Of a stretch of 64,000 nucleotides of DNA, positions 1 to 64,000 are shown in pieces. Location: the NCBI GenBank assembly GCA_947462335.1, contig OX381710.1, positions 58,040,842-58,104,841 on the forward strand, read 5' to 3'. The DNA is from Harmothoe impar. Taxonomy: Eukaryota > Annelida > Polychaeta > Phyllodocida > Polynoidae. Position 1 is the stretch's first letter. Each line of letters starts with the position of its first letter. The position numbers and the translations under genes were made by a program. Below the pieces are notes generated by a model. It was not told where the DNA came from and searched no databases. It saw nothing but the letters and a program-made list of their open reading frames with translations.

Positions 1-1993
1 ACCACTTGGAGGATTTTTCCTGCATTATCAAGCAGATTGGATCTATAACCAACAATTGATGGTTTCTAGTACAGTATGTCTACAAAATATTACTATATTG
101 CAAGACTGACAACAATAGTTATCACAATTATCCCATGAGAAGTATCGCTGAGTGTTCAATTCTCCCTTATTTAATGGTATTTATGGATATTAATGCCCAA
201 AAAGGACACTTTCCCAGCTATTGATAATGAAAAAAACATAAATTGCTCAGCAATTATAGATATTTTATTTTATTTTTATGGTATATATGCATGTATCAAT
301 TTCCTGGAACAAAAGGAAACCCTTCACAGCCTAATTTATGTGGGTATACTGGAGAGGCGTATTCAATGACCATTTCTTGGTGACTGGAGCAAAAATTCAA
401 CATTTCGCTACCAACTTTGAATGAGTCTTTTTCAGAGACCAGACTAGATACAATGCCCTAAATGGTCTCGTTTGAAAGATAATTTAGTTTCTGAGCATTT
501 CAACAGTCGGAAGAGTTTGGCATGCACAACTCTATCAGACCAGCCAGGTAAAATACATCCGATTGTCGGGTCTGGTCGGGTCCTCCATTCCATTGTTTAA
601 TGACGATGACTACCAGATAGCTTATTGGTCTGTAGGCTCCTCTTGCTATGCTGTGGTTAAACTCGTTAAACTCGTAAATATTTCTTCATTTGTTAGCCCA
701 ACCAATAGATTCTACAAAGAGGGATTTTTCATGCTTTTTTTTTGCCCCTGCCCCCTGGTAAATTTTTTGACCCCCCTCCCTTTGTGGCCACACCAAAAAA
801 AAAGGTTGGTCAACTGACAATGGATTTCACTTTTGAAAAAATGGTGCGAGAAAGCGAAATTTATCATTAATTTTTCATGAAAATTAATTGGTTGATGGGG
901 GAATCCCCAAAGAAGAAATTTTCAAAAGAATTTTACAAAAAAAAATAGTCCATTTCCGAAAATAAGGTTCCCACATCTATTGATAACTTTTTTTTTGCTC
1001 TGGCCTGTAGAAATGTGAGAAAAGGTTTTTTGTTCCCCCCCCCATGCATCTGACTCACACCCAGACCCAGATTCTTCTATAAATTTTGAACTACTAATGA
1101 TATTAATTAGCTTTAAAAAGTTGGTATATTCCTCTTCATTAACTATGAGGTATACCTAGCCTCTTTGTGCCTTTGAAAAAAGAGATTTATTGAATTAAAA
1201 AAAAAAAAAAAATTAAAAAAAAAAAAAATCAAAAATGTCCAAAACAAAATTAGGGTCGGCCCTGTTTTGCTAGGTAGGGTTGGGTGACCGGAAAAACAAC
1301 TTTCTTTTCTTTGGCCTTAGGAGCGATCCCGGGGGTCCGTGGGAATGTGATTGTAGCACTCAGCAGTAGTCTGAGGACTCGAACTTCCAAGCCAGGCTCC
1401 ATGCCTCCATCCGTCTACACACATGTCACAACCCACACACATGGAGACAGCACAGCTGAAGCCACATTCAATAAAATGTTGCTATAGGAATATAAGACAG
1501 GGATTGTTAGTCTAATCAAAGAGCATCGAGCATCTCCACAGCCACCTGCCTTTTATAATACATAGGCCTGTCAAGATAGGTCCACACCGTCCACACCAGC
1601 CAGACTCTCACAGTAACCTCTTATCACTGTTAACTTCTTCTTTTTTCTGCTTCATTATGAAATACATCTTTTCATATACATTGTAAAGAAATTATCATGT
1701 CAACCAGCGCATGTACAACCTGCCTCCATGACGTCCCATGTACAACCCCTCCCTGAGACCACCCCAACCCATATCCCACCCCTCCCCACACCTCCTCTAC
1801 CCCCGTAATTTCACCCACCCGGTTGATTCATACATCGGTCAACTTTGAACACCAACGGACCTGCCCAGGATATCGAGGCCTGACTGTATATCTCATGAGT
1901 AAACTCATATTTAAAAAAAGGGACACATCTTCAATGTATTGGATTTTTAACAAACCATGTTGAGAGAGAGAAATAAAGCAATTGAAGACGTAC
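1..1993. other. Intronic sequence, no exon found
   Basis: Intron 2 of the minus-strand SLC17 gene continues to the left edge. It holds A-rich tracts (about 1196-1232) and C-rich low-complexity patches but no recognisable exon on either strand. Short open frames here have no family features. Confidence 0.6.
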
Positions 1994-3241
1994 CTGTTGG
2001 GCACTGGTTGTATTTGGAGGGAGGGGTGTTGCTGGGCAGTTATTTGAGGTCGCATTAATATCCACAATTTCTGTAAAGTTCACCATGGCAACCAGTGCAA
2101 TGTTGAAGACCATTCTCTGAGAAAAAGCTGTGAAGAATCCTGCTGTCATTACAAACACAAGCACGTAACGACACGGGACGAAACAACTGGTGGTGTCTGA
2201 AAAAAAAGAAGCAGAACCACCTGGCTGAGCATATTTAGGAAACAGTGTATAGTGCTGTTATTCTAAGGTAGGCAGGATATACAAGTATTGTAAAGTCTCG
2301 CATATAAGCTGAACCTTGGTATCAGCACAGGGGTAGACAAAAAGAGCACGTGTACCCAAGGGCACAGAATCAAAAAGATGTTTGCCCAGCAGGTAACCAA
2401 TGTGTCCAGCAGACTTTCTTCATGTTTTCACCCTGGCCGATAGAAAGCGACAGAATCTAAATTTCAGAAATTCTGAACTGGGTTTCATACCCTGTCAGAG
2501 CTACAGATGTGTTGAAAGCAAATAATAGATAAGTTATGGGTGAAGACAATGGTAACAACCTGTAGATAAACGTTGATTAAAGGGCATAACTAAAGATGGC
2601 AAAGTATAATAATATGTCTATGGAGAAATCAGCATTTTGTTGTGTCCCATCCAAGGGGACCAGTAGACGTGGCTATAGGTGGGCGACCCTATTGTTAGAC
2701 CGAAAGTGACATAGAACCAGGGTGAGATTCACCTCCACAACTTCATCTGTACCATGTGACACCACCAGGACAGAAGTATCCAGGTAAGTGTTTGTCAGTT
2801 ACTAAGGTGTGTCCTGAATCTAGGCCTGGGGTAAGTCCCAGTTTCAGGGCAAGCTGAAAGCAGGGTGAAAACATACCCAGGCTTCAGACTTGCACAAGTC
2901 ATCACCATTAAGATTTTCTTTTGCAGAAAGCTAGTTCTCTCCAAATAGTGAGCTGGAGGCATGCCCTCCTCTGTATTGAAATACCATGGTAGGAGGTCAA
3001 ACAATGGGACACAGGGGTTAATCTTCCCTGAAAACATGTGACCCCCCTCCAAACAAACTAGGGCTGGGTAAATGCGGGACATTAGCCCTAAAAACGTTCC
3101 AACAAAACATAAAACATATAGCTTACCTTGAGCTGCATCTATCTGTGGATCGGCATCATAAACAGGGCCCTCATCTTCCTCTGCCAGGTTAACGTTGAGC
3201 AGCGGGCGCCGGTCAGCGGCTGTTTGCCGTTGGTCACCCAT
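1994..3241 (-). CDS. SLC17 (sialin-type) transporter, first two coding exons, partial
   Basis: This is the N-terminal part of a major-facilitator organic-anion transporter of the SLC17 family. Exon 1 (3127-3241) starts with MGDQRQTAADRRPLL and ends at a GTAAGC donor in phase 1. The DRRPLL stretch has the form of the acidic dileucine lysosomal-sorting signal known from sialin. Exon 2 (1994-2196) follows a polypyrimidine-AG acceptor and encodes the first membrane helix with the QRMVFNIALVAMVNFT block, then a luminal loop with NAT and NTT glycosylation sequons; it ends in phase 0 at a GTACGT donor. Phases and sequence match exons 1-2 of the plus-strand gene at 12.9 kb, so the two are paralogues arranged head to head. 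Later exons are not found in 1-1993 and must lie beyond the left edge. Family assignment is confident; the substrate (sialic acid, glutamate, phosphate, urate) cannot be told. Confidence 0.85.
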
Positions 3242-4417
3242 GGTTCACAGACGATATGCTGGGAAGAAAATATTGATGTCAGTATGTTATGATATGTTAT
3301 ATCATCATCTCCGTTTAGAAGGTTACTTGCTGCACAGTGCAATGAGGAGCTCAGTGTCAGATGAACGTCATCTGATGAAAGTCAGAGCTGACATTGGAGT
3401 TGATCACATGGTAAGTAGATAGGGCTACATACTGCTGCGTATGCATGTATTCTCCATCTTACTATATGCTGGCTGCTCACTATGCATATATGTATACATA
3501 GAAAAATTGATAATATTGAATACACAACGCACATTATCTTAAAAGGACAAAGGTGTATCAGGTAACATAGGAAAAACCACTAGGCCAGGTGTGGATAACG
3601 CATCTTTGCAAGAGATCCGTCTGATCTAAATTCTTGTGTGGTCTAATTATATGTCATAAGCAAATGGCACGTTTAGATTTGATACAGGGTTTACATACCG
3701 GTAGGCCAACATCGTATAAATTCGCCTGAAAATTTAGACAACAGCATCATGACCGGTCCTGTTTTATTATGTAGGGTCAAATTACTAGGTACACATCAAA
3801 ATAAATTTAGATAAATCAATAGATCTACAACATGTCCGTTTTAATACAACTATAATCTGATATAATCTAGCAAACAATAGGCCACAAGTGGGCTTATACT
3901 ATCATCATATCATAGATACGGAAGGCCAATCTTACTCCAATGTTCATGGTTAATACTGATAACGGTACCGTAGTAAAACATTATCAGATGACAACACCTT
4001 TACAAATTGATTATTACCGGCGTGTAGGGGCCTATATGCTATATAAGGGGATGTATATAGGCTTAGGCTACCGGTATTAAAGGAGGCAGTAAAGCGTCTA
4101 GATATAGGTCAACTTCAAGGCGATGTACTTACAAAAATCCTTTTGCTATTTTCTCTTTAAACAATTGTATAAGACTAGTGTTACTGTATAGACATAATTT
4201 TAGACCATAGGCTATATCGAATATCTTTCAGCTGGACTTTGCAATTCATTTTGTAAACTAGATCTCTTGCGATAAGGATTTTAACACCTTTTACCAGTAC
4301 CGGTAGGTTTATATATATATAGGTCTGCTAGGATTCACTTAGACCCCACTCCTTATTTTTGGTGGGGGGATCATCTTAGAGGAGATAAGCCTGATAAGGG
4401 CCACATTGTACTGTATC
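3242..4417. other. 5' flank of the minus-strand SLC17 gene; nothing else recognised
   Basis: AT-rich sequence without credible coding potential. The promoter and any non-coding first exon of the minus-strand SLC17 gene should lie here, but I see no TATA box I would defend. Confidence 0.4.
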
Positions 4418-5030
4418 CCAGCTAGCAAGGATACGTTGGGCCAACATTGCCACAACGTGGGCCAGGGTTGGGCCAACGTTGTACAACAAGGTTGGCTAAA
4501 GTGCTTTTTGGCCATCCATTTCTATTCTTTAACAACGTCACCAACATCGTCGTTGGCATGACGTCATACTGACTTCACATAGTGACATTGTGCCAACGTC
4601 AACCCTACCAATTTATGATCAAAATCTGACTTTTGTTTCTGGTGTTAATCCTACATTGAATATCAATGTTTAAGTGGGGAAATTTGGCTACTATATATAT
4701 ATAATCTACTGTGAAAGTGATAAAAAGTGGCGATTTTCATACAACCTTCCACGCCCTCTAGGGAGGTTGGCAATACAGTAGTGGGCCAACGTTAGAATTT
4801 ATTGATTACCGGTAATGGGAGTATTGCCAACATTGGTACAAAATAATTTTACCAACGTTGGCATGACATGATTTTTCGGACGTTGTACCAACGTTGACAG
4901 ACTACTGCAAACGTTGTCGTTGGTAGGGCCTACAACAATTATTTCCCAACGTTGGCACAACATTGGTAAACTAACGTTGGCACAATGTTAAGATATGCCT
5001 CCGGCGGTGCCGACCATTGCCAACGTTTTT
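4418..5030. repeat. CCAACGTTGG-rich dispersed repeat
   Basis: About 600 bp in which CAACGTTGG and its variants recur many times in both orientations. The unit is itself palindromic. The left end (CCCAGCTAGCAA) looks like a MITE terminus; I could not place a matching right end. It shares the CCCAG-type terminus and short internal palindromes with the elements at 15.9 and 33.9 kb. Confidence 0.5.
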
Positions 5031-6637
5031 TTGTTTTTTTTAAAGTATTTATTGGGTCTAATGACTATGGATAGCCAAACCTAGACTTAGGCACATTGCC
5101 TTTCTGCCGTCCGTACCCCTATCTATTTTACATCGGTTGTTAGATGGTCTTTATATTGATCATGACAAGCTATGGAGAACATTGTAACACAAATACTTCA
5201 TGTAATGTATGAATATATCAGATAAATCATATCATGTACGTACACTGTAATATATTATATAGAAATGATGAGATGAGATGAGAGATGAGACATAGTAAGT
5301 TGAATGACATTTTTACACCATGAAGCAGTTTGGGTAGTCGCGTTTGATGGCTAGCTTGAATTCCCTTAAGGACTCAAGAAGATAGTAGGAGGGTTTAAGA
5401 TTATTCCACCTATCAATGGCCCTGTAAAGGGCACTTTTTGTCACTATTGGTTTAAGGACTACCGGTAGTTATAGTACTTAGTAGGCCCTACTATAATATG
5501 TGTCGCCCCCCCCCCCTTCCCCGCCGGGCTGATTTTCTTTAATGAGGGGGTGGGTAGAAGCTCGATCCAGAGACCAATAAACATGTGCGCTTATCAATTT
5601 GGTGACAACTTGGTCTCTAAAAGTCAAGTCTGTACAGAGAGACCCATACATTGGTTAGGGATCTTAGGTCTGTATCAGCGGTGGCAGATTCGTACGGACG
5701 TAAACAAAGTCATGTGACCATCGTTTGGGATCACAACAAAGCATCGCGCGAACATTTCTCCACTTTGGGGCTACGTCTGATAGCATCCTGACTCTTCTGT
5801 ATAGGCCCACGGCCAGTATACCCTCAACTAGAGTGCCTTATGTGCAAAGCCTACCAATCGATTTCTAAAAATTTACAAAAGAGCAAAAATACGAAGGATT
5901 TTCTGTAGACATTTTCGAAAAACTTACTGGGTGAGGCCTTGGGGTGAGGCTAAAAATAGAATCCCGACACTGCGCTGCCACCTGGCGTGGGGCGGTGGTA
6001 GTAGCTGGCAGGATGAACGGCGTCGATCCCTACCGGGTAGTTTCCCGCGCGGCATAATAGAAGAGGTAGGCTAGGTGGGTCGGGGGGAGGGGGGAGGGGG
6101 GGCTGACTCCCGGGGGCTGACTACGAAAAAAAATAACTAAAGGAGACTCAATGCTACGTTTTTATATGATTCCAATTCAAACTTGCATATGGGTCATCAT
6201 ACTTATAATTTAGGCCTAATGTTTAGCCTTAATGCTGGTTGGGTTTTGGTTCCACAAGGCTGTCTAGTACTCACCATTAATAAAGAAGAAGAAAAGAAAA
6301 GAAAAACAGGGGTTGGGGGCAGAGCCCCCCACGATATCAACATATGATGCCATCTACATTTGGTGGGTACCTATAATTAAGACTTTTCAGATTAAGACTT
6401 TGATTAAGACTCACTCAAGAATTCCGATGAAATGTGCAGCGAGGTCACTCTTACCAACCCTAAAAAAGGTCAAACCTAAGAGGTCAAGCCTAAAAAGGTT
6501 GAAAAAAAAAAAGAAAAAAAAAGCTAGAAACACCCTTCGCTGGTCCCCCGTCCATTATCATTGGCTACACTTGTGTTTAGAATCGTGATATCAGTGCTGC
6601 ATACGAATAGCCTACAGTATGGGGGTGGATGGCTAAA
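5031..6637. other. Intergenic, low-complexity patches only
   Basis: Contains a GAGAT-type microsatellite near 5265-5290, a C-run near 5502-5515 and a G-rich run near 6078-6100. No gene or complete mobile element was recognised. Confidence 0.4.
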
Positions 6638-6870
6638 TTCGACACGGCGACATGGCCATTTCTTAAAATCGACATGTGACATGAGGCCTAGTGACATGCG
6701 ACATGGGGTTTGAAATGATAGTGACAGGGGACATGAGCAATTCTTAAAATCGACATGGGACATGGGGATTATTAAGCGACATGGACATGCGACATGGCAG
6801 GGCTGGGCAGCTGTCGCAATGTCGCAAAAAATGTGCGACAGGAGCCTTGGAAAATGCGACAGTGACATTA
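6638..6870. repeat. CGACATG-type irregular tandem repeat
   Basis: Degenerate short repeats built from TTCTTAAAATCGACATG and (T/G)GACATG(C/G)GACATGGG. The same motif recurs at about 8045-8085 and 22,430-22,640, so this is a dispersed family rather than a one-off expansion. Confidence 0.6.
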
Positions 6871-6999
6871 GGGATACTGTGGGCTTTCTAAATCTGGAAG
6901 AATTTAGTAAATATTCCAATTAGAACCAAACTTATAGGCCTGTTTCAATAGCCTTCCCTGAGTATTCTTACAGCAATAATCATGCCCCTAAAAGCCTCA

Positions 7000-7760
7000 G
7001 TATGCATCAATGTAACAACAGTATTCTTAAAAATTTTCTTGAAGCAACATACCCACAGAACCCCAGAGAATACTTTGGTCTATTTAAAAGGAAGAGTTCT
7101 TGGAGCAAAATGTACCCTGGAACCATAAAGAAGGTTCCATTCTGGAGATAGATTCCAAAGTTATCCTGGAGCAACATACCCCCAAAACTCCAAAGTCTGA
7201 GCACAGTGACACCAATCGAAAAGTAAATATTTAAAATTTTCCGTTTCAAAACCATCAGAATGAATTTATCTAAGAAGTAGAATTTTCTTATGCAGTATGA
7301 CACCCAGCCCCCTAAGAGTACACCATTCTGCCACAATTTGCCTCCAAAACTCCACAGAACTCACCAATTGAAAGGTATGATTTCAAAATCTTCGTAGTGC
7401 AATGGTCCCAAAAAGCTTTACTTCATTTCCTTGGAGCAGTAGGTCCCTAAACCCATCAGAATATATGATTCTAAATATGGAAAGCCAAAGTTTCCCTGGA
7501 GTAACATTCCCCCAAAACTTACCAATTGAAATGTAGAATTTCAAAATTTTCCTATGTGCCCCCTAATCCTCATAATACCTTAAACTAATGTAGATTCCCT
7601 AAATTCTTCTTAGGCCCCAAATCTCCACAGAACACACTAGCCTAAAGGTAGAATTTACTTAAATCCCGGGAGCTGTACAGTGTAGATTGCACTAATCAAA
7701 AGGTAGAATTGACTAAGATATATCCTACTGAATCCCTTAGAAAACATTAATCTAAGGCTA
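7000..7760. repeat. Diverged tandem repeat region
   Basis: Phrases such as GGAGCAACATACCCCC, AAAACTCCA and CACCAATTGAAAGGTAGAATTT recur roughly every 100-150 bp with heavy divergence, suggesting an old satellite or internally repeated element. No coding potential is credible. Confidence 0.4.
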
Positions 7761-7878
7761 GAGGTGGTAAAATTCTCCTGGATTTCACACATGAGACACT
7801 TAATTAAAGGCGCACTGAACCCAGGACCTAACCCTGCAGAGTTTTGTACGCAAATGATGTCGTGGGTTCAATGCGCCT

Positions 7879-7958
7879 TTAACCCCTTCACCACTGGGTT
7901 TCTGGTAACTCAATGCAATTTTGTGCAATATATTGGCTTACCATGTGGAAGGGGTTAA
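7879..7958. mobile_element. 80-bp mini-MITE, copy 1
   Basis: Ends are inverted: TTAACCCCTTC at the left and GAAGGGGTTAA at the right. A second, nearly identical copy lies in opposite orientation at 35,809-35,887 inside the DIRS element. Two copies with the same ends in unrelated contexts support an independent mobile unit. Confidence 0.6.
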
Positions 7959-8099
7959 TGTGTGCCTCGGATGTGCCCTCCCAAAATGCTTTGCTCCACA
8001 GATTTCTAGGTTTGCTCCAGCATATCACTACATGCCCAGCCCTGCATGGTCATTTCTTAAAATCGACATGCGACATGGGGGGCCCCCCATCTACACCCC

Positions 8100-8966
8100 C
8101 TACAGTATACAGGGAATTATCGTAAACATAGAACCAGAGTCCATGAGGACACGCACTGAAATACCTTGGATGAGTATAGTGCACCTTGGCATCGGAGTTG
8201 AGCCCATTGAACTCACACTATACACTATCTCCTGAAAGTCATCATCAATTTGATTCACTTTTCCATTTAACCCTGTAGGTTGACTGTACTTTGTTTTCTC
8301 TGGATGGACTCCTGCATCTGTAATCTTGCTGTCCACCCTACTTGCATGTAGAGAAGCACTCTCTAGTCTCCTGGCAATCTGAATGGCTTGCTCTAGATCT
8401 AGGTCTTCTTCTGAATAGAGTCTCTCCCTAATTGTATGACTACTGATCTTCTCTATGAGCTGATCACACACAGCCTCGTCCAGAAAAGCACCAAAGTCAC
8501 AGGTAGATGCTAGGTCCCTGAGGGCAGCAACATATTAGCTAATGGTTTCATGTGGCAATTGTCTTCTGTCTCTGAAAATCACCCTCTCTGACCTTTTATG
8601 CTTTGAAGATTTGAACTCCTTTTCAAGTTTTAATTTGGCCTTTGCCAAGCCGGAAGTTCCTGCAGGGTAATTTGTAAGTTCCTTCAACTTAGTGTATCTC
8701 CTCTGACCTTCAACACCCAAATAATGTAGTAGGATGCATATTTTTCGCTTCATGGGCACTTTGTCAATGTCAGGGGAAGCATCCAGAAAATTGTCAAACA
8801 ATCCCACCCACTCCTCCCATGGGATGGGTGGTCTCCCTGGTGAATTCAGGAATTTCGGAATTGGGTCTAGAGGTATGTACCCAGCAGCCATGGTAACTGT
8901 AGCAGTGTAGTGCAAATGTAGGCCTATCTGTAGAACTGTAGTACTGTAGTCTTCAGTGTAGTGCAC
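8100..8966 (-). pseudogene. Ty3/Gypsy retrotransposon gag-protease relic
   Basis: Minus-strand frame coding for a gag-like protein (PWEEWVGLFDNFL near the start; a K/R-rich stretch KSSKHKRSERVIFRDRRQLP) followed in the same frame by an aspartic-protease start, VLMDSGSMFTIIP (DSG motif). An in-frame stop (TAG/TAA region at 8535-8537) separates the two parts and the sequence breaks off just after the protease motif. Reverse transcriptase, RNase H and integrase are absent nearby. It is a truncated, dead copy. The Gypsy assignment rests on the gag style and the DSG protease and is moderately confident. Confidence 0.65.
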
Positions 8967-9817
8967 CTCGTACTAGTGTAGGATGTAGGCCTTTCTTTTG
9001 TATTGTGACCAGGATGTATTTCGCAATGTAGGGGGCAAACCAACTGTAGATCTCTTGAAGCAGGCCTTTGAGACTTTGCACTCCGATATAACCAATGAAC
9101 ATACACTCACTCTGTACTAGAAGATAAGTCCTCCAGCACTGTGTAGTACGTGTATGGTAGAAGGCAACCCATACAGTCCTTAAACCACTATTATGTATTG
9201 TAGGCCTACAACATGGGTAATGGGCCTGCAGTCGCCCAACACACTGCTGTAGCAGAAATGTTGTAAAGAGCTGATCATGGAACACTCATAGACAGTTGAT
9301 TGTAGGCCTAGAACAATTGTAGCCTGTAGGTCTATCCCCTGTATATGTCTCATGCATTGTACCTCGGCCTATAGATTGTAAATACATATTGAGCTAAACA
9401 AGCCAGCGAGGGATAGCCTGATATGGGATGCCATAACAAATCGATTTGCTTGTATTAAACATAGATTAAATCCTATGTACGTACATCCATGCACATGTCC
9501 CGAGGTCAGCATCACCCCTTGACGTAATTTCATCTACCCGACAACCAGTATTTGCCATTGCAATAGTTACAGATGCATTGAAAGGTAAGATATGCGACTT
9601 CATAGTTAGGTTTAGCAGTGATATGATTCCAATTACTAATGTGATGGAAGTGATGAAAGTCCCAGCTATTTCGGCGTTCAATACATGCAGCATGCAACAA
9701 CATTCACACATCATAATAACAGCCACAATTAAGGTGAAGATCCACTAACCGTGGGGAGGGGGGGGGGGGCTATAAACCCTACCATAGGTTTATGTTTATT
9801 ATTTAGACGCCGATTTA
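8967..9817. other. No gene recognised; GTAG-rich sequence
   Basis: Sequence upstream of the gag relic is rich in CTGTAG/TGTAGG words and may include the 5' untranslated region of that retroelement. No long terminal repeat, primer site or exon could be identified. An open frame on the minus strand at 9466-9726 has no recognisable family features. Confidence 0.35.
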
Positions 9818-10100
9818 ACATGCTTGTCATACACTTGTCACATGCTACTCACATGCTTTTCACATGCTTGTCACATACTTGTCACATACTTGTCACACAC
9901 TTGTCACACACTTGCCACATGCTTGTCATATACTTGCCACATGCTTGTCACATACTCTCATATACTTGTCACATATGTATGTATAATACTTGTCACACAC
10001 TTGTGTACCACTTTTCACACAATTTTCACATGCTTGTCACACTTGTCACACACTTGTCACAAACTTGTCACATACTTGTCACAAACTTGTCACACACTGT
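9818..10100. repeat. 11-bp minisatellite (CATACTTGTCA)n
   Basis: About 280 bp of imperfect head-to-tail copies of CATACTTGTCA/CACACTTGTCA. Open frames across it (serine/histidine/threonine/leucine repeats) arise only because the array lacks stops. Confidence 0.85.
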
Positions 10101-10337
10101 ATGGCAGAACCCTTTGCAGAACCCTTTGCAGCATACCATAGGACACATGGAGTGACCTACAGTGCTAAAAGATACCTGTCACAAGCTGTTGTTCTTGAAT
10201 TGACCGTTGACAGTTGACAGTAAGTGACTGAAGTTGGAGTTTTCACTTTCAACTTTGACATTTGCATTGTTTTTGGTTTAATGTAATGTTGAAAGATAGC
10301 AGTCACTAGTTGCTTTACTTAAATTGACAGTTGACAG

Positions 10338-10473
10338 TGTAATGTTAACGACGAGCGTATCTAGGTCGTAAGTAAGTTTATTCAAGACTCATGAATGTGA
10401 CGTCACTACTGCGTAGCTGCGTCTACTTTGAGTTCCCGCCATAGGCCGGGTAACACAACTACATAACATGACA
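10338..10473 (-). repeat. 3' LTR of the non-autonomous element
   Basis: 136-bp long terminal repeat, TG...CA ended, carrying AATAAA on the minus strand. It abuts the polypurine tract on its inner side and the GACAG duplication on its outer side. Confidence 0.85.
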
Positions 10474-11094
10474 TCCCCCTTTTTCCATAAAGGATGAAAC
10501 AATAGATATTTTGAAATACTGAATGAAATGATGGCTCAGTCTTTTGAGTCTATGTTAGAATATAGATATGTTTGTAAAATACAATATAATAGTTGAGTCT
10601 TTCTCCAATCCTTGTTGGTATGTCTGAGTCTTAGTTCTAAATGTAAATAGAACTGCTTTAGTATATATGTAGATGATAAACATGTTAAACATAATGTGAT
10701 AGTTCAGTCTCTCCTCCAGGTGTACCTTGGTGGACTCTCAGTCCTTGTTTTCATTCAGTCTTTTGTACTATTTTACCTGTATATATATTAGGTTTAACAC
10801 ATATATGCAATACAATACACACAGAGGGTATCCTCTCCCTTTTCATACCAAAAGAGAAAAACATATATATGAATGTTATTGTTAAACTATAATGCAATTT
10901 CTCAGTCTCTCTGAAATTTTCCTTGGTAACGTCTCTGTATTCTCCTTTCACATTCTACATGCAACTTAGTAAGCACATACTATACATCTCCTTTTAAAAA
11001 CACAATGTCGATGTTACAGTCCTTTTAATGCCACTCAGTGTTAAGTGACCCTGCACTGTTTCTGGAGCACACCTACAATTAGGCATGCTGACAC

Positions 11095-11290
11095 CGTTGC
11101 TGTTGAGGTCGCACACCTACATTTAGGCATGCTGAACACTGCTGTCGTTGAGGTCGCACACCTACATTTAGGCATGCTGAACACTGCTGTCGTTGAGGTC
11201 GCACACCTACATTTAGGCATGCTGAACACTGCTGTTGTTGAGGTCGCACACCTACATTTAGGCATGCTGAACACTGCTGTCGTTGACGAT
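11095..11290. repeat. 45-bp tandem repeat inside the LTR element
   Basis: Four to five copies of a 45-bp unit containing GGTCGCACACCTACATTTAG. Open frames on both strands (for example a minus-strand CATSTTAVFSMPKCR repeat peptide) follow from the unit length being a multiple of three; I do not regard them as a gene. Confidence 0.8.
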
Positions 11291-11640
11291 CACACCTGTA
11301 TGTCAGGTGTGAGGGCACCGTTGTGGTCCCGATTGTTCCTTTTGTTTATACACCTGTACGATCAGATGTGAGGGCACCATTGTGGTCCCGATTGTTCCTT
11401 TTATTCATACACCTGTACGATCAGATGTGAGGGCACCGTTGTGGTCCCGATTTTCCTCTTGTTTTACACACCTGTACGATCAGATGTGAGGGCACCGTTG
11501 TGGTCCCGATTTTCCTCTTGTTTTACACACCTGTATGATCAGATGTGAGGGCACCTATATGTTCCCAATTTGTCTTGTGTTCCACACCTGTACGATCAGA
11601 TGTGAGGGCACCGTTGTGGTCCCTGCCTATTTTTAGGTCT
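11290..11640. repeat. 59-bp tandem repeat inside the LTR element
   Basis: About six copies of a 59-60-bp unit containing CACCTGTACGATCAGATGTG and TTGTGGTCCCGATT. It adjoins the 45-bp array, and the two together fill the 3' half of the element's interior. Confidence 0.8.
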
Positions 11641-12488
11641 TTATCCATTTTTGGATTATGCACTGTTTCTGTTGACACTGAACCTTTACTGCCACTACTT
11701 GTGATTCTTACTCGTGTCTCTTTTTCTGGACACTTACACTGTGCTGTCTCTCCCTGGACACTACAACGTAACTCTCTCTTATTGTTGTAGGGCCCAGATC
11801 TATACCTATGTTTCGATGTACAATGTCACAGTTCATATGCCAGTACTACTGGTATTCTGTCGATTTCATGGCCAATTTACTTCTCCCAAATAGACTAGGC
11901 CTACACACTCATGTGCAATTGTCACTGATACCCTCGATTTCCTGGGATCTACTTTTCCCGATTTTATCAAGCTTTGATCAATTTGATGGGCACTGTACTT
12001 TTTCCGAAATAAACGTTACTTGTCAACGTCGTCGATACCTTGTTGATTTCTTGGGCTATTTTACCTTTGATGATTACCAATGCCAATTTTCAAATTGCAC
12101 TGTTGTTACTCGATTTGTGGTCACTGTTCTTTCCCGGAATACACAATGTTCTCACTGTTGTTAATAGGCCCACTACACTGTTGTGATTGTCACTATTGTC
12201 AATACTCATCGATTTCTTGGGGCCTTACTTTTCCCGATTTCTTGACTTTCGATTTTGTGTTATATCTGACTTCCCTGGTGAACCCACGTGGAGTTTTCCC
12301 GTGCCGTTATTTACCTTCAATATCGCTCACTCGTTTTATCATCAATTTTGTTGGTTTCTGCCAATGTTGATGCACAGAAACGGATTCCTACTTGTTCTGT
12401 GGGATCTTCATGCCGTGCTTGCCCCTTCCTGCAGCTGTGGCTACATTCAGGGGCTCAAAATCGGCAATATCCCACCGCTATGCCACCA

Positions 12489-12624
12489 AGTAATGTTAAC
12501 GACGAGCGTATCTAGGTCGGAAGTAAGTTTATTCAAGACTCATGAATGTGACGTCACTACTGCGTAGCTGCGTCTACTTTGAGTTCCCGCCATAGGCCGG
12601 GTAACACAACTACATAACATGACA
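12489..12624 (-). repeat. 5' LTR of the non-autonomous element
   Basis: Near-identical partner of the LTR at 10,338. Its inner neighbour is the primer-binding-site-like sequence beginning TGG; its outer neighbour is the second GACAG. The innermost base differs from the other copy. Confidence 0.85.
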
Positions 12625-13208
12625 GACAGGTGACAGTAAATGGTTGAAGTTAGAGTTTTCACTTTCAACGCAAGTTGGTTTTTAGCAAGTTGAAGTGAAT
12701 TTGCAATTTCAAAACTTACAAAAAGATTTGATCTCCTGGGCCACTGTAGTACATAGACCTGTATGAATTACCTAAAAAGTCGAGTTATCCTAGCTATACG
12801 TGACCAGATCAGAGGCACCAGAAGGTTTATGAATATTTCCAGGATCAGTATAGTAGGTCTCATTCTAGTTAAACTTGATTACATTCCAGCTTGGTAGCCA
12901 TGTCTGACCAGAATCTATTGATAAATAGCAATACTAGTGACGGCAATACAGACAAGCATGATGGAACATGTTCTTCACCCAAATGTACCAGCGATGATAG
13001 TAAGTGAACACGTTATAATAATAGATATGGCTTATCACCCATAGAATAGGCTCTCACATATCGGAGCATGTAACAATAATCAAAATATGGTCTGGAACTA
13101 ATTAATGGAGAACATACTAGAGTAGTGTATCCGACTTGTATTATGCCTATAGTTCTGGTTACCAGTTATCTTCATACAAGACATGTGGTATGATGTAGCT
13201 GTACGTCT

Positions 13209-14232
13209 ATTAGGCCATTGGGTGGGTCCCAAAAAAGAGATTAGAAATGAAGTTCCGTTCCAATGAAGGGGGCACTAAATTTTGAAGGTGGTTTCATATA
13301 GCTATTGCCCCTACCAATCTGAGAAAAAAAGTTCTCCGCGTAAAATTGGACCGTTTGCGCGTAGGGCAAGGTCAAAGGTCAAGGTCATTCAAAAATAGGG
13401 CTAGGCCAGAAAATTTACTTATTTTTGAACTGCTCTGTTAATATCAACAGGGCGGGTCCAAAATGTTATGTCAAGGTAGGGTGATATACGACCTTTATCC
13501 ATGAGAAATTAAAATGACCTTGGCCAAGGTCAAGGTCACTATTTTCAAGGTCAAATATTGAAAAATGGCCCAAAATAGCTATCATCCTTGGTTTCAATAG
13601 CTCTGGTGATCAGGAATATCACCATAAGTATGACCTATGCTGCTCAAATGATGAGGAGATGTCATAGGGACAATTTCTACTTCAAAATTCCCGAGAAATG
13701 GCTCCCGTTTCCATGGCAACCAGTACCTATTTCAATGTTTGATATAATAAATAGCTGCAATGAGAAAAAACTCTTGATGACCTCTAGAGCTTAATTTGTA
13801 TCAAATCATCTAGATATCTGGCATGGTTATAGAACATGAAGACTGCCTTCTATTAATTCCTTAATATGACAGCTATTTTGGCCCATTTTGCAATATTTGA
13901 CCTTGAAAATAGTGACCTTGACCTTGGCCAAGGTCATTTTAATTTCTCATGGATAAAGGTCTTATATCACCCTACCTTGACATAAAATTTTGGACCCGCC
14001 CTGTTGATATTAATAGAGCAGTTCAAAAATAAGTAAATTGTCTGGCCTAGCCCTATTTTTGAATGACCTTGACCTTTGACCTTGCCCTACGCGCAAACGG
14101 TGCAATTTTACGCGGAGAACTTTTTTTCTCAGATTGGTAGGGGCGATAGCTATATGAAACCACCTTCAAAATTTAGTGCCCCTTTCATTGGGACGGAACT
14201 TCACATTCTGGTGGCTCACCCTGTGGCCTATA
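13209..14232. mobile_element. Foldback element in SLC17 intron 1
   Basis: Two arms of about 360-370 bp (13,209-13,582 and 13,868-14,232) are inverted copies of each other, separated by about 285 bp. The outer ends are TAGGCCA and TGGCCTA. The arms are rich in AGGTCA half-sites and include the direct repeat AGGTCAAAGGTCA (13,369-13,381; inverse at 14,070-14,082). The loop has no gene. It lies wholly within the intron and could form a long hairpin in the pre-mRNA. Confidence 0.85.
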
Positions 14233-14759
14233 TATCTACCATGCCATAACAGTACATAACACAAGCTTCATAGTCATCACACAAGTTCAAGTCAACACAC
14301 TAGTATACAGCTGCACCAGTACAGTTACTGGGAGTGCAGGCTTAATTAATTATTCCTCAATCAGGCCGCAAACACAATGGTCACTTTGTATTAAATAACC
14401 TGTAAAATGGAGCGTAAATGAAATAAACCTGTGTCAGTGAGTAATGTAACAATATAATGTTGCTTATATTACTTGTTATGTGGCTGTATGAAGTAATCAG
14501 CAAACCTCCTCCACCCCCTGTGTGGTGCCTGCAGCCCCCTCAGCATGGTACAGCCCGCCCTGCCGCTACGTGATGGCTGCCTTACTCATGACCGGCTTCC
14601 TCTGCTCCTTCACCCAGAGGACCGTCATGAACATAGCTCTGGTCGCCATGGTGAATTTTACACAGGAGAGTCGTAATAATGACACAACTGCAGATTACTG
14701 TCCGGCAAATTCAGCACAAAACAACTCTAGACCTGATACAAAAGTAAGTTGGAGGTAAT

Positions 14760-14998
14760 TACCTCGGGGGGGGGGGGGTAAAAAATTCTGACCCCTCTTG
14801 AGGGGGGGGGGGCGTAATAATTTAAGCCCCTTTTTAGCAAAAAAGCCTGCGCGTTACTATAGTTCAAAGGGGGGGGGCGAAATTTTTTTGGCACCTAAAC
14901 ATTCCACGCACTCTCGAAGGGGGGGGGGGGCGTAAAAAGATTTCGCGCCTCTGCGCTAAATCTCACCACCCCCCCTGTAATTAATAAATGAACACTCC
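14760..14998. mobile_element. G/C-run MITE-like repeat
   Basis: Runs of G alternate with phrases such as AAAAATTCTGACCCC and CGTAATAATTTAAGCC and end with CCCCCCTGTAATTAATAAATGAAC. The same vocabulary is found in inverse orientation at 45,226-45,655. It lies in SLC17 intron 2. Confidence 0.5.
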
Positions 14999-15893
14999 CT
15001 CAGATCAACCTTTGAATAACGTTAATAAACGTCAGATAAACGTTCATTGTTACCTGGGAAGTGCCTCAACAAAAGGCGATGCAGCCTAGTACGTACACAA
15101 GCATGTATAGAAAATTATATCGATTATTGTATATTTTGATATACCTGACATAGTGTTTATGTGGTTAATGCTGCAATCCATTCAATTAGTTAACAACTAG
15201 CCCCCGATAAACATGTTTAATAACGGGTCATTCACCAATCTACTTTCCAGCAATTAGGAGAGTTCAACTGGGATGCCAACCTTCAGGCCTTGGTCCTTGG
15301 TGCCTTCTACTATGGCTACCCAATCAGCCAACTGCCTTTTGGCTACCTGGCAGAACGCTTTGGTGGCAAGGCTATCTTTGTTTTTAACGGTCTCAGTTCT
15401 GGTGTTCTTACTCTCCTTATACCTACCGTGGCCCGCTGGAGCCCCTACGTTCTTATCGCTCTCAGAGCAGTGCAAGGTCTGTGCCAGGTAACGACAGAGG
15501 TTGAGTAATTAAGAATTAGAGGGTGTGATTTAAGAATGCAGTTCTAACGATTTTGCTTCCATCAGTGTTGTAAAACTTAGCATTACATTGATAACTCTAT
15601 GTGTACTGTACATAGTTGACTCAAATTACTGTAGTATTAGCACCATTGACAGTAAACCTACAATAGATTCTTCTGCTCATGTACACTAACTATATCTGTA
15701 CTTATATATAGTGCATAGAATCACCATTTTCCTCTGATTTTTCTTGGTACAACCAGGGCTGTATGTATCCCGCATGTTTGGCAATGTGGAGTAGGTGGGG
15801 GCCTCAGGGAGAGAGGAATATGCTGTACGCCATAACCAACTCAGGTGAGTGAAAAACGAGCCATTCCTGGTGGGGAGAGATTGTGGGGATGTC

Positions 15894-16671
15894 CCCAGTG
15901 GGCACAAAACCTTCAACGTTGACAACTGGTTGATATAGGGTTACAGGGTATATCAACTTGTTTTCAACATTGATGCAATGTTTGGATATCAACCATGAAT
16001 TAACCATGTGTTTCCCACCGTTCCCACTAGGTGCCTCCACAACCCACTCCTTAGCATTTCTCTCTACATGCTACATCTATTTTCCCTAATTGTAAGCTCT
16101 TATTCTCTCATCAACGTATACAATTGATCAAAATGTTATTCATATTCATTGACAGCTATGGTGTGTGCATTTGGTTGAAATTTGGAATTAGATGACAAGA
16201 ATACATGCATGGTTTCAGGCAGACACCCTTTATGTTGCTAAGAATAATAAATAAAGCCTCAGTGTTGACCAGGTCAGTTTGAAATGGATGTGAATGCCTC
16301 TGGGTGTGATCATCAGAGGTCATTCATGAAACCCTACCCTGGATGGTGCTAGAATTAGCATTTAATCTTGGAGAAATAGGGGGCGGGGGATGTTGTAATG
16401 AAAATATATAAATTGAAAGAATGTGTCTACATAAGTATGCTGCATCTAATATACTGAATCTCAAATTATGTATCAGCAGTCAATATTAATCAATGTAAAT
16501 CATTTTATTATGTTTCTTCACAATGGCCAAATCAATGTTGAATCACTGATGAATGATCAACATTGATGACCTCATCAATATCAACCAAATGACAACCCTG
16601 TATCAACGGTTGATATCATGTCGCTACACATATTGAATCAACATTGAATCAACATAAGTTTGCCCACTGGG
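15894..16671. mobile_element. MITE-like element with CCCAGTGGGCA ends
   Basis: Begins CCCAGTGGGCA and ends TGCCCACTGGG. The interior is rich in TCAACATTGAT/ATCAATGTTGA words in both orientations. It lies entirely within SLC17 intron 4 and has no coding capacity. Its ends resemble those of the element at 33,916-34,784. Confidence 0.65.
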
Positions 16672-19139
16672 TCCTTGCTTCATATGGCACAGAACCAGTT
16701 GCAGAGCTTTGCCTGTTCAACCTACAACCATTACTAGTAGATAATAGCTATCAAATCTATATAAGTGACGAAAAGAGATTGACTGCATGTTCTTTGAAGG
16801 TGCTGCGCTGGGAAATATCCTCGCCATGGCTGTGTCAGGGGCTTTGTGTCAATCCACATTCCTTGGTGGTTGGCCATCAACGTTCTATTTATTTGGTAAG
16901 TAAGTAATTATGACTAAAGATTGCAATAACCTGCATGTACTGGGGTATATTAATTTGTAAGACAACCTGTTCTGTGTTGGATGCAAGGGACTGATAAATT
17001 GCCACCACCGCTAACATAGCAATCAATTATTTACCATTTTTTTCGGATAAATTTCATGATGTCTTCTATGAGATATGAATTGCTCCAACATAGGCGGACT
17101 GAGTGTTTTATGGACTGTGGTGTGGCTGTTCCTTGGCTACGACACCCCAGCAGTTCACCCCCGTATTACACAGGCCGAACTAGACTACATCAACAGGGAA
17201 ACGCAGAACTTGGCTACTTTAAAGGTATTACTATTGCACCCAGCCTCAGCATCCTGATAATATGTGGGTCACAATTATACCTATGTATGGACGTCATTAT
17301 CCTATAGGATTATCACGGGATTAGCACACCTCTGTCTGTAGTGTAGTATTTATGGTTTATGAAATAATATTATTATAGTTACGCCAGTGCCTCTGTGTAT
17401 AAACTGTATGTTGTAACATCATGTTGTATTATGTATGTGGGTCCTATTGACTCTAACAGTATGTATGTTTCCTCACCTGACACCTTTCAGTACTCGACCC
17501 CACCCTGGTGCTCTATCGTCAGGTCAGCTCCCATATGGGGCACCCTCGTCATCCTATTCACCAACAACCTGGGCTTTTACATCTCCTCCACCTCCATGCC
17601 CCTCTACATGAAGCAAGTCTTACACTTTGATATATCACAGGTTAGTGCAAAGAGGGTCGTTGCAACCACTATAGCTGCTTCAAGTTTCCAACTTTGGGAA
17701 TATGGTAATAAAATAATATAATTATATTAAATACCTTTCATTTCCAATACTGCATCTATAGTGATATGACCATCATTGTTTCATATATAGTTGATTACAC
17801 ATATAGCCCAAAGCAACCAATAACATGGGACCAACTATTTCATATTACCTTTTAGGATGGCTTCATGTCTTCATTGCCCTACCTCATCCAGTACCCAATT
17901 ATATTCGCTGTCGGGTATTTTGCTGACTTAATTCGTCAAAAAGGATTACTGCGCCTGGTCAACCTCCGGAGAGGAGCAGCTCTCATAGGTAGGAGACACT
18001 ATACTAAAGTGATGCACCATATCAAGGATACATTAATTTTTTGTCATCATTCGAGCGACTATTGCAGTGATTTGATATAACTCATGTCAACATACTGTGA
18101 GTACATCAATGGAGTACATGTGTAGACCAAGATTGTTTTCTAAGGTAGAAATGAATAATAGGCCTACATAATGGAGGCCATGATAGCATTGCTCCCTGTT
18201 CATCTTTTAGGGCAGTTCCTGCCGGGTGTTTTCCTGCTGCTTGTTGGTTTTGTTGGCTGTAACAAAATGGCCGCCGTAGCCATGTTGGTTCTCACCTACA
18301 GTGCTAACGCATCATGATGGCCGCTGGAGTTGTGTCTCTCTTCGATATAGCTCCACTCTATGCAGGTTCGTTTATATTGATCTAAGATTGCACATTATAT
18401 CAATATCTCTGATGGAATGTCTCGTGTCGAAAAATTGATAGATGACGAGACAAAAAAACAGTGTGTCATAATTGTCTAGGGTTCAGTTTTCTCTCCTTAA
18501 CACTTATTGGTCATGCATGGCTCTCTTCAAAATGACGTCATCTCATTTAGCCACTTTATACTACAAGGTGGGTTGGTGTGTTTAATATGTTCAACTTTTG
18601 AACACACAGGTTCCATAATGGGCATCCTGAATGGTATCTCCAACACCAACGGGTTCATAGCTCCTTTACTTGTGGCTAACATAACAAATAACACGGTGAG
18701 AAGGAATTTAGGTTAATTCTACCAGATCGTCATCTAATTATACACATTTTTCTGAAATCAAGTGACAATAAAACGGTCAATATACTACCCAGAGAACCAT
18801 GTGACTGGGCGGCTAGCAAATTTAGATATCAAATCCAAAGACAGTAATAAAAACACAATAACATGTATCATTCTTAACGTATTACTCAATGCTGGTCAAG
18901 GGAAATATTTCAATATTCCCAAGACATTTTGTGATTCTATTAACTCATTTGTTCTACTTATTCAGGGTAACCAAATAACATGGCGAGCGGTTTTCTACAT
19001 AGGTGCCTCTACTTATACCATTGGGACTGCCGTGTATTGTATTCTAGTAACAGACAAAGAACAACCCTGGGCCACAGGACGGAGGGATACAGAGGAACCT
19101 ACCAAGGAAATACAAGTCAATCTATCTGATCCACCTTAA

Positions 19140-19944
19140 GACTGGGTGTGCAGAGAAGTTTATGCCGTCATAGAGGGATTTGTGTTTTCCGGACAGTGCT
19201 CTCCACCGGATTCAACACGCTATGGAAATTTATATATTGTTGATACATCTACAATAGACGCTGGGCCTGTTCCGCTGCAATTAGGATTTATATAGTATAC
19301 ATTGTCTATAACCATATACTAATACGTGTTTAAAACAGCGACATGTCCACATGTACAATTAATACATAAACGATGGCAATGTCATTGTGGAAAATGATTT
19401 GTGTTTGTCTAATACCGCAATATCCTTTTAAAAGACAGAAAAGAGGTGTGTTCACTTTACACCTATCATCTATTTCCTTAGTGCTGCCAAAAACATGCAT
19501 TCTTTACATTATCTTATTTTTTCACCTGATACTTCACAGAATTCTCCATATTAACATATAGGTATGGCAATACTCAGTATTATAGTAAGATAAGAATTAA
19601 TTTATTTATTCCCAAGGGTACATATTTATGCTAGACAATGGCCACCTGCAGGGAGAATAGTGAGTATTCTTACTGAAGAGTTTTGCTTGCCAGCCCCTCT
19701 CCTCGTCAGATTGACTAGGCAGTGCCGGGTCTGCCGACCCTGTACTCTGTGTAGGCCTACCACAGTATAAATAGTATTACCACATTTAAACCACAATGGT
19801 GGGGTAAAACCCTGAGACCAAGGAAATCACATCGGGCTGCACCTTGGGCAAGTGTAGTTCCGTCCAAGAATACTGGTTATGGTCTTTTTCTCCTAAATTC
19901 ATCCAATATATTAGTAAATTGCATTTTAAAATGGAAAATCCTGA
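19140..19944. other. 3' flank of the SLC17 gene; no gene recognised
   Basis: AT-rich 3' untranslated/flanking sequence after the TAA stop. I see no canonical AATAAA close to the stop. The open frame at 19,373 shows no family features. Confidence 0.4.
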
Positions 19945-20125
19945 AAACCCCTAGTTGAGCAACCATTACCTTGGTCACGGTCTGGATGGGTGACCGCCTA
20001 GGACAAGATAAAGTGGTAAAATGAAAACGTTGTCTGCCTAACCCAGGACAAGGGAAGGTTCGAACCTGTGACCTTCAGCTTTACCCCCGGGTTACACTGG
20101 GTTAGACCCGCGCGGTTGGACAGTC
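19945..20125 (+). mobile_element. 5S-rRNA-related SINE-like sequence
   Basis: GTTGAGCAACCATTACC followed by TCTGGATGGGTGACCGCC (19,981-19,998) resembles the internal-promoter half of animal 5S rRNA. About 55 bp later GGTTCGAACCTGTGAC resembles a tRNA B box. The 5' half of 5S is not evident, so this is not a 5S gene. A SINE with a 5S-type head is the simplest reading; a chance match cannot be excluded. Confidence 0.4.
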
Positions 20126-20139
20126 CGTTTCTGGTACAT

Positions 20140-20560
20140 TTATATTTGATGGACGTATATCATGCCCTTAGTTGTCATGATGCATGAATGCCCTTTCCCG
20201 TCATGAGGCATAAATGTAGCCCTGCTGACTCACCCACCAGGGAAAAAGAAAAACAGCACAGTCATGTCATAATGATGCATAAACTGCATTTTTAACCCTT
20301 TAAAGACGGCATAATTAATGCATCATGTCCTTGGTCATCATGATGCATGAATGCAGCCCTGGAGAGAAACTCACCATTGCTGCATTCAAGCATCATGCTG
20401 ACCCTACAGGGTTGAGACACTCCCAAGGGGTCGGCATGATGCACCAATGCAGCACTGGCGAGTTACTCCATGAATTAAGAACCAAGGAGTAATTGGAGTA
20501 ACTCGCTGCCATGATGTATGCATGCTGCATGACATGATGCTGCATGAATTAGTATAGAAT
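20140..20560. repeat. ATGATGCATGAATGCAGCCC dispersed repeat
   Basis: Recurring ATGATGCATGAATGC, AATGCAGCCCTGGCGAG and GAGTAACTC words in both orientations. The segment from about 20,293 (CCCTTTAAAGACGGC) matches the element at 44,205-44,455, which has similar ends (CCCCTTTAAGGGCGG). A MITE family with palindromic interior is likely. Confidence 0.5.
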
Positions 20561-20793
20561 CACGACAGTGCACATGTATATTATGTTTTTGATGCATGCT
20601 TAATTACATGCATGCATGATGCCCTTGGGTGGATTGATGTAGGCCTACCCTAGCTGAGAGCGACATTTTTTGGCATGCATGATGCACCATATAAATTAGG
20701 CACCAGTCAACTTTCTGCATGCATGCAGAGGGTAATTGATATTTATTATTTTGCCCCCCCCCCTCCCCCCCAAAAGGACGGAGGGTCACCCTG

Positions 20794-22231
20794 TTAGGCT
20801 AGATAGTCTCAAAATTGCAAGATAGTCTCAAAATACTATGGTTTTGTGACCACCTTGCAACCCTCAGGCTAGATAGTCTCAAAATTGCGAGATAGTCTCA
20901 AAACACACGTCGGGCTAGATAGTCTCAAAATTTTGAGAGTATCTTGCAACCCCTCAGGCTAGATAGTCTCAAAATTGCAAGATAGTCTCAAAACACTATA
21001 GTTTTGTTAGTATCTCGCAACCCTCAGGCTAGATGGTCTCAAAATTGCAAGATAGTCTCAAAATACTATAGTTTTGTTAGTATCTTGCAACCCCTCAGGC
21101 TAGATAGTCTCAAAATTGCAAGATAGTCTCAAAATACTATAGTTTTGTTAGAACCTTGCAACCCTCAGGCTAGATAGTCTCAAAATTGCAAGATAGTCTC
21201 AAAATACTATAGTTTTGTTAGTATCTTGCAACCCTCAGGCTAGATAGTCTCAAAATTGCAAGATAGTCTCAAAATACTGAAGTTTGTTAGTATCTTGCAA
21301 CCCTCAGGCTAGATAGTCTCAAAATTGCAAGATAGTCTCAAAATACTATAGTTTTGTTAGTATCTTGCAACCCTCAGGCTAGATAGTCTCAAAATTGCAA
21401 GATAGTCTCAAAATACTATAGTTTTGTTAGTATTTTGCAACCCTCCGGCTAGATAGTCTCAAAATTGCAAGATAGTCTCAAAATACTATAGTTTTGAGAC
21501 TATCTAGCCTAAGGGTTGCAAAATCTCGTAGTTTTGAGACTATCTGTCCGGCTTTTGAGATTATCTCACAATTTTGAGACCACCTAGCCTGTAGGTTGTG
21601 AGATACTAACAAAGCTCTGGTATTTTGAGGCTATTTTATAGTTTTGAGACTATCTAGCTTGATGGTTGCGAGATACTAACAAAACTATAGTATTTTGAGA
21701 CTATCTAGCCTAATGGTTGCGAGATACTAACAAAACTATAGTATTTTGAAACTATCTAGCCTGAGGATTGCGAGATACTAACAAAGCTATAGTATTTTGA
21801 GACTATCTAGCCTGATGGTTGCGAGATACTAACAAAACTATAGTATTTTGAGACTTTTTAGCCTGAGGGTTGCGAGATACTAACAAAACTATTGTATTTT
21901 AAGACTATCTAGCCTGAGGGTTGCAAGATATTCTCAAAATGTTATTATCTCGCAGTTTTGAGACTATCTGTCAGGCTTTTGGGATTATCTCACAATTTTG
22001 AGACTATCTAGCCTGAGGGTTGCAAGATACTAACAAAACTATAGGTTTTTGAGACTATCTTGCAGTTTTGAGACTATCTAGCCTGAGGGTTGAAAGATAG
22101 TCTCAAATTTTGAGACTATCTTGCAGCCTTTTGAGACTATCTCGCAATTTTGAGACTATCTAGCCTGAGGGTAGCGAGAACCTATATAGTATTTTGAGAC
22201 TATCTTGCAATTTTGAGACTATCTAGCCTAA
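20794..22231. repeat. 70-bp satellite array with an internal orientation switch
   Basis: Direct copies of a 70-bp unit (GGCTAGATAGTCTCAAAATT, then GCAAGATAGTCTCAAAATAC, then TATAGTTTTGTTAGTATCTTG) run from 20,794 to about 21,485. From there to 22,231 the array continues as inverted copies. Both outer ends are the same sequence inverted (TTAGGCTAGATAG and CTATCTAGCCTAA). The unit is itself built from two GATAGTCTCAAAAT sub-repeats. C-rich and G/A-rich sequence flanks the array. Confidence 0.9.
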
Positions 22232-22311
22232 CACACCCGCCCCTCAAAAAGGGACGGGTTTGCTCGGGGTTCCGGGCACGTAAAATCCCTGTGTCTGGTA
22301 CTTCTATCACA

Positions 22312-22668
22312 TACCGTGATTTCTCGCATAGAAGACGCGGCTGGGACGAGAGTCAGATCGGCTTATAGGATTGGCGCAGACTCAGGGTGCGGCTTATACA
22401 CGAGTTTTTGCTACTATAAGGGCCCCAGACGGGTAAAATCGACAAATCGACATGAGCCTAGTGACAAGGGACAAGACCTATTTCTTAGAATCGACAAATG
22501 ACATGGGCATTCCTTAAAATCGACAAGTGACATGAGACCTAGTGACAATTTTACAGTGTCAGTGACAAGTGATAAGACCCTTTTCTTAAAATCGACAAGG
22601 GACATTGAAATTTCTTAAAATCGACAAGTGACACAGCAACCCCCCGTCTGGGGCCCTACTATAGTACC
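22312..22668. mobile_element. MITE copy with CGACAAGTGAC repeat insert
   Basis: The left part (TACCGTGATTTCTCGCATAG, then GCGGCTTATACACGAGTTTT) is a diverged copy of the MITE at 32,913-33,138; the right part ends near ATAGTACCGTA. Between them sits about 200 bp of the irregular TAAAATCGACAAGTGACA repeat also seen at 6.6 and 8.0 kb. Confidence 0.5.
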
Positions 22669-22950
22669 GTATTAAAACCACCAAGTTGTAGATACTATGG
22701 TGAAATCTCTTGAAAGTCGGTTCTAGTGCGTCTGTACTTTTAGATGAACATGGGATCTAGTTGTCTAAAAACATTGATTTCTATATAGGTATAAATACCA
22801 TAATAATTTTCCACAATATATGTATCTATATTGTCTGTTTTACCCATGTTATGATGTGAAGTTAAATAACAAAATTATTCCGATTTATTGGACTTATATT
22901 GCATCTGTTGTGCAAGACTATCCAAAACAACATCTAAGTGTTAATATGGA

Positions 22951-24573
22951 GTGGGCGGCCACACCTTCTACCGTACACAATTATGCATTAGTGAACCTGT
23001 AATATCCGTACGGTTATATAGGGGTACGGTTTTATTACATGTGTACTATCCCTTTAGGTCTGGACTATCGGGTAGCACTAGTCTGCGTATAGTCACTCAT
23101 ATTTGGGACGTTCAGTGGTTTGTGTTTATAAGCAAATATTCAGCAGTGGGGCAGAACCAATCTTCTACGCGAGATATCAGGTGCGGTGTACCGCAAGGAT
23201 CGGTCCTAGGACCGCTATTGTTCATTATATATATATAAATAGCATTGTGACCAAAATAACTAGTCGTAGATCATACTTGTATGCAGACGATTTGGCTCTG
23301 GTTGTCAGTAACAGAGATCCTATGCTGGCTATGAGTCTTCTGCAGTCAGACCTAAATGATATTGTAGCTTGGTGTGATGATTTCAGACTAACAGTAAATA
23401 GCGAGAAAACTAAAGTGTTATGGTGTCACGGAGATCGCTGTGTCATCGATTTCAATACATACCCTATTGTACTGAAGGGCGCTACACTGGAGGTGGTCGA
23501 GGATTTTTATTATCTGGGCGTTATTGTGGACTGTACCTTGAGTTTCAAGGGGCAGTGTAATAAGATAATTGCCTCTGGTAATACAAAGCTGGCTTACCTA
23601 AGAAACCTGTGCAATTACATGGATGAGGAGCTAGCGGTATTGCTGTATAAGACCATGGTCTTACCGGTACTTGAGTACTGCAGTCTGGTTCTAGATGGTG
23701 GTCCCGCTACGTTGGTGGAGGAGATCCAAACTATCCAGAACCACTGCCTAGGTGCATGCGCCCACATCTGGAATTCTCGTGAGATTACACTTGTGGACTT
23801 GCATGTCGGGTGCTGTTGTTAGTTCCTAGAAGCCCGTCGCAGGGAAGTTATCCTAGGTGTGATGTACCATCATACTAGAATATATGATAACGTGGTAGTA
23901 CCGGTACGAGATTTGAGGGGGAATGCTTGTATAAAGATAAAGGCTCAAAGACCCAAAGGTGAACTGTACCGCAGAAGCCCAAAGTACAGGGGCTTATTGG
24001 CTTGGAATAAATTAGCACCTGAAGTGCAGAGACTGGGCAACTATAGTGCCTTTATGTGTAAAATAAAGTAAATTAAAATGTGATTTGGTGTTGAATTGTA
24101 ATGTAACGTGATGTCGTTGAATAGTGAGGCGTTTCAAACCAAAGAATATTATTTGATCAGATATATGTCTGAGTCTAGGCGTATGGACAGAGGGGTATGT
24201 AGACTGTGATTTATGTTAGTGGAAATTGGAATTTTATACTCTGTAATTTACTATATGCGCTGCTTGTTATAATATGTTGACTATAAATTGACATGACGAT
24301 TACTGCAATCTGTGAGATGATCTAGTGAGATCCACCTCTTACTGTATTGAACTGTGAAAGATGTAACTTGCTGTGCTAATGGAAACGTGGCCTGCCTCTC
24401 TATGTATGTACCTATTTCTCATGTATTGCCCGCTGTATATGTTTCGTTGTCTGGTTCTGCTCATGTTTATATGGTGACTTGTCTACCGGAGCCCGTTCTT
24501 GGCTTAGTTTGAAAAACTTTTCTTGTAGAGAAACTTCGACCAATAAAAATTATCAAACTCAAACTCAAACTCA
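22951..24573 (+). pseudogene. LINE 3' part: reverse transcriptase C-terminus and tail
   Basis: The frame ending near 23,238 carries CGVPQGSVLGPLLFIIYI. The next frame (from about 23,215 to 24,071) carries the catalytic SYLYADDLALVV motif, the thumb region (VLPVLEYCSLV) and the usual LINE C-terminal KYRGLLAWNKLAPEVQ. One frameshift around 23,214-23,240 and one in-frame TAG at 23,820-23,822 disable it. No endonuclease domain is present, so the copy is 5'-truncated. The 3' end is marked by the tail CAAACTCAAACTCAAACTCA (about 24,553-24,572), a short tandem tail typical of CR1/L2-type LINEs. Confidence 0.8.
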
Positions 24574-24660
24574 TAATACAATCTGGGAGTCTGATGAAGG
24601 CGACTCTGAGAAGTCTCTGAGTAGGCTGCTCAGGTGGGGCAGTCAACAGTCGGGGGTATA

Positions 24661-24818
24661 GTGTTTCATAACAACTGCTTATGCATTTGATTTCTCATAG
24701 ATAGGCTTACAAGCCTTTCATTATATATCCTCAAGAAGTATGAGTCATTATAAAAGGCTTGCAGTTATTAAAGCCCCTCTATGAGTGATAAAATTAATCG
24801 ATAGTTGTTATGAAACAC
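24661..24818. mobile_element. 158-bp MITE
   Basis: Perfect-looking terminal inverted repeats GTGTTTCATAACAACT and AGTTGTTATGAAACAC enclose an AT-rich interior with further inverted words. No coding capacity. Confidence 0.75.
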
Positions 24819-25175
24819 CATGCAGTCCACTGTTAAAAAAAAGTAATTGTTTTAATTTCCTATGAAAACTTATGTGTCTATGTCTAATACGTGTATTAAG
24901 AATCTCTATATATACTGTATCTTTCACATGGCAATTTATGAAAATCATAATTCTTCCCTGTAGAATTGGGGGACATAATTATATCTTTTCTTGCATAGAA
25001 TCTCTTTGTCCAATTATAAGGAGCCAAGGTGCAAAATGACAGCATGTCAGTTCCTATACATGGTCTAAATATTAATGGGCAGACCCATCATTTTTAAGGA
25101 AATGACTTCATAGACAGAACCCGTGCAGTACACATAAAATACCCCCAATGTTGGGACCAGTGAGTGCCCCTATTA
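24819..25175. other. Nothing recognised
   Basis: AT-rich spacer between the MITE and the inverted-repeat element; no gene or repeat recognised. Confidence 0.4.
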
Positions 25176-26363
25176 CCCTAGTAGCAAACACACTGTGGCC
25201 CCGGACGGGGCCAGACTGTGTTTGCAAGTCTGGCCCGGCGTGGGCTAACCGACGGGCTCCCGTTGGTTTAGGGCACTGGGCTTTGGTCTGGCCCCGTGCG
25301 GGCTTCCCATGTTGGGCGCAGATCGGGTTTTGGACGGGAAGCCCACTTTGGGCTCAGATCAGTTTTTGGACGGGCTTCCCACTTTGGGCTCAGATTGGTT
25401 TTTGGACGGGCTGAAAGTGGGTTCAGATCGGTTTTTGGACGGGTTGAAAGCGGGCTTAGATCGTTTTTTGGACGGGTTGAAAGCGGGCTAAGATCGGAAA
25501 ATTATGGGTTTTTAGAATCTATTCAATCATTCTCCAATGATTTCTTGTATTTGTTGAACCAGATATCCTAGGTCCTGCTAATCAACCCAAGGCATAATCA
25601 TACTCTTCCTACCCAATAATGGAAGTATCAAGCAGGCCTATTATCATCAGGTTTGAGCCACATGCAGCATAGACAAGTGTCTATGGTGCCTTCAAAGCCA
25701 TAGTTCATATCTACATGGGGCACATGAGTCTTGTATTAAGATTGTAATGCCACAGAAATAATGTTTACACTGGATAGCTGCTTAGAGAACCTCCTTTTCA
25801 TCATTCAAATATATATTCTATCTTATTTCCAAACTGTGAGAACATCTATTTATTGTTTCCTATTCTACATCACTTTAACATTTCATTGTATTATTATATA
25901 ATGTCAATTTCATCTGGCTTTGTTGGAAAACTCTAGATATTGTATAGTAGTGACATCTGGTGTCAATCATCAGAACTATTAGACCAGTTGCCCTGTCCAA
26001 ACCCAACCTCAGCCCTCATCGGCCCGGAGTGGGCTAACCGACGGGCGCCCGTTGGTTTAGGGCACTGGGTTTTGGTGTGGCCCCAAGTGGGCTGCCCGAA
26101 TTGGGCTCAGAATGGGTTTTGGACGGGTTTCCTGTCATCTGGCCAACATGAACCCAAAGCGGGTAGCCCTCTTTGAAACTGATCTGAGCCCAAATCGGGC
26201 AGCCCGCTTTGAAACTGATCTGAGCCCAAAATGGGCAGCCCGATCGGGGCCACACCTCAGCCCAGCCATCTGCCCAACATGAAACCCAGCTCAGTTTTGC
26301 CCGACTTCAAAAAGCCAATCCGAGCTAAAACCAAATTGGCCCCGTGCGGGCTTGCTACTAGGG
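25176..26363. mobile_element. 1.19-kb CCCTAGTAGCAA-ended DNA element, copy 1
   Basis: Begins CCCTAGTAGCAAAC, ends GCTTGCTACTAGGG, and is flanked by TA on both sides. Subterminal regions carry GGGCCAGAC/GTGTTTGC words and internal repeats around TTTTGGACGGG and GGGCTCAGATC, which produce repeat-peptide open frames without meaning. A second copy lies in inverse orientation at 32,277-33,681. There is no transposase, so it is non-autonomous. It sits about 700 bp upstream of the SLC22 first exon. Confidence 0.8.
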
Positions 26364-27046
26364 TAGGTGTGTGAGCAGTGGGGCCACTGCAGGCCGGGTG
26401 TTGGACGTCCCTACTCAAATTGATTTTTTGGTTTTAGGTTCTCCAAAATGTAGGACGCATAAATCTAATGTGGCCTGATTGAGAGCATGGAAGAACATAA
26501 GAATAAAAAATATATACTTCGGTATACGGATAGTTCCCTGATTAAGAACATGAGTTTCATTCTTTGAATGAAAGAAACCTTATTGTCGCACTTGGAAACT
26601 GCCGTTTGACTTGTCCTTTTATTAGAGCATAAAGATGAACCATTACAATAATAACAAGTACTGCTATTTTGTACATCTAGTCACAGGGTACCCATATCAG
26701 TTCCGATGAAGGTGACAGATGTGCATTCAAACAATTGTGCATTTAAACAGCTGTTCTCACCCTAAATCTGTCAGTAGTTCCGCAATCAGTGCCGATATGC
26801 CACTGGGAAGCATTCACATCGAAACAGTAGCACTGAGTATGCTTGGCAATATGGATGAATGTGTTTAATATCAGTTTAATATAGATGTGAATTAGGTGTG
26901 GGTGTATTGTACATGCAATTGTTATGTTTTCTAAGCTTCTAATTTGTTTAGGATTTCAAGCGGGGCTGGTAAGCCTTTATTAAAGTCAGATTGGGAAATA
27001 GGCGGACCGGACGGAACCTTGATACGGCGCTTAAGCAGTAAGTAAA

Positions 27047-30000
27047 ATGGCTGCCCAGGAGGCCAGTTGTGCTGCCTCGGTGGACGTAGACAACCTCCTC
27101 CAGGGGGTGGGGGCCAGAGGCAGGTGGCAGCTGAGGTCCTACAGCATCTACCTCTTCATATACACCTCACTGGCCTTTGGATACATACCACTCATCTTCA
27201 TATGTAAGTGATCCCCTTGTCAGTTATGTAAGAACTGTAAAATATCCCCTTGTTTAAATCATAGCAATGCTAAACCTCTAGTAAATTCCTAGGACAAAGT
27301 ATAATATCTAGGAGAATATGAAGTTCCGCGGTGAGCACTTATGACTCAACCGACCTGAGTCCAAATCTTTGCGGAACCTGACATTTCTTTCAGTCTGTCC
27401 TAGAATATTTATGATGTGATATAGTAGCCAACTGCCTGGGTGAGTTGAATACATTTTGGACAATTAATTTTTTTTTTAATGCAGGTAAGCCATCAGCCAG
27501 CTTCATTTATCACATAAAAGTCTATTTGAGCTCAGACCTACTCCGCACTAGCGAGTTGCAGTGATTCTCCTTTGTGAGACCTATAGCTGAAGCTGGTTCC
27601 TAGCATGTCCAAAATGTACAGTTGTAGGGGTCATCACTTTTTGAATTGGTGATACTTGAGTAGCTGTTATATCCTGTATATCAACTGTCCAGAGTTGGGG
27701 GAGTGGTTAGGACACTGGCAATTGAATACAAATGTCCTGACTTCGAATCCATGCCAAGGCCACACAATTAATTTTTTTCCTAGTTGGTCAAGAATAATAA
27801 TAGTATTCACATAGAAAAACTAAAGATGCATACAGAATCATTTTGGATTACCCTATAAAATTGTATATTATGTAAAAGAAATTTACAACTGAATTGTATA
27901 CTATCACAAATTTTGACTAACCAAAAGGACATTTTATAATGGTGTGTGAACCAAACAACCTTGGTATGGATTTGAAGTCAGGACCTTTGTATTCAATTGC
28001 CAGTGTCCTAACCACTCCCCCAATCTGAACACATGATATAAGGACCCACAATAGAGGCCTATCACTGAAAGGTGTATGGCCCCTAAATCTCCAAATTTTG
28101 GACATGACAGGAACCAGCTTCAGCTAACCAGCTGGCTGCTATAGTTAGCAGAGGAAGGAGCACTGGTACCAGACAAAATGGCGCTGAACAGTGGTCATCT
28201 TGCTAATGCGGAATATACCTTACATTACAGTGGACACCCCGGCCCACCACTGCAGGGTGGCAGCTGGTAGCACACACAATGAGAGCCTGCCCCAGGTGTA
28301 TAAGGACGGTACCTGGGTAGCTGACCAGTGTCTGGTGTATGTCAACTACACTCAGAGTAAGGACACAGCTCCCTGCACACAGGGGTGGCACTTTGACCCT
28401 GACTCGGGCTACACCTCTACTGCTACCATGGATGTAAGTGCTGGTTGGGTGTGGTTTATTTCTCTTTGATTACCAACTCATTATTGCAATTGGTAGTCCT
28501 GTAGTCATGAAGTCCAGAATGAATGCTTAATTTTCTATACTATTTTTTTCCCGCTGCATACCTCACTACCTAGCATTTTGAACAGTAAACGCGCCTTACC
28601 GCTTTTCCCTATTGCTCTTTATTACAGTTTGAGTTGGTGTGTGGCAGGGGCTTCTTGGTGGAGGTCATCATGATGAGCTGCTCGGTGGTGCTCGCTGTGT
28701 CCCAGCTGGCCGCTACCTGCCTCGCCGACATGTACGGCAGGAAGCCCGTGTTTCTGATCGCCATTGTAGGTAGGGGAGTGCTCGTTATCTACCCCCAACC
28801 TTGTTGCTGAATAATGACTCCCTAAAGTGTCATACCAAAAAGTGATGCAGGGGAAAAGGGTTTGATTGTTATACTACTCATATCTTGTTTAATCATTATG
28901 CTTGGTATGTATATTCTGAAAAATAACTTATTCAAGTTATTTCACGTGATAACCAATTCCAGATTACACTTTTATGTCTCGTCTGCTTGCAGCCCGCGGT
29001 ATCAGTGGGGTGGCCAAGGCCTTCTCCCCTGATGTGGTCACCTTTATAGTGCTCAGTGTGGTACACGCAGCAGCACAAGGGGTGTGTATCGCTGCACTCC
29101 TATTATATGTTCTTGCTATTTGCGCTGATATAATGTTTCGTGTATAACATAGGATCTTCCTATTTAGAAGATGTTTACCTTCCTTGTAGTTTAATAATTT
29201 TATTTGACCATACATCTTTTATTTTACCATAAAAATCACACATTGTGTAATGAATTATGGTACGCAACACACTATAACACAGTTGTATGTCATGTAACGC
29301 ATAGTATATGTGTATATGAACCCTGCAGATGTTTTGCCATGTTATGCAGGTCACTTTGTTGTTGTAAACCTTGGAAATTTGATACATAATATTGAGCCCA
29401 TACCAAACACTCATGAAAGGCAAGTAAATTATTAGAATGAAGTGACGTTGGACACTCCCCATTTCAGGGATTCTATGGCACTATATACGTGTTGTGCGTT
29501 GAACTCTTTCCGACCAAGTACCGGACCGTGGCAGGCACTACTGTGGAGTTCTTCTGGTTCCTCAGTCTGATGTTGGTATCTCTGTTGGCCTACTTGATCA
29601 GAGACTGGCGGGTACTCCAGGCTGTCATGTATGCCCCCACCCTCCTAGCTGTAGTGGCCTACTGGTGAGATTCAAAGTAATTTTCATCAGGAATTTGTTT
29701 TTGAAATAACATTACAAGAAATGCTCGACCCTCGATTGCTTTATTTCTATCTTAACGGAATACACGATTGTGTACATACATTAAGTATTGCTGTCCGACA
29801 ATGTTGTCATTAATTCTCGCTTACAACAGGTACACAGATGAGTCCATACCCTGGCTCATTGCCAAGGGCAAAATGGATCAGGCAGAAAGAATACTCAAAC
29901 AAGCTGCTAAACTCAACAACACCGAATTCCCTTCTGACATATTCAAAAAGATCACCTCATCTTATGAACACCCGGACACACATGAACTAGAGTCTTTATT

Positions 30001-33000
30001 CCCCCAAAGACCTGAACATAGTCCTGGTGGAGTTATAGATGGTAGAGATGTGCCTCTGGAGGCTGCAGCAGAAGGGGTTATAACGCCAGATGGAGTGGAT
30101 GGTCGGGAGGTTGAGGAGGCTTCTACCGCAAAGCATGTCTTTAAGTCAAGAAAATTGATGTTCATAACAGCAATAAATATGGTATTATGGTAAGTACATG
30201 ATTGCACTGATGTTGAAAGTACATTTTACAGAAACCCTATGAAAAAGTTAACCTATCAGGTTTCAGACCATGAACCAATAGTAAGAACCATACATGGGCA
30301 ATTTGAGACAGTCTATTTGGGTTCTCATCGCCCATGGGGGGGGGGGATGTTATTGCGCCCCCCTCCTCACAATATGATACTGTAGTAACATTTAGAACAC
30401 ATTTAAATAGGGTTTGAATACTAGTATGCGATAACAACGGGCCCTGCCACTTTATATCAATGTAGACGTTGTTTTCATTTCCAAATACAATGATCTCATT
30501 ATAACACATTACATCACACAAGAGAAGTGTATTCAATGACAACATTATGGTGTGCATGTAATTGGACAACTAGGAACGGTTACTCGGTTGCAACACAAAT
30601 AATCAAACTAGAATTGAAAACATTTCTTTGATATAGAGGGTCACTGACTGCTTCACTCCATTTTTTGAAAGCCAGAAAGTCGAAATACGCGTGACTTTGC
30701 TACCATTAGAGTTTTTCATTGATATAGCAGCGCATGTATCTCTCTTGGCATCATATCATAGGAAACATGTAAAACCTGATGTAGAACTCGGGTTGTACCT
30801 CAATGTGTATGTAATACCGGCTCATCTTTGCCTACTAGGTTCACCAATAGTGTGGTATACGTGGCGTTAACCCTGACCTCTGTGTACCTGTCCGGAGACC
30901 GTTACCTGAACTTCTTCCTGCTCAGTCTGGCCGAGCTACCTGCCATCGTCAGCTTCCACTGGGCCCTCAACAAGTAAGTGTACAAGTGGGTTACAGTGTG
31001 ATTACATCGGGATTACAGTGTGATTACAGTTATGGCAGGGGTAGATACCGTAAAACCCAGTGGACAATTCTTTTATTTTAATCATGGTTATTACTGACAT
31101 ATTGCTTGCATATTGGAACTATTTACTGGGTAAGTATTTTCTAAAACTAATTTGCCACCCTGTTGGGGGAGGGAGCAATATCCATGCTTCGCTGTTCCAT
31201 GTTGAATCAATACTCAATCTACGATCCCTTTGTTTTTACATACCACCTAAATAGCTGATATCCTTCTCTATTGACTGTCAGGTTTGGCCGCCGCTGGCCG
31301 ATCTGTGTGTACCACCTGCTGTGTGGTGCGGCCCTGCTGCTAACGCTGACCCAACTAACCGGTACGTCGTTATCACTGCAGGTCTATAATACACATGATA
31401 CAAGCATTGATAAAAGCGTCATTTTGATAACAGCATCAAGCTATGCAATCTTCAGGTACTTACATTATCACGAACAACGAGTACACGTGAAGCAGAACCA
31501 GTACAGTCAGACCGATCAGTCAGTCAGTCAGGTTAATCAGGGTAATAGTATAAGGCTCAGTCTCATGAGTTTGTAACAATTCAAACGTCTTTGACCGGGT
31601 GTAGTCTTTGACCGGGTGTAGTCTTTGACCAGGCAGCATTAAAATGGCAGAAATAAGGCTTATATAGTAAGAAAAGCGGGGAGATAGTGCATCCATATAT
31701 TGATACATATTTATAGCAAACATAAGTCAATTTTGTTATATTTGCCCGGTCAAAGACGTCACTTTATATATAACTTTGAGTTTAAACAGCTGCACTGTGC
31801 ATAGTAAGCTTAGTATATAAATATATATAATTTTACTTATGTTTCCAATAAACTTGTATTAACATATTATTGCAGTATTTCACCGATTTCCTTACTGTAT
31901 AGGCCTCATTTATCCCATCTTATCACTCCTCAGTCAAAGACTACACCCGGTCACAGATGACACCCGGTCAAAGACGTTTGAAATGTTACAAACTTATGAG
32001 ACTCAGCCATAATAGCAATGCTTCGAGTTAATATGCAAGAATTGCCATATGAGGTACAGTTTAGATGAACGTGGTACACGAATTAGGAGCCCTGTGTTGC
32101 ACAACAAGATTATAACGATAACGTCTGATAACATTGAAGAAGACCCATTACCAATGACACCTTGGATATAGGCCCCCGGACTATGAGCCATTGGACATTA
32201 ATTGTAAATTATGTTTTAATGTGTAGGACTATAAAGACTCACTACCGGTACACCTATACTTCCACAGGACATATCACCCTAGAAGCAAGCCCGCACGGGG
32301 CCAATTTGGGTTTAGCTCGGATTGGGCAAAACTGAGCTGGGTTTCATGTTGGGCAGATGGCTGGGCTGAGGTGTGGCCCCGATCGGGCTGCCCATATTCG
32401 GCTCAGATCAGTTTCAAAGCGGGCTGCCCGATTTGGGCTCAGATCAGTTTCAAAGAGGGCTACCCGCTTTGGGTTCATGTTGGCCAGATGACAGGAAACC
32501 CGTCCAAAACCCGTTCTGAGCCCAATTCGGGCAGCCCACTTGGGGCCACACCAAAACCCAGTGCCCTAAACCAACAAGCGCCCGTCGGTTAGCCCACTCC
32601 GGGCCGATGAGGGCTGAGGTTGGGTTTGGACAGGGCAACTGGTCTAATAGTTCTGATGATTGACACCAGATGTCACTACCATACAATATCTAGAGTTTTC
32701 CAACAAAGCCAGATGAAATTGACATTATATAATAATACAATAAAATGTTAAAGTGATGTAGAATAGGAAACAATAAAGAGATGTTCTCACAGCTTGGAAA
32801 TAAGATAGAATATATATTTGAATGATGAAAAGGAGGTTCTCTAAGCAGCTATCAAGTGTAAACACTATTTCTGTGGCATTACAATCTTAATACAAGACTC
32901 ATGTGCCCCATGTACCGTAAATTCTCGCGTAGAAGCCGCGGCTTGTACGCGAGTCAGACTCAGCTTTCTTTTGATACCAAACATGCCTATATAGGGTGCG

Positions 33001-36000
33001 GCTTATACGAGAGTTTTTATTAGTATACTACAGTACCAAAATCGTAATATTCAGAGCCCCTCTGCGGCTTATATAATTTGTCAAAGTTAGGGGTGCGGCT
33101 TATACGCGAGTTAGGCTTATACGCGAGAATTTACGGTAGGTATTAACTATGGCTTTGAAGGCCAGTGTGCACCATAGACACTTGTCTATGCTGCATGTGG
33201 CTCAAACCTGATGATAATAGGCCTGCTTGATACTTCCATTATTGGGAAGGAAGAGTATGATTATGCTTTGGGTTGATTAGCAGGACCTAGGATATCTGGT
33301 TCAACAAATACAAGAAATCATTGGAGAATGATTGAATAGATTCTAAAAACCCATAATTATCCGATCTTAGCCCGCTTTCAACCCGTCCAAAAACCGATCT
33401 AAGCCCGCTTTCAACCCGTCCAAAACCGATCTGAACCCACTTTCAGCCCGTCCAAAAACCAATCTGAGCCCAAAGTGGGAAGCCCGTCCAAAAACTGATC
33501 TGAGCCCAAAGTGGGCTTCCCGTCCAAAACCCGATCTGCGCCCAACATGGGAAGCCCGCACGGGGCCAGACCAAAGCCCAGTGCCCTAAACCGACGGGAG
33601 CCCGCCGGTTAGCCCACTCCGGGCCAGACTTGCAAACACAGTCTGGCCCCGTCCGGGGCCACAGTGTGTTTGCTACTAGGGCAGTATAGGCACAGACACT
33701 CCCCCTGGTGTGAGCGACAATAACTATAAAGTCGGCGCACTGCTGCCACCTCTCGGGCTTGTGCCCTTTGTACTATGTCATCACTTTTGGGCGCTGTCTG
33801 GGACTGACAACAACTTTACGACGGGGTGGGCCCCTTTTTACGATTTAATAGTATTTTAACCCCCCATCCAAGCATAATCATGCCGGGAACGAGGAGTAGA
33901 GTGACCAAGGCGCCTCCCAGTAAACACAATTACGTTGGTCAGACGTAAATTAACGTTGCTTTTTGGTCTGAACTACGTAATTTTGGAAGGTTTATCAACG
34001 TTAGAATGTTAAGGTTTATTTACCAATCTCAAACCTGCAGGTCTGACTTACGTAGCCCAGACGTAAATCTACGTCCAACTTTGTAAACACACTAATATAT
34101 ATAATATTACATCATGGGATTCAGACAAAGGTATTACAGACACATTAACATTATCAGACAATATTTATACAAACTAACTACTATCATTCTTAATCACATT
34201 TCTTTCTATATATATATATAGTACATCTTTATAGTTTAACTGAACAGCCTGACAGTATAGATCTATTGCATAGTTTTGGCTGCAGAGAGGCTTTGTATTT
34301 CTTCCATTACCACCAATGTGGTGTCTGCCCAGTAAAGTGCTTTAGTGTGCATATCAATGCTTAATTCTTTAACCTGCTATCCATAATATGTAATTATCAA
34401 ATTGTATATGGTTCATTTGCATAACATTTAATTCATAATTAATGAGAAATTACTGCTTGAATGTGGTAGATTCGTTAAAGAGCTGCCATATTCTCTCCAC
34501 AGTTGAACGTGTTGCCACCTAGTGTGAAACTGAGAAGTTATATACCCAATTGTTGTTGAAAAATTACGTAGTTTAACGTAGATCTACGTAAATTTGTTAC
34601 GTAAATTTACGTCCGAATGAGGTAGATAAACGTAAATCAGACTTCTACGTCTGTTGAACGTAAATAAACCTTCATGTTTTGACGTCTACAAACCTTCCAA
34701 ATTTACCTATCTCAAACCTTTGGTTGGAAAACTACCTAGAGAAACCTCAGAGCTACGTTGGAAATATGTAGGGTGTTTACTGGGCTGCGGAGACCACCAA
34801 ATCGGCGCCGGCAGCTCAAAAGAAGGCTCAAAAGACGGTTCGGCGACCGGCCCAAGCTGCCCCCGACCTTAGCACGCGTGTAAGTAATCTTGAAGGTGAA
34901 ATAACCGGCCTTCGCTCGGTCTCTGAGGACATACTCTCACAGTTAAAAACTCTTAATGGTCAGTCCATGGACACCAGTGCTAATTCTGAAGCAGACACAG
35001 TACTCCTGGAGCCCCAGGTGGAGACCGATGATGATGTGACCTTCGCCCGAGGACGCATGGCCCGGCCTCTGCCTAAGCCCTACGACCGGCCTACGCCTCA
35101 GGCGGCTGCAGCGCTGGCCGCTACCGCTAGAGACACAGGGAGGCGGGATGAAGTGATCCAGTTAATGACCTCGGCTGCCATCCCCTCTGCCTGCTCCCTG
35201 CCTCTGTCATCGCACGTCCCGGCCGACATTGCTCTGGCTGCTGAGTTGCAGTCTCTCCTCTCCACGGCGCACCACCTCACCAAGGTAAAGCAACCCATCC
35301 CCATCACTATGTGTTCAGGGGCCCTACACGTGTAAAAACAACCCTAAAATCTCTCTCTGGGGCCTCTCGCCTCATGAAAGACACGGCCACTGATGATGCT
35401 GCCTGGCCCTCCATTGCCACTCACCTGTACCAGGTAGTGGAGGACGGTAAGGACTTCCACTGGCCCCAGGTGAGGGAGTGGTCTGAGGAGGTTCTAAGTA
35501 AGATCTCGGAGGACCTGCTCACCTGGGAGGAAGTTGCAGAGATAAGGGGTATGAGGGACAGCTCCTCTAAGTTCAAGTTTGGTCGTCTTTCATGTCGAAG
35601 GTGGATTGGTTCAGGGCCACCATTGTAACTCCTGCTGCAAGTATTACAACAAGATTAATACTCACCCCAAGATAGGCTGCCGCAATAAAGGCCGCTTCCT
35701 CAGCCAGCAACAGCAGGTTGCCCAGCAGCCCCAGCCCCTGGCCCAGCAGTATTACAACTAAAACCAGCCGCCATTTCGGCCACAGGCCGGAACTGACCGG
35801 CCTCAATATTAACCCCTTCCACACGGTAAGCCAACATATTGCACAAAATTGCATTGAGTTACAAGAAACCCAGTGGTGAAAGGTTAAATGTCAACATAAG
35901 AACTGTCTCCCTATAGCTACCGGTCCTGATGTCATGCATGCTGCCCCTGCTACTCCTAGTAGTGGCAGAGCCGCGCAGGTTCATGTTCTCCCCCTGGCCC

Positions 36001-39000
36001 CCTAGCAACCGGCCAGGGTGCACAACATGGACCCAACCATCTCCCAGCCTGGCCCCTCCCTGGCCCCCACCACCAGCGGTGATCGGCTAGGGGGCCCGCT
36101 ACTGGCTGTGCATGGTGTAAATGCTGATGATTTTGAAGAAATTGTTGATGTAGACTGTGTCCTGCCTAGCAACATTAGTCTGGTAGCAGCGGTCCACTTG
36201 AAGGTGGACAAGACGTTTGCCACCTTCCAGGAGGTCCTGGCCCCGGTCTCAATTGGTATGGGACCCGGCCAATATGCTCCAATCAAAGCCACATTCTGGC
36301 CCACGCTCACAGGGGAAGACCGGTCGGCTTTCCCCATGTATGCCTATATGTACTGTGCTATAAACTACTCAGGTCTCCCCAATAGGCTGGGACCTAGAAT
36401 CCCAGTCCCCTCAGGCCTGAACCTCCCGGCCTGGAGGACCCTCCTGGCTGACTATCACGACCAGGATCTGTGTGACTACCTCCAGTACGGATGGCCGGTG
36501 GGTTATACTGCCACCTACCCGCCTGAACCAGTTGCTACCAACCACAAGTCTGCGCTCGACTACCCAAAGCAGGTCGCGTATTGTGAAAAAAGAGCTGGAG
36601 TTAGGCGGGGTAATTGGCCCATTTAAACAGCCTCCTTTCACCCCCTGGTGTCATACTGCCCCCCTCATCACCCAACCCAAAAAGGAGTCAAAGGACAGAA
36701 GGGTCATCCTTGACCTGTCCTACCCTGAAGGGGGTAGAACAGTCAATGCGGGCATCACCAAAAACTGTCTTGAGGGGGTCTCACACTGTTACACCCTTCC
36801 CACAGTTGAGGACCTTGCTACATATGTCAAGACACTCGGCCCCGCCTCGTTTCTGTGGAAAGGGGACCTGCAGAGAGCCTACAGGCAGCTTAGGGTGGAC
36901 CCTGGAGACATCCCCCTCCTAGCTTTCTCCCATAAAGGTCTCACATACCTGGATGTATGCCCGAGTTTTGGTTCCAGACTCTCAGGAGGTGCATGTCAGC
37001 GCACAACCTCAGCGGTATGTTACCTCATGAGGAAAGAGGGTTACACAACACTGGTCTGCTTAGACAATTTTTGTGGGGTGGAGGCAACCCTGGAGAAGGC
37101 AACACAGGCCTACCACCGATTCCAGGAACTCTGCTCCATGTTGGGTTGAGCCCCCGCGCCACTAAAGTGTTCACCCCCAGCACAAGAAATGGAGTGGTTA
37201 GGTTTCTTGGTCAACACTAATGCAATGTTTGTTTCTGTCTCAGGCGCCAAACTCCAGGAGGTGGTTGCTGAATGCAAAGACTGGTCAGACAAGAATGTGG
37301 CGACTAAAAAGCAGATTCAATCTCTAGCGGGCAAGCTGGTCCACCTCTCCTGCTGCCTCCCCCCGGCGCACAGATTCATCTGCAGAATCCTGGCGGCGCT
37401 GAGGGGAGCGCCGGAGCAGGGTCCCACCCACCTCCCAAACTCTTTCAGAGCTGATGTACTATGGTTCCAGAAGTATGCTGAGCTTTCAAATGGTGTCAGA
37501 CTGCTGGAACCTGACCTCAAAGAGTTTGGTCTGGAATGTGACTCCTCCCTGACGGGGGATGGGGGGAAAACTGACCACCACTTCTATTACCTCATCTACG
37601 AAAGGAGCACCACAAAATGTGCTCCCACATTGGCCAGAGTGAGGCCGCCAATATCGTCACTGCCTACCGTACCCTCACCCCACCCTCGGCCACCGGTATG
37701 AGGATAGTAGTGTACACTGATAACATGTCTTCAAAGTTTGCCCTACAAACAGGTAGAACAAGGGATCCAGTACTCACAGCCTGTTCAAGGCAGATGTGGC
37801 TGGAGGCTGCACTCTGCAACCAGCAGGTATCCATCAGGCACCAACCAGGCGCATTAATACCCTAGCAGATGCATTGAGTAGGTCCACAGATCCCGTGATG
37901 AGACTGCAGGCTGAAAGACTAGTCAAGCAGAGAGGACTCAAGAGACTCAAGCCACTGAAACCTTCACCTTTCTTCTCAAAGATATGATGCCTCTATGAAC
38001 TGTGTCACTAATATCTGTGTTTGATTTCTTAACAGGAACCCCCCTGGGGGACCAGACTATCGCCTATTACAATGTGGCTCTGACACAAGGCACTAAAGAA
38101 AACAGAGACAGGCAAGCCACCATGTATCTCACCTACGCCTTATCCTATGCCGTCGAGATACTTCACCCATCAATAAAGGATGGCTGCTTATACCAGCAGT
38201 ATTTGGCCAACTGCCTCAAGTCCCCCATCTCAAGGAAGTGCTACACATCTGGCGCAGTAATCTGGATTGCAGACAGGGAGGGTGACCCAGCTGGCCTAGT
38301 ATCTAGGCAAGCAAAACAAGTAGCGACTGGAGCTGCTCTACTCAACCCCCACACACCAAGTCCAGCTCCCCCGCTGACGCCTCAGGACCGACTACATGTG
38401 TGTGATTACCTGGACTCATCCCCCAGTGGAGCAGCAGTAGAGGCTGCAGTTTGTGTGGGTTTCTTTTCATTTCTCAGGTTGTCGAACCTGCTAGCCCCCT
38501 CAGTGTTATTGTGGAGGGGGCGCCACAGGAGAGATGTCACTAGTGATAAGCATGGACTGTTCTTAGTAATTAGGTCAAGTAAAACAATCAAAAAGGGTTC
38601 TCTTCCTACTGTGCTGGCACTACCCAGGATAAAAAAGAGCACTGTCTGCCCTGTTCGAGCATGGGACCTTTATGTCTCATCAACACAGGCGACACCAGAC
38701 TCACCGGCGTTCCTTACACCTATGGGCACTCCCCTGACCCCTGGACAGATGTGTCTGGTACTCCAAACAGGGCTCAAGAGGAAGGGGTGCCCCCATGCTG
38801 AGCGGATAACAATGCATTCTCTAAGCCGAGGGGGAACCCATGCCGCCCTCCTAGCAAACTGCCCCAAGGAGGACATAGCTAGGCATAGGCACCTGGAGGT
38901 CCAAAAATGGCATGAAAGCTTACACCCCTCACAAGGCCTCCTTCAGAGTCGCCGCCAACCTGTCAGCTCTATTTGCCTCTCAGGTACACACGGGCACCTC

Positions 39001-41458
39001 ATAAGATATTTGTATATCACTGTTCATATTTAGAACCATGTGTGTTAATGTCACTTGACATTTTAAAATATATACTCTACTTGTAACCTCAAAGGTCAAA
39101 AAGTAATTCTTACCGGTACATGCATATAAAGGTTCATTAAAAATGTAACTGCATAATTTTCACAGGATAAAATTACCAAAGTACAAACTTGTTGTGTTTG
39201 TCCAATCATTTGTAAAATGTCCTCGCATAGGCCATACTAGCATCCTCGCATATATATGCTATACAAACGCCCAGCATAAACCATGTAATGTCCGATGTTA
39301 GACCAAACTAACGCCCCAGTTTAGTCCAAAACTAACGCTTGAATTTAGGCCAACTGAATTTGGGAAGCTCAGGAGATGTGAATGGTTGGGCGTTATATAG
39401 GCGGGTGATCAGCCGTAATGTAGGTGGATGATCGGACTTAATATACTGTAAGTGGATTAAGCATTAAGCATTAAGAACGGGCACTAGGGGCATGGCCTAT
39501 TGTCTGGAGGGCTTACATTCATTATTATAGGGCCTATTTTCCGGGGAGCCCATTGTCATATGCTGAGGGCCTATCGTCCTAGGGTCCATTGTCAGGAGGG
39601 CTCCTGACCCAGACACCATATAACATATGTATGGTCTTACACACGTATTGCTCCTTCTAGGAATACACACACCTTGGGTTCAAACTGGCCTCAACTTCCT
39701 CGGGAAGTTTGCAATTACGGGAAGCTATTGTTCACTCTTGCTGTACACACCAGAGTTGTACCCAACTAAGACTAGGTAGGCATTCCTGTACTTCTACTAC
39801 CCATCTTGAATATTATATTAAGTAATCAATATTATGAATGCAAAAAAACTATATTTGTTGTGCTTTGGCATACAAATACTGGCTGATTTGACAAGAGTAT
39901 GGGTATTACAAAGGGATTTGATATAAGGGTCTCAGGCGCCTCAATTTCTTTTGAATAGAAGACTATAGAGCTGCGACCTTCAAAATATGCATCTCTCACA
40001 AAATCAGATCTGGTTAAGTCAGCAATAAACGTTATTAATATGCAAACATATGGTGTAATAGGTTGATATGAGTATCAATGACAAATATTCGAAGAACTGA
40101 ATGATGTTTCATTCAGATTAATTGCCCTGTTTCAATATTTCATTAGTTAAAAAAGTCCCCCTCCCAAACTGATGTAAAGTCGAACCACTAGTTTATCTGC
40201 TAAATGAACCATCTGTCTTTTTCAGGAGTTTATTCTATGGGCTCGCTTGGTCAGCAGCATATATTGGAGAATTTGTCGCTCCATTCTCTCGCCCACTCGT
40301 ATGTAATATTTCTACATAATCTATCATTTTCTAGAAATCCTCTCCCACAGTACTGTAGATCTATACATTCTTGCTTTCCATATGAACATAATTGTTATTA
40401 CAAGGTGACTATAGTGACATTGTAATATTTCAGCATCCTATTGAAACAGTCTGGCATAACTGTAGGTAGCAATGCGAGTGTCAGTGTTCGTGGGTTTTAG
40501 GTGTAAGGCCATGGGTTGTCTGTTTTTTTTAACCTGAAATTTACACCATTATGCCAATGTTAGACTTAAATCAAGAAATAAATCCTTTTCACAAGGACTA
40601 TTCTAGAAATATGTAAACATCATAAGATTCACAGCATGAACTTGGGCATGTAAGCAAACTTTCTATTGCTTAAAGCACCATATTGGTACAATATCTTATT
40701 CTTCAAGCATGAGTATATTTTATGCTTCAACCACAGACAGGAACTCCCCTGTATCCCCGGAATAAACCACCATGCTTGATCATCCCCCAGTCCCCCAGGG
40801 GATGCTTCCTAAGAAGTCAACTACACTAGATTCATGCCCAATGGTTAGGGTAGGGTTAGGGTTGGATTTGTTCTTTCTGATTACACTTAGGGTTAGGCTT
40901 AGGGTTAGATATATTAGGAAGCACCCCTGGGGTACCAGGGGAGTCCCTGTCTTTGCATGAAGCATAAGATATTCCCTGAAATCTTCTTCTTCAAGCATAA
41001 GATATTGCGCTAATGAGGTGCTTAAAGTCATCCTTTAACTGCTTTAAGTTCAGGAATTGCCATGGAAATATCATGGAACGGTCATAATGATATTTGAGCA
41101 GCTTTAAGTGGCATTTTCTGGACTTAAATATGCTAAAGTGTGAATCTTTGCTGAAATGCCTATATTCATACAGTGATTCACTGCATTATATCAGCATAAC
41201 CTTTTGTTCTTATCAAGTGTATTTATAATGTTTCTTCTCGATGTCTAGGAGTTAGCACGACCCGGTGTGGTGCGCGGCATGTGCGGGGGGCTGTGTGTTG
41301 TGGGTGGCATGCTGGTTCTCCTACTACCTGAGACCTCCTGCAGACCCCTACCCACCACCGTCACAGAGATAGAGCACTGGTCAACCACAGTCTCCACACA
41401 GGAGAGGCAGGCTTATAACGAGACAAGAACCAAGGAGATAACACCACGGGCTGTGTAG
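27047..41458 (+). CDS. SLC22 organic-ion transporter, 11 exons, complete
   Basis: Exons: 27047-27203, 28231-28433, 28628-28769, 28993-29081, 29468-29664, 29830-30189, 30839-30973, 31282-31361, 39661-39775, 40226-40298, 41249-41458. All junctions are AG/GT and phases agree, giving about 586 aa without stops. It is a 12-helix plasma-membrane carrier of organic cations, anions or zwitterions (SLC22, MFS). Hallmarks in order: N-terminal amphipathic stretch and helix 1; a large extracellular loop with several Cys and NES/NYT sequons (exon 2); LADMYGRKPVF after helix 2; VELFPTKYRTVAG; DESIPWLIAKGK before the long intracellular loop; KFGRRWP; PELYPTKTR; LLPETSCRPLP near the end. The central loop in exon 6 is longer than usual and acidic. 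Intron 8 (31,362-39,660) carries nested transposons. Substrate is not predictable here. Confidence 0.92.
27545..28150. mobile_element. Inverted pair of tRNA-like SINE copies in SLC22 intron 1
   Basis: About 27,545-27,775 and 27,925-28,150 are inverted, diverged copies of one sequence. Each contains GGGGGAGTGGTTAGGACAC and a TTCGAATCCATGCC-type segment, reminiscent of tRNA A and B boxes. They share the further segment GAAGCTGGTTCCT. The pair could pair in the transcript. The tRNA origin is an inference from the box-like motifs. Confidence 0.55.
32277..33681. mobile_element. CCCTAGTAGCAA-ended DNA element, copy 2 (inverse), with nested insertion
   Basis: Inverse copy of the element at 25,176-26,363: begins CCCTAGAAGCAAGCCC and ends TTTGCTACTAGGG, flanked by CA on both sides. 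Most of its length aligns by eye with copy 1, except for a 226-bp insertion at 32,913-33,138. It lies in SLC22 intron 8 and has no coding capacity. Confidence 0.8.
32913..33138. mobile_element. TA-flanked MITE nested in the copy-2 element
   Basis: Inverted ends TACCGTAAATTCTCGCG and CGCGAGAATTTACGGTA; the interior repeats GCGGCTTATACGCGAG. The uninterrupted target is visible in copy 1 (around 25,710, GCCATAGTTCATATCTACAT), so the insertion and its TA duplication can be read directly. A diverged relative is at 22,312. Confidence 0.8.
33881..35820 (+). pseudogene. DIRS gag-like region, broken
   Basis: A start MPGTRSRVTKAP (33,881) is interrupted by the MITE at 33,916. The frame resumes after 34,784 with a K/A-rich, coiled-coil-like stretch (LEGEITGLRSVSEDILSQLK) and continues to 35,335. 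A shifted frame carries on to 35,628, and a third frame reaches a degenerate Cys/His stretch (CNSCCKYYNKINTHPKIGC) that may be a former zinc knuckle. At least two frameshifts are needed. Confidence 0.6.
33916..34784. mobile_element. MITE with CCCAGTAAACAC ends, inserted in the DIRS gag region
   Basis: Begins CCCAGTAAACAC and ends GTGTTTACTGGG. The interior is packed with TACGTAAATTTACG-type palindromic words near both ends. It interrupts the gag-like frame of the DIRS element and is therefore younger than it. Confidence 0.75.
35809..35887. mobile_element. 79-bp mini-MITE, copy 2
   Basis: Inverse copy of the unit at 7879-7958 with ends TTAACCCCTTCCA and GGTGAAAGGTTAA. It sits between the gag-like and RT regions of the DIRS element. 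Confidence 0.6.
36018..37987 (+). pseudogene. DIRS reverse transcriptase-RNase H, broken
   Basis: Three to four frames carry consecutive parts of one polyprotein. First comes the pre-RT segment ending near 36,626. Then comes RT (to 37,149) with GGVIGPFKQPPF, RRVILDLSYPEGG, motif A DLQRAYRQL and motif C CLDNFCG, where the second catalytic Asp is replaced by Asn. Then a connection/RNase H segment with LECDSSLTGDGG, VYTDNMSSKFALQTG and finally TLADALSR (to 37,987). Breaks are near 36,600, 37,150, 37,650 and 37,860. It is not functional. Confidence 0.8.
38002..39033 (+). pseudogene. DIRS tyrosine recombinase, inactivated
   Basis: 343-codon frame of a phage-integrase-fold recombinase. Visible are the first catalytic Arg region (GFFSFLRLSNLLAPS), the Lys region (IRSSKTIKKGS) and the His box HSLSRGGTHAALLANC, where Ser stands at the position usually occupied by the second catalytic Arg. 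The tyrosine-bearing segment (MKAYTPH) is present only in another frame near 38,900-38,935, so a frameshift precedes the nucleophile. In DIRS elements this enzyme integrates a circular DNA intermediate. Confidence 0.8.
39061..39660. other. Remainder of SLC22 intron 8; nothing recognised
   Basis: AT-rich intronic sequence up to the acceptor of exon 9. No repeats with clear ends. Confidence 0.4.
40744..41000. repeat. Inverted repeat around TTAGGG-like motifs in SLC22 intron 10
   Basis: CCCCCAGTCCCCCAGGGGATGC, ATGCTTCCTAAG and their approximate inverses (TTAGGAAGCACCCCTGGGGTACC) flank a core with several GGGTTAGGGTTAGG-like words (about 40,844-40,910). The structure suggests a small foldback element; the TTAGGG words are too few to be telomeric. 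Confidence 0.4.
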
Positions 41459-42672
41459 TTCTGAAATGTTCATAGATTTTAAGACTTTTAAACCCTTTCA
41501 AGACTGCCCCACAACCCCACCGACATCCTGTACTATGGGCATCCGAAACTGCCAGTTCTGCGAAAAAAAACACGGGGAATTTCCTTGTGATAACAGGATA
41601 GGCCCAAATTCACCATATGGTGGGTGACATATGGATACATTACAATCTAAGTTAAAAGAAGGATATTTTATCTATATATACTCCAGAAAAAGGTTTTGTG
41701 AATAACAGAGGATGAAAGTTTACACTTTGTCATTGTCACTATGGTATCAGGGTGCACATATATTTATTGGTAATTGGCATGCTAAAAACATTTATCATTG
41801 TCAGATTTGTCTAGCATTTTACCCTCAGTGTAACCAGCTATTCCTACTTTGACATCTATATAGTTAGTATAAATACACATTTCGATATGATAGTATGAAT
41901 ATACTTCCTACATTCGATGCGAATAGTATGCTTTAATAGATCATTAAATGAAATAATAATAATAATACCAATCAACTGGGGTGTCGGATGTAATACTTTG
42001 GTTTAATCAGTCAGATATCGATCAATAAACTGTAGTCTGGAACAATCACCATCAAATATCACATAATCAATACATGTATTTATATTTATTATCCTACGCC
42101 ATGTTCACATAAACCGTTATGTTATCCCATGAAATGCATCACAGGCTGTGCAAATCGTGGAAGGGTAATTTCATAGATGGGTGTGGGGGGAGGGGGAGTG
42201 AAAACCATATTGACCTCCCCAGAACATTGTACTGTATAAGTACAGTAAAGCGGTGTTTTATATATTACTTAATAGCAAAGAAATCGTTTGTAAAGAAAAG
42301 ACATGCAGACCAGAAGTATGCAGGTATCTTTAATTCATGATTAGTGCCCAAATTGGTGAATACATGAGGGTACATGTTTAGGTATATAACCGATATAAGT
42401 TCAAGTGGAAGTTGGCCTTTAGGCAGCGAGGTGCTAAGAGGTTGCGTCTCAGGAAAACATGTCCCCCTGTTTAATCCATTAGGAGGGGGTATAGTCTCTT
42501 GTTTGTTTGGATAAGGATGAGAGCTTGCGCAGTGAACGGGTAAAAGCGACAATAGGGCTTTGTGAAGAATAATAGTATTGTTCCAAATTGTGAAAAACAT
42601 AGTCCGTTAGATATATGGGTGTTTTGAAAGTCCGGGCAGAATGAATCATGGTGGGACATCTGGTGGCCGTCC
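41459..42672. other. SLC22 3' flank; nothing else recognised
   Basis: 3' untranslated and intergenic sequence. A possible AATAAA signal occurs near 42,024. No other gene seen. Confidence 0.4.
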
Positions 42673-43147
42673 ATGAGGGGGAAAAAGCGGCAGTTTAGTC
42701 GTCTCCCTCTGGAAGAATTAAAGGAAAGAAAGAAGGGTAATAAAACAATAATTTTGGTTCTTAAAGTAATGCGTAGTGGTAAAAATGAACTGGCAGCACG
42801 ATATAATCTCTACGTGTTGAACAGAGGAGTTAGTTGGGAGAAAGCCTACCTGCCATGCAGAGTTAGAGTGAGGAACAGCCAGCAGTTGTTGGAAGGGTTG
42901 GGGATTGACTCCCCATGCCGAGGACAAGGCTGATATATCCAGGCAGATACTTGCAACAGCGGCCAAGCACTACTGTCTGAACACCTGTTATGGTCACTAC
43001 AGGAATTGTCTCACCTTGGGCTTTCAATCGTGGAAGGGAATCCGGAAGGGGCTGAACCCTGAAGGATTCCTCAAAGCGGTGCACTATGATTGGGGAAGAA
43101 CTTACCCATTCAAAACTGTAAGTAGGAACCTTTTATATACTCCATAA
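42673..43147 (+). pseudogene. Unrecognised broken ORF pair
   Basis: Two overlapping plus-strand frames (42,673-42,933 and 42,905-43,147) look like one ancestral reading frame split by a single frameshift near 42,910. Both are rich in K/R, W, Y and C and read like real protein (LEELKERKKGN, EKAYLPCRVRVRNSQQLLEG, then ADISRQILATAAKHYCLNTC). I do not recognise the family. A fragment of a transposon protein or a processed gene is possible. No splice context or promoter was identified. Confidence 0.3.
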
Positions 43148-44204
43148 AGGCACCGCCTGGTGATGATGGAGGATTGTTTTGAAGGTCTAAATAGGTGAAC
43201 GTTACCCAACCATTTAAATACTGCCAACCAATTAGAGATCTGTGATAGACATTCGGGTCTGACCTTTAAATGCTTTGAGAGTTGCCATTACCTGCCACCA
43301 CTGAATTTCCTGTTGTTTGTATTGCCAATGTCAATGTATAATATTGCGAATTGAATGAAATATTGTAATTAAATTTAGTATCGGAATAAGTTGGAATCCG
43401 AGACAGGTTGAAAGACCCTAACCTGAGCCGCTTTAGGGTCATAAGTATTCATGTTCGATTGCGTCGAATCCATACCGTATAAAGCTCAGTAATTGAATAT
43501 ACAAATGTATCCTGGGATCTTGCCAAATTGTAATTATCGAGCTGGGGAATTGTGAATCTCTTGAGACGTCTCCGGGTAAAAGATGGAGTCTGGATTTAAC
43601 ACGACGAACTGTATTTCAGGACCTGAGGGTTTCTATTCTGACTCAGGGCTACAGCTTTGGGTATTCGAAAACGATATCTAACTCTTTGATAGCATGCAGA
43701 GTCTTCGCGTGGATTGTTCTGGCCTTATGTTTTGACCGCTGATTCGCCCGACTGGATGGACCTGAGAAAAGATTAGTAAATACGTCTACTCAGGGGGTGT
43801 CATTAAAATGTGTAAGATCTGGAATGTTGAATAGGAATGGAGCCCGAGCAGCTCATTTGTTGTTGAGTAATAAAACTGTTTACCTGTATTCGACTCTCAT
43901 GTGTCTGTTTGAATAGAAATTGTACGGTCTATTCCTACTGTGAGCGAGTGCCATAATTTTAAACATATGATTGCACTGGGCTAGCCAGTGTATCCGTTGA
44001 GGACAATAGCATCCAAAGTAGTTCCCTTAATTGCTTAATTTTGACCCAAATCAAAACAGCAACCGTACAACATAGTCCTGGTGACTGTCGTATTGCACGG
44101 GCTGGGGAGGCGGTAGCATAGTATTTTGAACCCTATATTTCTAGAATAGTTCTATTGGATAGATGCTCTTACACTAATCCCTCTCCTCTCCCAAAGAGTC
44201 CATT
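43148..44204. other. Nothing recognised
   Basis: Intergenic sequence without recognisable gene, terminal repeat or tandem array. Confidence 0.4.
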
Positions 44205-44455
44205 ACCCCTTTAAGGGCGGATGTCGCTAAGAGATGACATTTGCCGTCATGATGCACCAATGCAGCCCCGGCGAGTAACTCACCGGGGCTGCATTGGTGC
44301 GTCATGCCGACACATTGTGATTGTATCAGCCCCGTAAGGTTGGCATGATGCTTGAATATGGCCCTGGCGAGTTGCACGCCAGGGCTGCATTCATGTATCA
44401 TGACGACAAAGGGCATGATACATTAAAGCACTATACCGTCCTTGAAGGGTTACAC
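44205..44455. mobile_element. MITE of the ATGATGCA/GCAGCCCC family
   Basis: About 250 bp with CCCCTTTAAGGGCGG at one end and CCGTCCTTGAAGGGTT at the other. The interior has a strong palindrome around GCGAGTAACTCACCGG (GGTGCATCATG / CATGATGCACC type arms). It matches the repeat at 20,140-20,560. Confidence 0.6.
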
Positions 44456-45225
44456 ACTAAACAGAATAGTCTTGATTCACTTATGAAATGAAACACCATG
44501 AAAAGTGTTCTTCAATTGTTTTATTGTATTACACAATCACACAGTGAATTCCAATACAACAATAAAGTAAGTCCAAATGAGACATTTTGTCAACAATTTC
44601 ACAAAACATATGGTTGGTAATTCATGAGTCATATTGAAGTGTCCTGAATAGCTAAGAGTCAACACACTGATCAAACAATGTATTCCTTGTGATCATCTTA
44701 CACAATTATCATTTATAGAAAATAGTCCGATCTGCCTAGTCTATAATTTCAATCCATGTAACTTAAAGCACACATTTCAGGGGACATGGTAAACACTTCA
44801 AAATAAAACGTTAAACCCCTAAAAAACTATAATTATTGACTAAATGATGTGTATACCTTATTGATACACGATGATTATATGCATGGCATACATGTGCATA
44901 GTAAGACTGTAAAACTCACATCCTAAAGCAGGGGCAATTATATTGCTCGGGACTTTCCTTTATACACATTGGGAAAATGACCGTGTTCTCTGCACTTGAA
45001 TAAACTAGGACTAAATAGATAAGATCGTAATACTAGGTCTATGGACCAGCCATTTCCCCGTAGAAGTTGGATTTCACTTATCATTTTAAAAGGTTTATCG
45101 TTTTTATTCTGGCTCATCTTGCATGAGTGCTTTTGTAATGAAGTATATAATGAAAAATAGTACACTTATCTTTCATGACAAGTTGTAAATCATACGGCTG
45201 TGTCTTTGATATCCTTGATATCTTT
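44456..45225. other. Nothing recognised
   Basis: AT-rich intergenic sequence; no gene or repeat with clear ends. Confidence 0.4.
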
Positions 45226-45655
45226 CACTAAGGGGCCATCCATTGATTACGTACGCATAATTTTGGCCAAAATTGACCCCCCCCTCCCCCCCCCCTGTTG
45301 CACCATGTACGTATTGGGATACCCCCCCCATGCGTACATACTCAAATCTCGTGGACCCCCCCCCCCCCCCCATTGCAAGCCTCAGGAGGGAGGGGGAGGG
45401 TACTGGGGGATGAAAATTAAGAAGTGCATTTGAGTACCAAATTAAAGAGGAGGAGACAGTTGCCCCCCCCCCCCCACTAAAAAGAAATATACTAAGGGAG
45501 CACGTAGAATGTTTCACGCCCCCCCCCTCCTTTGAACTATAGTAAAGCACAGGCTTTTTTGCTTAAAAGGGGCTGACTTTTTTAGGCCCCCCCGCCCTCC
45601 CTCAGGAGGGGTTGGATGTTTTTACGCCCCCTCCCCTGTAAATGAACGATCCCTA
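45226..45655. mobile_element. C-run MITE-like repeat (GGGGCCATCCATTGATTACG)
   Basis: Starts AAGGGGCCATCCATTGATTA and carries alternating runs of C with phrases such as GTACGTATTGGGATACC. It ends with ACGCCCCCTCCCCTGTAAATG. The G/C-run repeat at 14,760-14,998 is its relative. Polyglycine/polyproline open frames across it are artefacts. Confidence 0.5.
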
Positions 45656-46004
45656 TTAAAGTAGAGGGGATTTTACCCAGAGGGAGGTAGCCTATCAAGA
45701 AATGTCCCGGAGAAATGTGCCATCGTGAGAAAATCAACTGAGCACCCCCCACCCCCTCAAGCTATACAAATTATTTGACCGTGTGCGTAGAATACCCCCC
45801 AGAGTTGAAAATTGTTCCAATCTGACAGATTCAGCAACGTCTCCACTTCGTTTCCGACCCCGGATTAGACAGGAGGTTCACAAATATAGAGATGCCGCCA
45901 AGTGTATACCTATACTCAATCTTAGTGGTTGATTGTTCACTCTCATTTTTATCATTGAAGCAGAAGGAATCCTACTTATACAATGTGCCACAGGATTACA
46001 GCAA

Positions 46005-46010
46005 TTTATT
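46005..46010 (-). terminator. Polyadenylation signal AATAAA of the receptor gene
   Basis: AATAAA on the minus strand, about 35 nt after the stop codon of the terminal receptor exon. Spacing and orientation fit. Confidence 0.6.
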
Positions 46011-46044
46011 TTTATCCTGCTCCTGAATATCTCCTGAATATCTC

Positions 46045-49000
46045 TCATGTATTAGGCTTCTCCAATACCTCCAAGTACATACCCTCCTCATCACCTCCAT
46101 CATAATGGTTGTCGTACGGCGTACCATCATTATTCACAGTTGTCTTTGCCCTTGCAGGCAACCGCTGCCCCAATTCCGCTAAGAATCCTATAGGTGCCAT
46201 AGCCTGGACAGCAGTAGCGATAATGCCCGTTTCAGCGCCACCACCAGAGTCAGGGTTTTGGGAGCCCGGAATGATCATCTGTTTTGTCATTACAGGTGAT
46301 TTGGGTATAAAGGGTTTTTTGGGCACCAATGGTGAGCTAGGTTTCTTTTGAGGCGTTGGTGTATTAGGTGCACTTGGTATATGGGGATTTCTAGGCACAG
46401 CTAACAGCCCTGACGTAATAGCCTGTGTATTGGGTGAATTCTCATATTCTGCCCTATTAAGCATGACATGTGGCACTGCCTGTATTTTTGGCCCCGTCAC
46501 CAATTTTGGGGCAGTACTTTTGTCGGGTATTACAAGAGTATCGGGCACATCATTCTGTAATGTATGATTGCCAAATCCTGTAGTATACACATTTGGTACA
46601 GAGGATGTGTGTAATTTGGCAACTGGCTTCCAATCAGGGTCACATGGGGGTTTGGGGCAATGACGAGGGGGTGATTCAAAACCAGCATAGGAATACTCCC
46701 CCTCTGGGTCCTCCCTGACTGCCTCCGGGGGCAGTTCTGCGGGGGGCCTGGTCGTCATGTCCATTGGCATGGCACCGTCCTGTAAAAGGTCCCGGCTCTC
46801 TCGGCGAGGGGTGAGACCACTTGCAGCAGGCTGCTGCTGCTGCCCGCGCCGTCTGTAGAAGACGATGACCAGGCTGATGACGACCAAGGTGAGCACCACA
46901 CCCAGCACAGCTGGAATAATGATGGTCATCAGCTGGGGTTGTGGCCCTGGACCTGCCGTGATACTTCGCGGGGTTGGTATGGAGTCTGTAATAGAGATGA
47001 AGACACGTCTGTAAGTACGGAGCTGTGTTATGGGCAATAACTGTTATAATTAATAAGTTATTGAAACACTTGGCATAGGTCAAGGTGAAATCAATTACGT
47101 TCAGGTTTCTATACCTATTAGGTTTTTTTTTTTCAAAACACAGATATTAGGGCATACTTATCATAACGAAGCTGAATTCATAAGGAACGACAAATATAAT
47201 TTAAGGGCACGACAGTAGAACTGTAGCATTGATTGTAGTCACTATATTCTATGCACACCATGATTAAAAATTGCCTAAAAATGTGTGTGGAGGGATTAAT
47301 CGTCAAAACTGGTCACTTGTTATTTTTGTACTTGCAGAAATTCTGTTTAGTCAAGGATACATCTGCATTCTTAAACCCCGGCCCGCCGTATATAAAGGGC
47401 TGAGTACCTGTCATGCCTGCATTCCGACCGTTGCTGACAGGGCAGCAAGTTATATGCCTTTAAGTTTATAACGTAGTTCATAATGAATATTATTTTCTCC
47501 ATCATATAAATAGCAAATAAAAACGTGTATGGCATATAAGGTATGGCCCATTATTAAAAATGAGGGAGCCATCATGTTTTATATAAAGTACTAACATTTG
47601 CATTGGTCCTAATTTTGACCGTTTTCATTAAGGGCTTAATAATGATAACAAGAAGAAAGTATAGTCTGCATCAGCACATAAATAGTGATTAATATTGCTA
47701 GAAATATTTCTAGAAACATTGCCTAAACGCTAGAATATTGTCAAACAGTATTACCTATTTTTGTAATTAAAATGGCTGTGATTGTTCAATATAATAACGA
47801 CTTGTGGCCATTAATAATTTAACACAATCCATTCTAAAATGCAACCCAAGCAATGGAAGCCCAACCTTCAGTATGTCGCTTACCTTGCCAGCTTGCATTA
47901 ACAATATCAAAGTTGCCAGGTATCAGTACTTGGTCACACTGGTACCAGGAGGGGCTCGCCCTGCCAGTGTACGTAACTACGTTGTGGGTGTCTCCGCAAA
48001 TCTTTCCGAATAGGAAGATCTGTTTGAGGTGTTCCCTGTAGAAACCTTAAACATAAACGAAGCAAAAAGATATCGTTTTATATTTCATGTAATATTCTTT
48101 GATATTAAAAAAAGTAGCACCCATTCTACTTCGCTTGAATAAGCAATACAAAAGTCAAGTTGTATGGAAGAGGTGGCATTAAATCTCTCTTAATGTAAAA
48201 ACTATTTTTAGTGAAAGGTCGACACAATAAATATCATTAGATTACCCCTTTAAGCTGAGGTAGAAAAAAACCTGCGAAATGACCTGAAAATCGACCATCA
48301 ACCCCTCCCCCTCGGTGACGCCCAATTTATCATTAAACTAAAAGGGTCGCATATCACAGTATATCAGTATACATACCGTAGCCACTCTTACATTCGGAGC
48401 GCGGGGAATATGTGTGTGAGGTTTCGGTCATAGACTCGTCAGTTCGACCAAATACCTCACAATGGTCCGTGCCGAAATAGTTATTGATGGGAACTGGATC
48501 GGCGATATCCATGAAGGGACCTTCTAGCAGATTACTCATGTACAACTTGTACCTAGGACAACAACAACAAGACCGTTTTAACGTTGATCATACCACAGCG
48601 GACACGGAGAACAAAGCATTCCACACCTCTTGTATACTGTATACAGCTTGTGGTATAAAGTAATTATAGGCCTAGTACCAATGTGTAGGGGTATTCTGGT
48701 ACAAGGCTCCTTCACTGTATTTCACGCACAGATTGGTACACGTCCTATAACTACTTAGTACTACTAATCTCACCTAACAGAAAAGCTTAAAGGTGTTTCA
48801 CTGACTGGTTAAGCAGATGCGTGGGAAGCACTATGCTGCTAGTAAGGCAATGGTTCCCTGATAGCCTTTAACTTTTACTTATCATAATGAGAAAAAAGTG
48901 AACAGTTTATACACTTCATGTGGAGCCGATCACAGCTGTGCCAAGCTAATGCCAAAATGGGCCAGTCATGATTCATGGTGTGAGTGTGGGAACGTTACCT

Positions 49001-52000
49001 TGTTACACCAGACAGGTCACACCATTCAACCATTGACCTTAACAGTTGCGTCAAGTGGTTTATCTAAATGACCCATTCTCTCATTGCTAAGTTGCATATC
49101 AGCACAGTATTCCCAGTCCATGTGTACCATTTTCTTTTCATGGCATGGAGAACGGAAGTAGGGCACGACAAGGACACAAGCATTGACATGTAGACTGAAT
49201 CATCTGATTTGGGCAAAAAGATTCTTTGTTTGGTGAAACATTGAGTAGATGGCTTGGCTTATCATCATCGTCTGCTGGCTTTTCAAAGTATACGTTTAAT
49301 GTATAGAAGCTTCAGGAATCAATCACAATCATATCACGGGGGGGGGGGGGGGTCTTTCTACCTTGGGTGTGCAATATGCAGTAGGTTTATGAAATCAGCA
49401 ATGGCGATGTCGAAGGCCTCTTCTTGATGATGTTGTACTGCATTTTGGACATTAGTCAGACTGACACAAAAGCACATCAGACTAATAACCTAATGATGTA
49501 ACATTGCTTAACATTGCTTTGGTGTAATTCTTACTTTTCTAAAAATAGAGTAAGACTACCATTTCTAGGTCGAAATCTGCAACCTAAAGAATGAAAATGT
49601 ATAATTATTGTCTAATTATCATAAGTACAATAATTAGATAGCTTGAAAACAGTTATACTTCGAGCCTAGGGAGGTTTTGGATAGGGCAATGTCCAAGCAA
49701 TTTCTCAAAGGATTATATTCTGTTTATGCAATACAGCTGCGCCAGGTGCTAATATCGTGTTAATGGATGTGGGATATCAGCCTAACATGTGAACATATAA
49801 TATTAGGTGTTTACCTTTGCGGATTACAGAGCACTATTCCCACGTAGAGGCTGGAGTACTTGGTGATGTATGACTTCCCGGTACACTCTGTCCTGTCCTT
49901 CTTGTAGTCAAACCCGGCCGCAATCAGACATTGGGAGTTGGGGAGACACTTTAGTTCTGTAAAACAAATACATGCTATTATAACAGATTTGTGATTCCAG
50001 GGGTATCCCTTAGAGCTGGCTTGGGAGCAAATTGTCCATACTGTAGAGTGCTGGACCGTTGCGCAAGAATTACATTGCCATGGTTGTGGGTGGCCCACAC
50101 AGCAGTGGATGAAGAGAACCCTATGAAACTATTATGATTATAGTCACCATATATGTCGTTGGAAACAGAACATCACGAGGGAACAGTCTGGATGTTTTAA
50201 ATAAACGTTACCAGCGATCTTTATGATTCTTTCTTCAAAAGGGAGGTACGGTTATTGACCTGGGCCTTGTCATGTAGGTGGCCTAGTCGATCTCTCAAGT
50301 GCGTTGTTATGGAAATAATTTTATATAGCAACCACCTAAATGTGTTAAGAAGGGTGACATCCCTGCTAGCACAACTTGTCTGAATTACATCATTATTATG
50401 TAAAACTGACATGTTTCTCGTCATTTGTACACACTCAGAAAAGTCAGCGTCATTGTCGCTGAAACCACCCTCATGTGAAAGTCAGGCACTGCCTGACTTT
50501 CACATGAGGGTGGTTTCATGAGTGTGTACATAACATTCACGTGAATAAGATGAGCCGTGCTAGCTGGGATATAACCCCCCCCCCCCCCCCCCAAACCAAA
50601 ATGGATACAAATGTATCTTCTAATTGCAAACATGATATATGTATTATGTTCCACGTCCACTAAAAACTGATATAACTCAAAGAACAGATTCTGTAAAACG
50701 TGTCCAGCATACCTTCATCAGTTGGCTTGATGCCAGGCTTGACACTTTCACATTCGCCAAGCACAATGTCAAAGGCTGCCTGTCCATCGAAGTCTGCTAC
50801 ATATGATGTCATCTCACCAAGGCCTTTTTCATGTAGCAAGATGGCCACCTGGAGGTTGAAAAGAATCAGTCAATCTCTGTAACATTTTTGTCTACTAGCA
50901 AACAGACCAAGTTATCATAAAGGAAGGCTCTGGGGTGCTTTACATTTAAAAAAAGGCCGTTTTTGGTCCCAACTCTTTTTAGGAACTATGGATAAATATC
51001 AGTATGACTTTAGATTTGAGACTTTTCTATATTTGGGTAACAACTGTTGCAAGCTTGCAACCAGAAAACAGGAGGAACCAGAACTGGAACCAGAAAGTAT
51101 AATAGGAAAATTCCCAGGCTGGCCCCATTTCAAACTCTGTTCTTCAGCGTCATCTCTGGCACCTAGGCTTCCTGGTTTTTTGAGTTTATAACGTATTTAT
51201 TCACTTGGTGATTTTACAAAATACGATACATTCAAATGAGGTATGAATACCTCTCATTAATCATTGTATGTATAAATTATCGTAACAATCCGAGTATCAA
51301 TGTCACACAATCTACTTTCTATAGATATAGAAGGGCAGTGTCGCGGGTCATCAGACGCTTCCAAATGATTATACAATTGAGGTTATCGTATTATGTTATT
51401 AACAAATGTTGTAAGTTAATCATGACATATATTATCAAAGACCATCGGTTCTGATTTTCCATATATAAAGGGTGTAAGAATAAAGGACAGAATAAAGAGC
51501 AGTGACATTAGCCATCACTGATGTAGGAGCCGCAGTTTGGCTTGGTGTAGGGCTCTAATGTGAATAAGGGCTTTGGTCCTGAAAAGGGGCTTATCGGGGG
51601 CTTGTCTACAGGAGACATTAAGGTTGTTCCAGAGGTCAATGCCTCTGTATAGGGGGCTCTTTCTGTAGGCAATAGTATTACTGGGGGGGTATTCTAGCAG
51701 GCCAGTGTTTGCGGATCTGGTGATTCTTCCGCCAACAGCTGGCCTTGCAAGTGTAAGGCCTAGTTCCTCAGGCCAGTGATTGCCATCATGCAGGTATTTA
51801 TACAATAGGAGAACAAGTTGCAAGTCAAAACGCACAGACAGATAGTCAATAGAGGTGTCAGTATGCAGTTGCGACACAGGGTATCGCATTTGCAGGCGCA
51901 GGCTGACGCGGAGGCACCGGTTTTGCATTAATTGCCGACGCCTGTGTTGTGCTTGGGTTACCCCATTGTACAAATAACCACAATATTCCAGTACAGGCAT

Positions 52001-52674
52001 GATAGTTTGTTTGTATACTAGTATTGCTGTGGGGGTTGACATTCTACGTCTCATTTGACCAAGCATTTTACAGCGATTAGAGGCGGAGCTAATGTTTTTA
52101 CTAATACTGTACTCCATTGATAGATTGTTATCCAGGATAATGCCCAGGTACTCATATTTGTTATATACAGCAAGTGTTGTTGAAAGTAGTTCCAGCACAC
52201 TGGGCGCTGTAGTAGTATAAATGTAGGCAGGTAGTGACTTATGCATCCCCCTAGCACATATGCATGGTTATAATGGCCCTTCAGGTACCAGCGATGTCAC
52301 TTGGATGTGGCCGAGGAGGAGTTGGAGCCAGGGTGGGAAGCTCCATGCAACCATATTTTCTGGCTCCTGTTCACTAGTTCAAAATGAACACCAGGGATTC
52401 TCACTATAAAGTTGAGTGGACTATAATCTAGACCTACCTGATTGGGGTCGTGGGTCATACTGCTCGTGTCCTTGTGTATATGTGTTGGCTTTAGTAGCTT
52501 GAATTCCCTGGTGTAGCTGATTGTACTGTTAAGGCCGCCCGAGGACATGGTGACCACCTTGTCTATATTTACCAGGTTACTGGTCGGCTCAAGCTCCCAG
52601 TGAAGGGGGACGTTGGAAAGGAGCAAGAGGCGGAGTGGACGGGGAAACACTCCACTCCGAAGGGATATCTTCAC
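46045..52674 (-). CDS. Betaglycan/endoglin-like single-pass receptor, 3' five exons
   Basis: Minus-strand exons: about 52375-52674, 50713-50848, 49815-49956, 48377-48552, 46045-46985. The phases 0-1-2-1 chain correctly; the donor of the first listed exon is uncertain. The first two exons read like the orphan domain of TGF-beta co-receptors: LRLLLLSNVPLHWELEP parallels the family strand with LL-S-P-W, and LGEMTSYVADFDGQAAFDIV parallels its G-TS segment. Next come two Cys-rich exons (LKCLPNSQCLIAAGF; GTDHCEVFGRT) that I cannot assign. The last exon has a helix (IIIPAVLGVVLTLVVISLVIVF), a stop-transfer RRR and a 240-aa Pro-rich tail with Tyr motifs (YSYAGF, MYLEVLEKPNT-stop). No ZP module is evident. 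N-terminal exons must lie upstream, beyond the 10-kb element. Family assignment is tentative. Confidence 0.5.
50460..50518. repeat. 59-bp near-perfect hairpin in receptor intron
   Basis: Arms 50,460-50,488 and 50,490-50,518 are perfect inverted copies of 29 nt with a single-nucleotide loop. Outside, GTACACACTCA and TGAGTGTGTAC are a second, offset inverted pair. It lies in the intron between the exons at 50,713 and 49,956. Confidence 0.85.
51515..52265 (-). pseudogene. LINE 3' fragment (RT thumb/C-terminus)
   Basis: 243-codon minus-strand frame with YEYLGIILDNNLSM, YKQTIMPVLEYCGYLYNG and YRKSPLYRGIDLWNNLN, the pattern of LINE C-termini after the YADD motif; the catalytic core itself is missing. 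It is a 5'-truncated copy lying in the receptor intron between exons 50,713-50,848 and 52,375-52,674, in the same orientation as the gene. It is related to, but not the same subfamily as, the LINE at 22.9 kb. Confidence 0.75.
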
Positions 52675-53805
52675 CTGCAACGTTAGTATAAAGCGTCAGA
52701 TGACTAATTTTACCTGAGAACTCTGTAACCTTTGCGGAGGTATGTTTTTTAGACGTGTTTATTTCCCACTATCATTGTCTCATTTTATTCGGAACAAATG
52801 TGAGATCGTCATGAATTAGATGTAAGCATTGATTTAGATCACATTTCATTGAGGGATCTTCTTGAAAATCCCATTGCAGAAGATTTCTTGTAAGTCCGTA
52901 GCGTGGGGCAGAGATGGGTAGGGGGGTGAGTAGGGGGGGGGTCTCTGCCAAGGGAGATTGGTCAGGTTTAATTGATTATATGATATCCATATCTGTATAA
53001 TTTGAAATACATAAAGCCCCTATAACACACAAATAAAGTGTAGTGTCTGTGGTCTACTCATGGTATAGATGTACCAATAGAACAGACAGTCATCTCATGG
53101 GCGTTTACCCTGCGTAGTTAATATAGTACAGCCACAAAAAAAAAGAATTGGCCTTAGTCGATGCTGATCACGAGTCAGAGACTTTTTCCACCATACAAAT
53201 AGTGATTCTACAAATAAACAGTTATACCCTCCCACCATTCACCAAGGCACATTAATGTACGGGCATCCATTTATAGAATGTGGCACAGATAGAGTCCTGC
53301 CGCACCAAACTAGCTAAGTACAGCCAGAAAAGCCCAAGGACTAGAGTAGGCAGAAAACACCTGTATACATTATAGGTAGACTGACACCGCAGGGTAATTT
53401 ACTTCCCTGTATGACTGTATAGCAGCTGTAGCAGCTGAGCGCTGACTGGTTCTGCTGATCTGGGAGTTCCGAACACTTTCGCATATCCATGGTATTCAGC
53501 GCATAACGGTATTGTGGACATCTACATCTTAGGCCCCAACCTCCCCTATGTATATATATAAGGTCCACAGCACGAGGCTTCACTCCACTCCACTCATACT
53601 GGAAGGGTAGTAAAACCTGGACCTATAACATGCCTTGCGAGAGGCACAACGCCAAGGGAACTTCCCAGAACATAGGTATAACAATAAGGGGGGAAATGTA
53701 TAGAGACATATATCTAGATACTGTCATTGTAGCAAGAACCATTTATGTTGTGAACGACATTATCTCCTTCACTTAATTAAACTAATCTGGGGAATATTTA
53801 GCGCG
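52675..53805. other. Receptor intron sequence; nothing recognised
   Basis: Between the most upstream recognised receptor exon and the 10-kb element. Contains a G-run (about 52,919-52,942) but no convincing exon; a Cys-rich minus frame at 53,341-53,583 has no splice support. Confidence 0.4.
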
Positions 53806-53811
53806 GACATC
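53806..53811. other. Target-site duplication GACATC, left
   Basis: Six bases directly repeated at 63,827-63,832, immediately outside the terminal AGTAGT. Confidence 0.85.
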
Positions 53812-53874
53812 AGTAGTATATAATGTATCGGAACGGGACTATGCTTAAGTACTGTTTATTACTCAATGGACATG

Positions 53875-54235
53875 CAGCCAATCAGAGGCCTCCATTTGGT
53901 CACGTGACCGGAAGTGACCTACTTAGGGGATTAGTGGTGACGTCACGTGACCTAGTTAGCCAATCAGAGGCCGCCATTTGGTCACGTGACCGGAAGTGAC
54001 GTCATATGACCTACTTATGGACCGGAAGTGACGTCATATGACCTACTTAGGGGACCGGAAGTGACGTCATATGACCTAATTTAGGATCACGTGACCGGAA
54101 GTGACCTGATGAGTCACGTGACCGGAAGTGACGTCACATGACCTAATGGCCAACCGGAAGTGAGTGACCTCATTGAGGATCACGTGACCGGAAGTGACCT
54201 GATTGATCACGTGACCGGAAGAAGAAGTGACGTTA
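53875..54235. promoter_or_regulatory. ETS/CRE/E-box/CCAAT motif array in left TIR
   Basis: Recurrent composite ACCGGAAGTGACGTCA (ETS site fused to a cAMP-response element), GGTCACGTGACC (USF/Myc-type E-box), CCAATCAG (NF-Y-type) and GGCCGCCATTTGG (YY1-like). Nine ETS cores in about 330 bp is far above chance. The same array occurs inverted at about 63,405-63,765. Function as enhancer/promoter is inferred; binding of an element-encoded factor is an alternative. Confidence 0.7.
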
Positions 54236-54687
54236 CGCGACTTAATGAAGAGATGAGCGTCTTTAAGGGGTCACGCGCTTTAAAATGTGATATATATTTT
54301 TTTTGGAGGAGGAGGAGGAGGAGGAGGAGGAGGAGGCGAGTCTCTTATTTTTTTTGGTAAACCAATAAAAAACACAACAATATAAGTTTGTTTTTTCATT
54401 TTTTATTTTTTTATGAGCGACTGGAAGTGACTTATTGAACTAGGTAGAAGCGTTCTTTAGAGTGTATAAGGGGGGAGGGGAGGGGAGGGGAGGGGAGGGG
54501 GGGAGGGGGGCCCCTTTAAGATGCATGGGGAGGGGGGCGCTTTTAGGATGCATGGGGCGGGTGGGGGGGAGGGGAGGGGAGGGGAGGGGAGGGGGGAGGG
54601 GGGAGGGGGGCACTCTAGGGGGGTGGGGGGGCACTCTAAGGGGCATTTGTCTCTTTTAAGAAAAAAAGAAAGAGAAGAATTTAATCG

Positions 54688-54729
54688 AGAGACACACTTC
54701 TTCCTCTCGAGAGGAAGAAGTGTGTCTCT
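54688..54729. repeat. 42-bp perfect palindrome at inner edge of left TIR
   Basis: Two 21-nt arms with no loop, centred on CTCGAG between 54,708 and 54,709. A matching palindrome lies at about 62,909-62,950 in the right TIR. It can extrude as a cruciform. A role in replication start, resolution or transcription termination is possible but unproven. Confidence 0.9.
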
Positions 54730-54960
54730 TAATTTTTTTGTTTAGGAAGTGACTTGATGAGGCACGTGACTAGAAGCGACGTCGTCACATGAGTGACACT
54801 TTAAGAGGCCACGCGACTTACTAATAAAAGAAGACGTATGAAAATAAAAACACAACAATAATTTTTTTTAATTTTCTTATTTCTTTTTTTTCAATCTTGA
54901 TAAACACTCTATTTTTGAAAAGATGCGCTCGATCAATCAATAACACGCTTATTTTTTTTT

Positions 54961-57900
54961 TCATATCTCTAAAGGACTCGTTGTCACACCGTCAGAATGC
55001 ACGCGACACTTATAATACAAGTAGCGCACGCCGTCTTTCTCTATGGTGTAGGTGACCATTTTGTTTCGCACCACTTTGAAATTTCTATTTACCGCAAGGA
55101 GAGTTTTTCGTTGGTGAAGAACATCCAAGAAGTCGTCTGGTTCTTTAGGGTTTTGTTTCTTCTGCACACCTTTTGCACTCCATTTTTTGGATTTTCTTTC
55201 ACCGGTGCCGCTGACTCGATCGTAGCAAATGTAAGTCTTAGGGTTGAGACTTAGGATCCCGTCACCTTCCCACTCCGCTTTCATAAGCCCCGAAGTTCTC
55301 AGATCGTGAAGGTAACGTCTCTCACAACATCCGCCGGGCGGCGGACACCATTCTCACACTCTTTCCGTTTTTGTCTTCACGAAAAGCTCTAAGTGATCGT
55401 CGCACACCGCTGTCGGAATCCACTTTCGTTTCTCTCTGAAGTACGTCTCTCTCAGGCGAGGTTTGACTAGGTCATCCAACGTGTCACCACTGAGAGCCAT
55501 GTAAAGACTGTCGGTGTCCATTTGACAAAGGGCATAATCGCGCCGATCGACGAATCTATCCAAGAAGTCGTATGTGAACTCTAACATTTTCAACTTCGCG
55601 TACTGGTATACCATGAACCCTATTTGAATAGGGAGGTTGTTCTTGACTGTTTTCGGTTGTAGTTCGACTTCAAACAGATCAGAACTCAACTCGGACGCCT
55701 TTTTGAAGCGCCACGAATTGGCCAATAGTTCGAACTTCGGACTGTCAGTGTATCTCACCGCCGTGTGTTTTTCTTTGTTGCAGATTGTTTTACCGTACGT
55801 GGCGTTTCCCATTAACTTGTAACAGTCTGACAGAATTTTCTCGTTCTCGTTCACGTCGCCACGTCTTCGCGCCGCCGTTACTTCGTCCGCAAAACCGGCA
55901 AAGGAGCGTTTAGGTATGTATTCTACGACCAGCTGCACTTTGGTGACTATCAAACCGTGCTCTAAATACCATTTGAGAAGCGGCGTTCCCAAGAGAATAT
56001 TTTTTCCGTGGTAACTCCCTACCAGACATCTCTGAGGCGTGTTCAACAGCTTTTCTTCCTGCGCAAAGTCTGACATGTGAGGTCCTATGTCTGATTTTGA
56101 AACGGACACGTTCTTGAAAACGGGGGTCATTTCTTTGAAGTAGTCTCGTAGGTGAGGCAGCGTAGTGATGTCCACTTGAACTAAACCGAACATTTTCCCG
56201 TCTTTCACAGCGGAAAGGATGTCGCTCCCGCTCATTGCGTTTCGAGACACTTTCAAAGCGTCAACCTTCCAGCGTTGTTGGGAGGCCTTAACCCGCTCAT
56301 CTCGACGCTTCATCTCTCTCCATTCGCACTCCCACACGACGACCAGCTTGTAACCTAGCGCTTTCAAGTAAGCGCTTACTCTAGTCGTTCTGTCGCGTCT
56401 CTCCTCCCTCAGTGAAGCGCATTGATATCGGTGCGACGGTATGCACTCGTGAGCGTGGAACCAACACCCGTGAAACTGGAAAACCGTATTAGAGGCCGCG
56501 TGAAACCCGTCGACGCGAATTCTTCGACAGCCTAGAACCATCTCGCCGCCGTTGAAAGCGTGGCGCAGTTTCACGTCGCGGTCGTGCTCTACGAAGCGTA
56601 ACCACTCCAAAGCGCTGTGAGAGTTTCTTTGCCTAATTTCGGGCTTGAACTCGGTCTCAGGTTGTCTCACCGCGTAATAGCCCGTGCAGTGCGCTTCGCT
56701 CATGCAGTGCAAGTACAGAGAGTTAGAGTCTAGGCGTAGGATGTGTTGGCACGGTCTCGCTTCTTCGCCGTACTTGTGCTCCCTTATCCGCGTGGTGCCC
56801 TTCTCGTGAAATCTATGGAAGATGATGGAAGGACCGCCGACTAGATTTTCTTTGATCAGAGCGTGGAGGACGGCGTCGAACTGGGGGAACGTTGTGAACG
56901 CGTCTTCTAGGTTTTGGAAGAGGAACCGTAAAGTCAAACCGGCGAGAGAAACCCCGTCTTTCAACATGTCAATGCCGCGATCTTGGAAAAATTTAGCGTG
57001 ATTTTTCAGAGCTTCTATCAAAGGTTTGACGTCTTTGTTGTTGTAGTGGATCAAGTAATCTCCCATAGTTTGCATCTTCTCATCGGACCAAACTTTCTGA
57101 CATGCGGCGTAGTCGGATTCGGACATTTTGACGCCCGTCAGTTCGCTGTCAAAAGCCGATCTCGGTGGCAGTGTTCTGTTTCCCAGTTTCCTGGTAGACG
57201 TCATCCATTCGTAAGGAAAGTGACCTTTCTCTTCGTTTCTGGTGAAAGCTCGCAAATAGTTCGCGTAGTTGTAACCGGGTGCCAAATAGTTGACTACGTC
57301 CAAGAAAACCGTGTGCTGTGTGTAAACCGCCAAGTATTGATTGCTTCTCTTAATGACGCTGAATTCTTGGTTTCTTCGGTCTCCGGAGGCAAAGAATGAG
57401 TGAAGGCGTATTTTGATCAGGTTCAAGTCGTAACGCCCCGAGTTGAAGCCCACGACTGGAGCTTGACGGATGTATCTCAGAAGCCGCTTCTTCAGTTGAA
57501 CTAACGGGTGTCTGGTCTGAGCCGCAGCGAAGCCGCCTGGAGAAGGGGTGAATGCCGCCTCCTCCAGCAGGAGAGCTTCACCTATCGCCGCATCTAACTT
57601 CGCTAACGTCGGTCGGTAAAGTTCTAGCACAGCTTCCCCGATGACTTTGGCGTTCTCGTTTATGTGATTTAAAACTCGGTCCAACAAGGGGTCGGAATCT
57701 GCGTCGGATTCTCTGACGAAGCAGACTGGCCCCTCCCACCCCGGAAAGTCGGATGCGACGCTAGCCGACAAAGGGACGTGATCCCACAGCAGGGACACGT
57801 GTTCCGTCGACGGTTCTCTGCACGGTCTGAAGAAAGCCTCGAAATCGAAGGTGATCTTGTAAGGGTAGATTCTGGAATGTCCGTCGGGAGGAAAAATGGA

Positions 57901-58860
57901 TAAGTCTGCTAGCGCTTCGAAAATCCTTCTCGAATTTGGTAGATGCCACCTACGTAGCGCAACTTGACTTGTCGGCAAGAGGAAAGCTGGTTCCTGTGTC
58001 TCCTCAGCAAGAACTCGGTGGTGAACGCCGCCTTACACTTGCAACATTCGTATATGCCCGCGTACGCGTTGAAGTGACCAGAGAGACGTGCAAACCGCCT
58101 TTCGCCGTCAGGTGTAGGTTGACTTTACCTCGGGCGGCCAGAGTTCTGGAAGGCGGTCTGATCAGAGTAACGCGTCTTCTCAACTTCCGCCCCGGCACCT
58201 GACGCGACGCGGTGTAAACCGCTATTTGTACGTCAAACAAGTTCTCTAACGCGGGTAAGTCGCGGATGTTCAAACCCGGAAAGGTTCAGGTGTGGCAGCG
58301 GGACAGAACTGACGTAACAAATCTGAAGCACGCTTGCTGGTGTTGTATAAGTGAAAGGAAATGCAGCGGAAGACGCAGAGGTTGTCCTTGTTGGGAAAAT
58401 CTAACACGCCGCTTCTTTTTCCAACTCGACCGGCCTGAGTGATCCTACTGCCTATGGGAAATTCCCCCGGTCCTGTGTAAACGCAAATGTTCAAATTGGT
58501 AGGAAAAAGAATGTGCCACTTGGTGTCAGCGTCGCAAAGTTTCCGTACTTCCTCGCAAGCGACGGTGTTTTCCATGTTTGAGAGGAGCTCTTCCAAAGTT
58601 TCTGAATTAGTTATAGTAGGGAACGGTTGTATGAGAGTTGCGTTGTTCTGGGAGGCGTGAAAGTAGCGCAGTTTGCTCTTGTCTTCTCTGTGTTGTAAGA
58701 GTAAGCCTACCGAGAAACCCACTTTGTATCTGAATCTTTGCTTGAAGTGAATGCGACGCATAGTATCTACAGCGTCACTCAACTCGCCGGTGGTAGCCTG
58801 AAGTTTGTTACACTCACGCGAGTCCCGTGCATCCTGACGCCCGTTTGTATTGCAGGCCAA
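54961..58860 (-). pseudogene. Protein-primed family B DNA polymerase, interrupted
   Basis: The longest frame (57,978 down to 55,354) carries all B-family motifs: Exo I FDFEA (about 57,835), Exo II GFNSGRYD (57,427-57,450), Exo III YNNKDV, motif A LRLDSNSLYLH, motif B KLMGNATYGKT (about 55,800) and motif C MDTDSLY (55,501-55,521). An HGCWFHAHEC...WECEW domain sits between exonuclease and palm, as in Polinton relatives. Upstream frames hold the expected N-terminus: KDNLCVFRCISFH (58,270-58,860), then NIRDLPALENLFDVQIAVY (58,004-58,273), then a CCKC...RRH...C zinc-finger-like segment in a third frame (about 57,950-58,070). Reaching full length needs three frame changes (near 58,290, 58,090 and 57,920). 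It also needs passage of an in-frame TGA at 55,354-55,356, after which the normal C-terminus (GLMKAEWEGDGILSL, KKWSAKGVQKK) runs to 54,961. The first in-frame ATG is at 58,759-58,761. The role would be replication of the element from its termini. Confidence 0.85.
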
Positions 58861-59138
58861 TTCGCCGTGAACGTTTCCTCACCGTTCGGTACAGCACATA
58901 TGCGCGGAGGGATAGTCACCCCGTCCAGAGATTCGCGTCGACAGGTGATCTTTCGGCAATCGCCTTCGCCGCATAGAGGGCAAAACTTAGGTATTACTCT
59001 ACATTTTTCTCGTGATTGTACGGTCTTTTAAAAATTTTGAAACACTTTTCGCAGACGTACTGCGTCATGTTTTTTTTGTTTTTTTTTGTTTTTTCACTTA
59101 GTTACCAATTAAAAAAAGTTTTTCCCAACTACTTTGCC

Positions 59139-59175
59139 GTCTATCTATCTATCTATCAATCTATCTGTCTATCTG

Positions 59176-59222
<47 letters not shown>

Positions 59223-59228
59223 GTCTGC
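59139..59228. repeat. (ATCT)n microsatellite between polymerase and PC4-like genes
   Basis: About 90 bp of ATCT/GTCT repeats with few interruptions. Plus-strand open frames of repeated YLSI across it are artefacts. Confidence 0.9.
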
Positions 59229-59307
59229 TGTCTGTGTATCCGTCTGTCTGTCTCATACAGCGTACGTCAAACACTGTGTGTGTGCGCGCGTGAGCGTTGA
59301 GCGTCTC

Positions 59308-60948
59308 TCATTCCAAATCTATACCGAGAAATTTGAGAATAATCTCTGTTTTGTCATCCAACTCTTTGAGCGCTCTGGCAGACAGCGTCACCCCCTGCTG
59401 TGTGGGTTTTTTGTCAGGACCTTCGTACTTGCGCACGTGGATGAGGTTCTTACCGCTGTAATAGCTCACAGCTGCGTACACTTCGCCCTCCTCATCCAGC
59501 ACTGCGAACCAGGGGGTGTGATTAGGTCTTCCTTGCGCGGACGCTGTGTCGCGTATGCGCACCACTGCGCGGATATCGGCGATGCGCGCTAGTAGCTCGC
59601 GCAGCGCGTCGGCAGTGAAGTGCACTCGCTTGCTTCTGGTCAGAGATGCCTCTTTCACCTGGCCGTCTTTTGTGTAGCGCGGCCTCCTAGACAGTCTAGC
59701 CACGTCCTCCCAGATCTCCAGCGTCAAAGTCCCGTCTAAGCAGAACTCTAACCCGAGAGGACGGGGGGTTTTCTCTGCTTCTTCTCGTCCATCTTCTTCT
59801 TTTTCTTGTATTTTTCTCTTCTTAGTAGGCCTTGTTGTTCTGGAACCCGCCTTAGAACGTTTCAGACCCGCAAGAAGAGTAACACCATCAGCGTGGGCTG
59901 AATCAGCAGCAGAACCAATAACAGGAGCAGCGTCAGCGCTGGTGGTATCCGAGGACTCGTTGTTGGAACAGAGCAGCCACACGCCGTCGGTGCTGAGTGT
60001 AGCGGTAGAAGATGAAGCGCCGCCGCCCTCGTAAGGTGGCGGTGAGGGCAGTCGCCACGGACCGGACGCGCTACCAGTGGAAGTGAGGTCGAAAGTAGTG
60101 GAAGAGGGGAGCCGAAAAAACGTACCGTCCTCCCCTTGCCCTTCGGGTTCGTCGTACGCCTCGTCGTCAGCGTCGTTCTCTGTCTCACCCTGTTGCTGCT
60201 GCTCCTCCTCCTCCTCCTCCTCTTCTTCTTGGTTTAGGGGCTGAGTGTCCGAATAGCTGTAACTCTCAGCGCGAGCGGCGTCGATGGCGTCGGTTGATGT
60301 AGTGGTGGAGAGGGGCTGTGCAACGTGCGGCAGGTCATCAAAATCGGCAACAGTAGTGGGGAGGTAAAAACCCGGTTGCCAGTACTGCGCTGTGCCAGGA
60401 GCGTTGTCGTCAGTAGTAGTAGCGGTAGCAGCAGGTGCAGCAGCAGCAGCAGCAGCAGCAGGCGCAACAGTAGCAGGCGCAGCAGCCTCAGCAGGCGCAG
60501 CAGTAGCAGGCGCAGCAGTAGCAGGCGCAGCAGTAGCAGGCGCAGCAGTAGCAGGCGCAGCAGCAGCAGCAGCAGCAGCAGCACGAGGATCACCAGCACC
60601 AGCAGCAGCAGCAGCAGCAGGCGGGGCAGCAGTAGCAGCGGCAGCGCGCTTAGCAGCAACGTGTACCGTCGCGAGTGTAACAACGTCGCTAGCACGACGA
60701 CTACTACCAGTAGTACTGCTACTACTACCACTACTACTACTACTACTACTACCGCTACTACTACTACTACTACTGCTGCGAGCGCTCGCTACAGCGGGAG
60801 GGTGATAAGACCAAGCGGTTGCGGCGGTAGTCTCATTTTCAGTAGCAAGAGGGGGCACTGACGCTAAACGAGCGCTGTTCCGCGTAGTCTTCTTGTTCTT
60901 GAACTTGCTTAGATCCTTGGACGGCGCTAGGTGTTGTCTTTTGCTCAT
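59308..60948 (-). CDS. PC4-like (ssDNA-binding) protein with long low-complexity N-terminus
   Basis: Start chosen at ATG 60,946-60,948 (CCACC before it, sequence MSKRQHLAPSKDLSK), giving 546 aa; 59 nt upstream is a TATATAAG box. The first 350 residues are low complexity: Ser runs, Ala/Thr/Pro repeats and an acidic E/Q stretch, followed by a basic SRTTRPTKKRKIQEKE nuclear-localisation-like patch. The C-terminal 150 residues are ordered. The segment GKNLIHVRKYEGPDKKPTQQ then GVTLSARALKEL matches the transcriptional coactivator p15/PC4 pattern (strand, IR-Y, T--G, helix). The preceding half (LTLEIWEDVARLSRR, SKRVHFTADALRELLARI) may be a second, diverged copy. PC4-fold proteins bind ssDNA and occur in several dsDNA viruses, so a replication or transcription role is likely. 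The low-complexity part shows shadow frames on both strands. Confidence 0.6.
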   Translation of the reverse strand: MSKRQHLAPSKDLSKFKNKKTTRNSARLASVPPLATENETTAATAWSYHPPAVASARSSSSSSSSGSSSSSSSGSSSSTTGSSRRASDVVTLATVHVAAKRAAAATAAPPAAAAAAGAGDPRAAAAAAAAAPATAAPATAAPATAAPATAAPAEAAAPATVAPAAAAAAAAPAATATTTDDNAPGTAQYWQPGFYLPTTVADFDDLPHVAQPLSTTTSTDAIDAARAESYSYSDTQPLNQEEEEEEEEEQQQQGETENDADDEAYDEPEGQGEDGTFFRLPSSTTFDLTSTGSASGPWRLPSPPPYEGGGASSSTATLSTDGVWLLCSNNESSDTTSADAAPVIGSAADSAHADGVTLLAGLKRSKAGSRTTRPTKKRKIQEKEEDGREEAEKTPRPLGLEFCLDGTLTLEIWEDVARLSRRPRYTKDGQVKEASLTRSKRVHFTADALRELLARIADIRAVVRIRDTASAQGRPNHTPWFAVLDEEGEVYAAVSYYSGKNLIHVRKYEGPDKKPTQQGVTLSARALKELDDKTEIILKFLGIDLE

Positions 60949-61006
60949 GGTGGTGACTGTAGAGAGCAGCAAAAGACTGAGTGAGTGAATGGGGGTTTCC
61001 AGTCCC

Positions 61007-61014
61007 CTTATATA
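61007..61014 (-). promoter_or_regulatory. TATA box of the PC4-like gene
   Basis: TATATAAG on the minus strand, about 60 nt upstream of the ATG at 60,948 and within the 1.1-kb divergent control region. Confidence 0.65.
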
Positions 61015-61028
61015 CGCCTTCTCGCTTC

Positions 61029-61405
61029 TAGAGCTAAGCTACTTACTGCCCCTGTTCAGCTGCCGCCGGCTGGCCGGCGGCCATTCACAAAGAGAAACAA
61101 AAGACATAATGCATGACGTTTTCAGCTGGATCCCTTTCCCCGCTTTTGAGAGATCGACTGTCATGAGCTAAGCTACTTACCACCCTGTTCAGCAATTCAA
61201 CGCGCATTAGCTGTATAAAGGATTAAGCAGTTGCTGCCGCCGGCTGACCGGCGGCCATTCACAAAGAGAAATAAAAGACATAAGGCATGATGTTTTCAGC
61301 TGGATCCCTTTCCCCCCCCCCTTTGAGAGATCGACTGTCATGAGCTAAGCTACTTACCACCCTGTTCAGCAATTCAACGCGCATTAGCTGTATAAAGGAT
61401 TAACG
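61029..61405. repeat. 177-bp tandem duplication with GC palindromes
   Basis: GAGCTAAGCTACTTAC, CTGTTCAGC, the GC palindrome CCGCCGGCTGGCCGGCGG (61,063 and, with one change, 61,241), CATTCACAAAGAGAAA and GATCGACTGTCATGAGC recur with a 177-bp period. Each full unit also has CTGTATAAAGGATTAA, a TATA-like site. It lies between the two divergent transcription units, where a bidirectional promoter or replication control site would be expected. Confidence 0.75.
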
Positions 61406-61902
61406 GTCATGAGCTTAGAGTGTGTATACAAAAAAACTACAGGAGGCGTGTGGCGTGAAGCAGGACCCCCTAAGACGAGCGTGTCTGTCTGTGAGTAGAG
61501 GCGTGTGCATGTGGTGAGCGACTTAAGTGTAAAACAAAACAAAAATCACCGCCTCCTGCCGTGGTGAGTAGACTGGGCCGGCCGGCGGCGGCCGGCTAGT
61601 TCAATAGGGGTGACAGCTGACTAAGGCTGTGCATGAAAAAATCCGATTTTCACCTGACCTCTGACGTTTGTTACAATGAATGTCAGAGGGAGAGAGAGTC
61701 GTCCTCAGGTAGGGGGTAGGAGGTAAGGCTATGGATGAGGAAAAAACACCATTTTCAGCTGGTCTCCACCGATAGCGATGACATACTCCTCGTCATCTAA
61801 GCTCTTAAGAAGCTCTTAAGGAGCGGAGCGGCTGAAAAGCGTCATGCGGACAGGTCGCTAGACAGCTGGGGTGCTGTTGGAAATAGGATTAAACTCCCTC
61901 TG

Positions 61903-61909
61903 TATAAAA
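61903..61909 (+). promoter_or_regulatory. TATA box of the death-domain gene
   Basis: TATAAAA in CTCTGTATAAAAGCTCTG, about 115 nt before the ATG; the start site would fall near 61,930-61,940. Confidence 0.7.
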
Positions 61910-61963
61910 GCTCTGATTTCTGTTGGAAAAAAACCATATCGCCTCTGACCACAGTAACGTCTA

Positions 61964-61973
61964 CTACCACCAC

Positions 61974-62010
<37 letters not shown>
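61964..62010 (+). repeat. (CCA/CCG)n triplet tract in the 5' leader
   Basis: CCACCACCACCGCCGCCG and further GCC repeats end 13 nt before the ATG of the death-domain gene, within its predicted 5' untranslated region. Confidence 0.85.
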
Positions 62011-62011
<1 letters not shown>

Positions 62012-62023
62012 AGACGAGACGAG

Positions 62024-62761
62024 ATGGCTCAAGCTATTCCACTTTCAAGCTCGCCTTCACCCCCTTGTCCACCTGAAAAGTTAATGCGGCTTGACGACGT
62101 GAGACGCGCGGTGCAGACCGATGGGGAGAATAGAGAGGTAGGACAGCGGCGCTTAGCATATAGCGACGCCTTGCTTCGTCAACTAGGTAAAGAGCTGAGC
62201 GGATCTTGGAGAGAGTTGGGCAGTAGCTTAAAAGTTACCGCCGCCCGTATGGATGCTCTAGTAGAGCGCAGTGTCAAGACACTGGAGGAGCTGTGTACGG
62301 TGATGTTCCGAGTCTGGTGGGGTGAAACCCCGCATCGTCATAGATGGGGAGAGCTCGGCCGCGTCTTCACCCGCATTAGACGAGTGGAACTGTTGGCTCA
62401 GTGGATGACCCTTCTCCACAGGCAGGGGTTGGATTTCGAGAACCCCGACTCGCACGCGATGCATAAGCACTTGGGCGCCCTCGGCAGACGCCTAGGTAGC
62501 CGGTGGAAAGAGGTGGGGGGCCATTTAAAATTGTCGCCTGAGAGGTTAGATAAGATTGCTGAAGAATGCGAATACGGAGGAAGTCCCGCTGAGTGGGCCT
62601 TCCGAGTGTTGAAAATGTGGCAAGCTGAAGCTGACGGTGCCGGCAGTACGCCTTTTGAACTCCTTCGAGTGTTGACTGAGGACATGGGAAAGTTTGACCT
62701 CGGCATCGCGATATTACTTGACTTTATCAAGCAAGAAACAACGAGAACAACGGACATGTGA
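62024..62761 (+). CDS. Tandem death-domain protein carried by the mobile element
   Basis: 245-aa intact single-exon gene. After a Pro/Ser-rich N-terminus come two copies of a death-domain-like six-helix pattern. Copy 1 is about residues 46-125 (LLRQLGKELSGSWRELGSSL, then RVWWGE). Copy 2 is about residues 146-232 (LGALGRRLGSRWKEVGGHL, then AFRVLKMWQAE and FELLRVLTEDMGKFDLG). The core W between helices 1 and 2 and the conserved W near helix 4 are present in both. Death domains mediate homotypic assembly in apoptosis and NF-kB signalling; there is no enzyme, membrane or DNA-binding part, so an adaptor or decoy role is inferred. TATA at 61,903, AATAAA at 62,821. Nothing else in the window shares its sequence, so capture from a host is likely. 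Confidence 0.8.
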   Translation: MAQAIPLSSSPSPPCPPEKLMRLDDVRRAVQTDGENREVGQRRLAYSDALLRQLGKELSGSWRELGSSLKVTAARMDALVERSVKTLEELCTVMFRVWWGETPHRHRWGELGRVFTRIRRVELLAQWMTLLHRQGLDFENPDSHAMHKHLGALGRRLGSRWKEVGGHLKLSPERLDKIAEECEYGGSPAEWAFRVLKMWQAEADGAGSTPFELLRVLTEDMGKFDLGIAILLDFIKQETTRTTDM

Positions 62762-62820
62762 ATTGTTGTGTTTTATTTTCATACGTCTTCTTTATTAGTA
62801 AGTAAAAAATATATTATAAC

Positions 62821-62826
62821 AATAAA
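62821..62826 (+). terminator. Polyadenylation signal of the death-domain gene
   Basis: AATAAA 60 nt after the TGA stop, followed by GTGTCCTC (G/T-rich region). Just before the right TIR. Confidence 0.7.
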
Positions 62827-62891
62827 GTCGCGTGTCCTCTTAAAGTGTCACTTCCTCCGGTCGCGGCTGATCGCCTCATCAAGGCATGTGA

Positions 62892-63826
62892 TAAACAAAA
62901 AAATTAAGAGACACACTTCTTCCTCTCGAGAGGAAGAAGTGTGTCTCTCGATTAAATTCTTTTCTTTCTTTTTTTCTTAAAAGAGACAAACGCCCCTTAG
63001 AGTGTCCCCCCACCCCCCTAGAGTGCCCCCCTCCCCCCTCCCCCCTCCCCCCTCCCCTCCCCTCCCCTCCCCCCCACCCGCCCCATGCATCCTAAAAGCG
63101 CCCCCCTCCCCATGCATCTTAAAGGGGCCCCCCTCCCCCCCTCCCCTCCCCTCCCCTCCCCTCCCCCCTTATACACTCTAAAGAACGCTTCTACCTAGTT
63201 CAATAAGTCACTTCCAGTCGCTCATAAAAAAATAAAAAATGAAAAAACAAACTTATATTGTTGTGTTTTTTATTGGTTTACCAAAAAAAATAAGAGACTC
63301 GCCTCCTCCTCCTCCTCCTCCTCCTCCTCCTCCAAAAAAAATATATATCACATTTTAAAGCGCGTGACCCCTTAAAGACGCTCATCTCTTCATTAAGTCG
63401 CGTAACATCACTTCTTCTTCCGGTCACGTGATCAATCAGGTCACTTCCGGTCACGTGATCCTCAATGAGGTCACTCACTTCCGGTTGGCCATTAGGTCAT
63501 GTGACGTCACTTCCGGTCACGTGACTCATCAGGTCACTTCCGGTCACGTGATCCTAAATTAGGTCATATGATGTCACTTCCGGTCCCCTAAGTAGGTCAT
63601 ATGACGTCACTTCCGGTCCATAAGTAGGTCATATGACGTCACTTCCGGTCACGTGACCAAATGGCGGCCTCTGATTGGCTAACTAGGTCATGTGACGTCA
63701 CCACTAATCCCCTAAGTAGGTCACTTCCGGTCACGTGACCAAATGGAGGCCTCTGATTGGCTGCATGTCGATTGAGTAATAAACAGTACTTAAGCATAGT
63801 CCCGTTCCGATACATTATATACTACT
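62892..63826 (-). repeat. Right terminal inverted repeat of the Polinton-type element
   Basis: Inverse of the left repeat with only a few substitutions seen by eye (for example TGACATCA for TGACGTCA, CACATGACC for CACGTGACC), several at CpG sites as expected for methylated DNA. Confidence 0.9.
62909..62950. repeat. 42-bp perfect palindrome at inner edge of right TIR
   Basis: Same palindrome as at 54,688-54,729, centred on CTCGAG. It lies about 150 bp after the stop of the death-domain gene, downstream of its AATAAA. Confidence 0.9.
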
Positions 63827-63832
63827 GACATC
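63827..63832. other. Target-site duplication GACATC, right
   Basis: Matches 53,806-53,811 exactly; adjoins the terminal ACTACT of the right inverted repeat. Confidence 0.85.
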
Positions 63833-64000
63833 AGCTCAGGAAGCAGATGCACTTGTAGCTCCAGAGTAGTGACTGGTCAAACCCCTGTAACAGGTGTTCA
63901 TACTTTAGCATATAATAAGTACCCTCGGAGATAGATTGTTTAATTCCTATGTTGATATGATAGTAAGTATAGTAATACCTATTTGCTAATATTTGAGATT
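63833..64000. other. Host flank right of the element
   Basis: Short host sequence after the target duplication; nothing recognised. Probably continues the receptor intron or its 5' flank. Confidence 0.4.

What the first reader, a model, noticed from the sequence alone, without database searches (positions are those of the whole stretch)
53812..63826. Ten-kilobase Polinton-type element with polymerase, PC4-like and death-domain genes but no integrase or capsid
Directly visible: 6-bp duplication GACATC, about 935-bp inverted termini starting AG, B-family polymerase with all motifs, and only three genes. Established: Polintons/Mavericks have such ends and a protein-primed PolB, but normally also integrase, ATPase, protease and capsid genes in 15-20 kb. 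Inference: this is a reduced, self-replicating but integrase-dependent lineage, or the transposon end-state of an unknown small virus. Near-identical termini imply recent movement.
Basis: partly seen in the sequence, partly recalled or inferred. Interest (0 to 1): 0.95.

Follow-up and report, generated by a model that had tools for sequence, protein, structure and literature searches.

The report
Polymerase-only Maverick-like element family
An animal genome carries a family of short virus-like jumping elements that keep their own DNA-copying gene but show no capsid or integrase gene, and another element in that genome, carrying what looks like the capsid gene, ends in nearly the same sequence, which hints at a satellite or split-genome partnership.

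Summary
53812-63826 is a 10,015-bp insertion with GACATC duplications, AGTAGT...ACTACT ends, 935-bp inverted repeats (99% identical) and three genes: PolB, a PC4-like protein and a double-death-domain protein. PolB is broken in this copy. It is not a lone deletion product: in the host genome (1.51 Gb) I found 21 further complete insertions, 19 with perfect 6-bp duplications, all different, two with one mismatch. The 9 copies of the first set carry the same three genes in the same order, with no match (E<=1e-4) to capsid-like, protease or integrase probes. A distant PolB query scored 33 loci, 31 with uninterrupted frames. PolB is Maverick/adintovirus-like. The genome also has 129 scored loci matching a capsid-like gene (label from its place beside a protease and my reading, not a family search). 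The one flank I could read shows that gene, a protease, then a terminus matching ours (first 59 bp, 91.5%), without PolB between; none of the 33 PolB loci lies within 40 kb of those 129. Best reading: a replication-only Maverick derivative integrated in trans, perhaps one half of a bipartite Maverick. Integrase dependence is inferred.

The parts
53806..53811 (.). left target-site duplication GACATC
53812..54746 (+). left terminal inverted repeat, begins (AGT)2
   Evidence: 99% identical to the right one
53812..54271 (+). outer 460 bp of the repeat: array of CCGGAAGT (8), TGACGTCA (5) and CACGTG (7) motifs (ETS-, CRE- and E-box-like by recalled consensus); partly tandem, so the motifs are not independent
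   Evidence: shuffle means 0.04, 0.01, 0.24; tandem units
54964..59062 (-). PolB gene, broken in this copy (six frame blocks, one in-frame stop)
   Evidence: relatives
56263..56493 (-). Vsr-like endonuclease segment inside PolB
   Evidence: phrog_13076, 4.5e-7; 1odg, E=0.0018; 1vsr, E=0.079
58088..58386 (-). OTU-like core in the PolB N-terminal region (conserved D..C.F and a later H)
   Evidence: conserved columns; fold matches to OTUD1/DUBA (E about 0.01)
59308..60948 (-). PC4-like protein, 546 aa, low-complexity and acidic N-terminal part, PC4-like C-terminus
   Evidence: PC4 below cutoff in both homologues; four strands and a helix at block pLDDT 52-64
61009..61014 (-). TATATA, possible TATA box of the leftward genes
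   Evidence: sequence match only
61059..61403 (.). 177-bp tandem duplication between the divergent genes
61903..61908 (+). TATAAA, possible TATA box of the death-domain gene
   Evidence: sequence match only
62024..62761 (+). protein of 245 aa with two death domains, frame intact
62890..63826 (-). right terminal inverted repeat, ends (ACT)2
63827..63832 (.). right target-site duplication GACATC

Best explanation
A multi-copy family of reduced Maverick (Polinton) elements that keep only a replication set: a protein-primed-type PolB, a PC4-like protein that probably coats single-stranded DNA during strand displacement, and a double-death-domain protein that probably blunts host death or NF-kB signalling. 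Copies are replicated from the terminal repeats by the family's own PolB and joined to chromosomes, with 6-bp duplications, by an integrase supplied in trans by other Maverick-type elements of the same genome with nearly the same ends. Shown: the family, its ends, duplications and three-gene content; uninterrupted PolB frames; many loci of a capsid-like gene; one such locus with a protease and a matching end. Inferred: the capsid label, the trans-acting integrase, the roles of the PC4-like and death-domain proteins, any packaging.
Against: No Maverick-type integrase was identified in this genome; the one integrase probe (L002) is distant and its sensitivity untested. 'Capsid' is my reading: the L004 and L002 frames so called matched no Pfam or PHROG family, only the neighbouring protease did match something (S273R, E 0.0047). 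One flank (2.5 kb) of one such element was read; its other end, TSD and remaining genes are unseen. PC4 stays below Pfam's cutoff, its model is poor (mean pLDDT 37.3) and its structural matches uninformative. pN/pS pools all pairs and ignores CpG decay; private changes in the death-domain gene are 18 nonsynonymous, 16 synonymous, 2 stop. Of 18 further stretches 11 show all three genes; the rest are deletion, insertion or divergent kinds. Copy counts are lower bounds and favour the best-scoring candidates.
Confidence: 0.7

Rival explanations
1. Bipartite Maverick: the PolB/PC4-like/death-domain element and the capsid-like/protease element are two obligate segments of one virus-like genome, each with the same ends; neither is complete alone.
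For: At C10 a matching terminus follows about 0.7 kb after the protease frame, with no match to 12 PolB queries in the 2.5 kb read, whereas in the relative L004 PolB lies tail-to-tail beside the protease. 0 of 33 PolB loci lie within 40 kb of any of 129 capsid-like loci; nearest 140 kb. All 33 best matches to P0034, a PolB of another clade, fall in one narrow band, 915.8-921.3 bits.
Against: One flank of one element. Modules can be rearranged (in Rhinella they point away from each other), so PolB may sit at the other end. Only 33 of 7,871 and 129 of 2,490 candidates were scored.
Confidence: 0.32
2. Internal-deletion derivatives of a full Maverick that outnumber their parent, with no biology of their own.
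For: PolB branches among Maverick/adintovirus-like relatives; deletion derivatives of the family itself exist (5.0-8.1 kb and 1.1 kb).
Against: The same three-gene layout in 9 of 9 copies and signs of coding constraint. Homologues of the death-domain protein (3 found: 95, 77, 56%) and of the PC4-like protein (1 found: 79%) parallel the closest PolBs (96, 78, 66%), as if the set had been kept together; their genomic context was not seen.
Confidence: 0.13
3. An endogenised small virus not derived from Mavericks that borrowed a PolB and repeats, like bidnaviruses.
For: Nearest viral folds include bidna-like densovirus PolBs; bidnaviruses took PolB and repeats from Polintons (PMC4061559, passages).
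Against: No parvovirus-type capsid or helicase match in the frames scanned; (AGT)2 ends and 6-bp TSDs as in Mavericks; matching end on a capsid-like element.
Confidence: 0.05

Closest known systems
Maverick/Polinton elements (vertebrate set, PMC8097293; section 7 and passages read)
   Same: (AGT)2//(ACT)2 ends, 6-bp TSD, TIR length within the reported 46-1,447 bp, protein-primed-type PolB
   Different: 10 kb against 12.7-24.6 kb; no integrase, ATPase, protease or capsid gene found; has PC4-like and death-domain genes
Adintoviruses / MELD viruses (PMC11071296, passages read)
   Same: [quoted passage not shown] fold match to adintovirus PolB
   Different: those are defined also by hexon and an rve integrase with chromodomain, not found here
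Bidnaviruses (PMC4061559, passages read)
   Same: Polinton-derived PolB plus inverted repeats; genome split over segments
   Different: parvovirus-type capsid and helicase, not found here
Adenovirus replication set (recalled, no call)
   Same: PolB, ssDNA-binding protein and anti-death proteins; transcription-factor sites in the terminal repeats
   Different: no capsid genes here; death domains instead of adenovirus anti-apoptotic proteins

Membership tests
Maverick/Polinton | 6-bp target-site duplication and (AGT)2//(ACT)2 ends | tested here: met
   motif. 20 of 22 insertions have perfect TSDs; a few ends differ by one base from the motif
Maverick/Polinton | protein-primed-type PolB of the Maverick/adintovirus class | tested here: met
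   priming itself not testable here
Maverick/Polinton | rve integrase in the element | tested here: not met
   no stop-free piece between the genes that could hold it; no probe match in 9 copies. The probe (L002) is distant
Maverick/Polinton | capsid protein and adenain-type protease in the element | tested here: not met
   no match of L004/L002 probes at E<=1e-4 in 9 copies; the L004 probes do find matches elsewhere in this genome
Maverick/Polinton | packaging ATPase in the element | tested here: inconclusive
   no Pfam match in the frames scanned; no dedicated probe used
Adintoviridae | PolB with N-terminal OTU-like domain | tested here: met
   OTUD1, DUBA, E about 0.01, on relative P0029; conserved Cys and His columns
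Adintoviridae | hexon and integrase | tested here: not met
   probes distant
Bidnaviridae | parvovirus-type capsid and superfamily 3 helicase | tested here: not met
   no such Pfam match in the frames scanned
PC4/p15 family | PC4 domain above Pfam cutoff, PC4 fold | tested here: inconclusive
   below cutoff (21.5 and 20.6 against 25 bits); model of low confidence
Death-domain proteins | death domain above Pfam cutoff | tested here: met
   4 of 4 homologues, two stretches each; weak sequence match to RIPK1 and FADD

The most novel reading that the evidence does not exclude
A bipartite Maverick in an animal: one segment (PolB, PC4-like, death-domain) replicates, the other (capsid-like gene, protease, presumably integrase) packages and integrates, the two held together by a shared terminal sequence and scattered separately through the genome.
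Probability: 0.32. Interest if true: 0.93.

Novelty: new variant of a known kind. Interest (0 to 1): 0.81.

Why it matters
Mavericks are taken to be self-sufficient: they carry replication, integration and capsid genes together. A family with replication genes alone and many uninterrupted polymerase frames, in a genome where a capsid-like element has a matching end, would mean that the replication and capsid/integration modules can separate and cooperate in trans: a satellite or multipartite way of life in an animal DNA virus/transposon. It would also offer a route from Mavericks to segmented, PolB-bearing viruses such as bidnaviruses. The double-death-domain gene is a candidate modulator of host death signalling carried by a transposon.

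Tried and rejected
IMG/VR scans with PolB, death-domain, PC4-like and L004 capsid-like queries found no relatives; phage records gave one short hit in the Vsr-like part. Rfam: nothing at gathering threshold in 53000-64000. The PC4-like model has mean pLDDT 37.3, so its VIA-align rows (OspA etc.) are disregarded. The integrase-probe hit in L064 was considered as a helper and rejected: by eye it lies among Ty3/gypsy-like frames; L052 holds a similar insertion. L053, L055 and L063 are a divergent kind: PolB residues from about 764 (587 in L063) to 1206 give no match, and in L053 and L063 an open frame without Pfam match lies there. Contig lengths of PolB relatives (several near 9.3-10.1 kb, several near 16.6-17.6 kb) suggested two sizes but prove nothing. 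Papers: no PolB-only Maverick with PC4-like or death-domain genes in the listings (0 papers; 0 papers); one search was on PC4. Passages read: PMC11071296, PMC4061559, PMC8097293 (83, plus section 7 in 84), PMC9004415, PMC6431247. The 2021 adintovirus paper is not held. So this search is limited.

Rows dropped: of the 20 stretches, L049 (short derivative) and L059 (a flank fetched needlessly) were left out of gene counts. Of the other 18: PolB match in 16, PC4-like in 15, death-domain in 13, all three in 11; L052 and L064 had no PolB. Both ends were seen in 11 of the 18.

Full report
OBSERVATION. The insertion at 53812-63826 is real: GACATC on both sides, ends AGTAGT...ACTACT, inverted repeats with 926 identities, 9 mismatches and a 2-base gap over 935 bp. 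The window is G000:C7:58040842-58104841 of a 1,511,831,793-base genome in 736 contigs, unnamed. Homologues and families identify three genes: PolB and a PC4-like protein on the minus strand, a double-death-domain protein on the plus strand. In this copy PolB is a pseudogene: six frame blocks over 59062-54964 and one in-frame stop. The other two frames are open.

FAMILY. One answered search with the repeat scored 40 of 2,125 candidates and showed many facing pairs. All 8 further pairs taken from it have perfect, different 6-bp duplications and PolB, PC4-like and death-domain genes in the same order. Of 11 more pairs, 9 are perfect and 2 have one mismatch. A 1,125-bp derivative with one full repeat and a 38-bp opposite end has a perfect duplication. 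With the window and one member of a subgroup with more divergent repeats (9,351 bp, CAGTAT) that makes 22 complete insertions, 20 with perfect duplications, all different. Sizes run from 1.1 to 12.0 kb; the 9 of the first set are 9.3-12.0 kb, the longest with about 2.2 kb extra between the PC4-like gene and PolB. In these 9 the death-domain gene is 738 bp each, uninterrupted in 7, pN/pS 0.25. PolB pieces of the other eight differ by 1.4-1.8% from one chosen copy, pN/pS 0.45, and at least 2 of 9 have the whole frame uninterrupted. A search with the distant PolB P0034 scored 33 loci of 7,871 candidates, 31 without stops, frames of 1,376-1,391 aa.

OTHER ELEMENTS OF THE GENOME. The L004 capsid-like piece finds 129 scored loci (of 2,490 candidates), best E 1e-50, 125 of 129 without stops, many with identical scores. 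I could read 2.5 kb at one, on C10: a protease frame (38% to that of L004, E 1.3e-26) is followed, about 0.7 kb on, by an inverted terminus aligning to bases 1-59 of our element at 91.5% and to 1-117 at 85%. None of 12 PolB queries matches in that 2.5 kb. No PolB locus of the 33 is within 40 kb of any of the 129; the nearest is 140 kb away. These lists are partial, one flank of one element was looked at, its other end was not seen, and a PolB-element fragment beside it is not excluded.

MECHANISM. The most likely cycle: host factors and PolB act on the terminal repeats, whose outer 460 bp carry ETS-, CRE- and E-box-like motifs (8, 5 and 7 against shuffle means of 0.04, 0.01 and 0.24; names recalled; the array is partly tandem). 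PolB primes at the AGT ends, as inferred for Mavericks; the PC4-like protein covers displaced strands (inferred; family match below cutoff); the death-domain protein dampens host responses (inferred). Integration with 6-bp duplications needs an integrase that the element lacks; elements such as that at C10 are the likely source (inferred, no integrase seen). Packaging in trans is possible and untested. TATA-like boxes lie on either side of a divergent region with a 177-bp tandem duplication.

KNOWN OR NEW. Vertebrate Mavericks have the same ends and duplication but 12.7-24.6 kb and eight (seven) core genes (PMC8097293, section 7 and passages). The element fails the integrase, capsid and protease tests used here, so it is not a Maverick in the full sense; it looks like a replication-only Maverick. 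No paper in my listings describes such a family, within the limits of that library.

Noticed in passing
L053:2699-3691 (-), L063:2113-2868 (-), also L055: A divergent kind of the family in which the PolB centre is replaced by other DNA; in L053 and L063 with an open frame of 331 and 252 aa (no Pfam match), possibly a captured gene; no death-domain match.
   Followed up: partly
window 36000-39030: Frames resembling a DIRS-like retrotransposon (reverse transcriptase and tyrosine-recombinase-like), by eye only.
   Followed up: no
window 1934-3244 and about 17400-31500: Several frames look like exons of SLC17/sialin-type transporters, by eye only.
   Followed up: no
window 25312-26242 and 32384-33580: Tandem units of 33-36 bp that run through open frames.
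   Followed up: no
window 20796-22229: Large arrays of tandem repeats (units of about 46-160 bp), apparently in both orientations.
   Followed up: no
L001:2-316: A bacterial MAG contig (Cohaesibacter) that begins with about 82 aa of animal-type PolB fused to bacterial sequence, probably a chimeric assembly.
   Followed up: no
L064, L052: Ty3/gypsy-like frames in or beside copies of the family, by eye.
   Followed up: partly
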